This document shows, one piece after another, positions 1 through 64,000 of a stretch of 64,000 nt of DNA (position 1 is its first letter; the number at the start of each line of letters is the position of its first letter). Made by a program: the position numbers and the translations under genes. Where the stretch lies: the NCBI RefSeq assembly GCF_025215495.1, contig NZ_CP104302.1, forward strand, positions 2,356,001 to 2,420,000, in the 5' to 3' direction. Source of the stretch: Mycolicibacterium brumae. Its GTDB lineage: Bacteria; Actinomycetota; Actinomycetes; Mycobacteriales; Mycobacteriaceae. The notes beneath the pieces are model-generated. The model was not told where the DNA came from. It saw only the letters and a program-made list of their open reading frames with translations, and made no database searches.

Positions 1-626
1 ACCCGGTCCAGCGCGCCGTCGGAGTTGCGCACCGACCAGATCCGCTGCGCGACGGTGATGACGCTCAACCCGGCCAGCACCCACATCGCCACGATCAGGA
101 TCATCGGCTGCGGGTGACCGGGAAGGTCGGAGAAGAACGCGGCGGCCAGCACGATGATCAGCCGCTCCGGGCGTTCGATCCAGCCGCCGTCGCCGCGCAA
201 CCCGGCCGCTTCGGCGCGGGCCTTCACATACGAGATGACCTGGGAGGTGACCAGGCAGATCAGGGTGGCGACCAGCAGTTGCCGGGAGTCGGAGACGAAC
301 ATCGCCCACCAGGCCAGGCCGGTGAACACCGCGCCGTCGCTGATCCGGTCGCAGCTGGCGTCGAGCACCCCGCCGAACCGGCTGCCGTAGCCGCGTTCCC
401 GGGCCATCGCGCCGTCGAGCATGTCGGCCAGCACGAAGAAGGTGACCACCACCGAGCCGAGGAACAGATGCCCCATCGGGAACAGCACCAGGGCGCTGAT
501 GACCAGCCCGGTGGTGCCGATGATGGTGATGGCGTCGGGCGTGAACCCCATTTTCAGCGCCACCCGGGCCACCGGGCGCGACACCTTGGAATAGGCCGCG
601 CGGGTGAAGACGTACATATCGCTCAC
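1..626 (-). CDS. pgsA: Phosphatidylinositol phosphate synthase PgsA, 3' end beyond the window
   Basis: Membrane CDP-alcohol phosphotransferase that joins CDP-diacylglycerol to inositol phosphate, the first step to phosphatidylinositol and the mannosides built on it. About 208 N-terminal residues are visible. The family signature is intact: Asp71, Gly72, Ala75, Arg76, Gly85, Asp89 and Asp93 fit DGxxARx8Gx3Dx3D, followed by hydrophobic helices. The start is a GTG at 626 whose bases overlap the HIT-family stop codon (GTGA), so translation is probably coupled to thrS and the HIT gene upstream. The C-terminus lies left of base 1. Identity is strong from the motif and the thrS-HIT-pgsA order known in mycobacteria. 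Confidence 0.93.
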   Translation of the reverse strand, partial: MSDMYVFTRAAYSKVSRPVARVALKMGFTPDAITIIGTTGLVISALVLFPMGHLFLGSVVVTFFVLADMLDGAMARERGYGSRFGGVLDASCDRISDGAVFTGLAWWAMFVSDSRQLLVATLICLVTSQVISYVKARAEAAGLRGDGGWIERPERLIIVLAAAFFSDLPGHPQPMILIVAMWVLAGLSVITVAQRIWSVRNSDGALDR

Positions 627-1177
627 GACGTCTGCTCCGCCCATTCGTCGGCCAGCAGCGCGCGGGTGTCGCGCAGCAGCTGCGGGATCACCTTGGCCTG
701 GCCGATCACGGTGATGAAGTTGGCGTCGCCGGACCAGCGTGGAACCACGTGCATGTGCAGGTGTTCGGACAGCGACCCGCCGGCCGGGCGGCCCAGGTTC
801 AGCCCGACGTTGAACCCGTCGGGCCGCGACACCGCCTTGATCACCCGGATGGCGCGCTGGGTGAAGGCCATCAGCTCGGCGGCTTCGGCGTCGGTGAGCT
901 CTTCGAGTTCGGCGACCTGCCGGTAGGGCACCAGCATCAGGTGCCCGGGGTTGTACGGGTACAGGTTGAGCACCGCGTAGACCAGCTCACCGCGGGCCAC
1001 CACCAGGCCGTCCTCGTCGCTCATCAGCGGAATGTCGGTGAACGGCCGCCTGGAGCCCGCCGACCCGCCGCGGTCCTTGACCTCGCCGACGATGTAGTTC
1101 ATCCGGTACGGCGTCCACAGCCGCTGCAGCCGGTCCGGCTCCCCCACGCCCTCTTCGACAAGCTCCCCGGCGCTCAC
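623..1177 (-). CDS. HIT-family protein, Ap4A phosphorylase type
   Basis: Cytosolic nucleotide hydrolase or phosphorylase of 184 residues. The histidine triad His139-x-His141-x-His143 is visible in [10 protein letters not shown], preceded by the typical [11 protein letters not shown] segment. The M. tuberculosis homologue (Rv2613c, from memory) is a diadenosine tetraphosphate phosphorylase, so degradation of Ap4A, a by-product of aminoacyl-tRNA synthetases, is the likely role, and it sits directly after thrS. The GTG start at 1177 overlaps the thrS stop by four bases and its own stop overlaps the pgsA start, giving a tightly coupled three-gene operon. The frame stays open far upstream inside thrS, but that extension is a shadow of thrS. 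Confidence 0.88.
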
Positions 1178-3228
1178 GTGGCCCCGCCGAGGTCGAACAG
1201 GTCGGCCGTCGGGACCTCGTTGCGGCGGTCGGCGACCCACCGGGCGATCGCGGCGACGGCCTGATCGCGGGGCACCCCGTTGATCTGGGTGCGGTCGCCG
1301 AACCGGAAGGACACCGCCCCGGCCTCCACGTCGCGGTCCCCGGCCAGCAGCATGAATGGGACCTTCATATTGGTCTGGTTGACGATCTTCTTGGCCATCC
1401 GGTCGTCGCTGGCGTCCACCTCGGCGCGCAGCCCGTGGGAACGCAGTTGCGCGGCGACGTCGTCGAGGTAGTCGACGTGGCCGTCGGCGACCGGGATGCC
1501 GACCACCTGCACCGGCGCGAGCCAGGCCGGGAACGCGCCGGCGTAATGCTCGGTGAGCACCCCGAAGAACCGCTCGATGGAGCCGAACAGGGCGCGGTGG
1601 ATCAGCACCGGCCGCTGCCGGGAGCCGTCGGCGGCGGTGTACTCCAGCCCGAACCGCTCCGGCATGTTGAAGTCCAGCTGGATGGTGGACATCTGCCAGT
1701 TGCGGCCCAGCGCGTCGCGCACCTGCACCGAGATCTTCGGGCCGTAGAACGCGGCGCCGCCGGGATCGGGCACCAGCGTCAGCCCGGAGGATTCGGCCAC
1801 CTCCCGCAGGGTTTCGGTGGCCTCCTCCCACATCTCGTCGGAGCCGACGTATTTGTCCGGGTCCTTGGTGGACAGTTCCAGGTAGAAGTCGTCGAGGCCG
1901 TAGTCGGCCAGCAGGTCCAGCACGAACTGCAGCAGCCGGGCCAGTTCGTCGCGCATCTGGTCGCGGGTGACGTAGATGTGCGCGTCGTCCTGGGTCATCC
2001 CGCGGACCCGGGTCAGGCCGTGCACCACCCCGGACTTCTCGTAGCGGTACACCGAGCCGAACTCGAACAGCCGCAGCGGCAGTTCCCGGTAGGACCGGCC
2101 GCGGGAGCGGTAGATCAGGTGGTGCATCGGGCAGTTCATCGGCTTGAGGTAGTAATTCTGCCCGGGTTTGCGCACGGTGCCGTCGGCGTTGAGCTCGGCG
2201 TCGATGTGCATCGGGGGGAACATCCCGTCGGCGTACCACTCCAGGTGCCCGGAGGTGATGTAGAGCTGTTCCTTGGTGATGTGCGGGGTGTTGACGAACT
2301 CGTAGCCGGCCTCTTGGTGCTTGCGCCGCGAGTAGTCCTCCAGCTCCCGGCGGACCACACCGCCCTTGGGGTGGAACACCGGCAGGCCGGAGCCGAGCTC
2401 GTCGGGGAAGCTGAACAGGTCCAGCTCGACACCGAGTTTGCGGTGGTCGCGACGCTGCGCCTCTTCGATCAGCTCCAGGTAGGCGTCCAGCGCCTCCTGG
2501 GTTTCCCAAGCGGTGCCGTAGATGCGCTGCAGGCTGGCGTTGTCCTGGTTGCCGCGCCAGTAGGCCGCCGAGCTGCGGGTCAGCTTGAACGCCGGGATGT
2601 AGCGGGTGGTGGGCAGGTGCGGGCCGCGGCACAGGTCGCCCCAGATCCGTTCCCGGGTGCGCGGGTTGAGGTTGTCGTAGGCGGTCAGCTCGGCGCCGCC
2701 GACCTCCATCACGTCGGGGTCGCCGGACTTGTCGTCGACGAGTTCCAGCTTGTAGGGCTCGTCGGCCAGTTCCTGACGGGCCTGGTCCTTGGACTCGTAA
2801 ACCCGCCGGGAGAACAGCTGGCCGTCCTTGATGATCTGGCGCATCCGCTTCTCCAGGGCGGCCAGGTCGTCGGGGGTGAACGGCTCGGTGACGTCGAAGT
2901 CGTAGTAGAAGCCGTCGGTGATCGGCGGCCCGATGCCCAGTTTCGCCTCCGGGAAGCGCTCCTGGACCGCCTGGGCCAGCACGTGGGCGGCGGAGTGCCG
3001 GATGACGCTGCGGCCGGCCTCGCTGTTGGCGGCGATCGGGGTGACCTCGGCGTCGGCGTCGGGTTCCCAGCTCAGGTCGTGCATGGCGCCGTCGGCGTCG
3101 GCGACGACGACGATCGCGTCCGGGGCGCCACGGCCCGGCAGGCCGGCTTCGCGCACCGCGGCCCCGGCGGTGGTCCCCGCGGGCACCCGGATCGGGGCGA
3201 CGGCGGAGGTTTCGGCTGGGGCAGTCAT
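1174..3228 (-). CDS. thrS: Threonyl-tRNA synthetase
   Basis: Class II aminoacyl-tRNA synthetase of 684 residues that charges tRNA-Thr. The order is TGS-like N-terminus, editing domain, catalytic core and C-terminal anticodon-binding domain. Landmarks are the zinc-site segment [14 protein letters not shown], motif-2-like [13 protein letters not shown] and the late [14 protein letters not shown]. Length matches mycobacterial ThrS. The ATG at 3228 was chosen because conserved similarity begins there; the longer frame upstream is low-complexity. It leads the thrS-HIT-pgsA operon. No T-box-like leader was recognised in the 100 bases upstream. Confidence 0.95.
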
Positions 3229-3269
3229 CTGTGGGAACTCTTTCGGATCGGGTGCAACCGGGCGTGAAC

Positions 3270-3275
3270 ATGCTA
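3270..3275 (-). promoter_or_regulatory. Candidate -10 box of thrS operon
   Basis: Reads TAGCAT on the minus strand, which would start transcription near 3262 and leave a leader of about 34 bases. No convincing -35 was assigned. Confidence 0.4.
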
Positions 3276-3320
3276 TCGCCGGTGCGCGACCATTCCGGCT
3301 TCCGGGCCGTCGCCGCGGGT

Positions 3321-3326
3321 TAGATT
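3321..3326 (+). promoter_or_regulatory. -10 box, leaderless start of membrane protein
   Basis: TAGATT ends six bases before the GTG at 3333, so the predicted first transcribed base falls on the start codon. Confidence 0.55.
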
Positions 3327-3332
3327 CCCGAC

Positions 3333-4226
3333 GTGATTCCCCAAATGTCACTGCCGCGGGTGCGCGCGGTGCTCCATCATGAGCTGGCCTCGGCCCGGCG
3401 CCAGACCGACGACGTCGACGCCAAGGACATCGCCGAGTACACCTGGCCACTGTTGGTGGGCGCCGCCGCGGTGGGTGTGATCGGCGTCGTCCCGTTGCTG
3501 GTGATCCGCAACGACGACGCGGAGAACGCCGAGATGGTGCCGCTGCTGGGGTCGATGGCGCTGGTGTTCATCTGCGCGGCGGTGGTGGCCTGGCTGTTCG
3601 CGGTGGTCATCTCCGGGCTGGTGGTGATGGTGGTCTACCGGACCGCCCCGTCGTCGACGTCGCACCTGGTGCTGCAGATGCTGCGCGACTCGTTCACCCG
3701 CGTCAACGACTCCAGCGGGTCGATCGTGCTGCTGGCGCTGCTGGCGGGATTGGTCTCGCTGGCCATCGGATTGCCCACCCGGACCACCGACGAAGAAGCG
3801 CACTCGGTGCTCGACGATCTGCTCGCCGCGCAGGTGGGCGTGCTGATTTTCGTGCTGGGGTTCGCGTTCATCACCGAGACGGTGCGCTGCTCGGCCGACA
3901 TCGTCGACGACCAGTCACCGCTGCTGGCGTGGCCGTGGTCGCTGCTGATCGCCAGCCTGAGCTGGGTGCTGGCGACCGTGGCCGGGCCGTTCGAGGCCAC
4001 CCGAATGTTGGCGGTGCTGCTGCACGAGTGGCTGCCCGCCGAGAACGACGGGGTGCCGAGCTCGCAGCTAATCGCCGAGCTGGTGCCCCCGTCGGCGCGG
4101 TGGTGGCTGGCGTTCGGCGCGCTGCCGGTGATCGCCGTGCTGTGGGCGTATCAGGCCTGGAAACAGGGCGGGTTCGTGGCGCTGCGCGCCTTCCTGTCCG
4201 AGGTCACCGAGCCCGAGAAGGCGTGA
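3333..4226 (+). CDS. Six-helix integral membrane protein of unknown function
   Basis: 297 residues, not recognised as a named family. Hydrophobic segments lie near residues 37-59, 68-102 (probably two helices), 125-145, 167-187, 200-222 and 255-277, separated by short charged loops. There are no obvious catalytic motifs or cofactor sites. The N-terminus is short and soluble, with an [12 protein letters not shown] stretch. The GTG start is supported by the TAGATT box six bases upstream, and there is no Shine-Dalgarno sequence. It diverges from thrS and converges on the secreted-protein gene that follows. Confidence is for a real gene, not for function. Confidence 0.75.
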
Positions 4227-4232
4227 GCCAGC

Positions 4233-4832
4233 TCAGGCTCCGTTGCAGACCCCGGAGTTGCGGATCAGATCGCTGTAGAAGTTCGCGGTCGCCATATTGG
4301 CGTTGATCTGCCCGGACGGCAGCTTCTTGCTGATCTTGTCGCTGATCTGGGTGAGCTGGTACCAGAGGTGGTACAGCGAGTCACCGTGCTCCAGCGGCGA
4401 GTATTCGCTCTGATCCGGGTAGTTGATGATGTAGAGGGTGCGCACGCGCGGCTCCAGGAAGGTCGCCGACTGGTCCGTGTTGGCCTTGACGATGCCGGCG
4501 GCGGTTTCCACGCCGGGCGCCGACCAGACGTCGCGCTGGCTGCCCAGGAAGTCCTTGAATCCCCACATGCCGTCGATCAGGATCCGGTCCTGGGCGTTGA
4601 ACCACTGGCAGGACTCGCGCATGGCGGTCCGCATCTCCGGGGTGACCCGGTTGGCCCAGTTGCTGTTCGGCCACACGTCGGTGCGCGGCTGCCAGTCCGA
4701 GGGGTACGGCTGGAACGGGGGCAAGGACGCGGTCTCGGCGTTTGCCGGGATTGCCAGCGCTCCGGCGGACACCAATGCCGCGGTCACCGCGATGCCGATC
4801 CGACGCAAACCGTTCTTCCAATTCACAACCAT
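4233..4832 (-). CDS. Secreted mycobacterial protein of unknown function
   Basis: 199 residues. The N-terminus MVVNWKNGLRRIGIAVTAAL followed by VSAGALAIPANA is a classical Sec signal peptide with cleavage after AxA. The mature part is soluble, rich in Trp, Asn and Tyr, with two cysteines (in MRESCQW and near the C-terminus in NSGVCNGA) that could form a disulphide. No enzyme motif is seen. An upstream in-frame ATG at 4895 exists, but the signal peptide and a GATAAT -10 box six bases from 4832 support the shorter form. A DUF5078-like assignment is possible but unverified. Confidence 0.75.
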   Translation of the reverse strand: MVVNWKNGLRRIGIAVTAALVSAGALAIPANAETASLPPFQPYPSDWQPRTDVWPNSNWANRVTPEMRTAMRESCQWFNAQDRILIDGMWGFKDFLGSQRDVWSAPGVETAAGIVKANTDQSATFLEPRVRTLYIINYPDQSEYSPLEHGDSLYHLWYQLTQISDKISKKLPSGQINANMATANFYSDLIRNSGVCNGA

Positions 4833-4838
4833 TGTCCG

Positions 4839-4844
4839 ATTATC
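4839..4844 (-). promoter_or_regulatory. -10 box, leaderless start of secreted protein
   Basis: GATAAT on the minus strand, six bases before the ATG at 4832. It decides the start codon in favour of the form with an N-terminal signal peptide. Confidence 0.55.
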
Positions 4845-4976
4845 CAATCCCGAGGCGCTGCGGTGGCCAGTATGGCCGGAAATGTTAGCTGGCACGGTGT
4901 GTCGTGAGCGCCACAGCCCACAGCGCGCCGCCTGATCGGTCGATCCGGGCGAACTGAGCCCGCGGTCGGATTCGCC

Positions 4977-5204
4977 GAGCGTGCGCCCAGGTCCGGTTTC
5001 GGCGGCGAGCGTGCGTCCACGTCCGGATTCGGCGACGAGCGTGCGTCCACGTCCGGATTCGGCGACGAGCGTGCGTCCACGTCCGCGAACTCCCAGGACG
5101 GGGCGAACCTACACGCACCCTCGCGAGCAAAAGCTGACCTGGGCGCACGCTCGCGCCCGGGAACGAACCTGTGTGCGCCCTCGCGCCAAAAGCGACCAGG
5201 GTTT
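4977..5204. repeat. Back-to-back arrays of ~30-bp repeats in opposite orientation
   Basis: About 430 bases between the secreted-protein gene and the tRNA hold no gene. Four units with an exact 30-bp period (unit beginning GAGCGTGCGTCCACGTCCGG) run from 4977 to about 5095; the two middle copies are identical. From 5105 related units (GAACCTACACGCACCCTCGC and variants) follow with a 29-31 bp period but the complementary orientation: GTGCGTCCACGTC in the first set answers GACCTGGGCGCACGC in the second. The block can therefore fold into a large imperfect cruciform. No unique spacers separate the units, so it is not a CRISPR array. Confidence 0.8.
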
Positions 5205-5212
5205 CTTCCGGC

Positions 5213-5248
5213 GCGGTACAAGGATTGAACGCGGTACAAGGATTGAAA
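5213..5248. repeat. 18-bp tandem duplication
   Basis: The sequence GCGGTACAAGGATTGAAC is repeated once immediately downstream with a single final-base difference. It lies just beyond the 3' end of the minus-strand tRNA-Val. Confidence 0.8.
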
Positions 5249-5266
5249 CGGTGGCGCACGTTCTGG

Positions 5267-5341
5267 TGGTGGTCCCGGCTGGTTTCGAACCAGCGACCTT
5301 CCGCGTGTGAGGCGGACGCTCTCCCACTGAGCTACGAGACC
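5267..5341 (-). tRNA. tRNA-Val (CAC)
   Basis: Reads GGTCTCG...CGGGACC on the minus strand with a seven-pair acceptor stem, D arm GCTC/GAGC, anticodon stem TCCGC/GCGGA with loop CTCACAC (anticodon CAC), T arm GCTGG/CCAGC with TTCGAAA loop, and an encoded ACCA end. It decodes GUG. It is divergent from the three plus-strand tRNAs. Confidence 0.95.
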
Positions 5342-5371
5342 GGGGAATCCGACGTCGTCGGACGAGCCAGA

Positions 5372-5377
5372 ACATTA
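5372..5377 (-). promoter_or_regulatory. Candidate -10 box of tRNA-Val (CAC)
   Basis: TAATGT on the minus strand, about 30 bases before the mature 5' end, which suits a short tRNA leader. Confidence 0.45.
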
Positions 5378-5457
5378 ACACGCAGGCGCCCACGGTCCCC
5401 AATCCCCCGCTGCCGGACGGCGTTCTGCCCGGTGACAGGCCATGTCGGCCAACGGAT

Positions 5458-5487
5458 TTGTGTGGGCGCGCGTGGGTGGACTAGTGT
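5458..5487 (+). promoter_or_regulatory. Promoter of the Gly-Cys-Val tRNA operon
   Basis: TTGTGT (-35, 5458-5463), an 18-bp spacer and TAGTGT (-10, 5482-5487) lie about 37 bases before the tRNA-Gly 5' end. It is the only convincing sigma-A-like pair in the divergent interval. Confidence 0.5.
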
Positions 5488-5524
5488 CGTGCATCGCGAC
5501 CGACGATGATCTCGGCGGTGGCAC

Positions 5525-5597
5525 GCGGATGTAGCGCAGTTGGTAGCGCATCACCTTGCCAAGGTGAGGGTCGCGGGTTCGAATCCCGTCATCCGCT
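5525..5597 (+). tRNA. tRNA-Gly (GCC)
   Basis: GCGGATG/CATCCGC acceptor stem, anticodon stem TCACC/GGTGA around TTGCCAA (anticodon GCC), and TTCGAAT T-loop. CCA is not encoded; the discriminator is T. It is first of a three-tRNA plus-strand operon. Confidence 0.95.
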
Positions 5598-5625
5598 CGA
5601 GGGTGCGACTCGCATCAAACCCAGC

Positions 5626-5696
5626 GGTGGAGTGGCCGAGTGGTGAGGCAACGGCCTGCAAAGCCGTGCACACGGGTTCGATTCCCGTCTCCACCT
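5626..5696 (+). tRNA. tRNA-Cys (GCA)
   Basis: GGTGGAG/CTCCACC acceptor stem, anticodon GCA in the loop CTGCAAA, T-loop TTCGATT, and discriminator T as usual for tRNA-Cys. CCA is not encoded. It lies 28 bases after tRNA-Gly. Confidence 0.95.
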
Positions 5697-5712
5697 CGCA
5701 AGATCTGTTCCC

Positions 5713-5787
5713 GCGCGATTAGCTCAGCGGGAGAGCGCTTCCCTGACACGGAAGAGGTCACTGGTTCAATCCCAGTATCGCGCACCA
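5713..5787 (+). tRNA. tRNA-Val (GAC)
   Basis: GCGCGAT/ATCGCGC acceptor stem, anticodon GAC in CTGACAC, T-loop TTCAATC, and encoded ACCA. It ends the tRNA operon and is followed directly by a terminator. In M. tuberculosis a tRNA-Val of this region carries a prophage (phiRv2, from memory). Here its 3' end is unoccupied. Confidence 0.95.
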
Positions 5788-5790
5788 TCA

Positions 5791-5816
5791 AACCCCCTGT
5801 TCGCAGGGGGTTTTCT
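5791..5816 (+). terminator. Intrinsic terminator of the tRNA operon
   Basis: CCCCCTG-TTCG-CAGGGGG forms a seven-pair stem with a UUCG tetraloop, flanked by AA/TT and followed by TTTTCTT. It is one of the few classical U-tract terminators in the window. Confidence 0.88.
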
Positions 5817-5871
5817 TGGTTTACCGGCCGCTCCGGCGGCCACCGTGAGGCAGCTCTCATTTTTCAAGTTG

Positions 5872-5889
5872 AGTGCACACTTGTACACT
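5872..5889 (+). promoter_or_regulatory. Inverted repeat over the -10 of the lipase/Clp-N gene
   Basis: AGTGCACA-CT-TGTACACT is an 8-bp inverted repeat with one mismatch. Its right arm contains TACACT (5884-5889), the only TANNNT box before the ATG at 5898, so a bound repressor would block this promoter. It is unlike the palindromes of the next gene. Confidence 0.5.
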
Positions 5890-5897
5890 CGACCGTT

Positions 5898-7736
5898 ATG
5901 AGTCTCAGTGACGACGAACGCCGCCGCGAAGAACGCCGTCGGGAAGTCCGCGCGCTCTCCGAGTTGGGGCTCACCGAGATCTCCAAGGCGTCCGAAGGCG
6001 TGCACAGCACCCACCGCGCCATCTCCGACCGCGTCTTCTGGGCCATCCGGCTCGGGCTGGGCCCGACGGTCACGCCGGTCAAGTTCGTCCACGATCTGAT
6101 CACCGACGGCGTCTACAAGACCATCAGCGGCTCCACCAAGGTTGCCGGCTGGGTCAGCGGCAAGGTCGCCGACCTGCCGATGGACTACGCCCCGTCGGAA
6201 ACCGTCTTCGGCGCGGAACTGATCGGGGTGGTCAACGGCCTGATCGGCGACGAGTTGGCCGATGACCGCTCGCCGCTGGCGGACACCGAGACCGACGGCA
6301 TGACCATCCGCGAGGAGGGCCTGGAGGTCGGGCTGACCCGCGGCAAGATCGCCGAGGCGTTCCCGAACGCGACCGGGCGGATCGCCATCTTCGCCCACGG
6401 TCTGGTCGAGACCGAGCACATCTGGTGGTACCGCACCGACCGCAGCTACGGCGACCACCTGGCCGAGGCGCACGGCATCACCCCGGTCTACCTCCGCTTC
6501 AACACCGGTCGGCGGATTTCGCACAACGGCCGCACGATGGCCGCCCTCGTCAACGACCTGGTGCGGGCCTGGCCGGTGCCGGTCACCGACATCAGCCTGA
6601 TCGGGCACTCGATGGGCGGGTTGGTGTCGCGCAGCGCGGCGCACCACGCCGTGCAGGCCGGGATGGGCTGGCCGACGCTGGTCGGCGCGACCATCAGCCT
6701 GGGTTCCCCGCACGCGGGGGCGCCGCTGGAGAACATCGCCCATCACGGCGCCGCCTGGCTGTCCAAGCTGCCCGAGACCGAGGCGTTCGCCCGGCTGCTG
6801 CGCCGCCGCAGCGGCGGCATCCGGGATCTGCGCGCGGGTTCGCTGGTCGACGAGGACTGGTCCGGCCGCGACCCCGAAGACCTGGGCAAGGTGATCGCCG
6901 CGGAGATCCCGCTACTGCCCGACACCCGGCACTACTTCGCCTCGGCGACGCTCACCCGCAGCCCGACGCATCCGATCGGCCGGTTGATCGGCGACGGGCT
7001 GGTGATGCACACCAGCGCCTCCGGCACTCACCGGGCGCGGCGCATCGGGTTCGACCCGGGCAACGGCATCCACATCGGCCGGGCGAACCACTGGACGCTG
7101 CTCAGCCATCCCGAGATCGCCGAATCCCTGGTTCTGTGGCTGGGCCCGAACGCCCCCAGCGTCTTCGTGGTGGGCGCCGACGGCGCCATCAATGTGCCCG
7201 ACGGATTCGCCGCGCCGCAGCCGGAACGGCCCAGCCGGCCCAAGCTGTCGGTGGTCGACGAGTCCGCCGAGCCGGACTCCGCCGGGCCCGAGGACACCTC
7301 CGAGGGTGACCCGTTCGACCGGTTCACCCCCGCCGCCGTCGACGCGGTGCTGGCCGCGCAGGAACTCGCCCGCGCCAACCGGCACGTCGCGATCGCCCCC
7401 GAGCACCTGTTGCTGGCCCTGCTGCAGGACCCGGACTCCCCCGCCGTCGCGTTGCTGGCCGAACAGGGCGCGCCGGCCGAGGCCGTGCGCGCCGCGGTGG
7501 TGCTGATCCCGGGCAGCGACCAGCCTGAGGACGTCATCCCGCTCGGCGACACCACCCGGGTGGCGCTGGAGCTGGCATTTCGGTCCGCGGCCGCGCTCGG
7601 CCACGATCACATCGGCGCCGAGCACCTGCTGCTCGGGCTGCTGGACTGCCAGGGCGACGACGGCCCGTTACGGCAGTTCGGGGTGGACCCGGACGCCGTC
7701 GCGAAGCAGGTGGCGCAGGTCGGGTCGCCGAGCTGA
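5898..7736 (+). CDS. Alpha/beta-hydrolase (lipase) fused to a C-terminal Clp N-domain
   Basis: 612 residues, two parts. Residues ~100-410 form an alpha/beta hydrolase of the lipase/PGAP1-like type: AHGLVETE near 165 (oxyanion region), nucleophile in GHSMGG near 235-240, candidate acid in GDGLVMH near 365 and histidine in ANHWTLLSHPEI near 396. After a Pro/Glu-rich linker, residues ~473-612 form a double Clp_N repeat (DRFTPAAVDAVLAAQ, then LGHDHIGAEHLLLGLL), the domain by which ClpC1 binds adaptors. There is no AAA+ module and no signal peptide, so it is cytosolic. It may be an adaptor, substrate or decoy for ClpC1P1P2. The phenylalanine equivalent to ClpC1 Phe80 is Leu here (VIPLGD). The next gene encodes a second Clp_N protein. 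The start ATG follows a TACACT box. The fusion is unusual. Confidence 0.85.
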   Translation: MSLSDDERRREERRREVRALSELGLTEISKASEGVHSTHRAISDRVFWAIRLGLGPTVTPVKFVHDLITDGVYKTISGSTKVAGWVSGKVADLPMDYAPSETVFGAELIGVVNGLIGDELADDRSPLADTETDGMTIREEGLEVGLTRGKIAEAFPNATGRIAIFAHGLVETEHIWWYRTDRSYGDHLAEAHGITPVYLRFNTGRRISHNGRTMAALVNDLVRAWPVPVTDISLIGHSMGGLVSRSAAHHAVQAGMGWPTLVGATISLGSPHAGAPLENIAHHGAAWLSKLPETEAFARLLRRRSGGIRDLRAGSLVDEDWSGRDPEDLGKVIAAEIPLLPDTRHYFASATLTRSPTHPIGRLIGDGLVMHTSASGTHRARRIGFDPGNGIHIGRANHWTLLSHPEIAESLVLWLGPNAPSVFVVGADGAINVPDGFAAPQPERPSRPKLSVVDESAEPDSAGPEDTSEGDPFDRFTPAAVDAVLAAQELARANRHVAIAPEHLLLALLQDPDSPAVALLAEQGAPAEAVRAAVVLIPGSDQPEDVIPLGDTTRVALELAFRSAAALGHDHIGAEHLLLGLLDCQGDDGPLRQFGVDPDAVAKQVAQVGSPS

Positions 7737-7738
7737 TC

Positions 7739-7783
7739 GTCAACCCACGGTTGACACCTATGATTCGTCAACCTACGGTTGAC
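7739..7783 (+). promoter_or_regulatory. Twin palindromic operator and promoter of the clpC2-like gene
   Basis: Two 17-bp perfect inverted repeats, GTCAACCCACGGTTGAC (7739-7755) and GTCAACCTACGGTTGAC (7767-7783), have centres 28 bp apart. Between them lies TATGAT (7759-7764), a -10 box predicting a start near 7771. One operator covers the -20 to -35 region, the other the start site. They fill the whole space between the lipase stop and the ATG at 7786. The HTH domain of the downstream protein is the natural candidate repressor. Confidence 0.8.
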
Positions 7784-7785
7784 GC

Positions 7786-8508
7786 ATGAGCGACACCACT
7801 CCCCCCGTCTCCGTCAACAATCCGGTCAGTCTCGACGCCCTGATCCGGGCGATCACGTCGGTGCACGCCGACGCGCTGGATCAGTTGGCCGACGCGATGC
7901 TCGCCGCCCAGCACCTCGGCGAGGTCGCCGACCACCTGATCGGCCACTTCGTCGACCAGGCCCGGCGCTCCGGCGCGTCCTGGACCGAGATCGGCGAACG
8001 AATGGGCGTCACCAAGCAGGCCGCCCAGAAACGGTTCGTGCCCAAGGCCGACGCCATGGACCCCAACGAGGGGTTCAGCCGATTCACCCCGCGGGCCCGC
8101 GACGCCGTCGTCGCCGCCCAGAACGCCGCCCGGACCGCCGGCAACGCCGAGATCACCCCGGGTCATCTGCTGCTGGGCATGCTCGAGGACCCCGACTCGC
8201 TGGCCAACCGGCTGATCGTCGCTCGGGGTGTCGGCCTCGACGACCTGCGCGTGGCGGCCGAGGTCGCCGAGGCGGCGCCGGGCGACGTCGAACTGCCCGC
8301 GCTGATCCCGTTCAGCGGCCCGGCCAAAAAGACCCTGGAGTTGACGTTCCGGGAGGCGCTACGGCTCGGACACAACTACATCGGCACCGAGCATCTGCTG
8401 CTGGCGCTGTTGGAGTCCGACGACGACGGGCCGCTGCGCCGGCTCGGACTGGACAAGTCCGCGGTGGAAGCCGATCTGGTCGCGACGCTGGCCCAACTGC
8501 AATCCTGA
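7786..8508 (+). CDS. clpC2: ClpC2-like protein: helix-turn-helix plus Clp N-domain
   Basis: 240 residues. The N-terminal half carries a helix-turn-helix (WTEIGERMGVTKQAAQKRF, ~66-84). The C-terminal half (~96-235) is a double Clp_N repeat (FSRFTPRARDAVVAAQ and LGHNYIGTEHLLLALLE) with no ATPase. It closely resembles remembered M. tuberculosis ClpC2 (Rv2667), reported to bind ClpC1-targeting cyclic peptides such as cyclomarin and to control its own gene. Both phenylalanines matching ClpC1 Phe2 and Phe80 contacts are kept (GFSRF, IPFSG), unlike in the upstream lipase fusion. Autorepression through the two palindromes is inferred. It is followed after 3 bp by a GNAT gene. Confidence 0.9.
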   Translation: MSDTTPPVSVNNPVSLDALIRAITSVHADALDQLADAMLAAQHLGEVADHLIGHFVDQARRSGASWTEIGERMGVTKQAAQKRFVPKADAMDPNEGFSRFTPRARDAVVAAQNAARTAGNAEITPGHLLLGMLEDPDSLANRLIVARGVGLDDLRVAAEVAEAAPGDVELPALIPFSGPAKKTLELTFREALRLGHNYIGTEHLLLALLESDDDGPLRRLGLDKSAVEADLVATLAQLQS

Positions 8509-8511
8509 CGT

Positions 8512-9042
8512 ATGCCTCCCACCGTCGAACGGGCTCACACCGATGACGTCCCGGCGCTGGCCGAACTGGCGGCGCTGACGTTCCCGCTGGCCTGCCCGCC
8601 GCGGGTGGCCGCCGACGACGTCGCCGCGTTCATCGCCGAAAACCTCTCCCGGGCACGGTTTTCCGAATACCTGGCGGATTCATCTCGGACCATTCTGGTG
8701 GCCCGCGACGGGGCTGGGCTACTCGGCTACACGCTGCTGGTCGCCGGGGAACCTGGGGACCCGGAGGTCGCGGCCGCCGTCACGGCGCGGCCGGTCCTGG
8801 AATTGTCCAAGATGTACGCCCACCCCGACGCGCACGGTTCGGGGGTCGCCGCTGCGTTGATGGGCGCGGTGCTGGACCACGCTCGGGCGCAGGACATGTC
8901 GGCCGTCTGGCTGGGCGTCAACCAGCAGAACACCCGCGCGCTGCGCTTCTACCGCAAGCAGGGCTTCGCCGTCTGCGGCGAGCGTGCTTTCACCCTCGGC
9001 GGGCATGTCGAGCGGGACTTCGTGATGAGTCGGCCGGTTTAG
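8512..9042 (+). CDS. GNAT-family N-acetyltransferase
   Basis: 176 residues, single GNAT domain. The acetyl-CoA loop is seen as HPDAHGSGVAAALM (the Q/RxxGxG/A motif appears as AHGSGVA), followed by WLGVNQQNTRALRFYRKQGF, the typical last strand-helix. The substrate is unknown. It lies 3 bp behind the clpC2-like gene, so it is very probably in the same transcript and under the same operators; the same neighbour order is remembered at Rv2667-Rv2669. A small-molecule or protein N-acetylase is equally possible. Confidence 0.85.
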   Translation: MPPTVERAHTDDVPALAELAALTFPLACPPRVAADDVAAFIAENLSRARFSEYLADSSRTILVARDGAGLLGYTLLVAGEPGDPEVAAAVTARPVLELSKMYAHPDAHGSGVAAALMGAVLDHARAQDMSAVWLGVNQQNTRALRFYRKQGFAVCGERAFTLGGHVERDFVMSRPV

Positions 9043-9095
9043 CGGGGCTCAATTCGGTGCGGTTTGCCACGCCGAGGCTGTGTCAGACTCGTGGC

Positions 9096-9443
9096 GTGGA
9101 CGACGGGGGCAGCATCGGCGACTACCGCATCATTCGTCGGCTCGGGGCCGGCGGGATGGGTGAGGTTTTTCTCGCGCAGCACCCCAGATTGCCGCGTCGG
9201 GACGCAGTGAAACTGCTCGACGGCGGGGTCAGCCGCGACGGCGACTACCGCCAACGATTCGATCGCGAGGCCGACCTGCTCGCTGGGCTTCGGCACGCCA
9301 ACATGCTCGCCTACGGCTCCCGCACACCCCGCCTCATCCAGTTCCCAGATTCCATTCCCCGGCGCACCGCGATCGGCGCCGACGGCAGCATCTATGCCAC
9401 GGACGCCAAGCACAAGCGAGTCGTGAAGCTCACCATGCCCTGA
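9096..9443 (+). pseudogene. Remnant of a PknD-like Ser/Thr kinase (N-lobe joined to NHL propeller end)
   Basis: 115 codons starting at a GTG. Residues ~8-68 are a kinase N-lobe: GDYRIIRRLGAGGMGEVF (glycine loop), RRDAVKLL (ATP lysine) and a helix-C segment ending LRHANMLAYG. The frame then jumps into DGSIYATDAKHKRVVKLTMP, the final blade of an NHL beta-propeller as in the extracellular sensor of PknD. The catalytic loop HRD, DFG, C-lobe, transmembrane helix and most of the propeller are missing, consistent with an internal in-frame deletion of more than 450 codons. It cannot phosphorylate. It ends one base from the convergent zapE stop. Still-translated junk or a decoy fragment are both possible. 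Confidence 0.75.
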
Positions 9444-9444
9444 G

Positions 9445-10470
9445 CTACAGCTCCATCCCCGCCGCCGTCAGCGCCAGCAGCCGCGACGTCGCGCGCAGGT
9501 ACTTCTTGCGGTAGCCGCCCTCGAGCATCTCCGGACTGAACACGGTGTCCAGCTTGGCCCCGGAGGCCACCACCGGGATGCCGGCGTCATAGAGCCGGTC
9601 GGTCAGCGCGACCAGGCGCAGCGCCACGGCCTGGTCGTCGACGGGGTGCACCCCGGTGATGTAGACCGCCTTGACCCCTTCGATCAGGGTCAGGTAGCGC
9701 GACGGGTGCATGGTGGCCAGGTGGTCGCACAGCTCGTCGAAGCCGTCCAGCGTCGCGCCGTCGACGCCCTCGGCCCGCGCGGCCACCTCGTCGTCGGTCA
9801 GCGGCTCCGGCGCCGGCGGCAGCCCGCGGTGCCGGTAGTCCGGTCCCTCCACCCGCACGGTGGTGAAAATGCTTGCCAGCGTGTTGATTTCGCGTAGGAA
9901 GTCCTGCGCGGCGAACCGGCCCTCGCCGAGTTGCTCGGGCAGCGTGTTCGACGTCGCCGCGATCGACACGCCGCGCTCCACCAGCTGGGACAGCAGCCGG
10001 GAGATCAGCGTGGTGTTGCCCGGATCGTCGAGCTCGAACTCGTCGATGCACACCACCACGTAGTCGGCCAGCAGGTCGATGCACTCGGTGAAGCCGAACA
10101 CCCCGGCCAGCTGGGTCAGCTCGCCGAAGGTCGCGAACGCCGCCGGATGCGACCCGCCTGCCAGCGAGTAATACATGGAGGCCAACAGGTGGGTCTTGCC
10201 GACGCCGAACCCGCCGTCGAGGTAGAGCCCCACCCCGGGCAGCGTCTCGCGCTTGCCGAACATCTTCCGTTTGCCCTCGCGGTTCTTCCGCGCCTCTTCG
10301 CAGAACCTGCGGCAGAACCCGACGGCCGCCGCCTGGGTCGGCTCGGCGGGGTCGGGCCGGTAGCTGTCGAAGCTCACGTCGTTGAAGGTGGGCGGTGGAA
10401 CCAGCTGGGCGATCAGCCGCTCCGGGGACACCGTGGGGTGGCGATCGGTCAGGTGCGCGGGCGCGGGCAT
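9445..10470 (-). CDS. zapE: Cell division ATPase ZapE (AFG1-like)
   Basis: 341 residues. P-loop NTPase with Walker A GGFGVGKT at 86-93 and Walker B VVCIDEFELDD, followed by the family-typical ISRLLSQLVERGVSIAATSN (sensor 1 region) and late VYITGVHPVDDQ. ZapE interacts with the Z-ring in E. coli; mitochondrial AFG1 is a protein quality-control factor. The mycobacterial role is less clear. The start ATG at 10470 was chosen over an upstream in-frame codon at 10497 because TACAGT lies seven bases upstream. It is divergent from the RibD-like gene. Confidence 0.85.
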   Translation of the reverse strand: MPAPAHLTDRHPTVSPERLIAQLVPPPTFNDVSFDSYRPDPAEPTQAAAVGFCRRFCEEARKNREGKRKMFGKRETLPGVGLYLDGGFGVGKTHLLASMYYSLAGGSHPAAFATFGELTQLAGVFGFTECIDLLADYVVVCIDEFELDDPGNTTLISRLLSQLVERGVSIAATSNTLPEQLGEGRFAAQDFLREINTLASIFTTVRVEGPDYRHRGLPPAPEPLTDDEVAARAEGVDGATLDGFDELCDHLATMHPSRYLTLIEGVKAVYITGVHPVDDQAVALRLVALTDRLYDAGIPVVASGAKLDTVFSPEMLEGGYRKKYLRATSRLLALTAAGMEL

Positions 10471-10477
10471 GGCCAGA

Positions 10478-10483
10478 ACTGTA
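10478..10483 (-). promoter_or_regulatory. -10 box, leaderless zapE
   Basis: TACAGT on the minus strand, seven bases before the ATG at 10470. Confidence 0.5.
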
Positions 10484-10505
10484 GCGACGTGCTGCAATCG
10501 ACCTC

Positions 10506-11279
10506 ATGACCGCATCCGAGGCTGGGACAAAGCTCACACTGCTATGCGAGGGCCGGGACGTCTCCGGCGGCGACCTGGAGGCGCTGTACCGCTATCCCGA
10601 GGACCTCGACCGGCCTTGGGTCCGGTCCAACTTCATCTCCAGCCTGGACGGCGGCGCCACCGTGGAGGGTCTGTCCGGCGGGCTGGCCGGGCCCGGTGAC
10701 CGATCGCTGTTCAATGTCATGCGCACCCTGTGCGACGTGGTGGTGGTCGGCGCCGGCACCGTGAAGCTGGAGCGCTACGGCGGGGCGCAGCTGAGCGCGT
10801 CGGCGCGGGCCGCCCGCGAGCGTCGCGGTCAGGCAGAGCTGCCGCCGGTCGCGGTGGTCACCGACACCGGCCGACTCGACCGCGATATGAAGGTGTTCAC
10901 CCACACCGAGGTCCGCCCGCTCGTGCTGACCAGCGCCGACGCGGTGCCAGAGGCCCAGAAGCAGCTGTTCGGGGTCGCCGAGGTGCTGGGCTGCTCCGGC
11001 GCGGACCGCAGCCGGGTGGACACCGCGGTGCTGCTGGACCGGCTCGGTGAGCGGGGCCTGCTCCGGGTGCTGACCGAGGGTGGCCCCACCCTGCACGCCA
11101 GTTTCATCGAAGCGGGGTTGCTTGACGAGCTGTGCATGACGATCGCGCCGGTGATCGTCGGCGGCCAGGCCCGGCGGATCTCGACCGGCCCCGGCCAGGT
11201 CGACACCGAGATGAAACGAGCGCATCTGCTCGCCGACGAATCCGGCTACCTCTACACGCGGTATGTACGCGCGCGGTGA
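10506..11279 (+). CDS. RibD C-terminal-like pyrimidine reductase
   Basis: 257 residues, one RibD_C (dihydrofolate-reductase-like) domain that binds NADPH. Landmarks are VRSNFISSLDGGATVEG near the N-terminus, DVVVVGAGTVKLERYG, a long Rossmann-like middle and LLRVLTEGGPTLHASFIEAG. There is no deaminase domain, so this is not full bifunctional RibD. The M. tuberculosis counterpart (Rv2671, from memory) can substitute for dihydrofolate reductase and gives p-aminosalicylate resistance when overproduced. It may therefore work in riboflavin or folate metabolism. It is divergent from zapE and upstream of the hydrolase-fold lipoprotein. Confidence 0.82.
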   Translation: MTASEAGTKLTLLCEGRDVSGGDLEALYRYPEDLDRPWVRSNFISSLDGGATVEGLSGGLAGPGDRSLFNVMRTLCDVVVVGAGTVKLERYGGAQLSASARAARERRGQAELPPVAVVTDTGRLDRDMKVFTHTEVRPLVLTSADAVPEAQKQLFGVAEVLGCSGADRSRVDTAVLLDRLGERGLLRVLTEGGPTLHASFIEAGLLDELCMTIAPVIVGGQARRISTGPGQVDTEMKRAHLLADESGYLYTRYVRAR

Positions 11280-11295
11280 CCGCGCGGACCCTGGT

Positions 11296-11301
11296 TAGGC
11301 T
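11296..11301 (+). promoter_or_regulatory. -10 box, leaderless hydrolase-fold lipoprotein
   Basis: TAGGCT, six bases before the ATG at 11308. Confidence 0.5.
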
Positions 11302-11307
11302 GAACGA

Positions 11308-12864
11308 ATGCGTTCGCACGCCCGACGGGCATCGACCCTGCTCGCCGTCGCTCTGCTGGCGACCGGCTGCGCCCCCATCCTGAGCAACCCGGCGGACTTC
11401 GCGACCGACTCCGGCGGCAACGGGTCCGGGCCCCAGACCAGCACGGTGGCCCCCGACGGCCCGCCGGAGATCGCCGCGGTGGTCAAGGACCTGTCCTGGC
11501 GCGATTGCGCCTCGGACGTCGCCGACACCGCCGGCGTCCAGCTGCCGGCCGGGGTGCGGCTGGAGTGCGCCAACGTGCGCGGCCGGCTGGACCCGGTGGG
11601 CGGCGGCGCCGGCCGGCTGCAACTCGGCGTGGTGCGCGCCAGCTCCGCCGACACCCCCGCCGACGCCGGGCCGGTGGTCTTCACCACGGGGTCCGACATC
11701 CCCAGCTCGGTGCAACTGCCGGTGTGGCTGAGCCGCTCCGGGACCGACATCCTCAAGCAGCATCCGGTCGTCGCCATCGACCGTCGTGGCACCGGCCGCT
11801 CGGACGCCATCGAGTGCCGCGAGCCGGCCGACCGTCGGGAGATGCGGGACCAGGCGCAGTTCGAGCCCGGTGATGACCAGGTCGCCAACCTGGGCGCCGC
11901 GACCCAGACCGCGACGGTGAGCTGCACCGACTTCATCATCGACAACGCCGCGTACACCAACGCGCGCTCGGCCGAGGATCTGGAGACGCTGCGCACCGCG
12001 TGGGAGGTCCCGACGCTGGCGCTGATCGGCGTCGGCAATGGCGCCCAGGTGGCGCTGGCCTACGCCGGCACCCACCCGGACAAGGTGTCCCGCCTGCTGC
12101 TCGACTCCCCGCTGCCGCTGTCCATCAGCGCCGAGACGGCCGCTGGGCAGGCCCTGGCCGGGCAGCAGCACGCGCTGGACGCGTTCGCCGCCCAGTGCGC
12201 GGCGATGGGCTGCTCGCTGGGACCGGATCCCAAGGCGGTGGTGTCGTCGCTGATCAGCGACGCGCGCGCGGACCGCGGGCCGGGCGGGTTGTCGGCGGCC
12301 GCGGTGGTCGCCGGGATCACCGACGCGCTGGCATACCCGATCGGCGACGGCGCGGCGAACACCAGCCGGCTCTCCGACATCCTCGACGCCGCCCGCTCCG
12401 GTGACGCCGCCGGCCTGCAGGAACTCGTCGACACCGCGTACGCGCGCACCGGCTCCGACGGGGCGTTCGTCAACCGGTGCAGCGACGCGCTGAACCGGCC
12501 CACCCCGGACCGGGCGCGTGAGCTGCTGGTCGCCTGGGGCAAGCAGTATCCGCAGTTCGGCGCGGTTGCGGCGCTGAAACTCGTCGAATGCCTGAACTGG
12601 CCGAGCGGGTCACCGCCGAAGGAACCCACCGAGCTGGGCGTCAACGTGCTGATGATGGGCGTCGGGAACAATCCGATCTCCGGATCCGACGGCGTCGCGG
12701 CGACCCAGGCGTCGATCATCAACGCCGGCGCGACCAGCCGACGGGTGATCTGGCAGGGCGTCGGCAACGGGGCGAGCATCTACACCGAATGCGCGATGCC
12801 GGCGCTGCTGGGCTACCTCGCCGACGCGACGCTGCCGGACACCGACACGTTCTGCCCCGCTTGA
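11308..12864 (+). CDS. Exported alpha/beta-hydrolase-fold lipoprotein lacking the catalytic triad
   Basis: 518 residues. A signal peptide ends in the lipobox LLATGC, so the protein is probably lipid-anchored outside the membrane. The body follows the tripeptidyl-aminopeptidase (S33) fold: VVAIDRRGTGRSDAIECR near 152-170 and the nucleophile elbow near 243. At the elbow the motif is GVGNGAQ instead of GxSxG. The acid strand reads MMGVGNNPISGSDG where DP is expected, and the late histidine loop reads WQGVGNGASIY with no GHG. Read directly, Ser, Asp and His are all substituted, so a binding or scaffold role is more likely than proteolysis. Eight or more cysteines could form disulphides. The homologue Rv2672 is annotated as a protease. 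Confidence 0.8.
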   Translation: MRSHARRASTLLAVALLATGCAPILSNPADFATDSGGNGSGPQTSTVAPDGPPEIAAVVKDLSWRDCASDVADTAGVQLPAGVRLECANVRGRLDPVGGGAGRLQLGVVRASSADTPADAGPVVFTTGSDIPSSVQLPVWLSRSGTDILKQHPVVAIDRRGTGRSDAIECREPADRREMRDQAQFEPGDDQVANLGAATQTATVSCTDFIIDNAAYTNARSAEDLETLRTAWEVPTLALIGVGNGAQVALAYAGTHPDKVSRLLLDSPLPLSISAETAAGQALAGQQHALDAFAAQCAAMGCSLGPDPKAVVSSLISDARADRGPGGLSAAAVVAGITDALAYPIGDGAANTSRLSDILDAARSGDAAGLQELVDTAYARTGSDGAFVNRCSDALNRPTPDRARELLVAWGKQYPQFGAVAALKLVECLNWPSGSPPKEPTELGVNVLMMGVGNNPISGSDGVAATQASIINAGATSRRVIWQGVGNGASIYTECAMPALLGYLADATLPDTDTFCPA

Positions 12865-12922
12865 GCGGCGTTACTCGGGCGAGCACCGGCCTGCCTGCTG
12901 GGGCGGCTGTGACGCGCGATGT

Positions 12923-12928
12923 TACGGT
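12923..12928 (+). promoter_or_regulatory. -10 box, leaderless aftC
   Basis: TACGGT, six bases before the GTG at 12935. Confidence 0.45.
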
Positions 12929-12934
12929 GCCGTC

Positions 12935-14311
12935 GTGACGGCAGCCGATTCGAAACTGACCGGGGTGCGCGCGGCCGTGCTGCGCCCGTTCCGTCCCCGC
13001 ACCGGGCCGATGGACACCGCGACGGTGCTGCGCACGGCGCTGTGGCCGCTGGCCATCATGGCGATCATCCACCGCAGCTACGTGCTGACCACCAACGGAT
13101 ACATCACCGACGACTTCGGCACCGTGTACCGGGCGGTGTCGAACTTCCGGCGCGGCTGGGACATCTACAACGAGCACCTGGAGTACGTCGACCCGCACTA
13201 CCTGTACCCGCCGGGCGGCACCCTGCTGCTCGCGCCGTTCGGGTTCCTGCCGGAATTCGCGTCGCGCTTCTGGTTCGTGGGGATCAACTCGGCGGCCATC
13301 ATCCTGGCCGCGATGGTGCTGGTGCGGCTGTTCAAGTTCAAGCTGACCTCGGTGGCGCTGCCCGCGCTGCTGCTGGCGATGTACTGCACCGAATCGGTCA
13401 CCAACACCCTGGTGTTCACCAACATCAACGGCTGCATCCTGCTGGCCGAGGCGCTGTTCTTCCACTGGCTGCTGACCGGCCGGAAACGCGACGAGTGGCT
13501 GGCCGGCGCGGCCATCGGGCTGACCCTGACGCTGAAGCCGCTGCTCGGGGTGTTGCTGCTGCTGCCGCTGCTGAACCGCCAGTGGCGCGCGCTGGTGACG
13601 GCCTTCGCGGTGCCGCTGACCTTCAATCTGGTGGCCTGGCCGATCTCGGCGGACCCGATGGGCTTCGTCAACAACACCGTGCCCTACCTGCTGCAGACCC
13701 GCGACTACTTCAACTCCTCGATCGTGGGCAATGGCGGCTACTACGGCCTGCCGCCGACCATGATCCTGGGCCTGCGGGTGCTGTTCATCGTGCTGGCGGC
13801 CGTCAGCCTGTGGCTGCTGTACCGCTACTACCGTCAGCGCGACCCGCTGTTCTGGATGCTGACCTCCTCCGGGGTGCTGCTGACCACGTCGTGGCTGGTG
13901 CTGGGTCTGGCGCAGGGCTACTACTCGATGATGCTGTTCCCGTTCCTGATGACGGTGGTGCTGCCGAACTCGGTGCTGCGGAACTGGCCGTCCTGGCTGG
14001 CGGTGTACGGCTTCCTGACGATGGACCGCTGGCTGATGTGGCGCTGGCCCACGACGGGGCGGTTCCTGGAGTACATGAAGATCACCTACGGCTGGTCCCT
14101 GCTGATGATCGTGGTGTTCTTCGTGCTGGTCTTCCGCTACCTGGACGCCCGCCGCGAGGACCGGCTGGATCACGGCATCGACCCAGCCTGGATGACACCC
14201 GCCGAGGACCCCGTCTCCGCCGCCGACGAAGCCGAAGCCGAATATGAGCTGGAGGTCTACGCCCAGGACGGTCCCGAGGAGGGCGTCGCGCATCCGTCGA
14301 CGTCGTCTTAG
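12935..14311 (+). CDS. aftC: Alpha-(1->3)-arabinofuranosyltransferase AftC
   Basis: 458 residues, polytopic GT-C glycosyltransferase (DUF2029/GT87 type) using decaprenyl-phospho-arabinose to branch cell-wall arabinan and lipoarabinomannan. About ten hydrophobic helices are seen. The acidic pair expected at the first periplasmic loop is present in GYITDDFGTVYRAV (residues ~52-65), followed by DPHYLYPPGGTLLLAPFGFL. The C-terminus is an acidic cytosolic tail. Position after the Rv2672-like gene matches aftC (Rv2673). The stop codon overlaps the convergent DUF559 gene by three bases. Confidence 0.88.
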   Translation: MTAADSKLTGVRAAVLRPFRPRTGPMDTATVLRTALWPLAIMAIIHRSYVLTTNGYITDDFGTVYRAVSNFRRGWDIYNEHLEYVDPHYLYPPGGTLLLAPFGFLPEFASRFWFVGINSAAIILAAMVLVRLFKFKLTSVALPALLLAMYCTESVTNTLVFTNINGCILLAEALFFHWLLTGRKRDEWLAGAAIGLTLTLKPLLGVLLLLPLLNRQWRALVTAFAVPLTFNLVAWPISADPMGFVNNTVPYLLQTRDYFNSSIVGNGGYYGLPPTMILGLRVLFIVLAAVSLWLLYRYYRQRDPLFWMLTSSGVLLTTSWLVLGLAQGYYSMMLFPFLMTVVLPNSVLRNWPSWLAVYGFLTMDRWLMWRWPTTGRFLEYMKITYGWSLLMIVVFFVLVFRYLDARREDRLDHGIDPAWMTPAEDPVSAADEAEAEYELEVYAQDGPEEGVAHPSTSS

Positions 14312-15327
14312 CTTCGAGGCCGCCGCTCACCCCCTTGCGTGTGACGATTCGGCGATTTCTGAGCCGATTTCCGCCCCACCGTCACACGCGTCCCGTCTCC
14401 ATCCGCGCCCAACACCCTGCACTGCGCTGCGAGTGACGAGAGGGCGGTTTTCGCGCGGATTCCCGCCCCACCGTCACACGCGGCGCTGTGCCGTTCCGCC
14501 GCGTCCCACGCCTTGGCCATCCGCGCGAGGATCGTCGCGTCCCCGTCCCGGGAGGTGAAGCGCAGAATGTTCCAGCCCGCTTCCCGCATTGCCTCGTATC
14601 GCCAGATGTCGTAACGCAGTTGCTCGACGGTGAGGTGGTGTTCACCCTCGTATTCGTAGCCGATCTTCTTGCGGCGCCATCCACCATCGGTGTTGCCGAT
14701 GACGCACCCGAACTCGTCGGGCACCGGACACTGCGATTGCGGCCAGGGGTAGCCGGCGGAGAGGAAGAGCAATCTCAAACGCGTCTCCGGCGGGGACTGC
14801 GCGCCCGGATCCACCAGCGCGAACGCCATGCGCGCCCGGACGATCCCCTGACGGCCGGCGTAGCGCGGAAGCGCGGCCAACAGTTGGGCGCGAGTCAGTT
14901 TGGTCTTCCTCGCCAGTGCGTCGATCATCGGGATCGACACCGCGGGCGGAAACTTGCGGGCCAGGTCGATTGCGGTGCGCATGGGGCTGGTGACGCGCAT
15001 TCCGGCGACCATCCTGATCTCGTCCTCGTCGATGGCATCTCCCCACACGACGATTCCGCTCTCCCGCCGACGGTTGTCATCGATGATGTGGGCCGGATGG
15101 CATGCGTCGATCCACCGCGCCCCGTACAACGCGGCCGCCGAGAATCCGGCCAGCACGCCACTGCGACGGGATCGCAGCCAGGCGGCCTGCGCCCGGAGGC
15201 GCGGCGTGAGCTCCGTGCCGACCGCGAGGTAGACGCCGTCGTGGATTGCGGTGAACCGCGTGCGCAGCGTGTGGCGGGTGAGCGCCCCTTTGGCGATAGC
15301 TTCGGCACCGATGAACGGTTGCTGCAT
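14308..15327 (-). CDS. DUF559 endonuclease-like protein with repeat-derived C-terminus
   Basis: 339 residues. The N-terminal half resembles the AbiEi-like DNA-binding part common in mycobacterial DUF559 proteins (LTRHTLRTRFTAIHDGVYLA, then GVLAGFSAAALYGARW). The C-terminal half is a very-short-patch-repair-like nuclease fold: KIGYEYEGEHHL with acidic residues, LRYDIWRYEAMREAGWNILRF near 230-265. Biological role is unknown. The last ~57 residues are encoded by two copies of a 53-bp inverted-end repeat read in different frames, so the original stop was probably lost or moved. Its bases overlap the aftC stop at the 3' end. Confidence 0.7.
   Translation of the reverse strand: MQQPFIGAEAIAKGALTRHTLRTRFTAIHDGVYLAVGTELTPRLRAQAAWLRSRRSGVLAGFSAAALYGARWIDACHPAHIIDDNRRRESGIVVWGDAIDEDEIRMVAGMRVTSPMRTAIDLARKFPPAVSIPMIDALARKTKLTRAQLLAALPRYAGRQGIVRARMAFALVDPGAQSPPETRLRLLFLSAGYPWPQSQCPVPDEFGCVIGNTDGGWRRKKIGYEYEGEHHLTVEQLRYDIWRYEAMREAGWNILRFTSRDGDATILARMAKAWDAAERHSAACDGGAGIRAKTALSSLAAQCRVLGADGDGTRVTVGRKSAQKSPNRHTQGGERRPRS
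14337..14389. repeat. 53-bp inverted-end element, copy A
   Basis: Bounded by perfect 10-bp inverted repeats GCGTGTGACG and CGTCACACGC. The interior contains GAGCCGATTTCCGCCCCAC. It lies inside the 3' end of the DUF559 gene. Confidence 0.85.
14429..14481. repeat. 53-bp inverted-end element, copy B
   Basis: Same length and orientation as copy A, with ends GCGAGTGACG and CGTCACACGC (one mismatch) and interior GGATTCCCGCCCCAC. It also lies within the DUF559 coding sequence. Confidence 0.85.
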
Positions 15328-15428
15328 GACGGGAGTCTGGGCGCGGACGACGGCAGCCGCACTTCAGCAATCGGCCGGTTGTGGATGAATCGCGCGCACT
15401 GCCGCATCTCCCCACCCGCTGAACCGCT

Positions 15429-15481
15429 GCGAGTGACGAGAGGGCGATTGTCGAGCCGATTTCCGCCCCACCGTCACGCAC
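15429..15481. repeat. 53-bp inverted-end element, copy C
   Basis: Ends GCGAGTGACG and CGTCACGCAC, interior GAGCCGATTTCCGCCCCAC. It lies between the DUF559 start and msrB, on the other side of the gene from copies A and B, in the same orientation. Confidence 0.85.
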
Positions 15482-15502
15482 GGCGAAGAGCAAGACGGGC
15501 GG

Positions 15503-15508
15503 TAACCT
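15503..15508 (+). promoter_or_regulatory. -10 box, leaderless msrB
   Basis: TAACCT, six bases before the ATG at 15515. It makes the in-frame TTG at 15512 unnecessary. Confidence 0.5.
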
Positions 15509-15514
15509 GGATTG

Positions 15515-15940
15515 ATGCCCCTCGACGAACTCCCCCCGCCCAAGGTCGAACTGTCCGACGACGATTGGCGCGCCCGGCTGACCCCGGAGGAGTTCGCGGT
15601 GCTCCGCCGCGCCGGAACCGAGCGGCCCGGCGTCGGCGAATACACCAACACCCACACCGAGGGCGTGTACACCTGCCGGGCCTGCGGGGCCGAACTGTTC
15701 CGCAGCACCGAGAAGTTCGATTCGCACTGCGGCTGGCCGTCGTTCTTCGACCCGTCGCACTCCGACGCGGTGATCCTGCGGCCCGACGACTCCCTCGGCA
15801 TGCGCCGGGTGGAGGTGCTGTGCGCGTCCTGCCACAGCCACCTCGGGCACGTGTTCTCCGGTGAGGGTTACCCCACCCCCACCGACCAGCGGTACTGCAT
15901 CAACAGCATCTCGCTGCGTCTGGTCCCTGCGGAGGACTGA
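15515..15940 (+). CDS. msrB: Peptide methionine-R-sulfoxide reductase MsrB
   Basis: 141 residues. It reduces methionine-R-sulfoxide in oxidised proteins using thioredoxin. Two zinc-binding CxxC pairs (CRAC and CASC) flank the core segment EKFDSHCGWPSFF. The catalytic cysteine lies in RYCINSISLRL near the end, and the histidines of HSHLGHVF are present. Length and all motifs are standard. The start is fixed by the leaderless -10 box. It is the usual neighbour after aftC (Rv2674 order), here separated by the DUF559 gene. Confidence 0.95.
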   Translation: MPLDELPPPKVELSDDDWRARLTPEEFAVLRRAGTERPGVGEYTNTHTEGVYTCRACGAELFRSTEKFDSHCGWPSFFDPSHSDAVILRPDDSLGMRRVEVLCASCHSHLGHVFSGEGYPTPTDQRYCINSISLRLVPAED

Positions 15941-15962
15941 GGGGCGGGGCCCTTCCGCCGCT

Positions 15963-16367
15963 CTACGCGCCGGGCGACACGACGGCAAGCCCCACGTCAC
16001 AGCAGCCGTCGAGCAGTCGCCGGTCATACGTCACGAACGCCGTCAGTTCATCGCGGACGTGGGCGGCCGCCGCCAGGTGGATTGCGTCGAGGGATCGCAG
16101 TGAAGGCGGGCCGATTGTTTCCGCGAGGGTCAGCACAGATTCAGTGAGCGGCAGCAGGTCCATCCCGTCGAGCAGGAACCGCGCGCGGTCAGCGAGCCCC
16201 GGTTCGGAATATCGAGCGGCGGCCCTCATCAGCTCGATCCGACCCAGCGTGCTGGTGGCTGCGAACACCCCGCCTGAGGTCTGTTCCGAAAGCCACCTTC
16301 TCAAGGCGGGCGTCTCGTCCTCGGTGACGAGCAGTTTCACCAGAGCGGAGGTGTCGAGGTAGATCAT
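15963..16367 (-). CDS. vapC: VapC-type PIN-domain toxin
   Basis: 134 residues, a PIN-domain ribonuclease that cleaves specific structured RNAs, usually tRNA anticodon loops. The four acidic residues are visible: Asp5 in [10 protein letters not shown], Glu in RIELMR (~44), Asp in [11 protein letters not shown] (~93) and Asp in TYDRRLLDG (~114). The coding sequence overlaps the antitoxin gene by four bases (ATGA), as is standard. The target RNA cannot be deduced. Confidence 0.92.
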
Positions 16368-16642
16368 TCCTCGTCGCGCATCTCGGCGAGGACCGCGGAC
16401 AGGCTCGGCTTGCCCTCACGCTGCGGAGCCGCCGTGACAACGAGGAGGTTCTCCGGCCGTCGCGCCGGTATCAACGCGCCGGACTCGATCAGCGCGGCCC
16501 GCGAACGCTCCGCGGCGCCGACCGGAACCAGCCGCGCCACCACCCGGCCATTGTTGGTCACCGCGAGTTCCTCACCCGCTTCCACCCGGGCGAGGTAGCG
16601 CGACGCATGCTGGCGTAGTTCCCGCACCCCGATCGACTCCAT
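16364..16642 (-). CDS. vapB: VapB antitoxin, Phd/YefM type
   Basis: 92 residues. The N-terminal Phd/YefM fold is seen in [20 protein letters not shown] and [16 protein letters not shown], which binds DNA as a dimer. The C-terminal tail, [12 protein letters not shown], would wrap the toxin. It is first in the vapBC operon and probably binds the palindrome just upstream. The start is supported by TACCAT six bases before the ATG. Confidence 0.92.
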
Positions 16643-16648
16643 GAACGC

Positions 16649-16671
16649 ATGGTAGCACCAGGTGTGCTACC
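16649..16671 (-). promoter_or_regulatory. vapBC promoter with overlapping palindromic operator
   Basis: GGTAGCAC-N5-GTGCTACC (16651-16671) is a perfect 8-bp inverted repeat. On the minus strand its end merges with TACCAT (16649-16654), a -10 box six bases from the vapB ATG, so VapB binding would cover the promoter. It fits autorepression by the antitoxin complex. Confidence 0.75.
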
Positions 16672-16679
16672 GCCTGTCA

Positions 16680-17432
16680 TCATCGCGTCGCGATCAGCGC
16701 GATGGTGGAGGCGTCGATGACGACGTCGTCATCGCCGATCACGGCGGCCAGCGCCGCCCGCATCGCGGCCCGGCGCTCCGCGGGCAATGTCGAGTGCGCC
16801 GAGTAGGTGAAGATCAGGTCCAGCCAACGGTCCGCCGGCTGCGTCTCGACCCAGGAGTCCTCACGCTGGGTCACCGCAAAACCGGCGTCGGCGAACCGAC
16901 GGCTCAGTTCCGCCAACGCGAAGTCGGCGTGCGTCGGATCCGAACTGACCGCGTCGACGTTGACGTAATCACTGCTGGCGGAACGCAATTCGTCGTTCGA
17001 CGGGCGGCTGGGGCGCAGCTTGTTCCACAGCAGCACGACCCGGCCGCCCGGAGACACCAGCGACGCCAGCCGCGGGATCGCCGCGGAGGCGTCGACCCAG
17101 TGGAACGACTGCCCGAAGGTCACCAGGTCGAACACCCGCCCGGCGGCGTCCCAGTCCTCGAACGTCGCGACCTCCACCGGGATGCCCGAACCCGAGACGA
17201 TCTCGGCCATCGCCGGATCGGGTTCCACCGCCAGCACCGAAGCGCCCCGCGAACGCAGTTGCCGAGACAGGATCCCGGTGCCCGCGCCGACATCCAGTAC
17301 CCGGTCCCCCGCCGCGCACACCGCGTCAACAGTCACCGAGGAGTAGCGCGGCCGAAGCGCGTCGTAGGCGTCGGCGATCGCGCCGAACGAGAGCGCCCGG
17401 CGGCGATCCCGGTGCAGATCGGGCTCGGTCAT
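16680..17432 (-). CDS. Class I SAM-dependent methyltransferase
   Basis: 250 residues. SAM-binding motif I is VLDVGAGTGILSRQL (~46-60), motif II ends in VLAVEPDPAMAEIV, and the later FDLVTFGQSFHWVD with WNKLRPSRPS fits the methyltransferase-11 group. The substrate is unknown. It lies 8 bp behind chdC in the haem operon, as in Rv2675c, so a link to haem or coproporphyrin chemistry is possible but unproven. Start at ATG 17432, where the conserved TEPDLHRDRRRALSFGAIADAY begins. Confidence 0.85.
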   Translation of the reverse strand: MTEPDLHRDRRRALSFGAIADAYDALRPRYSSVTVDAVCAAGDRVLDVGAGTGILSRQLRSRGASVLAVEPDPAMAEIVSGSGIPVEVATFEDWDAAGRVFDLVTFGQSFHWVDASAAIPRLASLVSPGGRVVLLWNKLRPSRPSNDELRSASSDYVNVDAVSSDPTHADFALAELSRRFADAGFAVTQREDSWVETQPADRWLDLIFTYSAHSTLPAERRAAMRAALAAVIGDDDVVIDASTIALIATR

Positions 17433-17440
17433 GACAAACC

Positions 17441-18133
17441 TCAGACCAGTCCGTTGACCAGATCGGCGACGCTGCGCCGCGGGCCGGTGAAGAACGGGGT
17501 CTCCTCGCGGGCGTGCCGGCGGGCGTCGGTGTAGCGCAGCTTCCACATCAGCTCGACGATCCGGCCCAGGTCCGGGCCCTCGAACGCCAGGATCCACTCG
17601 TAGTCCCCCAGCGCGAACGCCGGCACCGTGTTGGCCCGCACGTCCGGGTAGGCGCGACCCTCCATGCCGTGCTCGACGAGCATCCGGCGGCGCTCCTCGT
17701 CGGGCAGCAGGTACCACTCCAGGGACCGCACGAACGGGTACACGCAGATGTAGTCGCCGGCCGGCTCGCCCATGATGAACGACGGCAGGTGGCTCTTGTT
17801 GAACTCGGCGGGCCGGTGCAGCGCCGCGACGCTCCAGACCGGGGAGCTGGCGCGGCCCAGTTCGGTGCGGCGCAGCCCGGTGTAGGTGGCCTGCAGGTCC
17901 TCAATCCGCTCGGCGTGCGTCCACATCATGTAGTCGGCGTCGCCGCGCATGCCGGCCACGTCGTAGAGGCCGCGGACCACGACGCCGTCCTCCTCACGGC
18001 CGGCGAGGTAGCCCTCCAGTTCGGCGATCACCCCGGCGCGGTCATCGTCGAGGACTCCGGGCTCCACGGCGAACACCGAGATCATCATGTAGCGGGTGGT
18101 GTTGTTCAGCTTGTCGTAATCGAGGCGGGCCAT
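17441..18133 (-). CDS. chdC: Coproheme decarboxylase ChdC (HemQ)
   Basis: 230 residues, chlorite-dismutase-like fold. It performs the last step of the coproporphyrin-dependent haem pathway, decarboxylating coproheme III to haem b with peroxide. Diagnostic segments are [39 protein letters not shown] (with the catalytic-tyrosine region) and [19 protein letters not shown]. Start at MARLDYDKL (18133), matching the mycobacterial protein; an extra upstream ATG at 18142 would add three residues. It lies 24 bp after hemY and 8 bp before the methyltransferase gene. Confidence 0.93.
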
Positions 18134-18157
18134 GACCCCCATGCTGCCACCGGCGGC

Positions 18158-19558
18158 TCAGCGGGATCCGAGCAGGCTCGCCACCGCGCGCCCGGCCGCC
18201 GCCAGACACGCCGGCACACCGACGCCGTCGAGGTAATTGCCCGCCAGCGCCAGCCCGGGCGGCAGCTCCGCGCGCAGCCGCGCCACCAGCCCCAGGTGCC
18301 CGGGGCCGTACTGCGGCATGGCGTCGAGCCAGCGGTGCGTCAGGGCGTCGACCGGGTCGACGGCGATCCCGAACACCGTCTGCAGGTCGGCGACGGCCCA
18401 GGCCAGCAACCGATCGTCGGCGACGCTGGCGGCGACCGTGTCGCCGAACCGGCCGAACGACATCCGCAGCAGTTCGACGTTGCCGGTCGCGCCCCATTTC
18501 CGGGTGGACAGCGTGATGGCCTTGGCGTGCAGACGCTCCCCGGTGGCCACCAGCACGCCGGACTGCGCCGGCAGCGGGGTGCCGCCGGGCACGGCCAGCG
18601 CGACGACGACCGAGGACGCGACCGGGATCCGGCGGGCCAGCTCGGCGGCGGCCGGGGCGGGGCCGGCCAGCAGCGCCGCGGCCCGGGTGACCGGGGCGGC
18701 CAGCACGACGGCGTCGACGCGGTGCTCGACGCCCTCGTCGTCGACGACGCACCAACGGTCGCCGTCGGCGGCCAGCGCCGTCGCCGAGTTCGGTCGCCAC
18801 ACCAGGTCCGAGGCCGACACCAGCGCGTCCAGGAGCACCCGGTACCCACCGTCGATGGCCCCGAACACCGGTCCGGCCGGGCCACTCGGGGCCACCGCGC
18901 GCACCGCGGCGGTCAGGTTCGGGGCGCCGCGGTCCAGCTCGGCGGCCACCGTCGGGACCGCGGAGCGCAGCCCGATGCCGGCCGAGGATCCGGCGTACAC
19001 CCCGGACAGCATCGGGTCGACCGATCGGGTGACGACCTGCTCGCCGAAGCGGTCGCCGACCAGCGCGGCGACCGAGGGGTCGTCCCCGGGCCGCCAGGGC
19101 AGCGCGCGGCCCGGTTCGGCGGCGATCCGGGCCAGCGTGTCGGGGTCGACGAGACCGGCCATCGACGCCGCCGACGACGGCAGTCCGTTGACGGTCCCGG
19201 CCGGCAGCGGGTGCAGCCGGCCCTCGCTGTAAAGCTGCGGCCGCACCCCGGTGGGGACCCGTCGACGGTCGGCGAGCCCGAGTTCGGCCAGCAGCGCCGG
19301 CATCTCGGGGCGGCGCACCACGAACGCCTCGGCGCCGATCTCCATGGTCTGGCCGGCCAGTCGCTCGGTGCGCAGGATGCCGCCGAGCCGGTCGGCGGGG
19401 TCGAACACGGTGATGTGCGCGTCCGGGACCGCGCGGCGCAGCCGGTAGGCCGCGGTCAGCCCGGAGACACCGCCGCCGACGACGGCGTAGCGGCGTTTCA
19501 GGACGACCGGCCTCGTCCTCGCGGAACTACACCGCTCGTCGAACCGGTCGGATTTCAC
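18158..19558 (-). CDS. hemY: Coproporphyrinogen III oxidase HemY (CgoX type)
   Basis: 466 residues, FAD-dependent oxidase. The dinucleotide-binding motif [18 protein letters not shown] starts near residue 26, followed by DRLGGILRT. The C-terminal FAD contact is [12 protein letters not shown]. In actinobacteria this enzyme oxidises coproporphyrinogen III to coproporphyrin III. The GTG start overlaps the hemE stop (GTGA). Residues ~2-20 ([16 protein letters not shown]) are encoded by a palindromic repeat also found inside nhaA. No ATG, GTG or TTG lies between the repeat and the FAD motif, so the repeat must be translated. The normal mycobacterial N-terminus is shorter. Confidence 0.9.
19504..19550 (-). 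repeat. Palindromic coding element, hemY copy
   Basis: On the minus strand it begins CGACCGGTTCGACGAGCGG and ends GAGGCCGGTCG, with CGACCGG/CCGGTCG inverted ends. The core CGACGAGCGGTGTAGTTCC is identical to the nhaA copy, and both copies are read in the same frame as DR(F/L)DERCSSAR. Confidence 0.85.
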
Positions 19559-20616
19559 AACGAGTGCACCAGCGCCACCAGGTCGGTCAGCAGGCCCGGG
19601 TCGGTGGCCGGCAGCACGCCGTGGCCGAGGTTGAACACATGCCCGGCCGCGCCGGCGGCGATCGCCGCCCGGCCGTCGTCGTGCACGGCGCGGGCGGCCG
19701 GTTCGACGACGTCCCAACCGGCCAGCAACACCACGGGGTCGAGATTGCCCTGCAGCGCCCGGCCCGGACCGACCCGGCCGGCGGCGTCGACCAGCGCGGT
19801 GCGCCAGTCCACCCCGACCATGCCCGCGGCCTGCGGGCCGATCGCCTCGGACATGGCGCCGAGCAGTTCGGCGGCGCCGACCCCGAAGTGCGTCATCGGC
19901 ACCCCGGCGGGGGCCAGCGCGTCGAACACCCGGGCGCTGTGCGGCAGCACGTAGTGACGGTAGTCGGCCAGCGACAGGGTGCCGGCCCACGAGTCGAACA
20001 GTTGCAGCGCGTCGACGCCGGCGTCCACCTGCAGCTGCAGGAACGCGATGGTGACCTCGGTCAGCGCCTCCATCAGCCGGTGCCAGAGCGCGGGCTCGCC
20101 GAGCATCATCGCCTTGGTGCGTTCGTGGTGGCGGCTCGGGCCGCCCTCCACCAGGTAGGACGCCAACGTGAACGGGGCCCCGGCGAAGCCGATCAGCGGG
20201 GTGGCGCCCAGCTCGCCGACCAGCGCCGAAACCGCGTCGGCGACCGGGGCGACGGCGGCCGGGTCCAGCCGGCCGATGCCGGACAGGTCGTCGGCGGTGC
20301 GGATCGGGTGGGCGATCACCGGGCCGACGTCGGGCACGATGTCCAGGTCGACGCCCGCGCCGCGCAGCGGCACCACGATGTCGGAGAACAGGATCGCGGC
20401 GTCGACGTGGTGCCGACGGATCGGCTGCAGGGTGATCTCGGTGACCAGCTCGGCGTCGAAGCAGGCGTCCAGCATCCGGTGGTTGGCGCGCAGCGCCCGG
20501 TACTCGGGCAGCGACCGGCCGGCCTGCCGCATGAACCACACCGGGGTGTGCGACGGCGTGCGGCCGGCGATGGCCGCCAGATAGGGCGATTCGGGCAGCT
20601 CACGTCGGTTGCTCAT
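19555..20616 (-). CDS. hemE: Uroporphyrinogen decarboxylase
   Basis: 353 residues, cytosolic. It removes four carboxyl groups from uroporphyrinogen III to give coproporphyrinogen III. Signatures are [16 protein letters not shown] (~27-42), the substrate Asp region [27 protein letters not shown] and the late FNLGHGVLP. It heads the operon hemE-hemY-chdC-methyltransferase. The start at ATG 20616 is supported by TAGATT seven bases upstream and by the [13 protein letters not shown]-terminus; an upstream GTG is unlikely. Confidence 0.95.
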
Positions 20617-20623
20617 CGCAACC

Positions 20624-20629
20624 AATCTA
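20624..20629 (-). promoter_or_regulatory. -10 box, leaderless hemE operon
   Basis: TAGATT on the minus strand, seven bases before ATG 20616. Confidence 0.55.
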
Positions 20630-20710
20630 GCCTGAGCCGCGGGGTTGGTTCTCCCCCACCGGCCGCCCGTGAATCCGGCGCGCCTGCCACGCCGGGCGGC
20701 CCGGAAGGTC

Positions 20711-20716
20711 TAGCGT
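20711..20716 (+). promoter_or_regulatory. -10 box, leaderless DUF3000 gene
   Basis: TAGCGT, seven bases before GTG 20724. Confidence 0.5.
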
Positions 20717-20723
20717 CAAACGC

Positions 20724-21305
20724 GTGACCTCTGTCGAACCGGCCGAGTTCCGGGACGCGGTCGCGGCCATGAACGTCGCGACGACCCGCCCCGAGATCGA
20801 GTTGGGCCCGATCCGCCCGCCGCAGCGGCTGGCGCCGTTCAGCTATGCGCTCGGCGCCGAGGTGCGCCATGCCCACACCGAGGTGATCCCGGAGCAGTCC
20901 GAGGGTGACGCGTTCGGCCGGCTGATCCTGCTGCACGACCCGGAGGGCTCCGACGCCTGGGACGGCACCATGCGGCTGGTCGCCTACATCCAGGCCGATC
21001 TGGACCCCAGCGAAGCCGTCGACCCGCTGCTGCCCGAGGTGGCGTGGAGTTGGCTGGTCGAGGCGCTGAACACCGGCTGTCCGGGACACACCGCGCTGGG
21101 CGGCACGGTGACCGCGACGACATCGGTGCGCTACGGCGACATCTCCGGCCCGCCGCGCGCGCACCAACTGGAACTGCGCGCCTCCTGGACGGCGACGGAC
21201 CTGGCCCTGGACGCGCACGTCCGGGCGTTCTGCGAGGTGCTCGAACACGCCGCGGGTCTGCCGCCGGTGGGGGTGACCAGCCTCGGGTCCCGGTCGCGGG
21301 CCTGA
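20724..21305 (+). CDS. DUF3000 family protein
   Basis: 193 residues, soluble, actinobacteria-specific. Function unknown. Recognisable segments are RPEIELGPIRPPQRLAPFSY and EVAWSWLVEALNTGC, where the lone cysteines sit. No cofactor motif. It lies 13 bp before the RNase D-like gene and divergent from hemE, the same arrangement as Rv2680-Rv2681, suggesting the pair is co-transcribed and perhaps functionally linked to RNA processing. Confidence 0.85.
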   Translation: MTSVEPAEFRDAVAAMNVATTRPEIELGPIRPPQRLAPFSYALGAEVRHAHTEVIPEQSEGDAFGRLILLHDPEGSDAWDGTMRLVAYIQADLDPSEAVDPLLPEVAWSWLVEALNTGCPGHTALGGTVTATTSVRYGDISGPPRAHQLELRASWTATDLALDAHVRAFCEVLEHAAGLPPVGVTSLGSRSRA

Positions 21306-21318
21306 GACACTGGCTTCG

Positions 21319-22566
21319 ATGACTGCTTCCGAACCCGGGACCGATCCCGAACCAGAAGCCGGACCGGAGCCTCAACCTCTCGCCGTCCCGGCCGACGGGG
21401 TGCCCGCGGTGTCGGTGTACGCCGAGGACATCGCCGCCGCGGCCGAACTGCTGGATTCCGGGCACGGCGCGTTCGCGATCGACGCCGAACGCGCGTCGGG
21501 CTTCCGCTACTCCAACCGCGCGTATCTGATCCAGATCCGCCGGGCCGGCGCCGGCACCGTGCTGATCGACCCGGTCAGCCACGGCCGCGACCCGCTGCAA
21601 ACCCTCGCCCCGGTCGCCAAGGTGCTCGACGAGGGCGAGTGGATCCTGCACGCCGCCGATCAGGACCTGCCGTGCCTCGCCGAGCTCGGGCTGCGACCAC
21701 CGGCGCTGTATGACACCGAGCTGGCCGGGCGCCTCGCCGGCTACGACCGGGTGAACCTGGCCGCCATGGTCGCCCGGCTGCTGGGGCTGGGCCTGGCCAA
21801 GGGCCACGGCGCGGCGGACTGGTCCAAACGGCCGCTGCCCGCCGCCTGGCTGAACTACGCGGCGCTGGACGTCGAGGTGCTATTGGAGCTGCGCGACGCG
21901 ATCGCGAACGTGCTGGCCGAGCAGGGCAAAACCGATTGGGCCGCACAGGAATTCGAGTATCTGCGCACCGCCGAGCCGACCGTCACCCGGCGGGACCGCT
22001 GGCGGCGGACCTCCGGGATCCACAAGGTGAAGAATCGCCAAGCCCTCGCCGAGGTCCGCCAGCTGTGGACGGTGCGCGACCAGATCGCCGCCCGCCGGGA
22101 CATCGCGCCGGGCCGGATCCTGCCGGACTCGGCGATCGTGGCGGCGGCTCTGGCCGACCCCAAGACCGTCGACGAGCTGACCGCGCTGCCGGTGTTCGGC
22201 GGCCCCAAACAGCGCCGCCAGGCGAACACCTGGCTGCAGGCCATCGCCGCCGGCCGCGCCGACACCGATCCCCCGCAACTGTCCGAGCGTCAGCCCGGCC
22301 CACCGCCCGCGGTCCGCTGGAGTCGCCGCAAACCCGAGGCCTCGGCCCGGCTGGAGGCCGCCCGGTCCGCGTTGACCGCGCTGTCCGATCAGGTCGGGGT
22401 GCCAACGGAGAACCTGGTGTCCCCGGAACTGGTGCGCAGGCTGTGCTGGGACTGGACGCCCGACGGGCCGGCGCAGCCGCGGATCGAGGCGTTCTTAGCC
22501 GAGAACGGGGCCCGGCCGTGGCAGCGCGAGCTGGTCGGGCCGGTGCTGGCCGGCGCGCTGGGCTGA
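21319..22566 (+). CDS. RNase D-like 3'-5' exoribonuclease with HRDC domain
   Basis: 415 residues. The DEDD-family exonuclease fold occupies ~30-215: FAIDAERASGFRYSNRAYLI (Asp and Glu of Exo I), ILHAADQDLPCL (Exo II Asp) and YAALDVEVLLEL (Exo III Tyr and Asp). An HRDC-like helical domain follows (~235-330, LWTVRDQIAARRDIAPGRIL), as in RNase D. It probably trims tRNA or other structured RNA 3' ends. The ATG at 21319 opens an N-terminal low-complexity Glu/Pro tail. Confidence 0.88.
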   Translation: MTASEPGTDPEPEAGPEPQPLAVPADGVPAVSVYAEDIAAAAELLDSGHGAFAIDAERASGFRYSNRAYLIQIRRAGAGTVLIDPVSHGRDPLQTLAPVAKVLDEGEWILHAADQDLPCLAELGLRPPALYDTELAGRLAGYDRVNLAAMVARLLGLGLAKGHGAADWSKRPLPAAWLNYAALDVEVLLELRDAIANVLAEQGKTDWAAQEFEYLRTAEPTVTRRDRWRRTSGIHKVKNRQALAEVRQLWTVRDQIAARRDIAPGRILPDSAIVAAALADPKTVDELTALPVFGGPKQRRQANTWLQAIAAGRADTDPPQLSERQPGPPPAVRWSRRKPEASARLEAARSALTALSDQVGVPTENLVSPELVRRLCWDWTPDGPAQPRIEAFLAENGARPWQRELVGPVLAGALG

Positions 22567-22583
22567 GCGACGATCAAACGGCG

Positions 22584-22883
22584 TTAAACCTCCGACGACG
22601 TGGCCACCGCGGTGAGGCCGGTGGCCAGCGCGGTGACGGCCAGCACCGACGGCCAGGCGCCGATCTTCTTGGCCAGCGGGTGCGAGGCGCCGAACGCGCC
22701 GAGGTAGGCCGCGCTCAGCGCGGCGGTGACGGCCGGGCCGCGCTTGATCCACTGGCTGCCGGCGGCTACCCCGGCGGCGGCCAGCACGGCGCCGCCGAGC
22801 GGGCGTTTCCCGGAGTAGCGGGCGACGGCGTAGCCGCCGATCAGACCGGCGGCGACGGCGGGAACCGAAAGATCTGTGCTCAT
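22584..22883 (-). CDS. Small Ala/Gly-rich membrane protein
   Basis: 99 residues with about three hydrophobic segments (~5-22, 30-44, 50-68) and a final one (~77-95). Not recognised. The ATG at 22883 overlaps the stop codon of the secreted lipase gene by four bases, so it is the last gene of the dxs operon. Confidence 0.65.
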   Translation of the reverse strand: MSTDLSVPAVAAGLIGGYAVARYSGKRPLGGAVLAAAGVAAGSQWIKRGPAVTAALSAAYLGAFGASHPLAKKIGAWPSVLAVTALATGLTAVATSSEV

Positions 22884-24049
22884 CCGAACAACCCTGCCAG
22901 GAACGGGGTGGAGTCCGGCACCGAGGCCATCACGGTGCCGCTGTGGTCCTGATCGGGGTAGACGTGCAGGGTGACCGGCTGGCCGTTGGCGACCAGCGCG
23001 TCGTTGAACTTCAGCGTCAGCTCCGGGGGCACGTCCCGGTCCAGCATGCCGACGCCGAGGAAGATCGGCCGGTCGTAGCCGGAGCTCGGGATGCCCATGA
23101 AGTCGTCGACGACGGCGGCGAAGTTCGGCAGCGAACTCAGCGGCGCGCTGAAGAGGCCCGGGATCGTCATGCCGGAGAGCTCATCGGAGAGCGGGCGCAG
23201 ACACACCGTCTCGGCCCGGTCGGCCGCGGCCGCCCCGGCCGGGGTCAGCGCGGAGTTCACGTTCAGCTCCGGGTGCGCCTCGCGCAGCGCGGCCAGGATG
23301 TAGGCGGCATACGCGTTGGCGACCGGGGCGAGGTTGGCCGGCGCGGCCATATCCGGTCCGGCGGTCTTGACCATCCGTTCCACACCCGCCGGGGTGCCGG
23401 TGGCCACCACACCGCGATAGTCGAGCCCGGATCCGGCCGACAGTTCGGTGGCCCAGCGCGCGGTCGCGACCGCCGCGCCGCCGCCCTGGGACTGCCCGAC
23501 CACCGCCCACTTCGGCGACAGGTCCAGGTCCAGCTGGTGGGCGGCGATCACCGAGTCGACCACGGACTGGGCGGTGGCGCGGCTGTTGAGGTAGCTCATC
23601 AGGCCGGGGGTGCCCAGGCCGGTGTAGTCGGCGCCGACGACGGCGTAGCCCTGGTCCAACCAGTGCGACAGGTATTCCTTGTCGCGTTCACTGCGGGGGT
23701 TGGCCGAGGGCGCGCAGTCGTCGCCGAGGCCGACGGTGCCGTGCGCCCAGGCGATCACCGGCCAGCCGCCCGGCGGGGCGGGGGTGCGCGGGGTGAACAC
23801 CACGGCGGTGGCCACCGCGGGCGCGTCGTGCTGGTCGATGGTGGCGTAGAGGACCCGGTAGGACGCGGCCGCCGAGGGAACCGACAGCGCCGGGTCCAGC
23901 GGAACCGAGCTGATCAGCGTGCCGTGCGCGCCGATCGTTCCCGAGTAGTTCCGGGCGTCCAGGCCCGACCAGTTCGGGGCGGCGACGGCGATGGCAGGGG
24001 ACATCAGCACGGCGACCATGGTGATCGCCGCTGCGGCAAGCTTTTTCAC
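22880..24049 (-). CDS. Secreted lipase-type alpha/beta hydrolase
   Basis: 389 residues. A Sec signal peptide ([20 protein letters not shown] then AVAA) is followed by a secretory-lipase-family hydrolase. The nucleophile lies in [11 protein letters not shown] (~residue 158), acid in [12 protein letters not shown] (~333) and histidine in YPDQDHSGT (~367). Substrate unknown, probably lipid esters. GTG 24049 overlaps the dxs stop (GTGA), so translation should be coupled to an isoprenoid-precursor enzyme, an odd pairing. The upstream in-frame extension to 24094 lies within dxs and lacks a start of its own. Confidence 0.85.
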
Positions 24050-25947
24050 GCTTCTGAAATTTCCTCGGTTGTGTTGTCTTGTCCGCCAACCCAACCGGTG
24101 ATCCGGTCGGCGATGTCGCGGTCGGTCAGGCCCATTTCGGCGAGGAGCTCCCCGCGCGAGGCGTGCGGCAGGAACTCCTGCGGCACCCCCAGGTCTCGGC
24201 AGCGGACGTCGATGTCGGCGGCCCGCAGCGCCGCCGAGATCGCCGATCCGATGCCGCCGGCCACCCCGTTGTCCTCGCAGGTGACCACCAGCTTGTGCTG
24301 GGCGGCAAGGGATTTCAGCGCCTCCGGGACGGGGATGACCCAGCGCGGGTCGATGACGGTGACACCGATGCCCTGTTCCCGCAGGCGAATCGCCGCGGCC
24401 AGGGCCATCGGGGCGAACGCGCCGACGCCGACCAGCAGCACGTCGGCGCCCAATCCGTCGGCCGGATCGGCGAGCACGTCGACCCCGTCGAGTCGCCGCA
24501 GCGCCGGAATATCGGATCCCACAGCGCCTTTGGGGAACCGCAGCACGGTCGGTCCGTCGGTGACCGCCAGTGCTTCGCCGAGTTCCTCACGCAGCGTCGC
24601 CGCGTCGCGCGGCGCGGCCACCTTGACGCCGGGCACCACCGGAAGGATGGACAGATCCCACATGCCGTTGTGACTGGCGCCGTCGGGTCCGGTGACCCCG
24701 GCCCGGTCCAGCACCACGGTGACCGGCAGTTTGTGCAGCGCCACGTCCATCAGCAGTTGGTCGAAGGCCCGGTTCAGGAAGGTCGCGTAGACCGCGACGA
24801 CCGGGTGCAGCCCGCCCATCGCCAGGCCGGCCGCCGACGTCATCGCGTGCTGCTCGGCGATGCCGACGTCGAACAGCCGGTCGCCGAAACGCTCCCCGAA
24901 CGCGCCGAGGCCGGTCGGGCCGGGCATCGCCGCGGTGATCGCCACCACGTCGCGGCGGCGGCCGCCGATCCGGATCAGTTCGTCGGAGAAGATCTCGGTC
25001 CAGCCCAGGGCGGCTTCGGAGGTCGCCAAACCGGTCAGCGGGTCGATGACGCCGCAGGCGTGCATCTGCTCGGCCTCGTCGGCCTCGGCCGGGCCGTAAC
25101 CCATGCCCTTGCGGGTGACGACGTGCACGATCACCGGCGCGTTGAAGCCGCGGGCCAGCCGCAGCGCCTGCTCGACGGCGTGCTCGTCGTGGCCGTCGAT
25201 CGGGCCGACGTACTTCAGGCCGAGGTCGGAGAACATCGCCTGGGGCGCCACCGCGTCCTTGATCCCGGCCTTCACCGAGTGCACCAGCTGGTAGGCGAAC
25301 TCCCCCACCAGCGGGAGGCCGCGCAGCGCCTGGCGGCTCTGCTGCAGGAACCTCTCGTAACCCGGCTGCAGCCGCAGTCCGGACAGGTGTTCGGCCAGAC
25401 CGCCGATGGTCGGGGCGTAGCTGCGCCCGTTGTCGTTGACCACGATCACCACCGGCCGTTTGGCCGCGGCGATATTGTTCAGCGCCTCCCAGCACATCCC
25501 GCCGGTCAGCGCGCCGTCGCCGACGACGGCGACCACGTGCCGATTTCGGTGTCCGGTCAGCTCGAAGGCCTTGGACAGCCCGTCGGCGTAGGACAGCGCC
25601 GCGGAGGCGTGGCTGGACTCCACCCAGTCGTGCACGCTTTCGGCGCGGCTGGGGTATCCGGACAGCCCGTCCTTGCAGCGCAGGGTGTCGAAGTCGTCGA
25701 CTCGGCCGGTCAGCATCTTGTGCACGTAGGCCTGGTGGCCGGTGTCGAAGATGATCGGATCGTGCGGCGAGTCGAACACCCGGTGCAGGGCGAGGGTCAG
25801 TTCGACCACGCCGAGGTTGGGTCCCAGGTGCCCGCCGGTCGCCGCCACCTTGTGAACCAGGAATTCGCGGATGTCACGGGCGAGTTCGTCGAGCTGAGGC
25901 TGGCTAAGGTGCTGCAGATCTGCGGGGCCGCGGATCTGATCAAGCAT
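24046..25947 (-). CDS. dxs: 1-deoxy-D-xylulose-5-phosphate synthase
   Basis: 633 residues, thiamine-diphosphate enzyme that condenses pyruvate with glyceraldehyde 3-phosphate, first step of the MEP pathway to isoprenoids such as decaprenyl phosphate. Visible are [16 protein letters not shown], the ThDP motif [17 protein letters not shown] (~153-169), the catalytic [15 protein letters not shown] (~366-380) and C-terminal [16 protein letters not shown]. Start ATG 25947 is preceded by TAGACT at six bases. It heads the operon dxs-lipase-small membrane protein. Confidence 0.96.
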
Positions 25948-25953
25948 CCCGAC

Positions 25954-25959
25954 AGTCTA
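25954..25959 (-). promoter_or_regulatory. -10 box, leaderless dxs operon
   Basis: TAGACT on the minus strand, six bases before ATG 25947. Confidence 0.55.
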
Positions 25960-26089
25960 CTCGCGCGTTCCCGTCCGGTCGGCCAGAGCCACGCGTTGCG
26001 CCGGCCGAGTCTCCAGGGGGGCGCTCTCAGCGATTTCACAGCTATGGGCTACGCTGGCTCTCAGAAAACCGAACCTCGACCATGACGGG

Positions 26090-27319
26090 ATGACCGCCGT
26101 GAGTTCTGCCGCAGAATCGGGATTGATCTATCTGGTCGCCCCGAGCGGCAACCCCAATTACGGCGACGAGTTCATCATCCGCGCCTGGCTGCGTTACCTG
26201 GCGAAGGTGGCCCCCGCCGCCGAGGTGGTGGTGGACTGCCACACTCCCGGCCAGGCCTCGGTGCTGCTGACCCGCTGGCATCCGAACGTGCGCTTCGTGG
26301 ACACCATGTGGCGGATCTGCTTCGAGACCGCGCAACTGCCCGCCGCCGAGGCCGCCGCCGTCGCCGCCGACGTGCTGGCCAATCCGGGTCGGCTGCCGCG
26401 CATCGCCTCGGGCGTGGACCTGCTCGCGCGCGCCGACACCGTGCACCTGGTCGGCGGCGGCTACGTGAACGTGGTCTGGTCCCACCACGTGGCCCTGCTG
26501 GCGACCGCCGCCGCCGCGGCCCGGCAGTTCGACGCCCGGGCGGTGGCCACCGGGCAGGGACTGCTGCCGATCGGCGACGACGAGTGGTCGGCGTTGCTGA
26601 GAGAGCTGATCGACGACTTCGCCGTGTTCGACGTCCGCGACGAGCCGTCGTACGAGGTGATCGGCCCGGCCGATCCGCGGCACCGGTTCACCGGCGACGA
26701 CGCCTGGCTGGACGCCGAAGAACCCGCCAACTACAACGCCGAATCCCGCGCGGCCGACCGCGACCTGGTGTTCTGCCTGCAGTCGGACCTGATGGAGGAC
26801 TTCGCCGACGGCGAGGGCGTGGACAGGCTGGCCCGTGTCGTCGACGACGTCGTGGAGCGATGGGGCGTGCCAGATTCTCAGATCGCGTTCCTGGAATGCA
26901 TCCCCGGCGCGGACCGCCGGGTCTTCGACAGGGTCGCCGGCCGGTTGCCGGCGGCGGTGTTCGTGCCATTCACCGAACTGTGGAACCGCGGGCTGCCGGC
27001 GCGCCCCGGCCAGACCTGGGTCAGCACCCGGTTCCATCCGCACCTGTTGGCCGCCGCGGCCGGCGCCAACGGCATCGCGCTGTCCGGCCGCAGCGACTAC
27101 TACCCCGTCAAACACCGATCGCTGACCGAGGCGGGCTCGCGCTGGCAGGTCACCGACAGCGTGCACGTGCCCGATGACCCGCCCACCGACGGCGGGTTCC
27201 CGGCCGAGGACACCGCCGCGCTGGTGGCCGGCAAGACCGCGCTGGCCAACGAGCTCTATCCCCCGCCGTCGGCGTGGCGCCGGGTCGCCCGCGCGTTGCG
27301 CACCCGGGCGGGGCGATAG
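26090..27319 (+). CDS. Polysaccharide pyruvyl transferase-like protein
   Basis: 409 residues, WcaK/CsaB-type fold. The N-terminus LIYLVAPSGNPNYGDEFIIR gives the GN-GDE motif typical of the family, and the C-terminus has WVSTRFHPHLLAAAAGANGI, where R/H-x-H contacts phosphoenolpyruvate. It would add a pyruvate ketal to a cell-wall or capsular glycan. There are no other glycan genes nearby, so the acceptor is unknown. Start ATG 26090; a GTG at 26099 is possible. Divergent from dxs. Confidence 0.75.
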   Translation: MTAVSSAAESGLIYLVAPSGNPNYGDEFIIRAWLRYLAKVAPAAEVVVDCHTPGQASVLLTRWHPNVRFVDTMWRICFETAQLPAAEAAAVAADVLANPGRLPRIASGVDLLARADTVHLVGGGYVNVVWSHHVALLATAAAAARQFDARAVATGQGLLPIGDDEWSALLRELIDDFAVFDVRDEPSYEVIGPADPRHRFTGDDAWLDAEEPANYNAESRAADRDLVFCLQSDLMEDFADGEGVDRLARVVDDVVERWGVPDSQIAFLECIPGADRRVFDRVAGRLPAAVFVPFTELWNRGLPARPGQTWVSTRFHPHLLAAAAGANGIALSGRSDYYPVKHRSLTEAGSRWQVTDSVHVPDDPPTDGGFPAEDTAALVAGKTALANELYPPPSAWRRVARALRTRAGR

Positions 27320-27328
27320 CCGAAGACG

Positions 27329-28675
27329 CTAGTCCGTCGGCTTCTGGTACACGTCGGGGATCCCGTCGTCGTCGGCGTCGACGGCGTCGGCCTCCGCGAT
27401 CCGGCGGTAGGCCCGGTTGCGGCTGCCCAGCACGATCGCCGCCAACCCGGCGGCGACCAGGCTCCCGACGAACACCCCGACCTTGACGTGGTCGCCGTCG
27501 GGACTGCCGTAGCCAAACGCCAGCTCGCCGATCAGCAGTGACACGGTGAATCCGATGCCGGCCAGCAGAGTGACCCCGAACACATCGCGCCAGGTCAGCT
27601 CGGCGTCCAGGGTCGCTCGGGTGAATCGGGCCAACAACCAGGTCGCGCCGAAAATGCCGATCGGCTTGCCGGCCACCAGACCGACCAGCACCCCGATCGT
27701 CACCGGGGCGCTCAGCGAGTCCAGCAGGCCGGTCAGGCCGCCGACGGTCACCCCGGCGGCGAAGAACGCGAACACCGGGATGGCGACGCCGGCCGAGAAC
27801 GGCCGGATGAGGTGCTCGAACCGGTCGGTGTCCAATGCGACCGACCTCTTCCTCGCGGAACTACACCGCTCGTCGAGTCGGTCGGTCGCGGCGTGTTTGC
27901 CCAGCACCGGCACGGTGAAGCCGAGCGCCACCCCGGCGACGGTGGCGTGGATGCCGCTGGCGTGCACCAGCGCCCACACCGTCACCGCGAGCGGTAGCAG
28001 GATCCACCAGCGGTGCAGGCCGCGCTGCACCGCGATGGCGAACAGCGCGAACGGGATCAGCGCCCACAACAGCGGGCTCAGCGCCAGGTCGTCGGTGTAG
28101 AAGAACGCGATGATGGTGATGGCCAGCAGGTCGTCGACGACGGCCAGGGTGAGCAGGAAGATCCGCAGCGCCGGGGGCAGGAAGCTGCCGAGCACCGCCA
28201 GCACCGCGACGGCGAACGCGATGTCGGTGGCGGTCGGGACCGCCCAGCCGACCAGGGTGTCGTGTGACCCGGCGGCCAGGTTGATCGCGACGAAGATCAG
28301 CGCGGGGGCGACCATGCCGCCGACGGCGCCCAGGATCGGCACCACCGCCCGGGACAGGTCGCGCAGGTCCCCGGCGACGAACTCGCGTTTGAGCTCGAGT
28401 CCGACCACGAAGAAGAACACCGCCAACAGACCGTCGGCCGCCCAGGACGCCAGCGACAGGTCCAGGTGCAGCTGCGCGGGCCCGACGACGATGCCGGCCA
28501 GCCCGTGGTAACTGTCCGACCAGGGCGAGTTGGCCCAGATCAGCGCGATGGCCGCGGCGACCAGCAGGATCAGGCCGCCGTTGGTCTCATCGCGGAGCAC
28601 CCCGGCCAGCCGGGACGCCTCCGGCCAGGAACCTCGGGAGAAGAAGCGGGGACGCTGCGGTGCGGATTCAGACAC
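27329..28675 (-). CDS. nhaA: Na+/H+ antiporter NhaA with repeat insertion
   Basis: 448 residues, about twelve transmembrane helices. The ion-binding aspartates lie in the family motif TLAVVDDLLAITIIAFFY, with the unwound-helix segment AVPTATDIAFAVAVLAVLG. It exchanges sodium for protons and serves pH and salt homeostasis. Residues ~262-280 ([17 protein letters not shown]) are an insertion in the cytosolic linker between VPVLGKHA and FEHLIRPF. They are encoded by a 53-bp palindromic repeat, read in the same frame as a copy in hemY. Start at ATG 28675. This gene occupies the place where M. tuberculosis has arsenic-type transporter genes. Confidence 0.92.
   Translation of the reverse strand: MSESAPQRPRFFSRGSWPEASRLAGVLRDETNGGLILLVAAAIALIWANSPWSDSYHGLAGIVVGPAQLHLDLSLASWAADGLLAVFFFVVGLELKREFVAGDLRDLSRAVVPILGAVGGMVAPALIFVAINLAAGSHDTLVGWAVPTATDIAFAVAVLAVLGSFLPPALRIFLLTLAVVDDLLAITIIAFFYTDDLALSPLLWALIPFALFAIAVQRGLHRWWILLPLAVTVWALVHASGIHATVAGVALGFTVPVLGKHAATDRLDERCSSARKRSVALDTDRFEHLIRPFSAGVAIPVFAFFAAGVTVGGLTGLLDSLSAPVTIGVLVGLVAGKPIGIFGATWLLARFTRATLDAELTWRDVFGVTLLAGIGFTVSLLIGELAFGYGSPDGDHVKVGVFVGSLVAAGLAAIVLGSRNRAYRRIAEADAVDADDDGIPDVYQKPTD
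27837..27889 (-). repeat. Palindromic coding element, nhaA copy
   Basis: 53 bp with perfect 10-bp inverted ends GCGACCGACC and GGTCGGTCGC. Core as in hemY. It adds about 18 codons without stop or frameshift to the interhelical linker of NhaA. Confidence 0.88.
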
Positions 28676-28742
28676 GGATCACCTCGGCTGGGCAGGCGGG
28701 CACGACCGCCGACCAGACTTCCCGGCACACCATGGAACGCGA

Positions 28743-29912
28743 TCAGTCTACGGTCAACAGCGCCACGCACTCGACATGATGGGTCAGCGGGAACGCGTCG
28801 AACACCCGCAGCTGCTCCACCCGGTACCCGGCGCTGCGGTACCCGCCGATGTCGCGGGCGAACGACGCGGCCTCGCAGCCGATGTGGATCAGCCGCGGCA
28901 CCCCCGCCGCGGCGACCGCCTCGATGACCTCTCGCCCGGCGCCGGTGCGCGGCGGGTCCAGCACCGCCACCGCCGCCGGCTCCAGCGCGCCGACCGCCCG
29001 GCGCACCGAGTCGGTGACGAACCGGACCTGCGGCAGGTCGGCGAGCGCGTCACGCCCGGCGCGCGCGCCCGCCCGGGAGGTGTCCACGCTGACCACCCGC
29101 GCGCCGGCCTCCGCCAGCGCGGCGGCGAACAATCCCGCGCCGCCGTAGAGATCCCAGGCCGGCGCCCCGTCGGGGGGCTGCGCCCAGTCGGCGACCAGCG
29201 CGCTGTAGGTGGCGGCGGCGTCGCGGTGGGCCTGCCAGAACGCGGTGACCGGCAGCCGCCAGGTCCGCCCGGCCACCCGCTGGGTCGCCAGGTACTCGCC
29301 CTGGGCGACGCGGGTGCGCCGGCCCTTGCCGGCACACACCACGTGCCGTTCCCCGTCGTCGTCGAGCACGACGTGCACCTGGTCGCCGGCGCGCAGCACG
29401 TCGGCGGGCAGCTCAGCCAACAAGCCGGCGGGCAGCTGCCCGCAGTTCAGGTCGGTGACCAGCTCGTCGCTGTGGAAGCGGTGGAATCCGGGGTGGCCGT
29501 CGGCGCCGACTTCCAGCCGCACCCGGGTCCGCCACCCGGTCGGGCCGCCGGCACCAACCGGTTCGGCGACCAGTTCCGCGCCGTCGAACCCACCCAGCCG
29601 GGACAGCTGGTTGGCGACCACCGCGCCCTTGAGCCGACGGGCCGCCGCCGGCGCGGCGAAGGACAGGTCGCAGCAGCCGGCGCCGTGTGGGCCGGCGATC
29701 GGGCACAGCGGGTCGATCCGGTCCGGGGACGGCTCCAGGATCTCGACGGCCTCGGCGTGCCAATAGCCCGAACGCCGGCTGGTCACCCGGGCGCGGACCG
29801 TCTCGCCCGGCAGCGCATACCGGACGAAGACCACCCGGCCGTCGTCTCGGGCCACGCAGCTGCCGCCGTTGGCGGGCGCGTCGGCGGTCAGCACCAACTC
29901 GTCGGCGCTCAT
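28743..29912 (-). CDS. TrmA/RlmD-type RNA m5U methyltransferase
   Basis: 389 residues. An N-terminal TRAM-like domain (ELVLTADAPANGGSCVARDD) and cysteines in CPIAGPHGAGCCDL suggest an Fe-S or zinc site. The C-terminal half has SAM motif DLYGGAGLFAAAL, LDPPRTGAGREVIE and the catalytic-cysteine segment IHIGCEAASFARD. It methylates uridine C5 in tRNA or rRNA; the exact target is unknown (Rv2689c homologue). The ATG at 29912 is provided by the last unit of the 59-bp tandem array, where it overlaps the stop of the preceding mini-ORF. Confidence 0.88.
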   Translation of the reverse strand: MSADELVLTADAPANGGSCVARDDGRVVFVRYALPGETVRARVTSRRSGYWHAEAVEILEPSPDRIDPLCPIAGPHGAGCCDLSFAAPAAARRLKGAVVANQLSRLGGFDGAELVAEPVGAGGPTGWRTRVRLEVGADGHPGFHRFHSDELVTDLNCGQLPAGLLAELPADVLRAGDQVHVVLDDDGERHVVCAGKGRRTRVAQGEYLATQRVAGRTWRLPVTAFWQAHRDAAATYSALVADWAQPPDGAPAWDLYGGAGLFAAALAEAGARVVSVDTSRAGARAGRDALADLPQVRFVTDSVRRAVGALEPAAVAVLDPPRTGAGREVIEAVAAAGVPRLIHIGCEAASFARDIGGYRSAGYRVEQLRVFDAFPLTHHVECVALLTVD

Positions 29913-30147
29913 TCGCTCGCTCCTCCGCAGGGCTCGTCCCTCGCCCCGCATCGTCGACTCGCGGCGCTCATTCGCTCGCTCCTCCGCAGGGCTCGTCCCT
30001 CGCCCCGCATCGTCGACTCGCGGCGCTCATTCGCTCGCTCCTCCGCAGGGCTCGTCCCTCGCCCCGCATCGTCGACTCGCGGCGCTCATTCGCTCGCTCC
30101 TCCGCAGGGCTCGTCCCTCGCCCCGCATCGTCGACTCGCGGCGCTCA
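29905..30147 (-). repeat. MIRU-like 59-bp minisatellite of coupled mini-ORFs
   Basis: Four identical 59-bp units plus the start of a fifth (starts at 29905, 29964, 30023, 30082, 30141). On the minus strand each unit carries GGAGGA, then GAATGAGCGCC. Each ATG opens 20 codons (MSAASRR...GGASE) whose TGA overlaps the next ATG. The chain begins at a TTG overlapping the permease stop (30145-30147) and ends on the ATG of the methyltransferase (29912). The four mini-ORFs span 30086-30148, 30027-30089, 29968-30030 and 29909-29971. The design matches the described mycobacterial interspersed repetitive units. Copy number is likely variable. Confidence 0.92.
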
Positions 30148-32139
30148 ATCGACGAACCCCCGTCGGGTGTCACCCGGCGCGGGCTGCGGTTCCAGCGTCT
30201 TGCGGCGCTGCGAGGAATGCAGCTGCCAGGGCACCGAGGTGACCATCACGTTCGGTTCGAACAGCAGCCGGGTCTTGAGCCGCAACGCGCTCTGGTTGTG
30301 CAGGATGTGCTCCCACCAGTGGCCCACCACGTACTCGGGGATGAACACCGTGACGACGGTGCGCGGAGACTCCTTGGTGATCCGTTTGACGTAACCCAGC
30401 ACCGGCCGGGTGATCTCCCGATACGGCGAGGCGATCACCTTCAGCGGCACGCTGATGTCGCTGTCCTCCCACTGGTGCACCAGGGCGCGGGTTTCGCCGT
30501 CGTCGACGCTGACCGAGATGGCCTCCAGAATGTCGGGCCGGGTCGCGCGGGCATAGGCCAGCGCCCGCAGCGTCGGCATGTGCAGCTTGGACACCAGCAC
30601 GACGGCGTGGTTGCGGCTGGGCAGCACCACCTCGTGCAGCCCGTCCTCCACCTCGGCCAGCTCCTGGGCGACCGCCGCGTAGTGCCGATGGATCAGCTTC
30701 ATCAGGGAGAACAGCACCGCCATGGCCAGGATCGCGATCCACGCGCCGGCGAGGAACTTCGTCACCAGGACCACGACCAGCACCGAGGCGGTGCAGACCA
30801 GGCCGACGGTGTTGACCAGGCGGGACCGGATCATGGCGCGTCGCGCGGCGGGGTCGGATTCGGTGCGCAGCAGCCTGCTCCAGTGCCGGATCATCCCGGT
30901 TTGGGACAGGGTGAAGGACACGAACACCCCGACGATGTACAGCTGGATCAAGGTGGTGACCTCGGCGTCGAACATCACCACGAAGACGATCGCCGCCATC
31001 GCCAGGAACAGGATGCCGTTGGAGAACGCCAACCGGTCCCCGCGGGTGTGCAGCTGGCGCGGCAGGTAACTGTCCTGGGCGAGCACCGAGCCGAGCACCG
31101 GGAAGCCGTTGAACGCGGTGTTGGCGGCCAGGATCAGGATCAGGGCGGTGGCGACGGTGATGGCGACGAAGCCGAGGTGGAACTCGCCGAACACCGCCTG
31201 GGCGAGCTGGGCGACGAGCGTCTTCTGCCGGTAGTCCTCGGGCGCGCCGGTCAGCTGGGTGGCCGGGTGCTCGACGATCTGCACCCCGGTCTTCTCGGCC
31301 AGCACGATGATGCCCATCAGCAGCGCCACCGAGATGCCGCCGAGCATCAGCAAGGTGGTCGCGGCGTTGCGGGACTTGGGTTTGCGGAAGGCGGGCACCC
31401 CGTTGCTGATCGCCTCCACCCCGGTCAGCGCCGCGCAGCCCGACGAGAACGCCCGGGCCACCAGGAACACCAGCGCCAGCCCGAGCACGTCGCCGTGGTC
31501 GGCGTGCATGGTGAAGTCGGCGGACTCGGCGCGGACCTCGTCGCCGAGCACGAAGATCCGGAACAGCCCCAGGCCCAGCATGCCGAAGATGCCGACGATG
31601 AACGCATACGTCGGGATGGCGAACGCGATCCCGGACTCCCGCACCCCGCGCAGGTTGATCGCCATCAGCAGCAGGATCGCCGCGACGGCGACGAGCACCT
31701 TGTGCTCGGCGACGAACGGGGCCGCCGAGCCGATGTTGGACATCGCCGCCGACACCGACACCGCCACGGTCAGCACGTAGTCCACCAGCAGCGCGCTGGC
31801 GACGGTCAGTCCGGCGGTGGGGCCCAGGTTGGTGGTGGCGATCTCGTAGTCACCACCGCCGGACGGGTACGCGGTGACGTTCTGCCGGTAGCTGGCGACC
31901 ACCACGATCATCACGAACGCGACGGCCAGCCCGATCCACGGCGTCATCACATACGCGGACAGCCCCGCGATGGAGAGCACCAGGAAGATTTCCTCCGGCG
32001 CGTAGGCCACCGAGGAGATGGCGTCGGAGGCGAACACCGGCAGCGCGATGCGCTTGGGCAGCAGAGTGCTGCCCAGCTTGTCGCTGCGGAACGGCCGCCC
32101 CAGCACCAGCCGTCGCGCCGCGGTGGAAAGTTTGGACAC
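30145..32139 (-). CDS. APC-superfamily permease, probable partner of CeoB/CeoC
   Basis: 664 residues. About twelve membrane helices in the first 480 residues: LLPKRIALPVFASDAISSVA, YPSGGGDYEIATTNLG (the broken-helix Gly motif) and FSSGCAALTGVEAISNGVPAF. The remainder is a cytosolic domain (VVLVSKLHMPTLRALAYARA) resembling universal-stress-type or KUP-like tails. Substrate not shown. It diverges from ceoB/ceoC, two potassium-regulatory proteins, so potassium or amino-acid transport is likely. GTG 32139 (SKLSTAARR) was chosen; TACCCT lies eight bases upstream. A TTG at 32148 would add three residues. Confidence 0.82.
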   Translation of the reverse strand: MSKLSTAARRLVLGRPFRSDKLGSTLLPKRIALPVFASDAISSVAYAPEEIFLVLSIAGLSAYVMTPWIGLAVAFVMIVVVASYRQNVTAYPSGGGDYEIATTNLGPTAGLTVASALLVDYVLTVAVSVSAAMSNIGSAAPFVAEHKVLVAVAAILLLMAINLRGVRESGIAFAIPTYAFIVGIFGMLGLGLFRIFVLGDEVRAESADFTMHADHGDVLGLALVFLVARAFSSGCAALTGVEAISNGVPAFRKPKSRNAATTLLMLGGISVALLMGIIVLAEKTGVQIVEHPATQLTGAPEDYRQKTLVAQLAQAVFGEFHLGFVAITVATALILILAANTAFNGFPVLGSVLAQDSYLPRQLHTRGDRLAFSNGILFLAMAAIVFVVMFDAEVTTLIQLYIVGVFVSFTLSQTGMIRHWSRLLRTESDPAARRAMIRSRLVNTVGLVCTASVLVVVLVTKFLAGAWIAILAMAVLFSLMKLIHRHYAAVAQELAEVEDGLHEVVLPSRNHAVVLVSKLHMPTLRALAYARATRPDILEAISVSVDDGETRALVHQWEDSDISVPLKVIASPYREITRPVLGYVKRITKESPRTVVTVFIPEYVVGHWWEHILHNQSALRLKTRLLFEPNVMVTSVPWQLHSSQRRKTLEPQPAPGDTRRGFVD

Positions 32140-32231
32140 GAGGTCCAAGGGTATGCCTACCGCCGAAAGGTTGTAGCGTTCGGCGTAGCGTCGGTCACGC
32201 CGACAACCGGCTGCTGCGAAAGGACCTTCAG

Positions 32232-32918
32232 GTGCGGGTAGTCGTGATGGGCTGCGGGCGCGTCGGCGCGGCGCTGGCCCACGGGTTGTCCCGAGTCGGG
32301 CACGAGGTGGCGGTGATCGACCGCGACCCGACGGCCTTCGACCGGTTGGCCCCCGAATTCCCAGGCGAGCGGGTGCTCGGCATGGGTTTCGACCGGGATG
32401 TGTTGCTGCGCGCCGGAATCGAGGAGGCCGCAGCCTTCGCCGCGGTGTCCTCCGGCGACAACTCCAACATCATCGCCGCGCGGGTGGCGCGGGAGAACTT
32501 CGGCGTCAAGCGGGTGGTGGCCCGGATCTACGACGCCAAGCGCGCCGCGGTCTACGAGCGCCTCGGCATCCCGACGGTGGCGACCGTGCCGTGGACCACC
32601 GACCGTCTGCTGAACCTGCTCACCCGCGAGTCCGAGACCGCGAAATGGCGCGATCCGACCGGCACCGTCGCGGTGGCCGAAGCGGCGCTGAACGAGGCGT
32701 GGGTGGGCCGACGGGTCACCGAGCTGGAGCGCGCGACCGGCGCGCGGGTGGCGTTTCTGGTCCGCTACGGCGACGGGGTGCTGCCCGAACCCAAGACGGT
32801 GCTGCAGGACGGCGACCAGGTGTTCATCGCCGCGCTGTCCGGCCGCGCCGGTGAAGCGCTGGCCATCGCGGCATTGCCGCCGGCCGAGGATTCCGAGCAG
32901 GAGAGCGGGCGTCGATGA
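32232..32918 (+). CDS. ceoB: TrkA-family potassium uptake regulator CeoB
   Basis: 228 residues: RCK N-domain with NAD-binding motif VVVMGCGRVGAALAHGLSR and acidic strand end VIDRD, then an RCK_C domain (AEAALNEAWVGRRVTELE). It binds NAD(H) and gates a potassium transporter in complex with its neighbour CeoC and the divergently encoded permease. Start is GTG 32232 after AAGGA (32220-32224). The stop overlaps the ceoC ATG (ATGA). Confidence 0.9.
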   Translation: MRVVVMGCGRVGAALAHGLSRVGHEVAVIDRDPTAFDRLAPEFPGERVLGMGFDRDVLLRAGIEEAAAFAAVSSGDNSNIIAARVARENFGVKRVVARIYDAKRAAVYERLGIPTVATVPWTTDRLLNLLTRESETAKWRDPTGTVAVAEAALNEAWVGRRVTELERATGARVAFLVRYGDGVLPEPKTVLQDGDQVFIAALSGRAGEALAIAALPPAEDSEQESGRR

Positions 32919-33574
32919 AGGTCCTGATCGCCGGCGCCGGCGCCGTCGGCCGCTCCATCGCCCGTGAACTGGTGGACAACTCCCACGATGTGACGCTGAT
33001 CGAGCGCAAACCCGAGCACATCGAACCCGACTCGATCCCGGCCGCGGCGTGGGTCGCCGGCGACGCCTGCGAGCTGAGCCTGCTGGAGGCCACCCGGCTG
33101 GAGACCTTCGACGTGGTGATCGCGGCGACCGGCGACGACAAGGTCAATGTGGTGCTGTCGCTGCTGGCCAAGACCGAGTTCGCGGTGCCGCGGGTGGTGG
33201 CGCGGGTCAACGATCCCCGCAACGAGTGGTTGTTCGACGAGTCCTGGGGCGTCGACGTCGCGGTGTCCACCCCGCGGATGCTGGCCTCGCTGGTCGAGGA
33301 GGCCGTCGCCGTCGGCGACCTGGTGCGACTGCTGAAGTTCCGCTCCGGCGACGCGTCGCTGCTGGAGCTGACCCTGCCGGACAACACCCGCTGGGGTGGG
33401 CGCCCGGTGCGGAAGCTGGACCTGCCCCGCGACGCGGCCCTGGTCACCATCCTTCGCGGCAATCGGGTGATCGTGCCCGCGCCCGACGAGCCCCTAGAGG
33501 GCGGTGACGAGTTGCTGCTGGTCGCCGTCCCTGAGGTGGAGCAGGAAATCCGCGATCTGCTGCTGGAAGGCTGA
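32915..33574 (+). CDS. ceoC: TrkA-family potassium uptake regulator CeoC
   Basis: 219 residues, RCK N-domain KVLIAGAGAVGRSIARELVD (GxGxxG) with acidic residue in VTLIERKPE, then RCK_C (SLLELTLPDNTRWGGRPVRK). It forms the second subunit of the CeoB/CeoC regulator. Four-base overlap with ceoB. Its last codons run into a repeat block (stop at 33572-33574). Confidence 0.9.
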   Translation: MKVLIAGAGAVGRSIARELVDNSHDVTLIERKPEHIEPDSIPAAAWVAGDACELSLLEATRLETFDVVIAATGDDKVNVVLSLLAKTEFAVPRVVARVNDPRNEWLFDESWGVDVAVSTPRMLASLVEEAVAVGDLVRLLKFRSGDASLLELTLPDNTRWGGRPVRKLDLPRDAALVTILRGNRVIVPAPDEPLEGGDELLLVAVPEVEQEIRDLLLEG

Positions 33575-33751
33575 ATCCAGCCCACTCGGCGCCGCCAGTG
33601 ACCAGAGGCGGACGAATCCAGCCAACCCGTCGCCGCCAGTGACCACAGGCCGGGCTTCAGCAACGCCAGTGACTGGGGGGCGAAAAATCGACCGCGAATC
33701 GGCCTACCGTCACTGGTGACGACGGAAACCGGCCTCTCGTCACTGGCGAGC
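33573..33751. repeat. Compound repeat: 41-bp tandem pair plus inverted-end element
   Basis: About 200 bases without a gene between ceoC and the DUF3159 gene. A 41-bp unit starting GAATCCAGCC and containing GCCGCCAGTGACCA occurs twice (33573, 33614). It is followed by a ~55-bp element bounded by CCAGTGAC (33666-33673) and GTCACTGG (33709-33716), and a further GTCACTGG at 33739-33746. The architecture (GTGAC ends, G-rich left arm) recalls the 53-bp elements near 14-15 kb, but the sequences differ. Confidence 0.75.
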
Positions 33752-33772
33752 CCGCAGAAGCCGGAAAGCTGC

Positions 33773-34567
33773 CTACGCGCCCGAATCGCCGCGCACAGCC
33801 CGCGCGTCGGCAACCTGCCCGTTCGCAACCTCCGCGCCGGCAACCTCCGCGTCCGCAACCTCCGCGTCGGCAACCTGCCCGTCGGCAGCCTCCACGCCGG
33901 CGGGATTGGCTTCGCTCAGGCCCGAACGGGCCAGCTCCCGCTGCGCGTGGCGGATGACGAAGTAGGTGATCACCGCGGCGACCGCGGTCAGCGGCACCCC
34001 CATGGCGACCCGGGCGAAGCCCAGCCAGCCGGTCTCGTCGGCGTCGTAGAGGTAGCGCTGCACCACGAACCGGGCGGCGAACACCGCCACCCAGGTCAGG
34101 GTGGCCAGATCGAACGCCAGCAGCACCTTGCGGACCGCGCGCCAATCCTTGCCGTGGCCGTTGATCCAGCTCCACACGTAGCCGACGGCCGGCCGACGGA
34201 TCAACACCGAGAGGGCGAACACCGCCGCCCACAGCGCCGACATCCAGATGCCCCACAGGAAGTAGCCCTTGGCGGATCCGACCAGGTAGGCGATCAGCGC
34301 GCCGAACCCCACCCCGATGAATCCGGACACCGCCGGCTGGGTGGACTCGCGGCGGATCAGCCGCCAGATCAGCACCAGCAGCGCCACTCCGAGCGCTGCG
34401 CCGACCGCCGGAACCAGGCCGAACTGGCTGTTGACCGGGACCAGCACCAGGATCGGGAGCGCCGAGTAGATCAGGCCGGACACGCCGCCGACCTGTTCGA
34501 GCATGGCCCGGGCGGCGGGATTGCCCGGGGCGCGGTCGCCGTCGGGCTCAGGAGTGGGGGCGCTCAC
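33773..34567 (-). CDS. DUF3159 membrane protein with repetitive acidic tail
   Basis: 264 residues with about six transmembrane segments between ~25 and 205 (VGGVSGLIYSALPILVLVPV, then GLVPAVGAALGVALLVLIW, and later). Function unknown; conserved next to ceoBC and the OB-fold gene (Rv2693c). The C-terminal ~35 residues repeat V-A/E-DAEVA-type pentads encoded by six 15-bp units, so tail length may vary between strains. GTG start overlaps the OB-fold gene stop (GTGA). Confidence 0.85.
   Translation of the reverse strand: MSAPTPEPDGDRAPGNPAARAMLEQVGGVSGLIYSALPILVLVPVNSQFGLVPAVGAALGVALLVLIWRLIRRESTQPAVSGFIGVGFGALIAYLVGSAKGYFLWGIWMSALWAAVFALSVLIRRPAVGYVWSWINGHGKDWRAVRKVLLAFDLATLTWVAVFAARFVVQRYLYDADETGWLGFARVAMGVPLTAVAAVITYFVIRHAQRELARSGLSEANPAGVEAADGQVADAEVADAEVAGAEVANGQVADARAVRGDSGA
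33805..33894. repeat. 15-bp coding tandem repeat in DUF3159 tail
   Basis: Six imperfect 15-bp units of the type CGTCGGCAACCTGCC / CGTCCGCAACCTCCG. They keep the frame and encode alternating Ala, Val, Asp, Glu in the C-terminal tail. Confidence 0.85.
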
Positions 34568-34935
34568 CGCTCGATCTCGTAGCGCGGGTTGTAGATGGCC
34601 TTGGTCCCGTCGTCGAGGGCGCCGAGGCGGCCGCGGACCCGCAGCACCCGGCCAGATTCGATGCCGGGGATGCGCCGCTGGCCGAGCCAGACCAGGGTCA
34701 CCGTGTCGGTGCCGTCGAACAGTTCGGCGCGCACACCGGCCGAACAGGCGCGGCCGTTGGTCTCCACGCTGCGCAGCGTGCCGACCATGGTGACCTCCTG
34801 GCCGCGCTGACAGTCGATGGCCCGCTGCGCGCCGGTGTGGGCGGCCTCGTCGGTGAGCTCCTCGGCGTCGCGGGCTTCGGGGTCTTCGGTGAGCCGGCGG
34901 GTCAGACGGCTGAGGAACCCCTCGGCGGTGGACAT
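34564..34935 (-). CDS. OB-fold nucleic-acid-binding domain protein
   Basis: 123 residues. The OB core is visible in EVTMVGTLRSVETNGRACSA, ELFDGTDTVTLVWLGQRRIP and RVLRVRGRLGALDDGTKAIY, the order seen in RecG- and AsnRS-like OB domains. It may bind single-stranded DNA or RNA. First gene of a two-gene operon with the DUF3159 gene. Start at ATG 34935. Confidence 0.82.
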   Translation of the reverse strand: MSTAEGFLSRLTRRLTEDPEARDAEELTDEAAHTGAQRAIDCQRGQEVTMVGTLRSVETNGRACSAGVRAELFDGTDTVTLVWLGQRRIPGIESGRVLRVRGRLGALDDGTKAIYNPRYEIER

Positions 34936-35040
34936 GATGACTCCTGCGGGCTGCGTTGCGCGGGTGCGTCGAGCACCCGATCCACCCGCCACGGTAGCCC
35001 TCTTGTCATACGAATGCCACGCGCCGTGCACCATCAAGGG

Positions 35041-35745
35041 ATGGCTGTCACACTGCGCGGCGTGACCACGGTGCTGCTGCCGGGAACCGGGTCCGACGAC
35101 GACTACCTGCGCCGGGCGTTCGGGCCGGCGCTGCAGCGCGCGGGCGCCCGGCTGCTCACCCCGGCGCCTGAACCCGCCGACCTGCTGGCCGGCTACCGGC
35201 GTGCCCTGGAGCAGGCCGCGGCAGCCGGCCCCATCGCGGTCGGCGGGGTGTCGCTGGGCGCGGCGTTCACCGCGGCCTGGGCGATCGAACATCCGGAGTC
35301 GACGGTGGCGGTGCTGGCCGCGCTGCCGCCCTGGTCCGGGGCGCCGGATCGGGCGCCCGCGGCGCTGGCCGCGCTGGCGACCGCCGATCATCTGCGCCGC
35401 GACGGTCTGGCGGCCACCGTCGCGGCGATGCGCGCGGCCAGCCCGACGTGGCTCGCCGACGAGCTGAGCAGGTCCTGGTCCGCGCAGTGGCCGGCGCTGC
35501 CGGAGGCGATGGAGGCGGCCGCGGGCTACCGCGCGCCGACCCTGGCCGAACTCGCCGACCTGCGGGTCCCGCTGGGGGTGGCCGGCTGCCCGCAGGACGC
35601 GGTGCACCCGCTGGAGGTGGCGCGGCAGTGGGCGGCAGCGGCGCCGCGGGCGGCGCTGGCGACGGTCGGGCTGGCCGAGTTCGGCGCGGACCCGTCCCGG
35701 CTGGGGGCGGCGAGTGTGGCGGCCCTGGCGGCTATCCCCCGGTGA
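35041..35745 (+). CDS. Small alpha/beta hydrolase
   Basis: 234 residues. TVLLPGTGSDDDYLRRAF (oxyanion region) and nucleophile elbow GGVSLGAAFTAAWA (~78-85) are clear, with an acid candidate in GCPQDAVHPLE. At the place of the late histidine the sequence reads GLAEFGADPS without His, so catalytic competence is uncertain. Substrate unknown (Rv2695 homologue). Divergent from the OB-fold gene; 14-base convergent overlap with the DUF3710 gene. Confidence 0.78.
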   Translation: MAVTLRGVTTVLLPGTGSDDDYLRRAFGPALQRAGARLLTPAPEPADLLAGYRRALEQAAAAGPIAVGGVSLGAAFTAAWAIEHPESTVAVLAALPPWSGAPDRAPAALAALATADHLRRDGLAATVAAMRAASPTWLADELSRSWSAQWPALPEAMEAAAGYRAPTLAELADLRVPLGVAGCPQDAVHPLEVARQWAAAAPRAALATVGLAEFGADPSRLGAASVAALAAIPR

Positions 35746-36511
35746 TGGTGTTGAACCGCTGCATCGCCGAATGCGTGCTGCGACGGGCCACCGGCGCGGC
35801 GGTCTCCGGGGACGGCTCGTCCGCGGGGGGTCCCGGCTGGGCGGCGGCGGCCTGAGCCTGCGCCTGGGCGGCGGCCTGCTCCTGGGCGGCGCGCAGCTGG
35901 GCGGCCATCGGCTCGGGTAGCTGCACCGGCAGCGGCGTCCGCACCGGCATGGGCTCCTCACCGCGGCGAACCACGGTGTCGGCCAGCGCCTTTCGCGCCT
36001 CGCCGGCGAGCGCGTCGATGGTGTCCGGCGCTCCGTTGACCACACAGCGGATCATCCACCGGTAGCCGTCGACGCCGATGAACCGCACCGCGCCGGCCGC
36101 CGTGCCGACCACTTCCCGGCCCCACGGACCGGACTGAATGCTGACCGTGGCGCCGTCGCCGCGCAGCGAGTCGGCGAGCTCGGTGGCGACCTCGCGCCAC
36201 AGGCCCGGGCTCTTGGGCGCGGCGTAGGCGGCGATGGTGTAGCGGCCGTTGGCGGTGACCAACCAGATCGCGCTGGGCACGCCGGAGGCGTTCAGCTCGA
36301 CCTGCAGCTGGGCGTTCTCCGGCATCGGGACGAGCACCGACCCGAGGTCGAGGCGGCCCTGCGCCGCGACGTCCGCGTCATCGAAATCCTCGATGTCGAA
36401 CGGGCCGTCCTCGTCGTCCGCCGAGATCTCGTCCAACCGGTCATCGTCGGCCGTCGACACCTCGTCGTCGCCGTCGGTGCGCTTACGCAATGCCATCAGC
36501 AGTCCCGCCAT
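35732..36511 (-). CDS. DUF3710 family protein
   Basis: 259 residues, soluble. Acidic N-terminus (~10-50), a central conserved domain (LDLGSVLVPMPENAQLQVEL ... YRWMIRCVVNG) and a Gln/Ala-rich, probably disordered C-terminus. Function unknown; always between dut and the Rv2695-like gene in mycobacteria. ATG 36511 is preceded by GGAGA. Lies 24 bases after dut and is likely co-transcribed. Confidence 0.85.
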   Translation of the reverse strand: MAGLLMALRKRTDGDDEVSTADDDRLDEISADDEDGPFDIEDFDDADVAAQGRLDLGSVLVPMPENAQLQVELNASGVPSAIWLVTANGRYTIAAYAAPKSPGLWREVATELADSLRGDGATVSIQSGPWGREVVGTAAGAVRFIGVDGYRWMIRCVVNGAPDTIDALAGEARKALADTVVRRGEEPMPVRTPLPVQLPEPMAAQLRAAQEQAAAQAQAQAAAAQPGPPADEPSPETAAPVARRSTHSAMQRFNTITGG

Positions 36512-36535
36512 CCGTTGTCTCCGCCACCTGAATGC

Positions 36536-37000
36536 TCACAAACTCGAGTGTCCGCCGGAGGACCCGTGGCCGCCAGCGCCCCGGGTGGTCTCGGCGAGTC
36601 CGGCCTCGTCGAAGGATTCCACCTCGACCAGCTCCGGCAATTCGACGCGCTGCACGATCAGCTGCGCGATCCGGTCGCCGCGGCCGACCTGGATGGTCTC
36701 GCGCGGATCCAGGTTGATCAGGCAGACCTTGATCTCACCGCGGTAGCCGGCGTCGATGGTGCCCGGCGCGTTGACGATGGACAGCCCCACCCGGTTGGCC
36801 AGCCCCGATCGCGGATGCACCAGCCCAACCATCCCGAACGGGATCGCGACGGCGATCCCGGTGCCGACCAGCGCGCGCTCCCCCGGACCCAGCTCGACGT
36901 CTGCGGCGGCGTGCAGGTCGACGCCGGCGTCCCCGGCGTGCGCCCTGGCGGGCAGCGGCAACTCGCGGTCGAGGCGGACAACCGGCAAAGGAATGGACAC
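36536..37000 (-). CDS. dut: Deoxyuridine triphosphatase
   Basis: 154 residues, the length of M. tuberculosis Dut. Trimeric dUTPase that hydrolyses dUTP to dUMP and pyrophosphate, keeping uracil out of DNA. The five motifs are present: [11 protein letters not shown] (I), [12 protein letters not shown] (II), [16 protein letters not shown] (III, catalytic Asp), RIAQLIVQ (IV) and [12 protein letters not shown] (V, flexible lid). GTG 37000 was chosen from the family length and a nearby -10 box. Confidence 0.96.
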
Positions 37001-37008
37001 GAGGGCAC

Positions 37009-37018
37009 AGACTACCGT
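37009..37018. promoter_or_regulatory. Bidirectional -10 element between dut and the DUF3093 gene
   Basis: AGACTACCGT holds TACCGT on the plus strand (37013-37018, seven bases before GTG 37026) and TAGTCT on the minus strand (37009-37014, eight bases before GTG 37000). The two boxes share the self-complementary TA. Confidence 0.6.
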
Positions 37019-37025
37019 TGTCGCT

Positions 37026-37502
37026 GTGACAACCCCCCTCGCCGCCACGCCGACGGTCCGCTACCGGGAACGCCTCCGCGTCCCGCTGTGGTGGTGGCTG
37101 CCGGGATTCGGGTTGGCGGCGCTGATCGCGGTGACCGTCAACCGCGCGCTGCACAATGCGCCGAACTGGGTGGGTTTCGTGGTGATGGCCCCGCTGGCGG
37201 TGCTGGTCCTGCTGTGGTTGGGCCGGCACACCGTGTCGGTGACCAGCGCAGACGGGGTGACCGAGTTGTGGATCGACGACGCGCATCTGCCGACCGGGGT
37301 GATCGCGCGCAGCGCGGTCGTTCCGGCGTCGGCGAAATCGGCGGCGCTGGGCCGTCAGCTGGATCCGGCGGCGTTCGTCGCGCACCGCGGCTGGGTCGGC
37401 CCGATGGTGCTGGTGGTGCTCGACGACCCCGACGATCCGACGCCGTACTGGCTGTTCAGCAGCCGCCACCCGGACCGGGTGCTGGCGGCGCTGGCGGAGT
37501 GA
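37026..37502 (+). CDS. DUF3093 membrane protein
   Basis: 158 residues with two transmembrane helices (~19-36 and ~46-66), then a cytosolic or external domain with [18 protein letters not shown] and [13 protein letters not shown]. Function unknown; conserved opposite dut (Rv2698). A GTG start directly follows the shared promoter element, so the mRNA is probably leaderless. Confidence 0.83.
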
Positions 37503-37508
37503 CCGGCG

Positions 37509-37811
37509 TCAGGCCGCGCAGTCGGTGCAGATCATCACGCCGTTCTTCTCGGTGGCCAGCCGGCTGCGGTGGTGCACCAGGAAACAGCTCGCGCAGGTGA
37601 ACTCGTCGGCCTGCTTCGGCACCACGCGCACCGACAGTTCCTCGCCGGACAGGTCGGCGCCGGGCAGTTCGAAGTTCTCGCCCGCCTCGGACTCGTCGAC
37701 GTCGACGGCCGCGGACTGCGCTTCGTTACGCCGGGCCTTCAGCTCCTCCAGCGAGTCCTCGGAGACGTCGTCGGTTTCGGAGCGCCGAGGCGCGTCGTAA
37801 TCGGTAGCCAT
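37509..37811 (-). CDS. DUF4193 zinc-ribbon protein
   Basis: 100 residues. Acidic N-terminal two thirds, then two CxxC pairs (CASC and CTDC, residues ~73-98) that should bind one zinc ion. Highly conserved small protein in actinobacteria (Rv2699c), function unknown. GAGGGG lies at a normal distance before the ATG at 37811. Confidence 0.87.
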   Translation of the reverse strand: MATDYDAPRRSETDDVSEDSLEELKARRNEAQSAAVDVDESEAGENFELPGADLSGEELSVRVVPKQADEFTCASCFLVHHRSRLATEKNGVMICTDCAA

Positions 37812-37962
37812 TGTGGTATCCCCTCAGTGGTGCTGGCGCACGAGCTTTGTACCAGTGGCGAACGCCACGGCCAAATGATTCGTGCCCGATCGCAGGTGAA
37901 TCAACTGTGATTTCCCTCACATCAGCGCCGGAGCCGGTCGGGGACCACCGGCCCGCTGCCCC

Positions 37963-37968
37963 TAGAGT
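37963..37968 (+). promoter_or_regulatory. -10 box, leaderless cei
   Basis: TAGAGT, seven bases before GTG 37976. Confidence 0.5.
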
Positions 37969-37975
37969 GCAGCGT

Positions 37976-38620
37976 GTGGTCTCCCAAATCACCGAAGGCA
38001 CCGCGTTCGACCGACGCGGCATGCCGTTCCGGCGGCGCAACGTCGTGCCCGGGGTCATCGCCGTCGTCGCGGCGCTCGTGCTCACCGCGATCGTCTGGGC
38101 CGCCGCGCTCACCCGGCCCGTCGAAGTGGTCGAAGCGGTGGAGTGCAACTCGCCGCCGGCCGCCCCGGACGCTCCCGGTCTCGGTGAGCGGGTCAGCTCC
38201 TCGACCATGACCGATGTCTCCCCCGCCCCGCTGGCCGAAACCCAGGTCCGGGTGCTCAACGCCAGCGGCCAGGCCGGCCAGGCCGCCGAGGTCTCCGGCG
38301 CGCTGCGCGACGTTGGGTTCCCGGCGCCGACGGCCGACAACGACCCGGTCTACGCCAACACCAGGCTGGACTGCCAGGGCCAGATCCGCTTCGGCGAGAA
38401 CGGCATTCGGCAGGCCGCCGCCGTCTGGCTGGTGGCGCCGTGCGCGGAATTGTTCCGGGACGGCCGCGAGGACGCCACCGTCGACCTGGCCATCGGCACC
38501 GATTTCACCGGCGCCGCGCACAGCGACGACATCGAGGCGGTGCTGGCCGGGCTGCGGCCGGACGCCGCCGAGCCGGCCGACCCCTCGCTGGTCCGCAAGG
38601 CGCACGCCGGCGCCTGCTGA
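37976..38620 (+). CDS. cei: Envelope integrity protein Cei (LytR C-terminal domain)
   Basis: 214 residues. One N-terminal transmembrane helix (VVPGVIAVVAALVLTAIVWA, ~22-42) anchors an extracytoplasmic LytR_C domain: TQVRVLNASGQAGQAAEVSG and ANTRLDCQGQIRFGENG. Cysteines at ~57, 131, 151 and the C-terminal Cys could pair. The M. tuberculosis homologue Rv2700 is known as Cei, needed for envelope integrity. The long open frame upstream of 37976 is not supported by a promoter or start. Confidence 0.86.
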   Translation: MVSQITEGTAFDRRGMPFRRRNVVPGVIAVVAALVLTAIVWAAALTRPVEVVEAVECNSPPAAPDAPGLGERVSSSTMTDVSPAPLAETQVRVLNASGQAGQAAEVSGALRDVGFPAPTADNDPVYANTRLDCQGQIRFGENGIRQAAAVWLVAPCAELFRDGREDATVDLAIGTDFTGAAHSDDIEAVLAGLRPDAAEPADPSLVRKAHAGAC

Positions 38621-38642
38621 CCGACCCGGCTAGCGCCCCTGG

Positions 38643-39512
38643 CTAGCGCAACGCCGGCCAGGCGCCCAGTTCGTCGAGAGTGGCGAAGAACTCATCGGCC
38701 ACCCCGGGGGCGGCCACCGCGGTCAGCCCGGCCGCGTCCGCCGGCAGATCCGCGGGCGCCAGCCGCAGCCGCGCGCCGGCTTCGGTGGCGATCAGCGTTC
38801 CGGCGGCCCAGTCCCAGCGCCCCAATCCGTGCTCATAATGCGCGTCGAGTCGGCCCGCGGCGACATGGCACAGATCCAGCGCCGCCGAGCCGATGCGCCG
38901 GATGTCGCGGATCCGGGGCAGCAGACCGCCCAGCACCCGCGCCTGAGCGGCCCGGCGATCCGGCTGGTATCCGAATCCGGTGCCGACCAGCGCCATGGAC
39001 AGGTCGCTGACCTGCTCGGGGCCGCGGCTGCGCAGCGGTCGCCAGCCGCCGGCGTCGCGCATCCGGGCGCCGCCGTAGAGCGCGGCCGAGTACAGCGTCC
39101 CGGCCGCCACATCGGCGACCGCGCCGGCCACCGAAACGCCGTCGATCTGCGCGGCGACCGAAACCGCGTAGGCGGGTATGCCGTAGACGAAGTTGACCGT
39201 CCCATCGATCGGATCCAGCACCCAGGTGACGCCACCGGAGGTGTCGGCCGTGCCGCCGGCCTCCTCGCCGAGCACCGCGTCGCCCGGTCGCAGCTGCGCC
39301 AGTCGGGCCCGCAGCAGCGCCTCCGATTCGGTGTCGACGACGGTCACCGGATCGGTGGGGGTGCTTTTCGCGCGCACCGCGCCGGCCGCCGCGCCATCGG
39401 GTTCGCCGACCGCGCCGAACACCTCGGATCGGCGCCGGGCCACGAATCCGGCGGCCTCCACGGCGACCTGCTCGGCCACCTCCTGCAACACGTCGTAATC
39501 GCCTGCGCCCAC
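38643..39512 (-). CDS. suhB: Inositol monophosphatase SuhB
   Basis: 289 residues, Mg-dependent phosphatase releasing myo-inositol, the precursor of phosphatidylinositol and mycothiol. Metal site motifs are GEEAGG (Glu, ~95), WVLDPIDGTVNF (Asp-Pro-Ile-Asp-Gly, ~112-123) and the C-terminal GRWDWAAGTLIATEAG. The GTG at 39512 gives the usual family length; an upstream TTG at 39548 would add twelve residues and cannot be excluded. Confidence 0.9.
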   Translation of the reverse strand: MGAGDYDVLQEVAEQVAVEAAGFVARRRSEVFGAVGEPDGAAAGAVRAKSTPTDPVTVVDTESEALLRARLAQLRPGDAVLGEEAGGTADTSGGVTWVLDPIDGTVNFVYGIPAYAVSVAAQIDGVSVAGAVADVAAGTLYSAALYGGARMRDAGGWRPLRSRGPEQVSDLSMALVGTGFGYQPDRRAAQARVLGGLLPRIRDIRRIGSAALDLCHVAAGRLDAHYEHGLGRWDWAAGTLIATEAGARLRLAPADLPADAAGLTAVAAPGVADEFFATLDELGAWPALR

Positions 39513-39571
39513 AATGCAGAATTCAACACGGTTTTCCTTTTGGATCAACCCCGGCGGTCATCCCCGCCGCT

Positions 39572-39599
39572 TATGGTGAGAACCACCCGACCTCAGGAG
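39572..39599 (+). promoter_or_regulatory. ppgK -10 and ribosome binding site
   Basis: TATGGT (39572-39577) predicts a start near 39584. AGGAG follows at 39595, about seven bases before the ATG at 39606, one of the clear Shine-Dalgarno sites here. Confidence 0.5.
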
Positions 39600-39605
39600 C
39601 ATTTG

Positions 39606-40373
39606 ATGACCACAGAGCCCTCGCAGAACCTCGCTTTCGGCGTCGACGTCGGCGGCACCGGGGTCAAGGGCGGAATCGTCGACCTATCCACCGGGGCCCT
39701 GGTCGGCGAGCGATTCAAACTGCTCACCCCCAGCCCCGCGACGCCCGACGCGGTGGCCGCCACGGTGGCCGGCGTGGTGGACCATTTCGAGTGGGACGGA
39801 CCGGTCGGGGTGACCTATCCCGGTGTCATCACCGATGGCGTGGTGCGCACCGCCGCCAACGTCGACGAGGCCTGGATCGGCACCGACGTGGCTGCGGCAT
39901 TCGGCGCGCATCTCGGCGGCCGCAAGGTGACCGCGCTCAACGACGCCGACGCCGCGGGCCTGGCCGAACAGCGGTTCGGCGCGGGTCACGAGCACGGTGG
40001 CGTGGTGGTGCTGCTGACCTTCGGCACCGGCATCGGCTCGGCGGTCATCCACAACGGACTGTTGCTGCCCAACACCGAGTTCGGCCACCTGGAGGTCGAC
40101 GGCAAGGAAGCCGAGCATCGGGCCGCGGCCTCGGTCCGGGAGCGCAAGGAATGGAGCTGGAAGCGCTGGACCAAGGAGGTCACCAAGGTCCTGGTGGCGG
40201 TGGAGAACGCGGTGTGGCCGGATCTGATCATCGTCGGCGGCGGCGTCAGCCGTAAGGCCGACAAGTGGGTGCCGTTGCTGGAGAACCGCACCCCGGTGGT
40301 CGCCGCGGTGCTGGAGAACACCGCGGGCATCGTCGGCGCGGCGATGGCCGCCGCCGGCAAGGGCACCAGCTAG
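39606..40373 (+). CDS. ppgK: Polyphosphate glucokinase
   Basis: 255 residues, ROK-family kinase that phosphorylates glucose using polyphosphate or ATP. The phosphate-1 motif [12 protein letters not shown] (~13-24), phosphate-2 [13 protein letters not shown] (~138-150) and adenosine motif [12 protein letters not shown] are visible. The basic segment [15 protein letters not shown] (~186) fits the polyphosphate site. Between suhB and sigA as in Rv2701c-Rv2703. Confidence 0.94.
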
Positions 40374-40439
40374 CCGCGGCGGTACCGCTGCGAACCGCCC
40401 GCAGACCGCGCTGTGGTCGGAATGCGGCCGTCTGATCGT

Positions 40440-40445
40440 TACAAT
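40440..40445 (+). promoter_or_regulatory. Candidate -10 box of sigA
   Basis: TACAAT, about 108 bases before the sigA GTG. The 5' leader would be around 100 bases. No -35 assigned. Confidence 0.4.
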
Positions 40446-40553
40446 GGTCACGGCGGCCATATCCCGGCCAGCAAGAACCTCGCGGCGACGCCCACCCCAC
40501 GCAACCGACGCTCGCCCGCGCACCGCTAAACCAGCAGAACCGAAAGGGTGTAC

Positions 40554-41957
<1,404 letters not shown>

Positions 41958-41990
41958 GCGCGCGCCAAGCAACCTCCAAGTGGGTGGCCG

Positions 41991-41996
41991 TAGTGT
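41991..41996 (+). promoter_or_regulatory. Candidate -10 box of the O-methyltransferase gene
   Basis: TAGTGT, eight bases before the ATG at 42005, favouring this codon over an in-frame upstream GTG. Confidence 0.4.
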
Positions 41997-42004
41997 CTGC
42001 GGCC

Positions 42005-43087
42005 ATGAAGACACCGACCCCTCCCGCCGCCGTCCTCTCCGCGATCACCGGAGTGCGCGGCGCCATCCAGCGCCTGCACCGCGCGACGGTTCCCGCCGAT
42101 GTGGCCGTGGTGGAGATGGCGATGGGCGCCTGGGTCACCCAAGCCCTGTACGCCGCGGTGCGGCTCGGCATCCCCGACGAGCTGCGCGACGGCCCGCTGA
42201 GCGCCGACGAGGTGGCCGCCCGGGTGGGCGCCGATCCGGACGCCACCTATCGGCTGATGCGGCTGCTGGCCAGCGAATCGATCTTCACGCTGCGCGACGG
42301 GAAGTTCGCGCTCACCCGGCTGGGCCGCACCCTGCGCCGCGACGACCCGCGCAGCCCCGCCGCGTTCATCGCCTGGGCCGGTTGCCCAGTGCAGTGGGAG
42401 CACTGGGGTTCGGCGACGCACTCCGTGCGGACCGGCGAAACCGCGGTGAAAGCGATCCGCGGCGTCGAGATCTTCGACTACCTCGAGACGAATCCGGAAA
42501 CCGCGGCGATCTTCAACAACGCGATGACCGGCGTGTCCAGCATCGCCATCGAGGCCGCTGTCCCCGCCTACGACTTCAGCGACCGGAAGAAGATCGTCGA
42601 CGTCGGCGGCGGACACGGCGCGCTGCTGGCCGCGGTGCTGGCCGCCGCCCCGAATGCCTCCGGCGTGCTGTTCGACCTGCCCAGCGTCACCGAGCGGGCC
42701 GGCGAGGCGTTCGACGCCGCCGGGGTGGCAGACCGGGCCACCCGCGAAGGTGGGTCGTTCTTCGAATCCGTGCCCGCCGGCGGCGACGCCTACCTGCTCA
42801 AGACCGTCATCCACGACTGGGACGACGAGAAGTCGGTGGCGATTCTGCGCAATGTGCGCGCCGCCATCGCGCCGGACGGCAAGGTGCTGCTGTTCGAGTT
42901 GGTGCTGCCCGAGGGCGCCCCCGCGCATCTGGGCATGCTGCTCGACCTGGAGATGCTGGTGTCCGCCGGCGGCAGGGAACGCACCGCCGCCGAGTACTCC
43001 GCATTGCTGCGCGACGCCGGCTTCCGGCTGACCCGGGTGGTCCCGACGGCCGGCCCGATGTCCATCGTGGAGGCCGTCCCGGTCTGA
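42005..43087 (+). CDS. O-methyltransferase, COMT-like family 2
   Basis: 360 residues. N-terminal dimerisation winged helix (AVVEMAMGAWVTQALYAAVR, LSADEVAARVGADPDATYRL), then Rossmann SAM domain: IVDVGGGHGALLAAVL (~199-214), DAYLLKTVIHDWDDEKSVAI with the catalytic His-Asp dyad, and late AEYSALLRDAGFRLTRVV. It would methylate a small hydroxylated aromatic or polyketide; the substrate is unknown. It occupies the place between sigA and the BrkB gene where M. tuberculosis has other genes, so it may be an accessory gain. Confidence 0.85.
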   Translation: MKTPTPPAAVLSAITGVRGAIQRLHRATVPADVAVVEMAMGAWVTQALYAAVRLGIPDELRDGPLSADEVAARVGADPDATYRLMRLLASESIFTLRDGKFALTRLGRTLRRDDPRSPAAFIAWAGCPVQWEHWGSATHSVRTGETAVKAIRGVEIFDYLETNPETAAIFNNAMTGVSSIAIEAAVPAYDFSDRKKIVDVGGGHGALLAAVLAAAPNASGVLFDLPSVTERAGEAFDAAGVADRATREGGSFFESVPAGGDAYLLKTVIHDWDDEKSVAILRNVRAAIAPDGKVLLFELVLPEGAPAHLGMLLDLEMLVSAGGRERTAAEYSALLRDAGFRLTRVVPTAGPMSIVEAVPV

Positions 43088-43213
43088 ATCGACGCCCGCG
43101 CGGTCACGATTTCGACCTCGGGTGAAACATGACACACCCCGGAACGGTCCGGGAACAACGCCGGAATCGAAAACGTCTGACACAGTAGAGAGCACGCGAA
43201 GAACGGAGGAGCC

Positions 43214-43405
43214 ATGGCCGCAACGCTCACCAGCCCCGAACTCACTCGGGCTGACCGCTGCGATCGCTGCGGCGCCGCTGCCCGGGTTCGCGCGAAGCTT
43301 CCGTCGGGCGCCGTGCTGCTGTTCTGCCAGCACCACGCCAACAAGCACGAGGCGAGCCTGATCGAGCAGGCCGCGGTCCTGGAAGTCAGCTCGGCCGCAC
43401 AGTAG
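43214..43405 (+). CDS. Small zinc-ribbon protein, DUF7455-like
   Basis: 63 residues. CDRCGAAARVRAKLPSG and FCQHHANKHEASLIEQ provide Cys2-Cys-His ligands for one zinc ion. Conserved in actinobacteria near the sigma-factor region; function unknown. A perfect GGAGGAG lies seven bases before the ATG at 43214. The 125 bases upstream contain no other gene. Confidence 0.82.
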   Translation: MAATLTSPELTRADRCDRCGAAARVRAKLPSGAVLLFCQHHANKHEASLIEQAAVLEVSSAAQ

Positions 43406-43458
43406 TAAGCGGCAGCGATTAACGCCGCCGGGACCCGGTCGGGAATGCTAGTCACATC

Positions 43459-44466
43459 ATGACCGACCCGTCCGAGCCTGCGCGCGAAGCCAAGCCGCTG
43501 CCGAGGCGGCCCACCAAGCATCACCTTCGGCACATTTTCGGGCGGACCCTGGCCAAGGCCTGGGACGATTCGATCTTCTCCGAGTCGGCCGGGGCGGCGT
43601 TCTGGTCGGTGCTGTCGCTGCCACCGCTGCTGTTGGGATTGCTGGGCAGCCTGTCCTACATCGCGCCGTTGTTCGGCCCGGACACCCTGCCGGTCATCCA
43701 GGACCAGATCGTCGCCGCGTCCGCGCGGTTCTTCTCCGACAGCGTCGTCGCCGAGATCATCGAGCCGACAATCCGCGACATCGTCGCCAACGCCCGCGGT
43801 GAGGTGGTGTCGCTGGGCTTCGTGATTTCCCTGTGGGCGGGTTCCTCGGCCATCTCGGCGTTCGTCGACTCCGTGGTGGAGGCGCACGATCAGACGCCGC
43901 TGCGCCACCCGGTGCGGCAACGGTTCTTCGCCCTCGGCCTTTACGTGGTGATGCTGGTGACGCTGATCTTCAGCGCGCCGTTCCTGGCGCTGGGACCGCG
44001 GACCATCAGCGAGCATCTGCCGGACAACTGGGATCACGTGCTGCAGTCGACGTACTTCCCGCTGATCCTGCTGACCATCGTGCTGGCGGTGACGATCCTC
44101 TACCGGGTGTCGCTGCCGGAGCCGCTGCCCACCCACCGACTGATCTTCGGGGCCGTGCTGGCCACCTTGGTGTTCATGGTCGCAACCGTCGGGTTGCGCG
44201 GCTACCTGAACTTCATCGTCCGCACCGGCTACACCTACGGCGCGCTGGCCACCCCGATCGCGTTCCTGCTGTTCGCGTTCTTCCTCGGCTTCGCGATCAT
44301 GCTGGGCGCCGAACTCAACAACGCCATCCAGGAGGAATGGCCGGCCGGCCCGACGCACGCCAACCGGTTCCGGGCCAAGCTGGAGGCCAAGGCCGCCCAG
44401 CGGGTCGCCGCGCGCAACGGCGGCGCCGACGGCGCGGCGGCCGATCCCCCGGTCAGCTCTTCTTGA
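43459..44466 (+). CDS. YihY/BrkB-family membrane protein
   Basis: 335 residues, six transmembrane helices typical of the family: AAFWSVLSLPPLLLGLLGSL, VVSLGFVISLWAGSSAISAF, FFALGLYVVMLVTLIFSAPF, STYFPLILLTIVLAVTILYR and two more, followed by GYTYGALATPIAFLLFAFFL. Function is uncertain (once misannotated as RNase BN); envelope-related transport is suspected. Rv2707 position. Its 3' end overlaps the convergent DUF3039 gene by 14 bases. Confidence 0.86.
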   Translation: MTDPSEPAREAKPLPRRPTKHHLRHIFGRTLAKAWDDSIFSESAGAAFWSVLSLPPLLLGLLGSLSYIAPLFGPDTLPVIQDQIVAASARFFSDSVVAEIIEPTIRDIVANARGEVVSLGFVISLWAGSSAISAFVDSVVEAHDQTPLRHPVRQRFFALGLYVVMLVTLIFSAPFLALGPRTISEHLPDNWDHVLQSTYFPLILLTIVLAVTILYRVSLPEPLPTHRLIFGAVLATLVFMVATVGLRGYLNFIVRTGYTYGALATPIAFLLFAFFLGFAIMLGAELNNAIQEEWPAGPTHANRFRAKLEAKAAQRVAARNGGADGAAADPPVSSS

Positions 44467-44692
44467 GCGTCTCGTAGATCCGCTTGCAGTCGGCGCACAC
44501 CGGCGAGCCCGGCTTGGGCGAGCGGGTCACCGGAAACACCTCGCCGCACAGCGCCACGACATGCGTGCCCATCACGGCGCTTTCGGCGATCTTGTCCTTC
44601 TTGACGTAGTGGAAGAACATGGGCCGGTCGTCGTCGGTCCCGTCGTCAACGTCTTCGTCGACTTCCGGACGGTCGATCGTCTGAGTCTGCAT
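44453..44692 (-). CDS. DUF3039 zinc-binding protein
   Basis: 79 residues. FFHYVKKDKIAESAVMGTHV and HVVALCGEVFPVTRSPKPGS lead to CADCKRIYETLK, with Cys and His ligands likely to bind zinc. Conserved small actinobacterial protein (Rv2708c), function unknown. ATG 44692 is preceded by CAGAAT at seven bases; an in-frame ATG at 44701 is the alternative start. Confidence 0.82.
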   Translation of the reverse strand: MQTQTIDRPEVDEDVDDGTDDDRPMFFHYVKKDKIAESAVMGTHVVALCGEVFPVTRSPKPGSPVCADCKRIYETLKKS

Positions 44693-44739
44693 GGCACCCA
44701 TTCTGCCTCTGCCCGGACATCTGTGGAACAGTGGAATGC

Positions 44740-45141
44740 ATGAAGCGCGGCGAGGAGCTGGGTTTCGATGACGAGGGTCGGCCGGTGCTGATCACCCGGG
44801 CGGCGTTGCCGTACCAGGAGGAGCACCGCGCGCGGGTCCGGAAGTACCTGACGATCATGGCCTTCCGCATCCCGGCGCTGATCGGGGCCGCCATCGCCTA
44901 CGGAATCTGGCACAACGGTTGGGTGTCCCTGGCGATCATCGCCGTGTCCATCCCGCTGCCTTGGATGGCGGTGCTGATCGCCAACGACCGGCCGCCGCGC
45001 CGTGCTGAGGAACCCCGCCGATACGAGAACGCCCCGCGCCAGACGCCGCTGTTCCCCTCCGCGCCGCGTCCGGAACTGGAGCCGCCCATCGCGATCGAGG
45101 CGGCCGACCCGGACCGGGATCCGGGTTCCGCGACTCCCTGA
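44740..45141 (+). CDS. DUF3099 membrane protein
   Basis: 133 residues with two central transmembrane helices ([20 protein letters not shown] and [19 protein letters not shown]) and a Pro/Glu-rich C-terminal tail. Function unknown (Rv2709). ATG at 44740; an in-frame GTG at 44731 is possible. Divergent from the DUF3039 gene and upstream of sigB. Confidence 0.82.
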
Positions 45142-45225
45142 GCGAACTTCTTTTCCCATTCTCAGTGCATTCTCAGGGCTGGCGTTTGTTTACGCAGGTC
45201 AACGTGTTTGCCGCGAGCGCCTTCC

Positions 45226-45254
45226 GGGAACTCTGTCGGTGTCCCGCGCGTTGG
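45226..45254 (+). promoter_or_regulatory. ECF-type (SigE/SigH-like) promoter of sigB
   Basis: GGGAACT (45226-45232), a 16-bp spacer and CGTTGG (45249-45254) match the GGAAC-N16-GTT form of extracytoplasmic-function sigma promoters. The predicted start is near 45260, leaving about 30 bases with CAGGGAGG before the ATG. SigE control of sigB is established in M. tuberculosis. Confidence 0.65.
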
Positions 45255-45289
45255 ACGGGTCACAAGGTTCCAGCCACAGGGAGGCCGAC

Positions 45290-46249
45290 ATGGCGAATGC
45301 CACCACGAAGCGGATCGACGGCGATCTGGATGCCCAGAGTCCGGCCGCAGACCTCGTCCGGGTGTACCTGAACGGGATCGGCAAAACGGCGCTGCTGACC
45401 GCCGCCGACGAGGTGGAGTTGGCCAAGAAGATCGAAGCCGGCCTGTACGCCCGCCATCTGCTCGACACCCGCAAGCGACTCGGCGAGGCCCGCAAGCGGG
45501 ATCTGATGATCGTCGTGCGCGAGGGCGAAGGGGCCCGGCGCCATCTGCTCGAGGCCAACCTGCGCCTGGTGGTGTCGCTGGCCAAGCGCTACACCGGACG
45601 CGGAATGCCGCTGCTGGATCTGATCCAGGAAGGCAACCTCGGGTTGATCCGGGCGATGGAGAAGTTCGACTACGCCAAGGGCTTCAAGTTCTCCACCTAC
45701 GCCACCTGGTGGATCCGCCAGGCCATCACCCGCGGCATGGCCGACCAGAGCCGCACCATCCGGTTGCCCGTCCATCTGGTCGAGCAGGTCAACAAGCTGG
45801 CCCGGATCAAGCGGGAGATGCACCAGAGCCTGGGCCGCGAAGCCACCGACGAGGAACTGGCCGAGGAGTCGGGCATCCCGGTCGCCAAGATCGCCGATCT
45901 GCTGGAGCACAGCCGCGACCCGGTGAGCCTGGATATGCCGGTGGGCGCCGACGAGGAGGCGCCGCTGGGCGACTTCATCGAGGACTCCGAGGCGATGTCG
46001 GCGGAGAACGCGGTGATCGCCGAGTTGCTGCACACCGATATCCGGCACGTGCTGACCACTCTCGATGAGCGGGAGCAGCAGGTGATCCGGTTGCGGTTCG
46101 GCCTTGACGACGGTCAGCCCCGCACCCTCGATCAGATCGGCAAGCTCTTCGGGTTGTCTCGCGAGCGGGTCCGTCAGATCGAGCGCGAGGTGATGGTGAA
46201 ACTGCGTCACGGCGATCGCGCCGACCGGCTGCGCTCCTACGCCAGCTAA
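45290..46249 (+). CDS. sigB: Primary-like sigma factor SigB
   Basis: 319 residues. It lacks the long N-terminal extension of SigA and begins close to region 1.2 ([20 protein letters not shown]). Region 2 is [20 protein letters not shown] and region 4.2 is [20 protein letters not shown]. It supports transcription in stress and stationary phase. The ECF-like promoter upstream puts it downstream of a stress sigma factor. Followed by a strong hairpin and ideR, as in other mycobacteria. Confidence 0.96.
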
Positions 46250-46266
46250 GCTAAGCCAACCCGAAA

Positions 46267-46310
46267 CAGCGCGTCCGCCGTGGCTTTCCCGGCGGGCGCG
46301 CTGCGCTTTT
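46267..46310 (+). terminator. Terminator between sigB and ideR
   Basis: CAGCGCGTCCGCCG pairs with CGGCGGGCGCGCTG over 14 positions with one G-T wobble and a 9-base loop, followed by CGCTTTT. Confidence 0.75.
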
Positions 46311-46349
46311 GGCGACGTGTTAAGCCGCCCGCCGGTCGCTCTGGCAACG

Positions 46350-46355
46350 TAGACT
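46350..46355 (+). promoter_or_regulatory. -10 box of ideR
   Basis: TAGACT predicts a start near 46362. GAAGG then precedes the TTG start codon at 46378. Confidence 0.5.
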
Positions 46356-46377
46356 GTGAAGCGACGAAGGATGGCAA

Positions 46378-47067
46378 TTGAACGACCTGGTCGATACCAC
46401 CGAAATGTATCTGCGCACGATCTACGACCTCGAGGAAGAGGGCGTGGTGCCGTTGCGCGCCCGAATCGCCGAGCGACTTGACCAAAGCGGTCCGACGGTC
46501 AGCCAGACCGTCTCGCGGATGGAGCGCGACGGCCTGCTGCATGTGGCCGGCGACCGGCATCTGGAACTCACCCCCAAGGGTCGCGCGCTGGCGGTTTCGG
46601 TGATGCGCAAGCACCGACTCGCCGAGCGGCTGCTGGTCGACATCATCGGCCTGCCGTGGGAGGACGTGCACGCCGAAGCCTGCCGGTGGGAGCACGTGAT
46701 GAGCGACGAGGTCGAACGCCGCCTGATCACGGTGCTGGACAACCCGACGGTGTCGCCGTTCGGCAACCCGATCCCCGGGCTGGCCGAGCTCGGCGTCGGC
46801 GCTCCCCCGGAGTCCACCGACCATCTGGTCCGGCTCACCGAACTGCCCGACGGCCCCCCGGTCGCCGTCGTGGTCCGTCGTCTCACCGAGCACCTGCAGG
46901 TCGACGCCGCTCTGATCGGCAAGCTCAAGGACGCCGGCGTAGTGCCGAACGCGCGGGTGAGTGTGCAGCTCAACAACCACGGCGGGGTCACCATCGTGAT
47001 CCCCGGCCACGAGGACGTCGACCTGCCGCACGATATGGCGCACGCGGTGAAGGTGGAGAAGGTCTAA
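46378..47067 (+). CDS. ideR: Iron-dependent repressor IdeR
   Basis: 229 residues. DtxR-type winged HTH (RIAERLDQSGPTVSQTVSRM) and the metal residues of both sites are intact: Met10, Cys102, Glu105, His106 and His79, Glu83, His98. A C-terminal SH3-like domain (~145-229) follows. With Fe(II) it represses siderophore genes and activates storage genes. The start codon is TTG: similarity begins exactly at NDLVDTTEM, and the ATG seven bases upstream is out of frame. No IdeR box was recognised at its own promoter. Confidence 0.96.
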   Translation: MNDLVDTTEMYLRTIYDLEEEGVVPLRARIAERLDQSGPTVSQTVSRMERDGLLHVAGDRHLELTPKGRALAVSVMRKHRLAERLLVDIIGLPWEDVHAEACRWEHVMSDEVERRLITVLDNPTVSPFGNPIPGLAELGVGAPPESTDHLVRLTELPDGPPVAVVVRRLTEHLQVDAALIGKLKDAGVVPNARVSVQLNNHGGVTIVIPGHEDVDLPHDMAHAVKVEKV

Positions 47068-47071
47068 GCGA

Positions 47072-47129
47072 CTACCCGGTGCTGATGCGGGTAGCCCGCT
47101 GCGCAAAGCCTCCGTTCCTCCGGCTTTGC
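47072..47129. terminator. Two hairpins between ideR and the DUF4192 gene
   Basis: CTACCCG...CGGGTAG (47072-47094) and GCAAAGCC...GGCTTTGC (47103-47129) lie in tandem after the ideR stop. They probably end both convergent transcripts. The sequence GCGACTACCCGG occurs before and after, a short direct repeat. Confidence 0.6.
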
Positions 47130-47135
47130 TTGCGA

Positions 47136-48179
47136 CTACCCGGCTTCCCGGTAGCGCGGCTGCCAGTCCGGCAGCGTGACGCCGACCCCGGCGGCCATCC
47201 GATAACCCACATCGCCCATCGACCGGATCTTCGACGGCCGGATGCCGCCGCGCAGCGCGGCGTCGAGCATGCCCGCCATCCGGTGTGCGACATCTTCTCG
47301 CAGCGCGGCGTCCAGCGCGATCCCGGCCAGCGGCCCGTCGCCGCGGCAGTAGGCGCTGTGCCCCAACAACACCAAGGCCTCCACCCGCCAGCGGGTCGGC
47401 AGGATCCGGGCCAGCAGCACCCAGAGGTCCTCGGATTCGGAGGCGCGCGAACTGACCGCCAGCGAGTACAGGATGTCTCGGGCCGCGATGTGGGTCAGCG
47501 ACTGGCCGACCAGCACCAACTGGGCTTCCTCGGGTTCCTCGCCGCGGCCCAGTTTCTCGGCCGCCGCGATCGCCGCGGTCACCTCCTGGCGGGTGCGGGC
47601 CGACGGGTCCAGCGGCCCGCGCCGGGCGGACCGAGCGGCCTGGCGGACCAGCTCGCCGAACCGGGCGCTGCGCTCGTCGACGATGGGCGTCACGATGGCC
47701 TCCACCTCGGCGCGGGTTTGGTAGAGCCGGCGGCCGTCGAGCACCGCGGCCATCGCCATCGGGGACGCCGCCGGGTCGGCGACCAGGCCGGTGGAGCCGC
47801 AGCCGTCGGCGCAGTGCCAGCGCCGTCCGGCGGCGATGCGGTCCACCACGTGCCCGGCGTAGACCGACATGCCTCGCTCCCGCAGGCGGCGATCCAAATC
47901 GTCGTAGATCCGGCGGTGCGTCCTGGCGCGGCCACGGCGCTCGTCGACGATGACCGCGATCACCGAGTCGGCGCCCTCGACAGCCGCGACGTCGACGAGG
48001 TCGGGCAGCTTCTCGCAGACCTGGTCATCGAGGTCGACCCGCATGAAGGCGCCGAGGTCCTTGCCCTCGCGGGTGACCAGAACCAGGGAGTTCTCCGGCG
48101 TGAAGCCGAGGACGGCGGGTATCGCTGCGATGAGCTGGCCCGGGTTGGTGATCTTGGGGAGGCGAATGTCGTTTCTCAT
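47136..48179 (-). CDS. DUF4192 family protein
   Basis: 347 residues, soluble, mycobacteria/actinobacteria-specific. Conserved segments are ITNPGQLIAAIPAVLGFTPE, SVIAVIVDERRGRARTHRRI and WRVEALVLLGHSAYCRGDGP. Function unknown (Rv2712c). Convergent with ideR. The 197 bases after its start contain no gene; in M. tuberculosis the transhydrogenase gene sthA lies there. Confidence 0.86.
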   Translation of the reverse strand: MRNDIRLPKITNPGQLIAAIPAVLGFTPENSLVLVTREGKDLGAFMRVDLDDQVCEKLPDLVDVAAVEGADSVIAVIVDERRGRARTHRRIYDDLDRRLRERGMSVYAGHVVDRIAAGRRWHCADGCGSTGLVADPAASPMAMAAVLDGRRLYQTRAEVEAIVTPIVDERSARFGELVRQAARSARRGPLDPSARTRQEVTAAIAAAEKLGRGEEPEEAQLVLVGQSLTHIAARDILYSLAVSSRASESEDLWVLLARILPTRWRVEALVLLGHSAYCRGDGPLAGIALDAALREDVAHRMAGMLDAALRGGIRPSKIRSMGDVGYRMAAGVGVTLPDWQPRYREAG

Positions 48180-48376
48180 GGCATGACGGTGGCAACCACC
48201 GCCGACGGGTGAAGGTCAGGTTTTGCCCCGACCGGGCGAAACTGTGGATGAACAGTGAATCTGTGAATACGTTCGGCGTTCACCTCCGGCGAAACCCGGG
48301 CCGGTCCGGAATCCGAACCGCGAGCCGCGACGTTGCACCACGGTGAGACACTGGAAGCGTTAGGAGGCGTGTGCAG

Positions 48377-49342
48377 ATGGACGACGATCGCCCGGACACC
48401 TCCGGGATGTACGAGCTGGAGTTCCCCGGACCGCAGCTGCTCGCCGAGGATGGCAGCGGACCGGTGCTGATCCACGCCCTGGAGGGCTTCACCGACGCCG
48501 GCCACGCCACGAAGCTGGCCGCCGGGCACCTCAAGGCCGCATTGGATTCCGAGCTGGTGGCGTCCTTCGCCATCGACGAACTGCTGGACTACCGTTCGCG
48601 GCGACCGGCGATGACGTTCAAGACCGACCGGTTCACCGACTACGCCGAGCCGGAGCTGAGCCTGTACGCCCTGCGCGACAGCCTGGGCACGCCGTTCCTG
48701 CTGCTCACCGGTCTGGAGCCGGATCTGAAGTGGGAGCGTTTCGTGGCCGCGGTGCGGCTGCTGTCCGAACGGCTGGGGGTGCGCCGGACCGTCGGGCTCG
48801 GCTCGATCCCGATGGCGGTGCCGCACACCCGCCCGGTCACCCTCACCGCGCACTCCAACAACAAGGACCTGATCGCCGACATCACCCCGTGGGTCGGCGA
48901 GGTGCGGGTGCCCGGCAGCGCGGCCGGCCTGCTGGAGTACCGGATGGCCCAGCATGGCCATGAGGTGCTCGGCTACACCGCGCACGTGCCGCACTATCTG
49001 TCCCAGAGCGACTACCCGCAGGCCGCGGTGAGTCTGCTGGAACAGGTGTGCAAATCCTGCGGTCTCGCGCTGCCGATGACCGAACTGCTCGAGCGGGCGA
49101 CGGCGGTCAACGCCTCGATCGCCGAACAGGTCGTGGAAAGCGAAGAGGTCGCTGCGGTGGTGGCCGCGCTCGAGCAACAGTACGATGCGTTCATCGCGGC
49201 GCAGGAGAACCGGTCACTGCTGGCTCGGGACGACGATCTGCCCAGCGGTGACGAGCTCGGCGCGGAGTTCGAACGTTTCCTGGCACAGCAGACCGGGGAG
49301 TCGTTCGGCGACGATCCCGCCGACGGCGCCGGGGCCAGCTAG
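48377..49342 (+). CDS. PAC2-family protein
   Basis: 321 residues, resembling proteasome-assembly chaperone 2: VLIHALEGFTDAGHATKLAA, FAIDELLDYRSRRPAMTF, GLGSIPMAVPHTRPVTLTAH and a helical C-terminal tail rich in Glu. Mycobacteria have a proteasome, but a role of this protein in its assembly is not proven (Rv2714). AGGAGG at 48362 is nine bases from ATG 48377 and only three from the in-frame GTG at 48371, so the ATG was chosen. Confidence 0.86.
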   Translation: MDDDRPDTSGMYELEFPGPQLLAEDGSGPVLIHALEGFTDAGHATKLAAGHLKAALDSELVASFAIDELLDYRSRRPAMTFKTDRFTDYAEPELSLYALRDSLGTPFLLLTGLEPDLKWERFVAAVRLLSERLGVRRTVGLGSIPMAVPHTRPVTLTAHSNNKDLIADITPWVGEVRVPGSAAGLLEYRMAQHGHEVLGYTAHVPHYLSQSDYPQAAVSLLEQVCKSCGLALPMTELLERATAVNASIAEQVVESEEVAAVVAALEQQYDAFIAAQENRSLLARDDDLPSGDELGAEFERFLAQQTGESFGDDPADGAGAS

Positions 49343-49377
49343 CCGCCCCGACAGGGGCCTGCACCGAGGCGGTCCCG

Positions 49378-50400
49378 ATGTCGGAGAACACCACCCACCT
49401 GCACGCCGTCCGCGAGCTGGAACCCCGGCTGGAGTTCCGGACCATCCACGGTTACCGCCGGGCCTACCGGATCTGCGGGTCCGGTCCGGTGCTGCTGCTG
49501 ATCCACGGAATCGGTGACAACTCCTCCACCTGGGGCCCGGTGCAGGCCGAGCTGGCGCGGCACTACACCGTCGTCGCCCCGGACCTGCTCGGGCACGGCA
49601 AGTCGGACAAACCGCGCGCCGACTACTCGGTGGCGGCCTACGCCAACGGGATGCGGGATCTGCTCGGGGTGCTCGACATCGACCGGGTCACCGTGATCGG
49701 GCATTCGCTCGGGGGCGGTGTGGCCATGCAGTTCGTCTACCAGTTCCCGCAGTTCGTGGAGCGGCTCATCCTCGTCGGCGCGGGCGGGGTCACCCACGAT
49801 GTCAACATCGCGTTGCGCGCGGCGTCGCTGCCGATCGGCGCGGGCATGCTGACAATGCTGCGGGTGCCCGGCGTGGTGCCCGCGCTGCACGCCGTCGGCG
49901 CGCTGGCCGGTCCGCTGCTCGGTCACACCGGGTTGGGCCGAGACCTGCCCGACACGTTGCGCATCCTCAGCGACCTGCCCGAGCCGCGGGCGTCCTCGGC
50001 GTTCACCCGCACCTTGCGCGCGGTGGTCGACTGGCGCGGCCAGGTGGTGACCATGCTGGACCGCTGTTATCTCACCGAATCCATTCCGGTGCAGTTGATC
50101 TGGGGCCGACAGGATTCGGTCATCCCGGTCTCGCACGCCCGGATGGCGCACGCGGCGATGCCCGGATCGCGGCTGGAGATCTTCTCCCGCTCCGGGCATT
50201 TCCCATTTCACGACGACCCCGCCCGGTTCATCGCGGTGGTGCGCAGCTTCATCGAGGAGACCGAACCGTCGGTCTACGACCAGCAGCAACTGCGCCAATT
50301 GTTGCGCGCCGGCGCCGATTCCGACGATCTGACCGGTTCCGCGGCCACCCGGGCCGCGGTGCTCGACGCGCTCGACCACGAGCAACGCAGCGCCACCTGA
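49378..50400 (+). CDS. Alpha/beta hydrolase
   Basis: 340 residues with an intact triad: oxyanion LLLIHGIGDNSSTW (~38-52), nucleophile VIGHSLGGGVA (~104-114), acid WGRQDSVIP (~243) and histidine SGHFPFHDD (~273). Related to C-C bond hydrolases and epoxide hydrolases; Rv2715 homologue. A C-terminal helical tail follows the catalytic core. It is 35 bases behind the PAC2 gene and likely co-transcribed. Confidence 0.88.
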   Translation: MSENTTHLHAVRELEPRLEFRTIHGYRRAYRICGSGPVLLLIHGIGDNSSTWGPVQAELARHYTVVAPDLLGHGKSDKPRADYSVAAYANGMRDLLGVLDIDRVTVIGHSLGGGVAMQFVYQFPQFVERLILVGAGGVTHDVNIALRAASLPIGAGMLTMLRVPGVVPALHAVGALAGPLLGHTGLGRDLPDTLRILSDLPEPRASSAFTRTLRAVVDWRGQVVTMLDRCYLTESIPVQLIWGRQDSVIPVSHARMAHAAMPGSRLEIFSRSGHFPFHDDPARFIAVVRSFIEETEPSVYDQQQLRQLLRAGADSDDLTGSAATRAAVLDALDHEQRSAT

Positions 50401-50418
50401 CACCCGAGCGTTTCCGCG

Positions 50419-50430
50419 TACGCTGGAGGA
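50419..50430 (+). promoter_or_regulatory. Overlapping -10 and Shine-Dalgarno before phzF-like gene
   Basis: TACGCT (50419-50424) followed at once by GGAGGA (50425-50430) and ATG. A promoter here would give a leaderless mRNA, readthrough from the hydrolase gene a led one with a strong ribosome site. Confidence 0.45.
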
Positions 50431-51129
50431 ATGAGCATCGATGTCACGGTGCTTCGGGTCTTCACCGATGCCACCGGCAATTACGGAAACCCACTGGGGG
50501 TGGTCGACGCCGCCGCCGTCGCCCCGGATGACCGCCAGCGGCTGGCCACCGAACTCGGTTACAGCGAAACCATTTTCGTGGATCTGCCCGAGCCCGGATC
50601 GGCCAACGCGCACGCGCAGATCTTCACCCCCGCCGCCGAGATCGAGTTCGCCGGCCATCCCACCGTCGGCTTGGCCTGGCAATTGCGCGAATGGGGCCGC
50701 CCGGTGCGGACGCTGCGCGTCCCCGCCGGTCTGGTGCAGATCGACTACCAGGCTGGCGCCGACGGCTCGATGACCTCGGTGACCGCGCGCGCGGACTGGG
50801 CGCCGGAGTTCGCGATATACGACCTGGCCGATGAACAGGATGTGCTCGACGCCGACCCGGCCGAGTATTCCGACGACATCGCGCACTACCTGTGGGCCTG
50901 GACCGACAAGGAGTCCGGCGCGCTACGGTCACGGGCGTTCGTCGGCTCGCTCGGCGTGCCCGAGGACGAGGCGACTGGCGCGGCGGCGGTCCGGATGACG
51001 GAGTACCTCAGCCGGGACCTGTCGATCACGCAGGGCAAGGGTTCTCAGATCCACACGGTGTGGAGTCCGGACGGGTGGGTGCAGGTCGCCGGGCGCGTCG
51101 TGCCCGACGGCCACCGCACGGTGGGCTAG
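50431..51129 (+). CDS. PhzF-family isomerase
   Basis: 232 residues. PhzF folds are diaminopimelate-epimerase-like; the general base Glu is seen at residue 46 in [12 protein letters not shown], with [19 protein letters not shown] typical of the first half and [20 protein letters not shown] of the second. Reaction unknown (Rv2716 homologue). The stop codon shares the palindrome CTAG with the convergent nrdR stop. Confidence 0.86.
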
Positions 51130-51599
51130 GAACCCACCTCGGACGTGCGCTGCGCCCGGCGGCGGCGCATATCCTCGATCTCGCGCTCGAAGTCCGCGGC
51201 CGAGTCGAAGGACCGGTACACCGAGGCGAACCGGAGGTAGGCGACCTCGTCGAGTTCGCGCAGCGGGCCCAGGATGGCCAGGCCGACCTCGTGGCTGGGC
51301 ACTTCCGGGGTGCCGGCGGCCCGCACGGTGTCCTCGACGCTCTGGGCCAGCACATTCAGCGCGTCGTCGTCGACGTCACGGCCCTGGCAGGCCCGTCGCA
51401 CGCCCTTGATGACCTTCTCCCGGCTGAACGGCTCGGTGACGCCGCTGCGTTTGACGACGGCCAGCACGGCGGTCTCGACGGTGGTGAAACGGCGGCCGCA
51501 TTCCGGGCAGGAGCGGCGGCGGCGGATGGCCTGGCCCTCATCGGTTTCCCGGGAGTCCACCACGCGGGAGTCGGGATGCCTGCAAAACGGGCAGTGCAC
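51126..51599 (-). CDS. nrdR: Transcriptional repressor NrdR
   Basis: 157 residues. A zinc ribbon with Cys3, Cys6, Cys31 and Cys34 ([11 protein letters not shown] and [10 protein letters not shown]) is followed by an ATP-cone ([20 protein letters not shown]) sensing dATP/ATP. It represses ribonucleotide reductase genes. GTG start at 51599 with GGAGCG upstream; the open frame beyond is low-complexity. Normal neighbour of lexA in mycobacteria. Confidence 0.95.
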
Positions 51600-51693
51600 G
51601 TCCGCTCCTTCCCGGCGCGGGAGCAACACCGGCGCCGCAAGGAAGCCTACAGGCGCGGGCGCCGGAGCGCGGGAGGCGAACATCCCCGCGTCC

Positions 51694-52173
51694 TCAGGCG
51701 ATCGGCGCGATCAGGGTCTGCCCGGCGCGCACATCCACGCCGTCGAGCTTGTTCAGGTCGCGGATCCGGGCGACGACCTGATCCGACGGGGTGGCGGGGG
51801 CGACCCGGGCGGCCAGCTGGTTCAGCGACTCCCCCGGTTTGACCTGGACGACGGCCAGCGTCTCGGACGCGGCGGCCGCGGTCTCCGGCAGGTTCGCCGC
51901 GGCCCCGAACTGGGCGACCAGTCCCAGCCACACCGTGATCAGTCCGGCCAGCACGGCCAGGCCGACGGTGGCGGCCGGGCTGACCGCGCGCCGGCGGCGG
52001 TGCGGCGCCCTCGACACCCGCACGGCGGTGTTCGGGTACCGCAGGCCGGCGGTGCGCGGGCGACGAGTGACCGGCGAGGGCGCGATCCGCAGCGGGCGAG
52101 CCGCCCGTCGGGCCGGGTAGTCGGCGTGCGCACGGTCGCGCCGGGTGGTTTCGGTGGTGAGCAGTACGGTCAT
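51694..52173 (-). CDS. chiZ: LysM cell-wall hydrolase ChiZ-like
   Basis: 159 residues. Arg-rich cytosolic N-terminus, one transmembrane helix ([20 protein letters not shown], ~69-89), then a LysM domain ([14 protein letters not shown] ... [20 protein letters not shown]). In M. tuberculosis the homologue Rv2719c/ChiZ is SOS-induced and inhibits division. Divergent from lexA, with two LexA-type boxes near its promoter. GAAAGGG precedes the ATG. Confidence 0.9.
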
Positions 52174-52219
52174 GTCCGGGCCCTTTCGAAGAAGTCGTGA
52201 GGTTCGATGTAGGTGTTGT

Positions 52220-52235
52220 TCGATCTGTTGTTCGA
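52220..52235. promoter_or_regulatory. SOS box 1 (chiZ side)
   Basis: TCGATC-TGTT-GTTCGA matches the mycobacterial LexA site TCGAAC-N4-GTTCGA with one mismatch. Confidence 0.75.
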
Positions 52236-52242
52236 ATTATAT

Positions 52243-52258
52243 TCGGACAACTGTTCGA
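52243..52258. promoter_or_regulatory. SOS box 2 (chiZ side)
   Basis: TCGGAC-AACT-GTTCGA, one mismatch from consensus, centred 23 bp from box 1. Confidence 0.75.
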
Positions 52259-52343
52259 TGCCTAGCGGGTTTTCGAACGTGTAATCGAACTGTGTCCGAA
52301 TGTCTGAGCGACTTCACACCCAAGCAGACGCCACCGACACACG

Positions 52344-52359
52344 TCGAACAGATGTTTGA
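52344..52359. promoter_or_regulatory. SOS box 3 (lexA side)
   Basis: TCGAAC-AGAT-GTTTGA, one mismatch. It ends 20 bases before the lexA -10 box, so it overlaps the -35 region and fits autorepression. Confidence 0.8.
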
Positions 52360-52378
52360 GAAAAGGCCCTACGGGGAC

Positions 52379-52384
52379 TACATT
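52379..52384 (+). promoter_or_regulatory. -10 box, leaderless lexA
   Basis: TACATT, seven bases before ATG 52392. It favours this start over an in-frame TTG at 52356. Confidence 0.55.
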
Positions 52385-52391
52385 CGACACT

Positions 52392-53066
52392 ATGGGCGAC
52401 AGCAGCGACACCCCCAACGCCGACCACGACGTGAAGCTCACCGAACGTCAGCGGACCATTCTCAATGTGATCCGGGAGTCGGTGGCCAGTCGCGGCTACC
52501 CACCGAGCATCCGTGAGATCGGCGACGCCGTCGGCCTGACCTCCACCTCGTCGGTGGCCCACCAGTTGCGCGCGTTGGAGCGCAAGGGCTATCTGCAGCG
52601 CGACGCCAACCGGCCGCGCGCGGTGAACGTCCGTGGCTCAAACGACGCGCTGGCCCCGGCCACCGAGGTCGCCGGCTCCGACGCGCTGCCCGAGCCCACC
52701 TATGTGCCGGTGTTGGGCCGGATCGCCGCCGGCGGCCCGATCCTCGCCGAGGAAGCCGTCGAGGATGTCTTTCCGCTGCCGCGCGAGCTGGTCGGCGAAG
52801 GCTCGCTGTTCCTGCTGAAGGTGGTCGGCGAGTCGATGGTCGACGCGGCCATCTGCGACGGGGACTGGGTGGTCATCCGCCAGCAGAACGTGGCCGACAA
52901 CGGTGACATCGTCGCGGCCATGCTCGACGGCGAGGCCACCGTGAAGACGTTCAAGCGCACCGCCGGCCAGGTCTGGCTGATGCCGCACAATCCCGCGTTC
53001 GATCCCATTCCGGGCAACGACGCCGTCATCCTCGGCAAGGTCGTCACCGTCATCCGACGAGTGTGA
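52392..53066 (+). CDS. lexA: SOS repressor LexA
   Basis: 224 residues. N-terminal winged HTH ([20 protein letters not shown]) binds SOS boxes. The S24 peptidase domain has the Ala113-Gly114 cleavage site in RIAAGGPI, Ser148 in [10 protein letters not shown] and Lys185 in EATVKTFKR. RecA-stimulated self-cleavage induces DNA-repair genes. The 3' end (VTVIRRV and stop) is duplicated in two following 65-bp repeats. Divergent from chiZ with three SOS boxes between. Confidence 0.97.
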
Positions 53067-53205
53067 GGCAGCTCGACCAGCCACTCCGGTGGCCCCGAAA
53101 GAGCCGGGCCACCGTCATCCGACGAGTGTGAGGCAGCTCGACCAGCCACTCCGGTGGCCCCGAAAGAGCCGGGCCACCGTCATCCGACGGGTGTGAGGCA
53201 GCTCA
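53046..53205. repeat. 65-bp tandem repeat duplicating the lexA 3' end
   Basis: Units start at 53046, 53111 and 53176 (the last truncated after ~30 bases). Each begins ACCGTCATCCGACGAGTGTG, that is the last lexA codons and TGA, and contains CGGTGGCCC...GGGCCACCG hairpins (53087-53114 and 53152-53179). A stem-loop therefore follows each copy of the stop codon, and the array may act as a tandem terminator. Confidence 0.9.
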
Positions 53206-53206
53206 G

Positions 53207-55522
53207 TCAGTCGGCGCGGTGGAAGCCGTTGGCCTGGGCGTGGCCCTCGTCGGCGAACCAGATGTCGGCCACCGTCTCCTCGTAGCCGGCGCCGCCGGGA
53301 ACGTAGTAGTTGCCCGAGCGCATGCACGCCTTGATGCTGAATCCCTCGGGCGCCTGGTGGGGATCCTCCAGTGGCAGGTGAATCGCCGGGTAAGCGGAGG
53401 GTTCCTGCGCGGTTTCGATGACCGGTTCCGGCTCCGGCTCACGTACGGGTTCGGGCTCAGGCTCAGGCTCCCACTGCTGCTGTTCGGGCTCGGGTTCCCA
53501 ACGGCGCTCGGAAGACGTCGCGCGATCCTCGAACGCGCCGTATTTGGCGCCCCAGTCCGGCAGCGGCGGCAACGACGAGTCGATCCGGGCATGCCGGCCC
53601 GACGGGGTCTCATCGGCCAGCGGCTCGGCGGGGGCCTCCGCTTCGACATCCAGGCCGCTGAAGTCGAACCGGGTGGGCGCGGTGTCGATCCGATCCTCGT
53701 CCTCGTCGAACTCGCCTTCGACGTAGTCGCCTTCGACGTAGTCGTCTTCGGTGTGCTCGCCTTCGGCGATCTCCGCCTCGGCGCGGTCGGCCGCAACGAA
53801 ATCGTCTGAGGCGTAGTCATCCTCGGCCGCGGCTTCGGCATGGTCATCGTCGGCGGGAGGGTGGGTGAACAGCTCATCGTGGATGACCACCTGGGTGGTC
53901 TCCGCGCGGTCGTCGCCGATCCACTCGGTGCGTTCCTCGGTGTAACCCGGGCCGCTGTCGTACTCGGAGAAGAAGCGGTCCGCGGCGCCGGCGGAACCTC
54001 CGCCGCTGTAGCGCGGGGCGTCCTCGTCGTAGCGCGGGGCGTCCTCGTCGTAGCGCGGGGCGTCCTCGTCGTAGCGGGGGGCGTCCTCGTCGTAGCGGGG
54101 AGCGTCATCTGCGTAGCGCGCGGCGTCGCCTTCGTAGCGCCCACCTTCGGCGTCGACCGCGGGGGTGGACCGACGGCGGGTGAACAGCCACGCGCCCAGC
54201 CCCAGCAGGAGCAACACGGGCAACAGCCACCACAGCCAGCCGGCCCCGCCGGATCCGGTGTCCTCGCCCGACGCGCTGCCGCCCGGCTGGTCCGACGATT
54301 GGACGCTCGGCAGCGGCTGGTTGGGCACCTCGATGCCTTCCAGCGCATCGGCCAATTCCGGCGGGCTGGTGGTGAAGGTGCGGTCCCCGGCGTTCCAGGA
54401 CACCTCGCCGCCGGTGAACTTCTGGCTCATCACGTCGCCGTCGATCTTGTGTTCGGCGGTCGGGACACCGAGCGCGCCGGTCGGGCCACCGAGCTTGTCC
54501 CAGGCCGCCTTGACCGGGCCGTTGACCACGATGGCACCGTTGTCCTGGGTCCAGAAGATGACCGGGTGGTCGGCCGCGGCGAAGCTCGCCTGGCGGCTGT
54601 CGGGAACGCCCCCGTCGACCTCGCCGGAGGTCGGGAAGCCCAGCTCGCCGGTCGGGCCGCCGGCGGATTCGTAGCGCTCGAGCACCGCGCCGGTCAGGGC
54701 GCGTGCCCCGGTGCCCGGGGTGTAGAAGATCTTGCCGCCGGCGAAGTTCTGCGCGACGCCGTCGTCGCCGACGGCGTACTGCTCACCCTCCCGCGCGCCG
54801 AGCGGGCCCTCGGCGCCGCCGGCCGTCCGGTACGCGGTGTTGATCGCGGTGGTGGCGTCTCCCGGGATGGGCAGCCCAACCAGCTGGCCGGCCAGGTCGC
54901 CCGGCTCGGTGGTGAAGGTGCCGGTGGCGGTGTCGTAGGAGACCAGCCCGGCGCTGAAGCGCTGGGTGATGACGCTGCCGTTGTAGGTCTCGTCCTCGAT
55001 CGGCACGCCGAGCACACCGGAGGATCCGCCGAGGTGGTCCCAGGCCGCGTTCATCGCGCCGCGCACCACCCACGCACCGGACTCCGGGGTCCAGAAGATA
55101 ACGGGATTGTCGGCGGCGGAGAAGATCGAGTTGCGGCTCTCCGGGCTCACCCGGCCGGGGCCTTCGTCGACGGTCGGGAAGCCCAGGCCGCTGTCGGCGG
55201 GGCCGCCGAGGGCGCGGTAGCGATCCAGGATGGCGCCGAACATGGTGTGCGCGCCGGTGGCCGGCGTGTAGAAGATCGCCCCGCCGACGAAGTTCTGGCC
55301 GAAGCCGCCGCCGACGGCGTAGACGCCGCCGTCGCGCTCACCCAACGGAGACGTCGGCCCGCCCGCGGCGTTCCACGCGTCGGTGATCGCCACGTCGGCG
55401 TCGCCTTCCGGTGTCGCGGACGCGGGGGCCGCCGCCAGCGCGACGACCAGGGTCAACGCCGACAGCCAGGCCAGCAGCGCGCGCCCCAGCACCCATCGAA
55501 ATGGGTTTCGTTGCCTCGTCAT
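53207..55522 (-). CDS. LGFP-repeat surface protein with variable tail
   Basis: 771 residues. Signal peptide (~1-36), then about six LGFP-type repeats (~40-385; GVLGVPIEDE, GPLGAREGEQYAVGDDG, TGELGFPTSGEVDG), which bind the peptidoglycan-arabinogalactan layer. A helix at ~424-448 (WLWWLLPVLLLLGLGAWLF) anchors it. The acidic tail includes six DEDAPRY repeats (~469-505), a Glu/Pro stretch and a C-terminal ~45-residue segment (IKACMRSGNYYVPGGAGY, DIWFADEGHAQANGFHR) resembling the 'sunset' domain. Rv2721c homologue. Topology puts the repeats outside and the tail inside. Confidence 0.85.
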   Translation of the reverse strand: MTRQRNPFRWVLGRALLAWLSALTLVVALAAAPASATPEGDADVAITDAWNAAGGPTSPLGERDGGVYAVGGGFGQNFVGGAIFYTPATGAHTMFGAILDRYRALGGPADSGLGFPTVDEGPGRVSPESRNSIFSAADNPVIFWTPESGAWVVRGAMNAAWDHLGGSSGVLGVPIEDETYNGSVITQRFSAGLVSYDTATGTFTTEPGDLAGQLVGLPIPGDATTAINTAYRTAGGAEGPLGAREGEQYAVGDDGVAQNFAGGKIFYTPGTGARALTGAVLERYESAGGPTGELGFPTSGEVDGGVPDSRQASFAAADHPVIFWTQDNGAIVVNGPVKAAWDKLGGPTGALGVPTAEHKIDGDVMSQKFTGGEVSWNAGDRTFTTSPPELADALEGIEVPNQPLPSVQSSDQPGGSASGEDTGSGGAGWLWWLLPVLLLLGLGAWLFTRRRSTPAVDAEGGRYEGDAARYADDAPRYDEDAPRYDEDAPRYDEDAPRYDEDAPRYSGGGSAGAADRFFSEYDSGPGYTEERTEWIGDDRAETTQVVIHDELFTHPPADDDHAEAAAEDDYASDDFVAADRAEAEIAEGEHTEDDYVEGDYVEGEFDEDEDRIDTAPTRFDFSGLDVEAEAPAEPLADETPSGRHARIDSSLPPLPDWGAKYGAFEDRATSSERRWEPEPEQQQWEPEPEPEPVREPEPEPVIETAQEPSAYPAIHLPLEDPHQAPEGFSIKACMRSGNYYVPGGAGYEETVADIWFADEGHAQANGFHRAD
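54006..54116. repeat. 21-bp coding repeats in the LGFP protein tail
   Basis: Five units of GTAGCGCGGGGCGTCCTCGTC type and part of a sixth, starts at 54006, 54027, 54048, 54069, 54090 and 54111. Each encodes DEDAPRY on the minus strand; slippage in this array would change tail length without frameshift. Confidence 0.88.
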
Positions 55523-55722
55523 GCCTACTCCCAGCCGTCTCGTCCCGGTTCACCCATATCCGTCACGCACCTCAACTTCGCGACGCTATGTGATTCCTGA
55601 GACTCCTGATCACTGTCAACCTCGGACAATACCGATCTGTTACCAAAAAGCGCGCTCGGCGCGACCATTTGGAGCAAACGAAATCGCCGGCCCCGCCAGG
55701 CGTCCCCGAAGCCCCGGAGAAC

Positions 55723-55756
55723 GATGGGGCCTCGGCGTCACCGCCGAGGCCCCATC
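55723..55756 (-). terminator. fadE20 terminator hairpin
   Basis: GATGGGGCCTCGGCG-TCAC-CGCCGAGGCCCCATC is a perfect 15-bp stem with a four-base loop, just after the fadE20 stop. No U tract follows, as is common in mycobacteria. The remaining ~200 bases to the LGFP gene start contain no gene. Confidence 0.75.
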
Positions 55757-55771
55757 AGCACAGACCTGCGA

Positions 55772-56929
55772 TCAGACGCCGAGACCGCGCCCGATGATTT
55801 CCTTCATCACCTCGGTGGTGCCGCCGTAGATGGTCTGCACGCGCGAATCCAGCCACGCCCGGGCAACCGGGTACTCCCGCATATATCCGTATCCGCCGTG
55901 CAACTGCACACACCGGTCGATCAGGTAGACCTGCTTCTCGGTGGAGTACCACTTGGCCATGGCGGCCTGCTCGATGGACAGCTTCTCCTCGTTGTGCAGC
56001 TTGAGGAACTCATCGACCATCATCCGAACCATGGTTGCCTCGGTGGCCAGCTCGGCCAGCAGGAAGCGGCTGTTCTGGAAGCTGCCGATCGGACGGCCGA
56101 AGGCCTTGCGGTCCTTGCAGTACTGCACGGTCTCCTCGAGCACAGCCTCCATCGCGGCGGCGGCGACCAGGGCGATCGACATGCGTTCCTGCGGCAGGTT
56201 CTGCATCAGGTAGATGAAGCCCTGACCCTCCTCGCCGAGCAGGTTCTCCACCGGGACCTTGACGTCGGTGAAGGACAGTTCGGCGGTGTCCTGGGCGTCC
56301 AGGCCGACCTTGTCCAGGTGGCGGCCGCGTTCGAAGCCCTCCATGCCGCGCTCGACGCACAGCAGCGACATGCCCATCGCGCCCTTGCTGGGGTCGGTCT
56401 GGGCCACCACGATCACCAGGTCGGACAGAATGCCGTTGGTGATGAAGGTCTTCGAGCCGTTGAGGATGTAGTGATCCCCCTCGCGCACCGCGCGAGTCTT
56501 GATGCCCTGCAGGTCAGAGCCGGTGCCCGGCTCGGTCATCGCGATCGCGGTGATCATCTCGCCGGTGCAGAACTTGGGGAACCAGCGCTGCTTCTGCTCC
56601 TCGGTGCACAGCCGCAACAGATACGGCAGCACGACGTCGTTGTGCAGCATGTAGCCCAGGCCGTTGTAGCGTCCTCGGGCGGTCTCCTCGCCCATCACGA
56701 CGTTGTAGCGGAAGTCGTCGTTGCCGCCGCCGCCGTACTCCTCGGGCACCGCCATGCCCAGGAAACCCTGCTTGCCGGCCTCGACCCAGACGCTGCGGTC
56801 AACGATCTTGTCCTTTTCCCACTGCTCGTGGAACGGCGCGACGTGCTTGTCGAGGAACGCGCGGAAAGACTCCCGGAACATCTCGTGCTCGGGCTCGAAC
56901 AGCGTGCGCTCGTACTTGACGACACCCAT
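55772..56929 (-). CDS. fadE20: Acyl-CoA dehydrogenase FadE20
   Basis: 385 residues, FAD-dependent acyl-CoA dehydrogenase of beta-oxidation. N-terminal helices (YERTLFEPEHEMFRESFRAF), FAD-binding ITAIAMTEPGTGSDLQGIKT (~130-150), GSKTFITNGILSDLVIVVAQ and C-terminal RCVQLHGGYGYMREYPVARAW. Near the end the sequence is TIYGGTTEVMKEI, lacking the YEG glutamate used as base in medium-chain enzymes, so its base is probably elsewhere, as in isovaleryl- and long-chain types. ATG 56929 follows GGAGG. Rv2724c position. Confidence 0.92.
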   Translation of the reverse strand: MGVVKYERTLFEPEHEMFRESFRAFLDKHVAPFHEQWEKDKIVDRSVWVEAGKQGFLGMAVPEEYGGGGNDDFRYNVVMGEETARGRYNGLGYMLHNDVVLPYLLRLCTEEQKQRWFPKFCTGEMITAIAMTEPGTGSDLQGIKTRAVREGDHYILNGSKTFITNGILSDLVIVVAQTDPSKGAMGMSLLCVERGMEGFERGRHLDKVGLDAQDTAELSFTDVKVPVENLLGEEGQGFIYLMQNLPQERMSIALVAAAAMEAVLEETVQYCKDRKAFGRPIGSFQNSRFLLAELATEATMVRMMVDEFLKLHNEEKLSIEQAAMAKWYSTEKQVYLIDRCVQLHGGYGYMREYPVARAWLDSRVQTIYGGTTEVMKEIIGRGLGV

Positions 56930-57062
56930 GGGTGACTGGCCTCCGATAACAGGGATGGGATCGCGCGGCGGCGAATGTGACCTCGACCATACCCCAACCG
57001 GGCGGTTGGTCGGGAGGTCGGTCACCGGCGCCGCGCCGGCCGCCTCCCTAAGCTTGAGCCCC

Positions 57063-57536
57063 ATGACCCAGGCCGCGGTGCTCACCGTCTCCGACCGGTC
57101 CGCCGCGGGGACCCGCCCCGACACCGCCGGGCCCCTGGCGGTCGCCGCGTTGCGCGATGCGGGCTTCGAATGCGCCGAGGCCACCGTGGTCGCCGACGGC
57201 GCGGCATCCGTCGAACAGGGCCTGCGCGCCCTGCTGGGCGCCGGCGCTCGACTGATCGTGACCACCGGCGGCACCGGCGTCGGCCCGCGCGACGCCACCC
57301 CGGAGGCGACGACGGCGGTCATCGAGCGGGAATTGCCCGGAATCGCCGACGAGCTGCGCCGGGCGGGCGTGGCCAGCACCCCGATGGCGATGCTGTCCCG
57401 TGGTGTGGCCGGCGTGGTCGGCGACGCGCTGGTGGTGAACCTGCCGGGCTCCCCCGGCGCGGTCGCCGACGGCATGCCGGTGGTGCTATCGGTGGCCGGG
57501 CACGTGCTGGCGCAATTGCGCGGGGCCGACCACTGA
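57063..57536 (+). CDS. mog: Molybdopterin adenylyltransferase (Mog/MoaB type)
   Basis: 157 residues. It adenylylates molybdopterin before molybdate insertion by MoeA. Typical motifs: AAVLTVSDRSAAGTRPDTAG (N-terminus), IVTTGGTGVGPRDATPEAT (~63-81) and VVNLPGSPGAV. Taken as Mog (Rv0865 type), being directly linked to moaE. Its TGA overlaps the moaE ATG by one base (TGATG). TAAGCT lies eight bases before the start. Confidence 0.92.
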   Translation: MTQAAVLTVSDRSAAGTRPDTAGPLAVAALRDAGFECAEATVVADGAASVEQGLRALLGAGARLIVTTGGTGVGPRDATPEATTAVIERELPGIADELRRAGVASTPMAMLSRGVAGVVGDALVVNLPGSPGAVADGMPVVLSVAGHVLAQLRGADH

Positions 57537-57961
57537 TGAACACCGTGGCGTTCGCGCGGATCAGCGAGTCGGCGCTGTCACTGGACGAGCATTTGGCCGC
57601 TGTGGCCGGCGCCTCCGCCGGGGCGGTTTCCACCTTCACCGGCCAGGTGCGCGATCACGACCCCGACGCCCACGGCGCGGTGGTGGCGCTGGAGTACAGC
57701 GCGCACCCGGACGCCGAGGTGATACTGGCCCGCATCGCCGCCGACGCCGCCGGTGACGGCGCGACGGTGGCGGTCAGCCACCGCGTCGGCCGACTCGGTG
57801 TCGGGGAGGCAGCGGTGATGATCGCGGTGGCCGCCCCGCACCGCGACACCGCGTTCACGGTGTGCCGCGCGGTGATCGAGACCATCAAGACCGACCTGCC
57901 GGTGTGGAAGCGCCAAATCGAGGCCGACGGCGCCGCCACCTGGAAAGGGATCGGCGGCTGA
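57536..57961 (+). CDS. moaE: Molybdopterin synthase catalytic subunit MoaE
   Basis: 141 residues. With MoaD it inserts two sulphurs into precursor Z to make molybdopterin. AGAVSTFTGQVRDHD (~30-44), VAVSHRVGRLGVGEAAVMIA and the active-site lysine segment ETIKTDLPVWKRQ (~117-129) are intact. Start overlaps the mog stop by one base. Convergent with moaD. Confidence 0.94.
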   Translation: MNTVAFARISESALSLDEHLAAVAGASAGAVSTFTGQVRDHDPDAHGAVVALEYSAHPDAEVILARIAADAAGDGATVAVSHRVGRLGVGEAAVMIAVAAPHRDTAFTVCRAVIETIKTDLPVWKRQIEADGAATWKGIGG

Positions 57962-57966
57962 GGCCG

Positions 57967-58200
57967 CTATCCCCCGGCGAACGGCGGCAGCACGTCGACG
58001 GTCGCCGTTGCGGGCAGCACCGTGTCGTCGGAGGCCCGCGCCCCGTCGACCAAGACCGCGCAGCAGCCCAGCAACGGCGCCAACCCCGCGTGCTCGGCGC
58101 TCAGCGTGGCACGCAGTTCGCCGAGGGTCTCGGCGTCCACGGGTTGCTCGGCGACCCCGGCGGCCTCGGCGGCCGCCGCGAAGAACCTCACCAGCGCCAT
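57967..58200 (-). CDS. moaD: Molybdopterin synthase sulphur carrier MoaD
   Basis: 77 residues, ubiquitin-like fold ending in the Gly-Gly (PPFAGG) that becomes a thiocarboxylate. Start is ATG 58200, overlapping the mobA stop by one base. The cognate MoaE lies convergent five bases away. Confidence 0.92.
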   Translation of the reverse strand: MALVRFFAAAAEAAGVAEQPVDAETLGELRATLSAEHAGLAPLLGCCAVLVDGARASDDTVLPATATVDVLPPFAGG

Positions 58201-58769
58201 CAGCGGTCGCCTTCCCGATAGGCCGCCCGGGCCCGGTCGAGGTCCGCGGCGGTGTCGATATCCGCGCTCACCCCATCCTCGTCGTCGAGCCAGCGCACCG
58301 CCAGCTCGCCGAGCAACAGCTGGCAGGACGCCCCGGCCACCCGGGTGCCCAGGCCGACGGCCGCGCGGCGCAGCGCCGCGGCCCGGTACTTCCCGGCCAG
58401 CCATTGCGGCCGTCCGCCAGCACGCAACACGACGGCGTCGCCGATGATCGGCGCGGTGAGCAGCCGGCGCACCGTCGAATCCGGATAGACCAGATCGCCG
58501 GCCAGCACCAGCACCCCGTCGTCGCCGTGCAGCGCGCTGACGCCGGCGGCGATGGCGGCGGCCGGCCCGGCCAGCGGCGGATCCTCACGCACCCAGGTCA
58601 GTCGGGGGTCGTCTTCGAGGACCGGCCCGACGGCGATGATCGGCGCACAGCCCGCCAGCGCCATGACGGTCCGGTCCAGCAGCGTCTGCCCGCCGAGTTC
58701 CAGCAGTGGTTTGACGGCGCCGCCGAGCCGCGAACCGCGCCCACCGACCAAGAGAATCGCAGCGGTCAT
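58200..58769 (-). CDS. mobA: Molybdenum cofactor nucleotidyltransferase MobA-like
   Basis: 189 residues. Nucleotidyltransferase N-terminus AAILLVGGRGSRLGG (~3-17; compare LAGG-x-SSRMG of MobA), followed by VKPLLELGGQTLLDR and DDGVLVLAGDLVYPDS (metal-binding aspartate). It would attach GMP to Mo-molybdopterin, or CMP if related to MocA. The usual DK of the motif is replaced by VK. Start ATG 58769 right after moaC; longer in-frame start at 58805 lies within moaC. Confidence 0.82.
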   Translation of the reverse strand: MTAAILLVGGRGSRLGGAVKPLLELGGQTLLDRTVMALAGCAPIIAVGPVLEDDPRLTWVREDPPLAGPAAAIAAGVSALHGDDGVLVLAGDLVYPDSTVRRLLTAPIIGDAVVLRAGGRPQWLAGKYRAAALRRAAVGLGTRVAGASCQLLLGELAVRWLDDEDGVSADIDTAADLDRARAAYREGDR

Positions 58770-58770
58770 C

Positions 58771-59241
58771 TCACTCCGTCCGCACCCAATCACCTGAGCG
58801 GCCACCGGATTTGGCGGTGATGCGCAAGTTCTGGACGCTGACCGAACGGTCCACGCCCTTCACCATGTCGACGATGGCCAGCGCCGCCACCGACACCGCG
58901 GTGAGCGCCTCCATCTCCACCCCGGTGCGGTCCGCGGTGCGCACCGTGGCCTGCAGCTCCACGCCGTCGTCGGTGAGGTCGATGTCGAGCACCGCGCCGT
59001 GCACACCGATCACATGCGCCAACGGCAGCAGATCGGCGGTGCGTTTGGCGGCCGAGATCCCGGCGATGCGCGCCACCGCCAACACATCGCCCTTGGGGAC
59101 CGTGCCGTCGCAGAGCAGGGCCACCGTTTCCGGCGCGCACCTGACGAAGCCGCGGGCGGTGGCCGAACGGACCGTGGGGGTCTTCTCGGTCACGTCGACC
59201 ATCCGGGCTTGTCCGACCGAATCGAGGTGCGTCAGTTCCAT
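58771..59241 (-). CDS. moaC: Cyclic pyranopterin monophosphate synthase MoaC
   Basis: 156 residues. It converts the MoaA product to cyclic pyranopterin. Signatures: ARMVDVTEKTPTVRSATA, the substrate loop AKRTADLLPLAHVIGVHG (~65-82) and MEALTAVSVAALAIVDMVKG (~109-128) with the catalytic lysine. Between moeA and mobA; one-base gap to mobA and 14 to moeA. moaA itself is not in the window. Confidence 0.94.
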   Translation of the reverse strand: MELTHLDSVGQARMVDVTEKTPTVRSATARGFVRCAPETVALLCDGTVPKGDVLAVARIAGISAAKRTADLLPLAHVIGVHGAVLDIDLTDDGVELQATVRTADRTGVEMEALTAVSVAALAIVDMVKGVDRSVSVQNLRITAKSGGRSGDWVRTE

Positions 59242-59255
59242 TTTCGGCCCGCCTT

Positions 59256-60485
59256 CTACAGTTCCATGACTTCCACCGGGTCCCCGGCGCGAACCTGGTC
59301 CACCTCGGCCGCGACGATCGCGTAGCCGCCGGCGGCGCCCAGTCCGGCGGCCAGATGTGATCCGGACCCGCCGCCGGTGGCCGGGCGCACCAGCGGGTGG
59401 GCCGGGTCGCTACGGTCCACCACGGCGGGCAGATACTGCCGTCGGTCGCGGGGTGAACGCCAATCCGCCCCGGCCGGGATGATCTGCCGGGACCGCTGAA
59501 TCTCGTTGCGTCCCATCATGGTCAGCAACGCCGGCCGCACGAAAGCCTCAAAGGACACCGCCGCGCTCACCGGATTGCCAGGCAAACCGAACAGCAGCAT
59601 CCCGCCGTCGGTCGCCCCGAATCCCTGCGGCTTGCCCGGCTGCATCGCAACCTTGGTGAATTCCATTGCCGTGCCGAGGCTTTCGCGAACCACCTCATAG
59701 GCTCCGGCGCTCACCCCGCCGGTGAACACCACCGCGTCCAGGCGCAGCGCCGCAGCTTCGGCGACCACCTCGGCGGGGCCGTCTCCGGCGTCGTCTACCA
59801 CCCGGCGCAGCGCCACCTCAGCGCCGGCGGCGCTGACCAGGCCGGCCAGCAGGATCGAGTTGGACTCCGGGATCTGCCCGCGGCGCAGCGGCTCGCCCGC
59901 GGTGACGAGTTCGGAGCCGGTGGACACCACAGCCACCCGGGGACGACGCGCCACCGACACCTGCGCGACCCCGGCGGCGGCCAGCGCCGACAGTTGCAGT
60001 GGCCCGAGCAGCACCCCCGGACCGAGCACCGGGTCTCCGGCGACCAGGTCCTCCCCGGCTCGGCGGATGTGCGCGCCGACCGTCCGCGGCGCGCGGCGCA
60101 CGACCGCGATGGCCATCGAATCGGCCAGCCCGCCGGCGGTGTCCTCGAACGGCACAATGGCGTCGGCGTCGGCGGGGACCGGCGCGCCGGTCATGATCCG
60201 CGCCGCAGTCTCGGGCGCCAGCGCAGGGTCGGCGCCCGATCCGGCCGGGATGTCGGCGACCACCCTCAGGGTCACCGGCTGCTCGGCAGCGGCGGACGCC
60301 ACGTCGGCGAACCGCACCGCGAAGCCGTCCATCGCCGAGTTGTCGAACGGCGGCACCGCGCTGCCGGCCAGCGCGGGCAGCGCCAGGGTGGCGCCGTCAG
60401 CGGCGTCGAGGCCCACCCGGTCGATCGGCGTACGCCGCGTGCGGCCGAGGACGGCTGCCAGGTGGTCCTCGACGCTGCGGTACAT
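59256..60485 (-). CDS. moeA: Molybdenum insertase MoeA
   Basis: 409 residues. Inserts molybdate into adenylylated molybdopterin. Domains: N-terminal with PPFDNSAMDGFAVR, ARIMTGAPVPADADAIVPFE, then the MogA-like domain (VAVVSTGSELV, FTGGVSAGAYEVVRESL, LLFGLPGNPVSAAVSFEAFV) and a C-terminal domain. ATG 60485 is supported by TAGCCT six bases upstream, favouring it over GTG 60491. First gene of moeA-moaC-mobA-moaD. Confidence 0.94.
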   Translation of the reverse strand: MYRSVEDHLAAVLGRTRRTPIDRVGLDAADGATLALPALAGSAVPPFDNSAMDGFAVRFADVASAAAEQPVTLRVVADIPAGSGADPALAPETAARIMTGAPVPADADAIVPFEDTAGGLADSMAIAVVRRAPRTVGAHIRRAGEDLVAGDPVLGPGVLLGPLQLSALAAAGVAQVSVARRPRVAVVSTGSELVTAGEPLRRGQIPESNSILLAGLVSAAGAEVALRRVVDDAGDGPAEVVAEAAALRLDAVVFTGGVSAGAYEVVRESLGTAMEFTKVAMQPGKPQGFGATDGGMLLFGLPGNPVSAAVSFEAFVRPALLTMMGRNEIQRSRQIIPAGADWRSPRDRRQYLPAVVDRSDPAHPLVRPATGGGSGSHLAAGLGAAGGYAIVAAEVDQVRAGDPVEVMEL

Positions 60486-60491
60486 AGCCAC

Positions 60492-60497
60492 AGGCTA
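60492..60497 (-). promoter_or_regulatory. -10 box, leaderless moeA operon
   Basis: TAGCCT on the minus strand, six bases before ATG 60485. Confidence 0.5.
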
Positions 60498-60540
60498 TCG
60501 GGGTCACCTGGCGGGCGCTCCGGAGCCGTAAATGCGGAGC

Positions 60541-60576
60541 ATTCGCCGCGAATAACTCTTCGGGCACGGATAATCT
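60541..60576 (+). promoter_or_regulatory. Palindrome and promoter of the HTH-TOBE gene
   Basis: ATTCG-CCG-CGAAT (60541-60553) is a small perfect inverted repeat overlapping the expected -35 region of TAATCT (60571-60576, -10). It is a candidate operator for the molybdate regulator encoded next. Confidence 0.45.
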
Positions 60577-60584
60577 CGGGGACT

Positions 60585-60983
60585 ATGAGCGCGTATCGAA
60601 TCGCCGAAGCCGCCCGGTTGTTGGGGGTCAGCGACGACACGGTCCGGCGCTGGGTCGACCACGGCGCGCTCCCGGTCACCGGCGACCACCCCGCGCGGAT
60701 TCCCGGGGAGGCGCTGGCGGCGCACGCCGTCGCCCTCGCCGAGAACCCGCCCGACCCCACCGACGTGCTCTCCAGCGCCCGCAACCGATTCACCGGACTG
60801 GTCACCCGGGTGCAGATCGACGGCGTGATGGCCCAGGTCGACCTCCAATCCGGTCCGCATCGGGTGGTGTCGCTGATGAGCGCCGAAGCCGTCCGCGACC
60901 TCGGCCTGGCCCCGGGTTCGCTGGCCGTCGCGGTCATCAAGGCCACCACCGTCATCGTTGAAACCCCGAAGGAGACCCCCTGA
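60585..60983 (+). CDS. Molybdate regulator: MerR/excisionase-like HTH with TOBE domain
   Basis: 132 residues. The N-terminus is a DNA-binding winged helix (YRIAEAARLLGVSDDTVRRW, ~3-22), the C-terminal half a Mop/TOBE molybdate-binding domain (SARNRFTGLVTRVQIDGVMA, ~65-84). It probably senses molybdate and controls modABC and moeA, like a minimal ModE. ATG 60585; TGA overlaps the modA ATG by one base. It also supplies the molybdate-binding TOBE that ModC here lacks. Confidence 0.88.
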   Translation: MSAYRIAEAARLLGVSDDTVRRWVDHGALPVTGDHPARIPGEALAAHAVALAENPPDPTDVLSSARNRFTGLVTRVQIDGVMAQVDLQSGPHRVVSLMSAEAVRDLGLAPGSLAVAVIKATTVIVETPKETP

Positions 60984-61741
60984 TGAGAATCCTCGCCCGC
61001 GCGGCGCTGGCCGTCACCGCCGCGGCGGCGCTGACACTGTCGGGGTGCTCCTCCAGCGAGGAACCCGCGGCCGCCGATCCGCTGTCCGGGGAGCTCACGG
61101 TGTTCGCGGCCGCGTCCCTGCAGGACGCCTTCGACGACATCGGCGAGGCCTTCACCAAGGCGCACCCGAACCTGCGGGTCTCCGCCCGCTACGACGGCTC
61201 CCCCACCCTGGTCACCCAACTCCAGGAGGGCGCCGACGCCGATGTGCTGGCGACCGCCGATGAGCGCACCATGGCCACCGCGGTCGAGGCCGGCGTGGTG
61301 CAGGACCCGAAACTGTTCGCCTCCAACACGCTGGTGGTGGCGGTCCCGGCCGGCAACCCCGGCAATGTCGACTCGCTGGACGATCTCGCGCACGTCACGA
61401 CGGTGGTCTGCGCGCCGGAGGTGCCGTGCGGCGCGGCGGCCCGACAGCTGCTGAGCGACGCCGGGGTGCAGGTGACCCCGGCCAGCCAGGAGCAGAACGT
61501 CAGCGCGGTGCTCACCAAGGTCGCCGCCGGGGAGGCCGACGCCGGGCTGGTCTACGCCACCGATGTGGCCGGTGACAGCAAGGTGGAGAGCTTCGTGCCC
61601 GATGGGGCGGCCGATGTGGTGAACCACTACCCGATCGCGCTGGCCGACCCGCTCAGCGAGGCGGCATCGGCGTTCATGGGCTTCGTTCTCGGCGACGACG
61701 GGCAGAAGATCCTGGCCGAGCACGGTTTCGGAGCGCCGTGA
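60983..61741 (+). CDS. modA: Molybdate ABC transporter substrate-binding protein ModA
   Basis: 252 residues. Signal peptide with lipobox LTLSGC, so it is a lipoprotein. Mature protein begins ELTVFAAASLQDAFDDIGEA and carries the oxyanion-binding pattern (DGSPTLVTQLQEGADADVLA; DAGLVYATDVAGDS). It captures molybdate or tungstate outside the membrane. Stop overlaps modB (GTGA). Confidence 0.94.
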   Translation: MRILARAALAVTAAAALTLSGCSSSEEPAAADPLSGELTVFAAASLQDAFDDIGEAFTKAHPNLRVSARYDGSPTLVTQLQEGADADVLATADERTMATAVEAGVVQDPKLFASNTLVVAVPAGNPGNVDSLDDLAHVTTVVCAPEVPCGAAARQLLSDAGVQVTPASQEQNVSAVLTKVAAGEADAGLVYATDVAGDSKVESFVPDGAADVVNHYPIALADPLSEAASAFMGFVLGDDGQKILAEHGFGAP

Positions 61742-62553
61742 CCCCAACCGCCCGCGACACCGGCGCGCGCACCCCGCTGCCGCTGGTCGCGCCGGCGGTG
61801 CTCGCGTTGCTACTGCTGGTGGCGCCCCTGGTCGCATTGGTCGGCCGGGCGTCCTGGTCGACGTTGTGGGCCGACATGACCTCGCCGGTCGCCCGGGACG
61901 CGCTGCGGCTGTCGCTGGTCTACGGTCTGGCGGCGACCGCGCTGTGCCTGCTGCTGGGGTTGCCGTTGGCGCTGCTGATCGCGCGCAGCGCCCCGCGCAC
62001 CGCCGCGCTGCTGCGGGCGCTGGTGGCGGTGCCGCTGGTGCTGCCGCCGATGGTCGGCGGCGTGGCGCTGTTGTACCTGTTCGGCCGGACCGGCCCGGTG
62101 GGGCGGGCACTGGTCGACGCGTTCGGTGTCACGCTGCCGTTCACACCCGCCGCGGTGGTGCTGGCCCAGGCATTCGTCGCGCTGCCGTTCCTGGTGCTGG
62201 CCGTCGAAGGCGCCATCCGCGGGGTGAGCCTGCGCTACGAGCGCACCGCGGCCACCCTGGGCGCCGGCCCATGGCGGGTGCTGTGGCGGGTGACGTTGCC
62301 GCTGGCCGGCTCCGGCATCGTGGTCGGGGTGATCCTGTGCTTCGCCCGGGCGCTCGGCGAGTTCGGGGCGACCGCGCTGTTCGCCGGCAACGCGCCCGGC
62401 GTCACCCAGACCATGCCGCTGGCGATCTACACGGCGTTCAACGGCTCCGGGGCCGGCCGGGAGAGCGCGGTGGCGCTGTCGGTGCTGCTGCTGGGCACCG
62501 CGGTATTGGTGCTCCTGTCGGTGCGGGCCTGGCGGCCGGGAGCGCTCCGATGA
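61738..62553 (+). CDS. modB: Molybdate ABC transporter permease ModB
   Basis: 271 residues, about six transmembrane helices. The EAA-loop (EGAIRGVSLRYERTAATLGA, ~161-180) that contacts ModC is clear, with the usual ALGEFGATALFAGN following. GTG start overlaps modA; stop overlaps modC (ATGA). Confidence 0.94.
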   Translation: MTPTARDTGARTPLPLVAPAVLALLLLVAPLVALVGRASWSTLWADMTSPVARDALRLSLVYGLAATALCLLLGLPLALLIARSAPRTAALLRALVAVPLVLPPMVGGVALLYLFGRTGPVGRALVDAFGVTLPFTPAAVVLAQAFVALPFLVLAVEGAIRGVSLRYERTAATLGAGPWRVLWRVTLPLAGSGIVVGVILCFARALGEFGATALFAGNAPGVTQTMPLAIYTAFNGSGAGRESAVALSVLLLGTAVLVLLSVRAWRPGALR

Positions 62554-63263
62554 GCACGGCGCTGGACGCGCACGTCGTGGTCGAGCTCGCCGGGCTCGAT
62601 GTGCGGCTGCGCGCCGCAGCGGGCGAAGTGGTCGCGGTGATGGGCCCCAGCGGCGCGGGCAAGACGATGCTGCTGGAGACCATCGCCGGACTGAACCGAC
62701 TCGACGACGGCCGGATCACCCTCGGGGAGACGGTGCTGGCCGACGCCGGCCGGCACACCCCGCCGTCGCGCCGGGCCGTCGGGCTGCTCGGCCAGGACGC
62801 GCTGCTGTTCCCGCACATGAGCGCTGCGGAGAACATCGCGTTCGCGGCGCGCAGCGCCGAACTGGACCGCGTCGGCGCGCGTCGCGTCGCCGAGGACTGG
62901 CTGGATCGGGTCGGGCTGGGCGGACTCGGCGCCCGCCGGCCCGACCAGCTTTCCGGCGGACAGCGGCAGCGGGTCGCGCTGGCCCGGGCGCTGGCCGCCC
63001 GCCCGGCGCTGCTGCTGCTCGACGAGCCGTTCAGTTCCCTGGACGTCGAAGCCGCCGCCACGCTGCGCCAGACCATCGCCGGTCAGCTGGGCGGCACCAC
63101 CACGGTGCTGGTGTCGCACGGGGTCGCCGACGCCGCCGCATTGGCCGACCGCCTGGTGATCCTGGAGGCCGGCCGGATCACCCAGGACGGCCCGGTCGCC
63201 GAGGTGCTGGCGATGCCGGCCACCCGGTTCGCCGAGGCGGTGTCGGCCAGCCGCGCGGTGTAG
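62550..63263 (+). CDS. modC: Molybdate ABC transporter ATPase ModC, short form
   Basis: 237 residues. Walker A GPSGAGKT (~31-38), Q-loop LGQDALLFPHM, signature LSGGQRQR, Walker B LLLLDEPFSSLD and H-loop VSHG are intact. The C-terminal TOBE domains of longer ModC proteins are absent; the stand-alone HTH-TOBE protein upstream may take over molybdate sensing. The stop is two bases from the convergent narI stop. Confidence 0.93.
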   Translation: MSTALDAHVVVELAGLDVRLRAAAGEVVAVMGPSGAGKTMLLETIAGLNRLDDGRITLGETVLADAGRHTPPSRRAVGLLGQDALLFPHMSAAENIAFAARSAELDRVGARRVAEDWLDRVGLGGLGARRPDQLSGGQRQRVALARALAARPALLLLDEPFSSLDVEAAATLRQTIAGQLGGTTTVLVSHGVADAAALADRLVILEAGRITQDGPVAEVLAMPATRFAEAVSASRAV

Positions 63264-63265
63264 CG

Positions 63266-64000
63266 CTAAAGCTTGTGCAGGCGGGCGGGGTCGGGCGCTT
63301 CGATCGGGTCCCAGCCGCGGCGCGCGGCCCGGTTGCCGCGGTGGTCGTCGCGGGAGCGGTAGACCACGTACGGCCGGAACAGGTAACCGACCGGCGCCGA
63401 GAACACGTGCACCAGCCGGGTGAAGGGCCACAGCGCGAACAGCAGGCAGGCGCTGACGATGTGGATCTTGAACGCCAGCGGCACGTCGGCCATCAGCTCC
63501 GGGTGCGGGTCCAGCAGAATCAGGTCGCGGAACCACGGCGACACCGTCGAGCGGTAGTCGTAGCCCTTGCCGAACACCTGGTGCGCCGAGGTGGCGAGGG
63601 TCCCGAAAAACAGCGTGGACCCGAGCATCACGTACATGAGCTTGTCCATCTTGGTGGTGGCCAGGAACACCGCGGCCACCATGCGCCGGCGGTAGATCAG
63701 GATCGCCAGCCCAGCCAGGGTGAGCACCGCGGCGAACGACCCCATCCAGGTGGCGCCCAGGTGGTAGGCGTGCTCATCGATGCCGATGGCGTAGAGCCAT
63801 TCGGCCGGGATGAGCAGGCCGACGGCGTGGCCAGCGATGACCATCAGGATGCCGTAGTGGAACATCGGCGATCCCCAGCGCAGCAGCCGGTTCTCGTAGC
63901 TCTGCGACGAGCGGGTGGTCCAGCCGAATTTGTCGTAGCGGTACCGCCACAGGTGGCCGACGACGAAGGTCGCGAAGCAGATGTAGGGCGCCGCCACCCA
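63266..64000 (-). CDS. narI: Respiratory nitrate reductase gamma subunit NarI, 5' end beyond the window
   Basis: About 244 C-terminal residues. Membrane dihaem cytochrome b that passes electrons from menaquinol to NarGH. Five helices and the haem-ligand histidines are recognisable: VVGHLWRYRYDKFGWT, FHYGILMVIAGHAVGLL, LATSAHQVFGKGYDYR and IHIVSACLLFALWPFTRLVH. The N-terminus and the rest of narGHJ lie right of 64000. Its Mo-bis-MGD-containing partner explains the adjacent molybdenum genes. Confidence 0.93.
   Translation of the reverse strand, partial: WVAAPYICFATFVVGHLWRYRYDKFGWTTRSSQSYENRLLRWGSPMFHYGILMVIAGHAVGLLIPAEWLYAIGIDEHAYHLGATWMGSFAAVLTLAGLAILIYRRRMVAAVFLATTKMDKLMYVMLGSTLFFGTLATSAHQVFGKGYDYRSTVSPWFRDLILLDPHPELMADVPLAFKIHIVSACLLFALWPFTRLVHVFSAPVGYLFRPYVVYRSRDDHRGNRAARRGWDPIEAPDPARLHKL

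Follow-up and report, generated by a model that had tools for sequence, protein, structure and literature searches.

A short hairpin DNA apparently copied to dozens of sites in one mycobacterial genome, many of them inside genes

A short hairpin DNA appears to have been copied into dozens of places in the genome of Mycolicibacterium brumae. Two copies, in hemY and nhaA, lie in the window, the 64,000-nucleotide stretch of DNA that was analysed, and they are members of a dispersed palindromic family. The arms of this family pair and co-vary, many of its copies are flanked by direct repeats or arranged in tandem, both window copies are missing from the relatives examined, copies inside genes leave the reading frame open, and a further group of copies holds the stop codon of its host gene in a fixed register. 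Judging from the sequences, the element is probably (at about 80%) a mobile palindrome of mycobacteria that is MIRU-like, non-autonomous and tolerated as peptide.

The two copies in hemY and nhaA

The original prediction placed a palindromic repeat at 19504..19550 in hemY and at 27837..27889 in nhaA (both minus strand), and both copies are there, each on the coding strand of its gene and reading as the proposed peptide ..DR(F/L)DERCSSAR(T/K)R... The window has exactly two perfect occurrences of a 19-base core, and so does the whole genome (3.99 Mb), where five further places carry it with 2–3 mismatches. At up to three mismatches the window holds 3 matches, against a mean of 0.05 in shuffles; a 3-mismatch match at 63020, where one frame reads LLLDEPFSSLD, presumably an ABC-ATPase-like motif, is taken as chance. 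The hemY copy, with the core GACGAGCGGTGTAGTTCCGCGAGGACGAG, has arms CGACCGG/CCGGTCG (19504-19510 and 19544-19550) that are read directly from the sequence, while the repeat finder at its thresholds reported no inverted pair there. The nhaA copy has the perfect 10-bp inverted ends claimed for it (27837-27846 and 27880-27889), which the repeat finder also reports. A covariance model, R1, trained on 31 of 35 collected copies including these two, matches the hemY copy at C1:2375496-2375554 of the own genome (E 5.0e-8) and the nhaA copy at C1:2383830-2383888 (E 2.6e-10). As DNA, the two copies fold no better than shuffles, which equal them in 27 and 38 of 200 cases on the coding strand, and in 13 and 27 of 200 on the other one.

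Both copies are flanked by direct repeats 57 bp apart, which had been missed earlier. At hemY this is TTTCA (coding strand TGAAA) at 19496..19500 and 19553..19557, the latter containing the hemE stop (TCA, 19555-19557); at five bases this repeat is insufficient evidence taken alone. At nhaA it is CGGTCGGT (coding strand ACCGACCG) at 27822..27829 and 27879..27886, the second overlapping an arm of the element.

The hemY gene (18158..19558, minus strand) has a likely GTG start at 19558-19556, placed from the junction in relatives. This start overlaps the TGA stop of the gene directly upstream (19555..20625, minus strand), and about residues 3-19 of HemY would then come from the element. By its reading and by the usual gene order, the upstream gene is probably hemE-like. 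The claim that HemY has no alternative start behind the element holds for ATG, GTG and TTG, none of which lies between the element and a conserved GGG motif, but a CTG could still serve. In nhaA (27329..28675, minus strand), encoding a Na+/H+ antiporter, the element corresponds to 19 extra residues (about 264-282). These are found in 0 of 23 aligned NhaA relatives (23 of the 29 loci fetched; 89 of 147 other genomes have an NhaA match), and the hemY copy in 0 of 29 hemE/hemY junctions read in relatives.

The family and its hairpin

The unit runs from a left arm of about 7–10 bases through a core of about 20–50 bases to a right arm complementary to the left one, followed by a tail of about 12 bases. 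The arms pair within one strand, and in the hairpin subfamily, to which the hemY and nhaA copies belong, the core makes a second stem with a YGTNNTT-like loop. With no more than 150 candidates scored per genome, R1 gives in the own genome at least 78 matches at E<=1 and at least 67 at E<=0.01, in at least 55 clusters, and tandem arrays reach five copies with a spacing of 47–65 bp. One match at 366193 (E 0.31) looks like chance and lies inside a gene that, we assume, resembles MutY. Elsewhere there are at least 41 matches in genome G410, 35 in G418, 19 in G303 and 10 in G392. Across the genus, 3 of 148 genomes (the own included) have R1 matches at E<=0.01 under strict filters, a setting that misses weak copies and recovers 37 of the own genome's 78 matches; the hairpin core is present in 18 of 396, again counting the own. 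The nhaA copy has an identical 29-base core, GACGAGCGGTGTAGTTCCGCGAGGAAGAG, in common with copies that lie at other loci in the genomes G012, G303 and G418. A search of plasmids gave no match to the family, and one weak match in phages is taken as chance. In the open-licence PMC literature, as far as titles, the starts of abstracts and passages tell, no description of this family was recognised.

In the hairpin subfamily the two stems pair and co-vary, and the outer arms do likewise across the family. For the whole family, with 62 of 79 copies passing the anchors, 411 of 434 arm cells are paired, compared with a mean of 334 and a maximum of 355 in 2000 shuffles. Outer arms are paired in 84.2% against 71.7% when shuffled (0/500), with two-sided changes at 8 of 11 pairs. 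The hairpin-subfamily stems have 97.0% of cells paired (0/500; slid controls 36–50%). The alignment A5 holds 52 of 89 distinct copies, hand-chosen and mostly one per locus. Among all 89, a tally that counts tandem neighbours, the inner stem is CGG/CCG in 68, CAG/CTG in 12, GGG/CCC in 6, GAG/CTC in 1 and a G-T wobble in 2.

Repeats of at least 8 bases between the left-arm region and the right flank occur in 21 of 55 clusters, while swapped flanks give a mean of 3.25 and a maximum of 7. Clear examples are 11 bp in a PEP carboxylase gene and 20 bp at 2055876 in G410; by eye, 14 bp can be seen at a copy in an RNase H gene of G093. Part of the clusters combine terminal inverted repeats with direct repeats, the ends and target duplication by which MITEs, non-autonomous derivatives of IS elements, are recognised. 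Since left arms often lie within the direct repeat, and arms vary while cores stay identical, each insertion was first supposed to take its arms from the target sequence. As a general rule this was rejected: copies of the CCGGGTT group differ in the left flank and hardly at all in the right arm, the pair CGACCGG/CCGGTCG turns up again at a different locus in G303, and same-core comparisons give 37 one-sided against 26 two-sided differences.

Copies inside genes and on stop codons

In the own genome we judge 17 clusters, hand-picked from their context, to be internal to genes and 5 to be at gene starts, in open frames. The single reading frame of the original prediction does not hold, as these 22 clusters use five frames (7, 7, 5, 2 and 1). 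Random frames together with gene disruption were to count against a coding element; frames do vary, but no clear split gene was found. Among 110 clusters in four genomes, the frame on one strand changes across the element in 11; most of these seem to be junctions between genes, with three (G303 3100303, G410 314863, G418 715768) of less clear kind. The remark that the element has TAG in another frame suits the hairpin subfamily, where stops fall in two of six frames of the hemY unit and one of six of the nhaA unit; it does not suit the commonest 54-bp unit of the own genome, which has stops in none of the six.

Unit length was measurable in 13 of the 17 internal, 3 of the 5 gene-start and 21 of the 33 other clusters, and is a multiple of 3 in 12/13 internal against 4/21 other clusters (p=4.5e-5), although two of the internal multiples (69 and 81 bp) rest on 7–8-base repeats that are possibly chance. 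One internal repeat measured 64 bp. The three gene-start clusters, outside this test, are all multiples of 3. Of the four multiples of 3 among the other clusters, one, 425127, is within the end of an oligopeptidase-B-like gene. In G303, G410 and G418, where length was measurable in 12 of 14 internal and 26 of 41 other clusters, the contrast is not significant (11/12 against 16/26, p=0.12), since a length of 57 bp is frequent among hairpin units outside genes as well.

Protein-family matches flank or span the insert in a number of host genes: in the own genome these are PMT_2/YkcB, CbiM, PrmC, two NRPS genes, MFS, YaaA, a 2-oxoacid dehydrogenase E2 and SRAP, and in other species PEP carboxylase, NuoF, M13 and S58 peptidases, an acyltransferase and NAD kinase. 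At clusters 645958 and 1925638 coding evidence is weak on one side, and neither has a Pfam match. Gene-start copies may be untranslated; for RsmH, for instance, a GTG that follows the copies could be the start. Copies inside genes are most likely translated, as an insert of about 12–21 amino acids per copy.

A second group of copies sits on host stop codons. Of nineteen coding ORFs that enter an element in its own orientation and terminate within 60 bases, 13 do so with TGA at position 9, in the left arm, and three with TAG at position 4. MIRUs insert at DTGA stop/start junctions. The hemY copy lies at such a junction, GTGA, and nhaA and the other internal copies lie away from them.

Movement, alternatives and known relatives

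If the element is mobile, a putative enzyme supplied in trans would recognise the hairpin and insert the unit, duplicating part of the target, and arrays would then grow through slippage. Insertions would survive at low cost on the stop or start codon of a gene, or inside genes where a stop-free stretch of 54, 57 or 63 bp lengthens the protein by 18, 19 or 21 residues. A more specific version, which we hold tentatively and at somewhat less than even odds, is a mobile hairpin family adapted to coding sequence, moved as a single-stranded hairpin by an unrecognised non-Y1 enzyme, possibly the MIRUs' own; the unit open in six frames, the in-gene periods of 54, 57 and 63 bp and the stop-registered sister class would make insertion nearly translation-neutral.

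The conserved stems and the constant place of the host TGA in 13 clusters would also be expected of an RNA or DNA control element (a terminator, protection of mRNA 3' ends or a protein-binding site) whose spread was selected, with in-gene copies as by-products. This is improbable: genes carry 22 of 55 clusters, internally or at their starts and with both orientations represented, and Rfam at gathering thresholds has no family at the window copies. Ordinary minisatellites, arising by local slippage and alike through GC-rich composition, would need no mobile element; many copies are tandem at 47–65-bp spacing, and the 57-bp leuA VNTR is a mycobacterial precedent (PMC2704214, from the part available). 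Such an origin is nevertheless very unlikely, as the same core recurs at many loci in several species—the shared 29-base core is strongly contrary—the core pattern has 27 matches (at least two of which look like chance) against 0 in a backwards control, stems co-vary, and single copies have flanking direct repeats. Slightly less likely still, the ribosome might skip the in-gene hairpins, or the cell remove them, so that no peptide is made, as with mitochondrial bypassing elements. Hairpins with flanking direct repeats do sit in conserved genes such as those for NuoF and PEP carboxylase, but skipping requires neither the open frame nor the multiples of 3 seen in 12 of 13 measurable internal clusters. 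Least probable are REP-like elements moved by RAYT, the Y1 (IS200-like) transposase to which REP elements are linked: the family is palindromic and dispersed, the TGTAGTT loop contains GTAG, and Y1_Tnp (PF01797), present in 5 of 20 searched genomes, has one match each in the copy-carrying G303 and G012, but none in the copy-carrying G000 (the own genome), G392, G410, G418 and G093, while G002 and G107, with nine each, fall outside the three genomes that have R1 matches; its absence from G000, G410 and G418 argues against a resident Y1 enzyme, though one may have been lost or be plasmid-borne.

Among known systems the element resembles the MIRUs in the way it works, though its core is not theirs, and the Rickettsia palindromic elements in what it does to proteins. 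MIRUs and their kin underlie tuberculosis typing in part, and how they move is, to our knowledge, not known. The present family offers sharp handles on this type of movement, with stems that co-vary, target repeats reaching 20 bp, the constant register on stop codons and genomes that carry tens of copies. It also points to selfish DNA as a possible source of peptide inserts in core proteins, PrmC and NhaA in this genome and NuoF and PEP carboxylase in relatives; changes of protein length by such a route are best known from Rickettsia. The idea of a dispersed palindrome, in frame in unrelated proteins and absent from the relatives examined, has stood; those of one preferred frame and of no mycobacterial equivalent have not. 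In the passages available, PMC12548453 presents MIRUs as seemingly mobile units that insert at start codons, and leuA has an in-frame 57-bp repeat (PMC2704214). Like the element, with its 55 clusters and 47–65-bp spacing, MIRUs are 40–100-bp units, dispersed and tandem (PMC12548453, PMC2734929, in part); they lie at stop/start junctions, as the hemY copy does. Unlike them, the element has many copies inside genes.

The Rickettsia palindromic elements, as described in the accessible part of PMC10969869, are likewise palindromic, inserted in frame in unrelated metabolic genes and kept as peptide, but at about 150 bp; the present element is 47–65 bp long, mycobacterial, in five frames and has the extra stop-registered class. 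VNTR4155 of M. tuberculosis, described as a VNTR locus of leuA, has a 57-bp tandem unit made as protein, with 19 residues per copy (PMC2704214, in part), and its peptide is by eye unlike the element's frames. PARCELs are coding repeats with dyad symmetry spread between genes, though they form amphipathic tandem domains of 25 residues and lie, in other taxa, in membrane proteins and in ORFs of unassigned function (PMC2996958, in part). REP elements are small palindromes in many copies, but 20–40 bp and extragenic in the portion available (PMC3733652), and the own genome lacks a Y1 transposase.

The 54-bp unit is weakly similar to MIRU (2/1000 shuffles as good) and the hairpin unit is not (647/1000). 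By eye, copies of the MIRU core have short complementary arms (often GCGCCG/CGGCGC) and a purine-rich core, several with ATGA-containing repeats on both sides. The MIRU core is present in 72 of 148 genus genomes, against 3 of 148 for R1, and has 0 matches in the own genome at up to three mismatches. A MIRU-like array of 4.3 copies of a 59-bp unit (29897..30151, minus strand) adjoins the ATGA at the start of the next gene. With 10/1000 shuffles as good in comparison with MIRU, 280/1000 with the 54-bp unit and 118/1000 with the hairpin unit, it is a neighbour in kind and no copy of the present element.

The element in hemY and nhaA and its family

The original prediction held that a palindrome of about 47 bp occurs on the coding strand of two genes, hemY and nhaA, in a common frame, and both copies (19504..19550 and 27837..27889, both on the minus strand) were confirmed. 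When searched against the complete genome of Mycolicibacterium brumae, the 19-base core is found exactly only at these two places. The hemY copy is flanked by the direct repeat TGAAA and the nhaA copy by ACCGACCG. The 19 extra residues of NhaA are absent from all 23 aligned relatives, and the hemY copy was found in none of the 29 hemE/hemY junctions examined in relatives. In the predicted structure of NhaA (mean pLDDT 65.5), the insert (residues 264-282, pLDDT <50) follows one helix and at its end overlaps the next, which is drawn as starting at residue 275. Other extensions of 2-9 residues are seen in the NhaA linker in 6 of the 23 relatives (loci L203, L207, L214, L215, L216 and L218). At least five relatives (L160, L162, L165, L184 and L185) have different short inserts at the GTGA junction of hemE and hemY, some of the junction inserts being purine-rich and similar by eye to mycobacterial interspersed repetitive units (MIRUs); the sequences suggest that this junction may be a repeatedly used landing site.

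Many diverged copies were retrieved with a 60-base query. A pattern describing both core ends gave 27 matches, at least two of which resemble chance, against 0 for a control pattern read backwards. A covariance model trained on 31 copies matches the M. brumae genome 78 times at E<=1, in 55 clusters; 67 of these matches also reach E<=0.01, and the training copies are counted throughout. Copies occur singly or as arrays that hold at most five, spaced 47-65 bp apart. The commonest core is TTCGACGAGCGAGGAACGAGCGAGGAAGAGG, and CGAGCGGTGTAGTTCCGCGAG is the core of a second, hairpin subfamily that includes the hemY and nhaA copies. Under strict filters the model matched 3 of 148 genus genomes (M. brumae, G012 and G093). 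The hairpin core, with up to three mismatches, is found in 18 of 396 (M. brumae counted in), with 19 matches in G303, 17 in G392, 24 in G410 and 27 in G418.

Paired arms and an inner stem

The arm sequences vary between copies yet almost always pair. Among 31 copies from M. brumae there are two-sided changes in 8 of 11 pairs, and four of five pairing measures were matched by none of 500 shuffles, the fifth by 20. When 62 copies are taken from several species, 411 of 434 arm cells are paired (shuffled mean 334, maximum 355). In the hairpin subfamily the two sides of the inner stem also vary together: of 89 distinct copies, tandem neighbours included, 87 have CGG/CCG, CAG/CTG, GGG/CCC or GAG/CTC and the remaining two a G-T pair. 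With both stems considered in 52 copies, 97.0% of cells are paired compared with 36-50% when the structure is slid, and RNAalifold predicts these pairs and one more. Each alone, the hemY and nhaA copies fold no better than shuffles, so the evidence for structure is co-variation and not energy. Such co-variation would fit RNA and single-stranded DNA alike and does not tell them apart. Most likely, the hairpin would be the substrate of a trans-acting enzyme; movement, translation and a low cost of insertions are proposed. The M. brumae genome gave no hit for a Y1 transposase.

Copies in genes, on stop codons and between repeats

By our own judgement, 17 M. brumae clusters are internal to genes and 5 are at gene starts, and these 22 use five reading frames. 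Family matches span the insert, or flank it on either side, in a PMT_2/YkcB protein, CbiM, PrmC, two NRPS genes, YaaA, a 2-oxoacid dehydrogenase E2, SRAP and an MFS transporter that holds five copies in tandem. The element is also hosted by a third NRPS gene, a DUF58 protein, two ABC proteins, glutamate racemase, RsmH and an HflX-like GTPase; the internal hosts at 645958 and 1925638 have no Pfam match, and on one side their coding evidence is weak. Of the 13 internal clusters that could be measured, 12 have a unit length or repeat distance divisible by three, as against 4 of 21 others (p=4.5e-5). In three other species, where an automatic rule places 14 of 55 clusters inside genes, this contrast is not significant (11/12 versus 16/26). 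Hosts there include nuoF, dapF, a PEP carboxylase gene, NAD kinase and a NarK-family transporter (L339, G418:C1:4102100-4104900). The latter has five tandem in-frame 57-bp copies reading DRFDERC(S/T)SA(R/T)KRPVA(A/E)GT, nearly the peptide inserted in HemY and NhaA. In G093, an RNase H gene has its copy ahead of the domain. A change of frame on one strand occurs across 11 of 110 clusters in four genomes, most of which look like gene junctions. Three of the 11, at 3100303 in G303 (L387), 314863 in G410 (L361) and 715768 in G418 (L352), may each be a gene junction or an altered gene end.

In M. brumae, 19 coding ORFs enter an element on the same strand and terminate at most 60 bases from where it starts, 13 at a TGA at element position 9 and 3 at a TAG at position 4. 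Unit length or repeat distance could be measured for 12 of the 13, and is 47, 55, 56, 61, 62 or 65 bp, never a multiple of three. We read this as targeting, or as survival in register with the host stop codon, comparable to the reported occurrence of MIRUs at start codons (PMC12548453).

Repeats of at least 8 bases join the left-arm region and right flank in 21 of 55 M. brumae clusters, compared with a mean of 3.25 (maximum 7) for flanks from different clusters; among the longer repeats, some are what is left of another tandem copy. The G410 PEP carboxylase is the clearest example, with TCGATTTACGC on either side of 46 bases and a protein reading ..SIYA[insert]SIYA..

MIRUs and other repeats in the window

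A MIRU core occurs in 72 of 148 genus genomes but not in M. brumae. MIRU copies share their plan with the element: short complementary arms, a purine-rich core and, in several copies, ATGA repeats outside. Judged by eye, loci L250, L255 and L259 from three genomes apparently hold one orthologous copy with common flanking sequence, and on this basis some insertions may predate a species. Sequence similarity between MIRU and the element is weak: 2 of 1000 shuffles score as well for the 54-bp unit (the commonest M. brumae type), and for the hairpin unit 647 of 1000 do. The element works like a MIRU, to which it may be distantly related, without being one by sequence; it works like the Rickettsia palindromic elements too. 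No description of the family was recognised in the open-licence literature searched.

The window also holds another kind of repeat at 29897-30151 (minus strand), with 4.3 copies of a 59-bp unit; it ends on ATGA in the region where the next gene (28743-29951) starts and is similar to MIRU, with 10 of 1000 shuffles scoring as well. Tandem repeats are also present at 53045-53204 (65 bp, 2.5 copies, 98% match) and 4976-5085 (30 bp, 3.7 copies), the unit of the latter containing CCGGATTCGGCGA, a sequence similar to the left ends seen in some hairpin copies. Four tRNA genes (Rfam) lie at 5270-5784.
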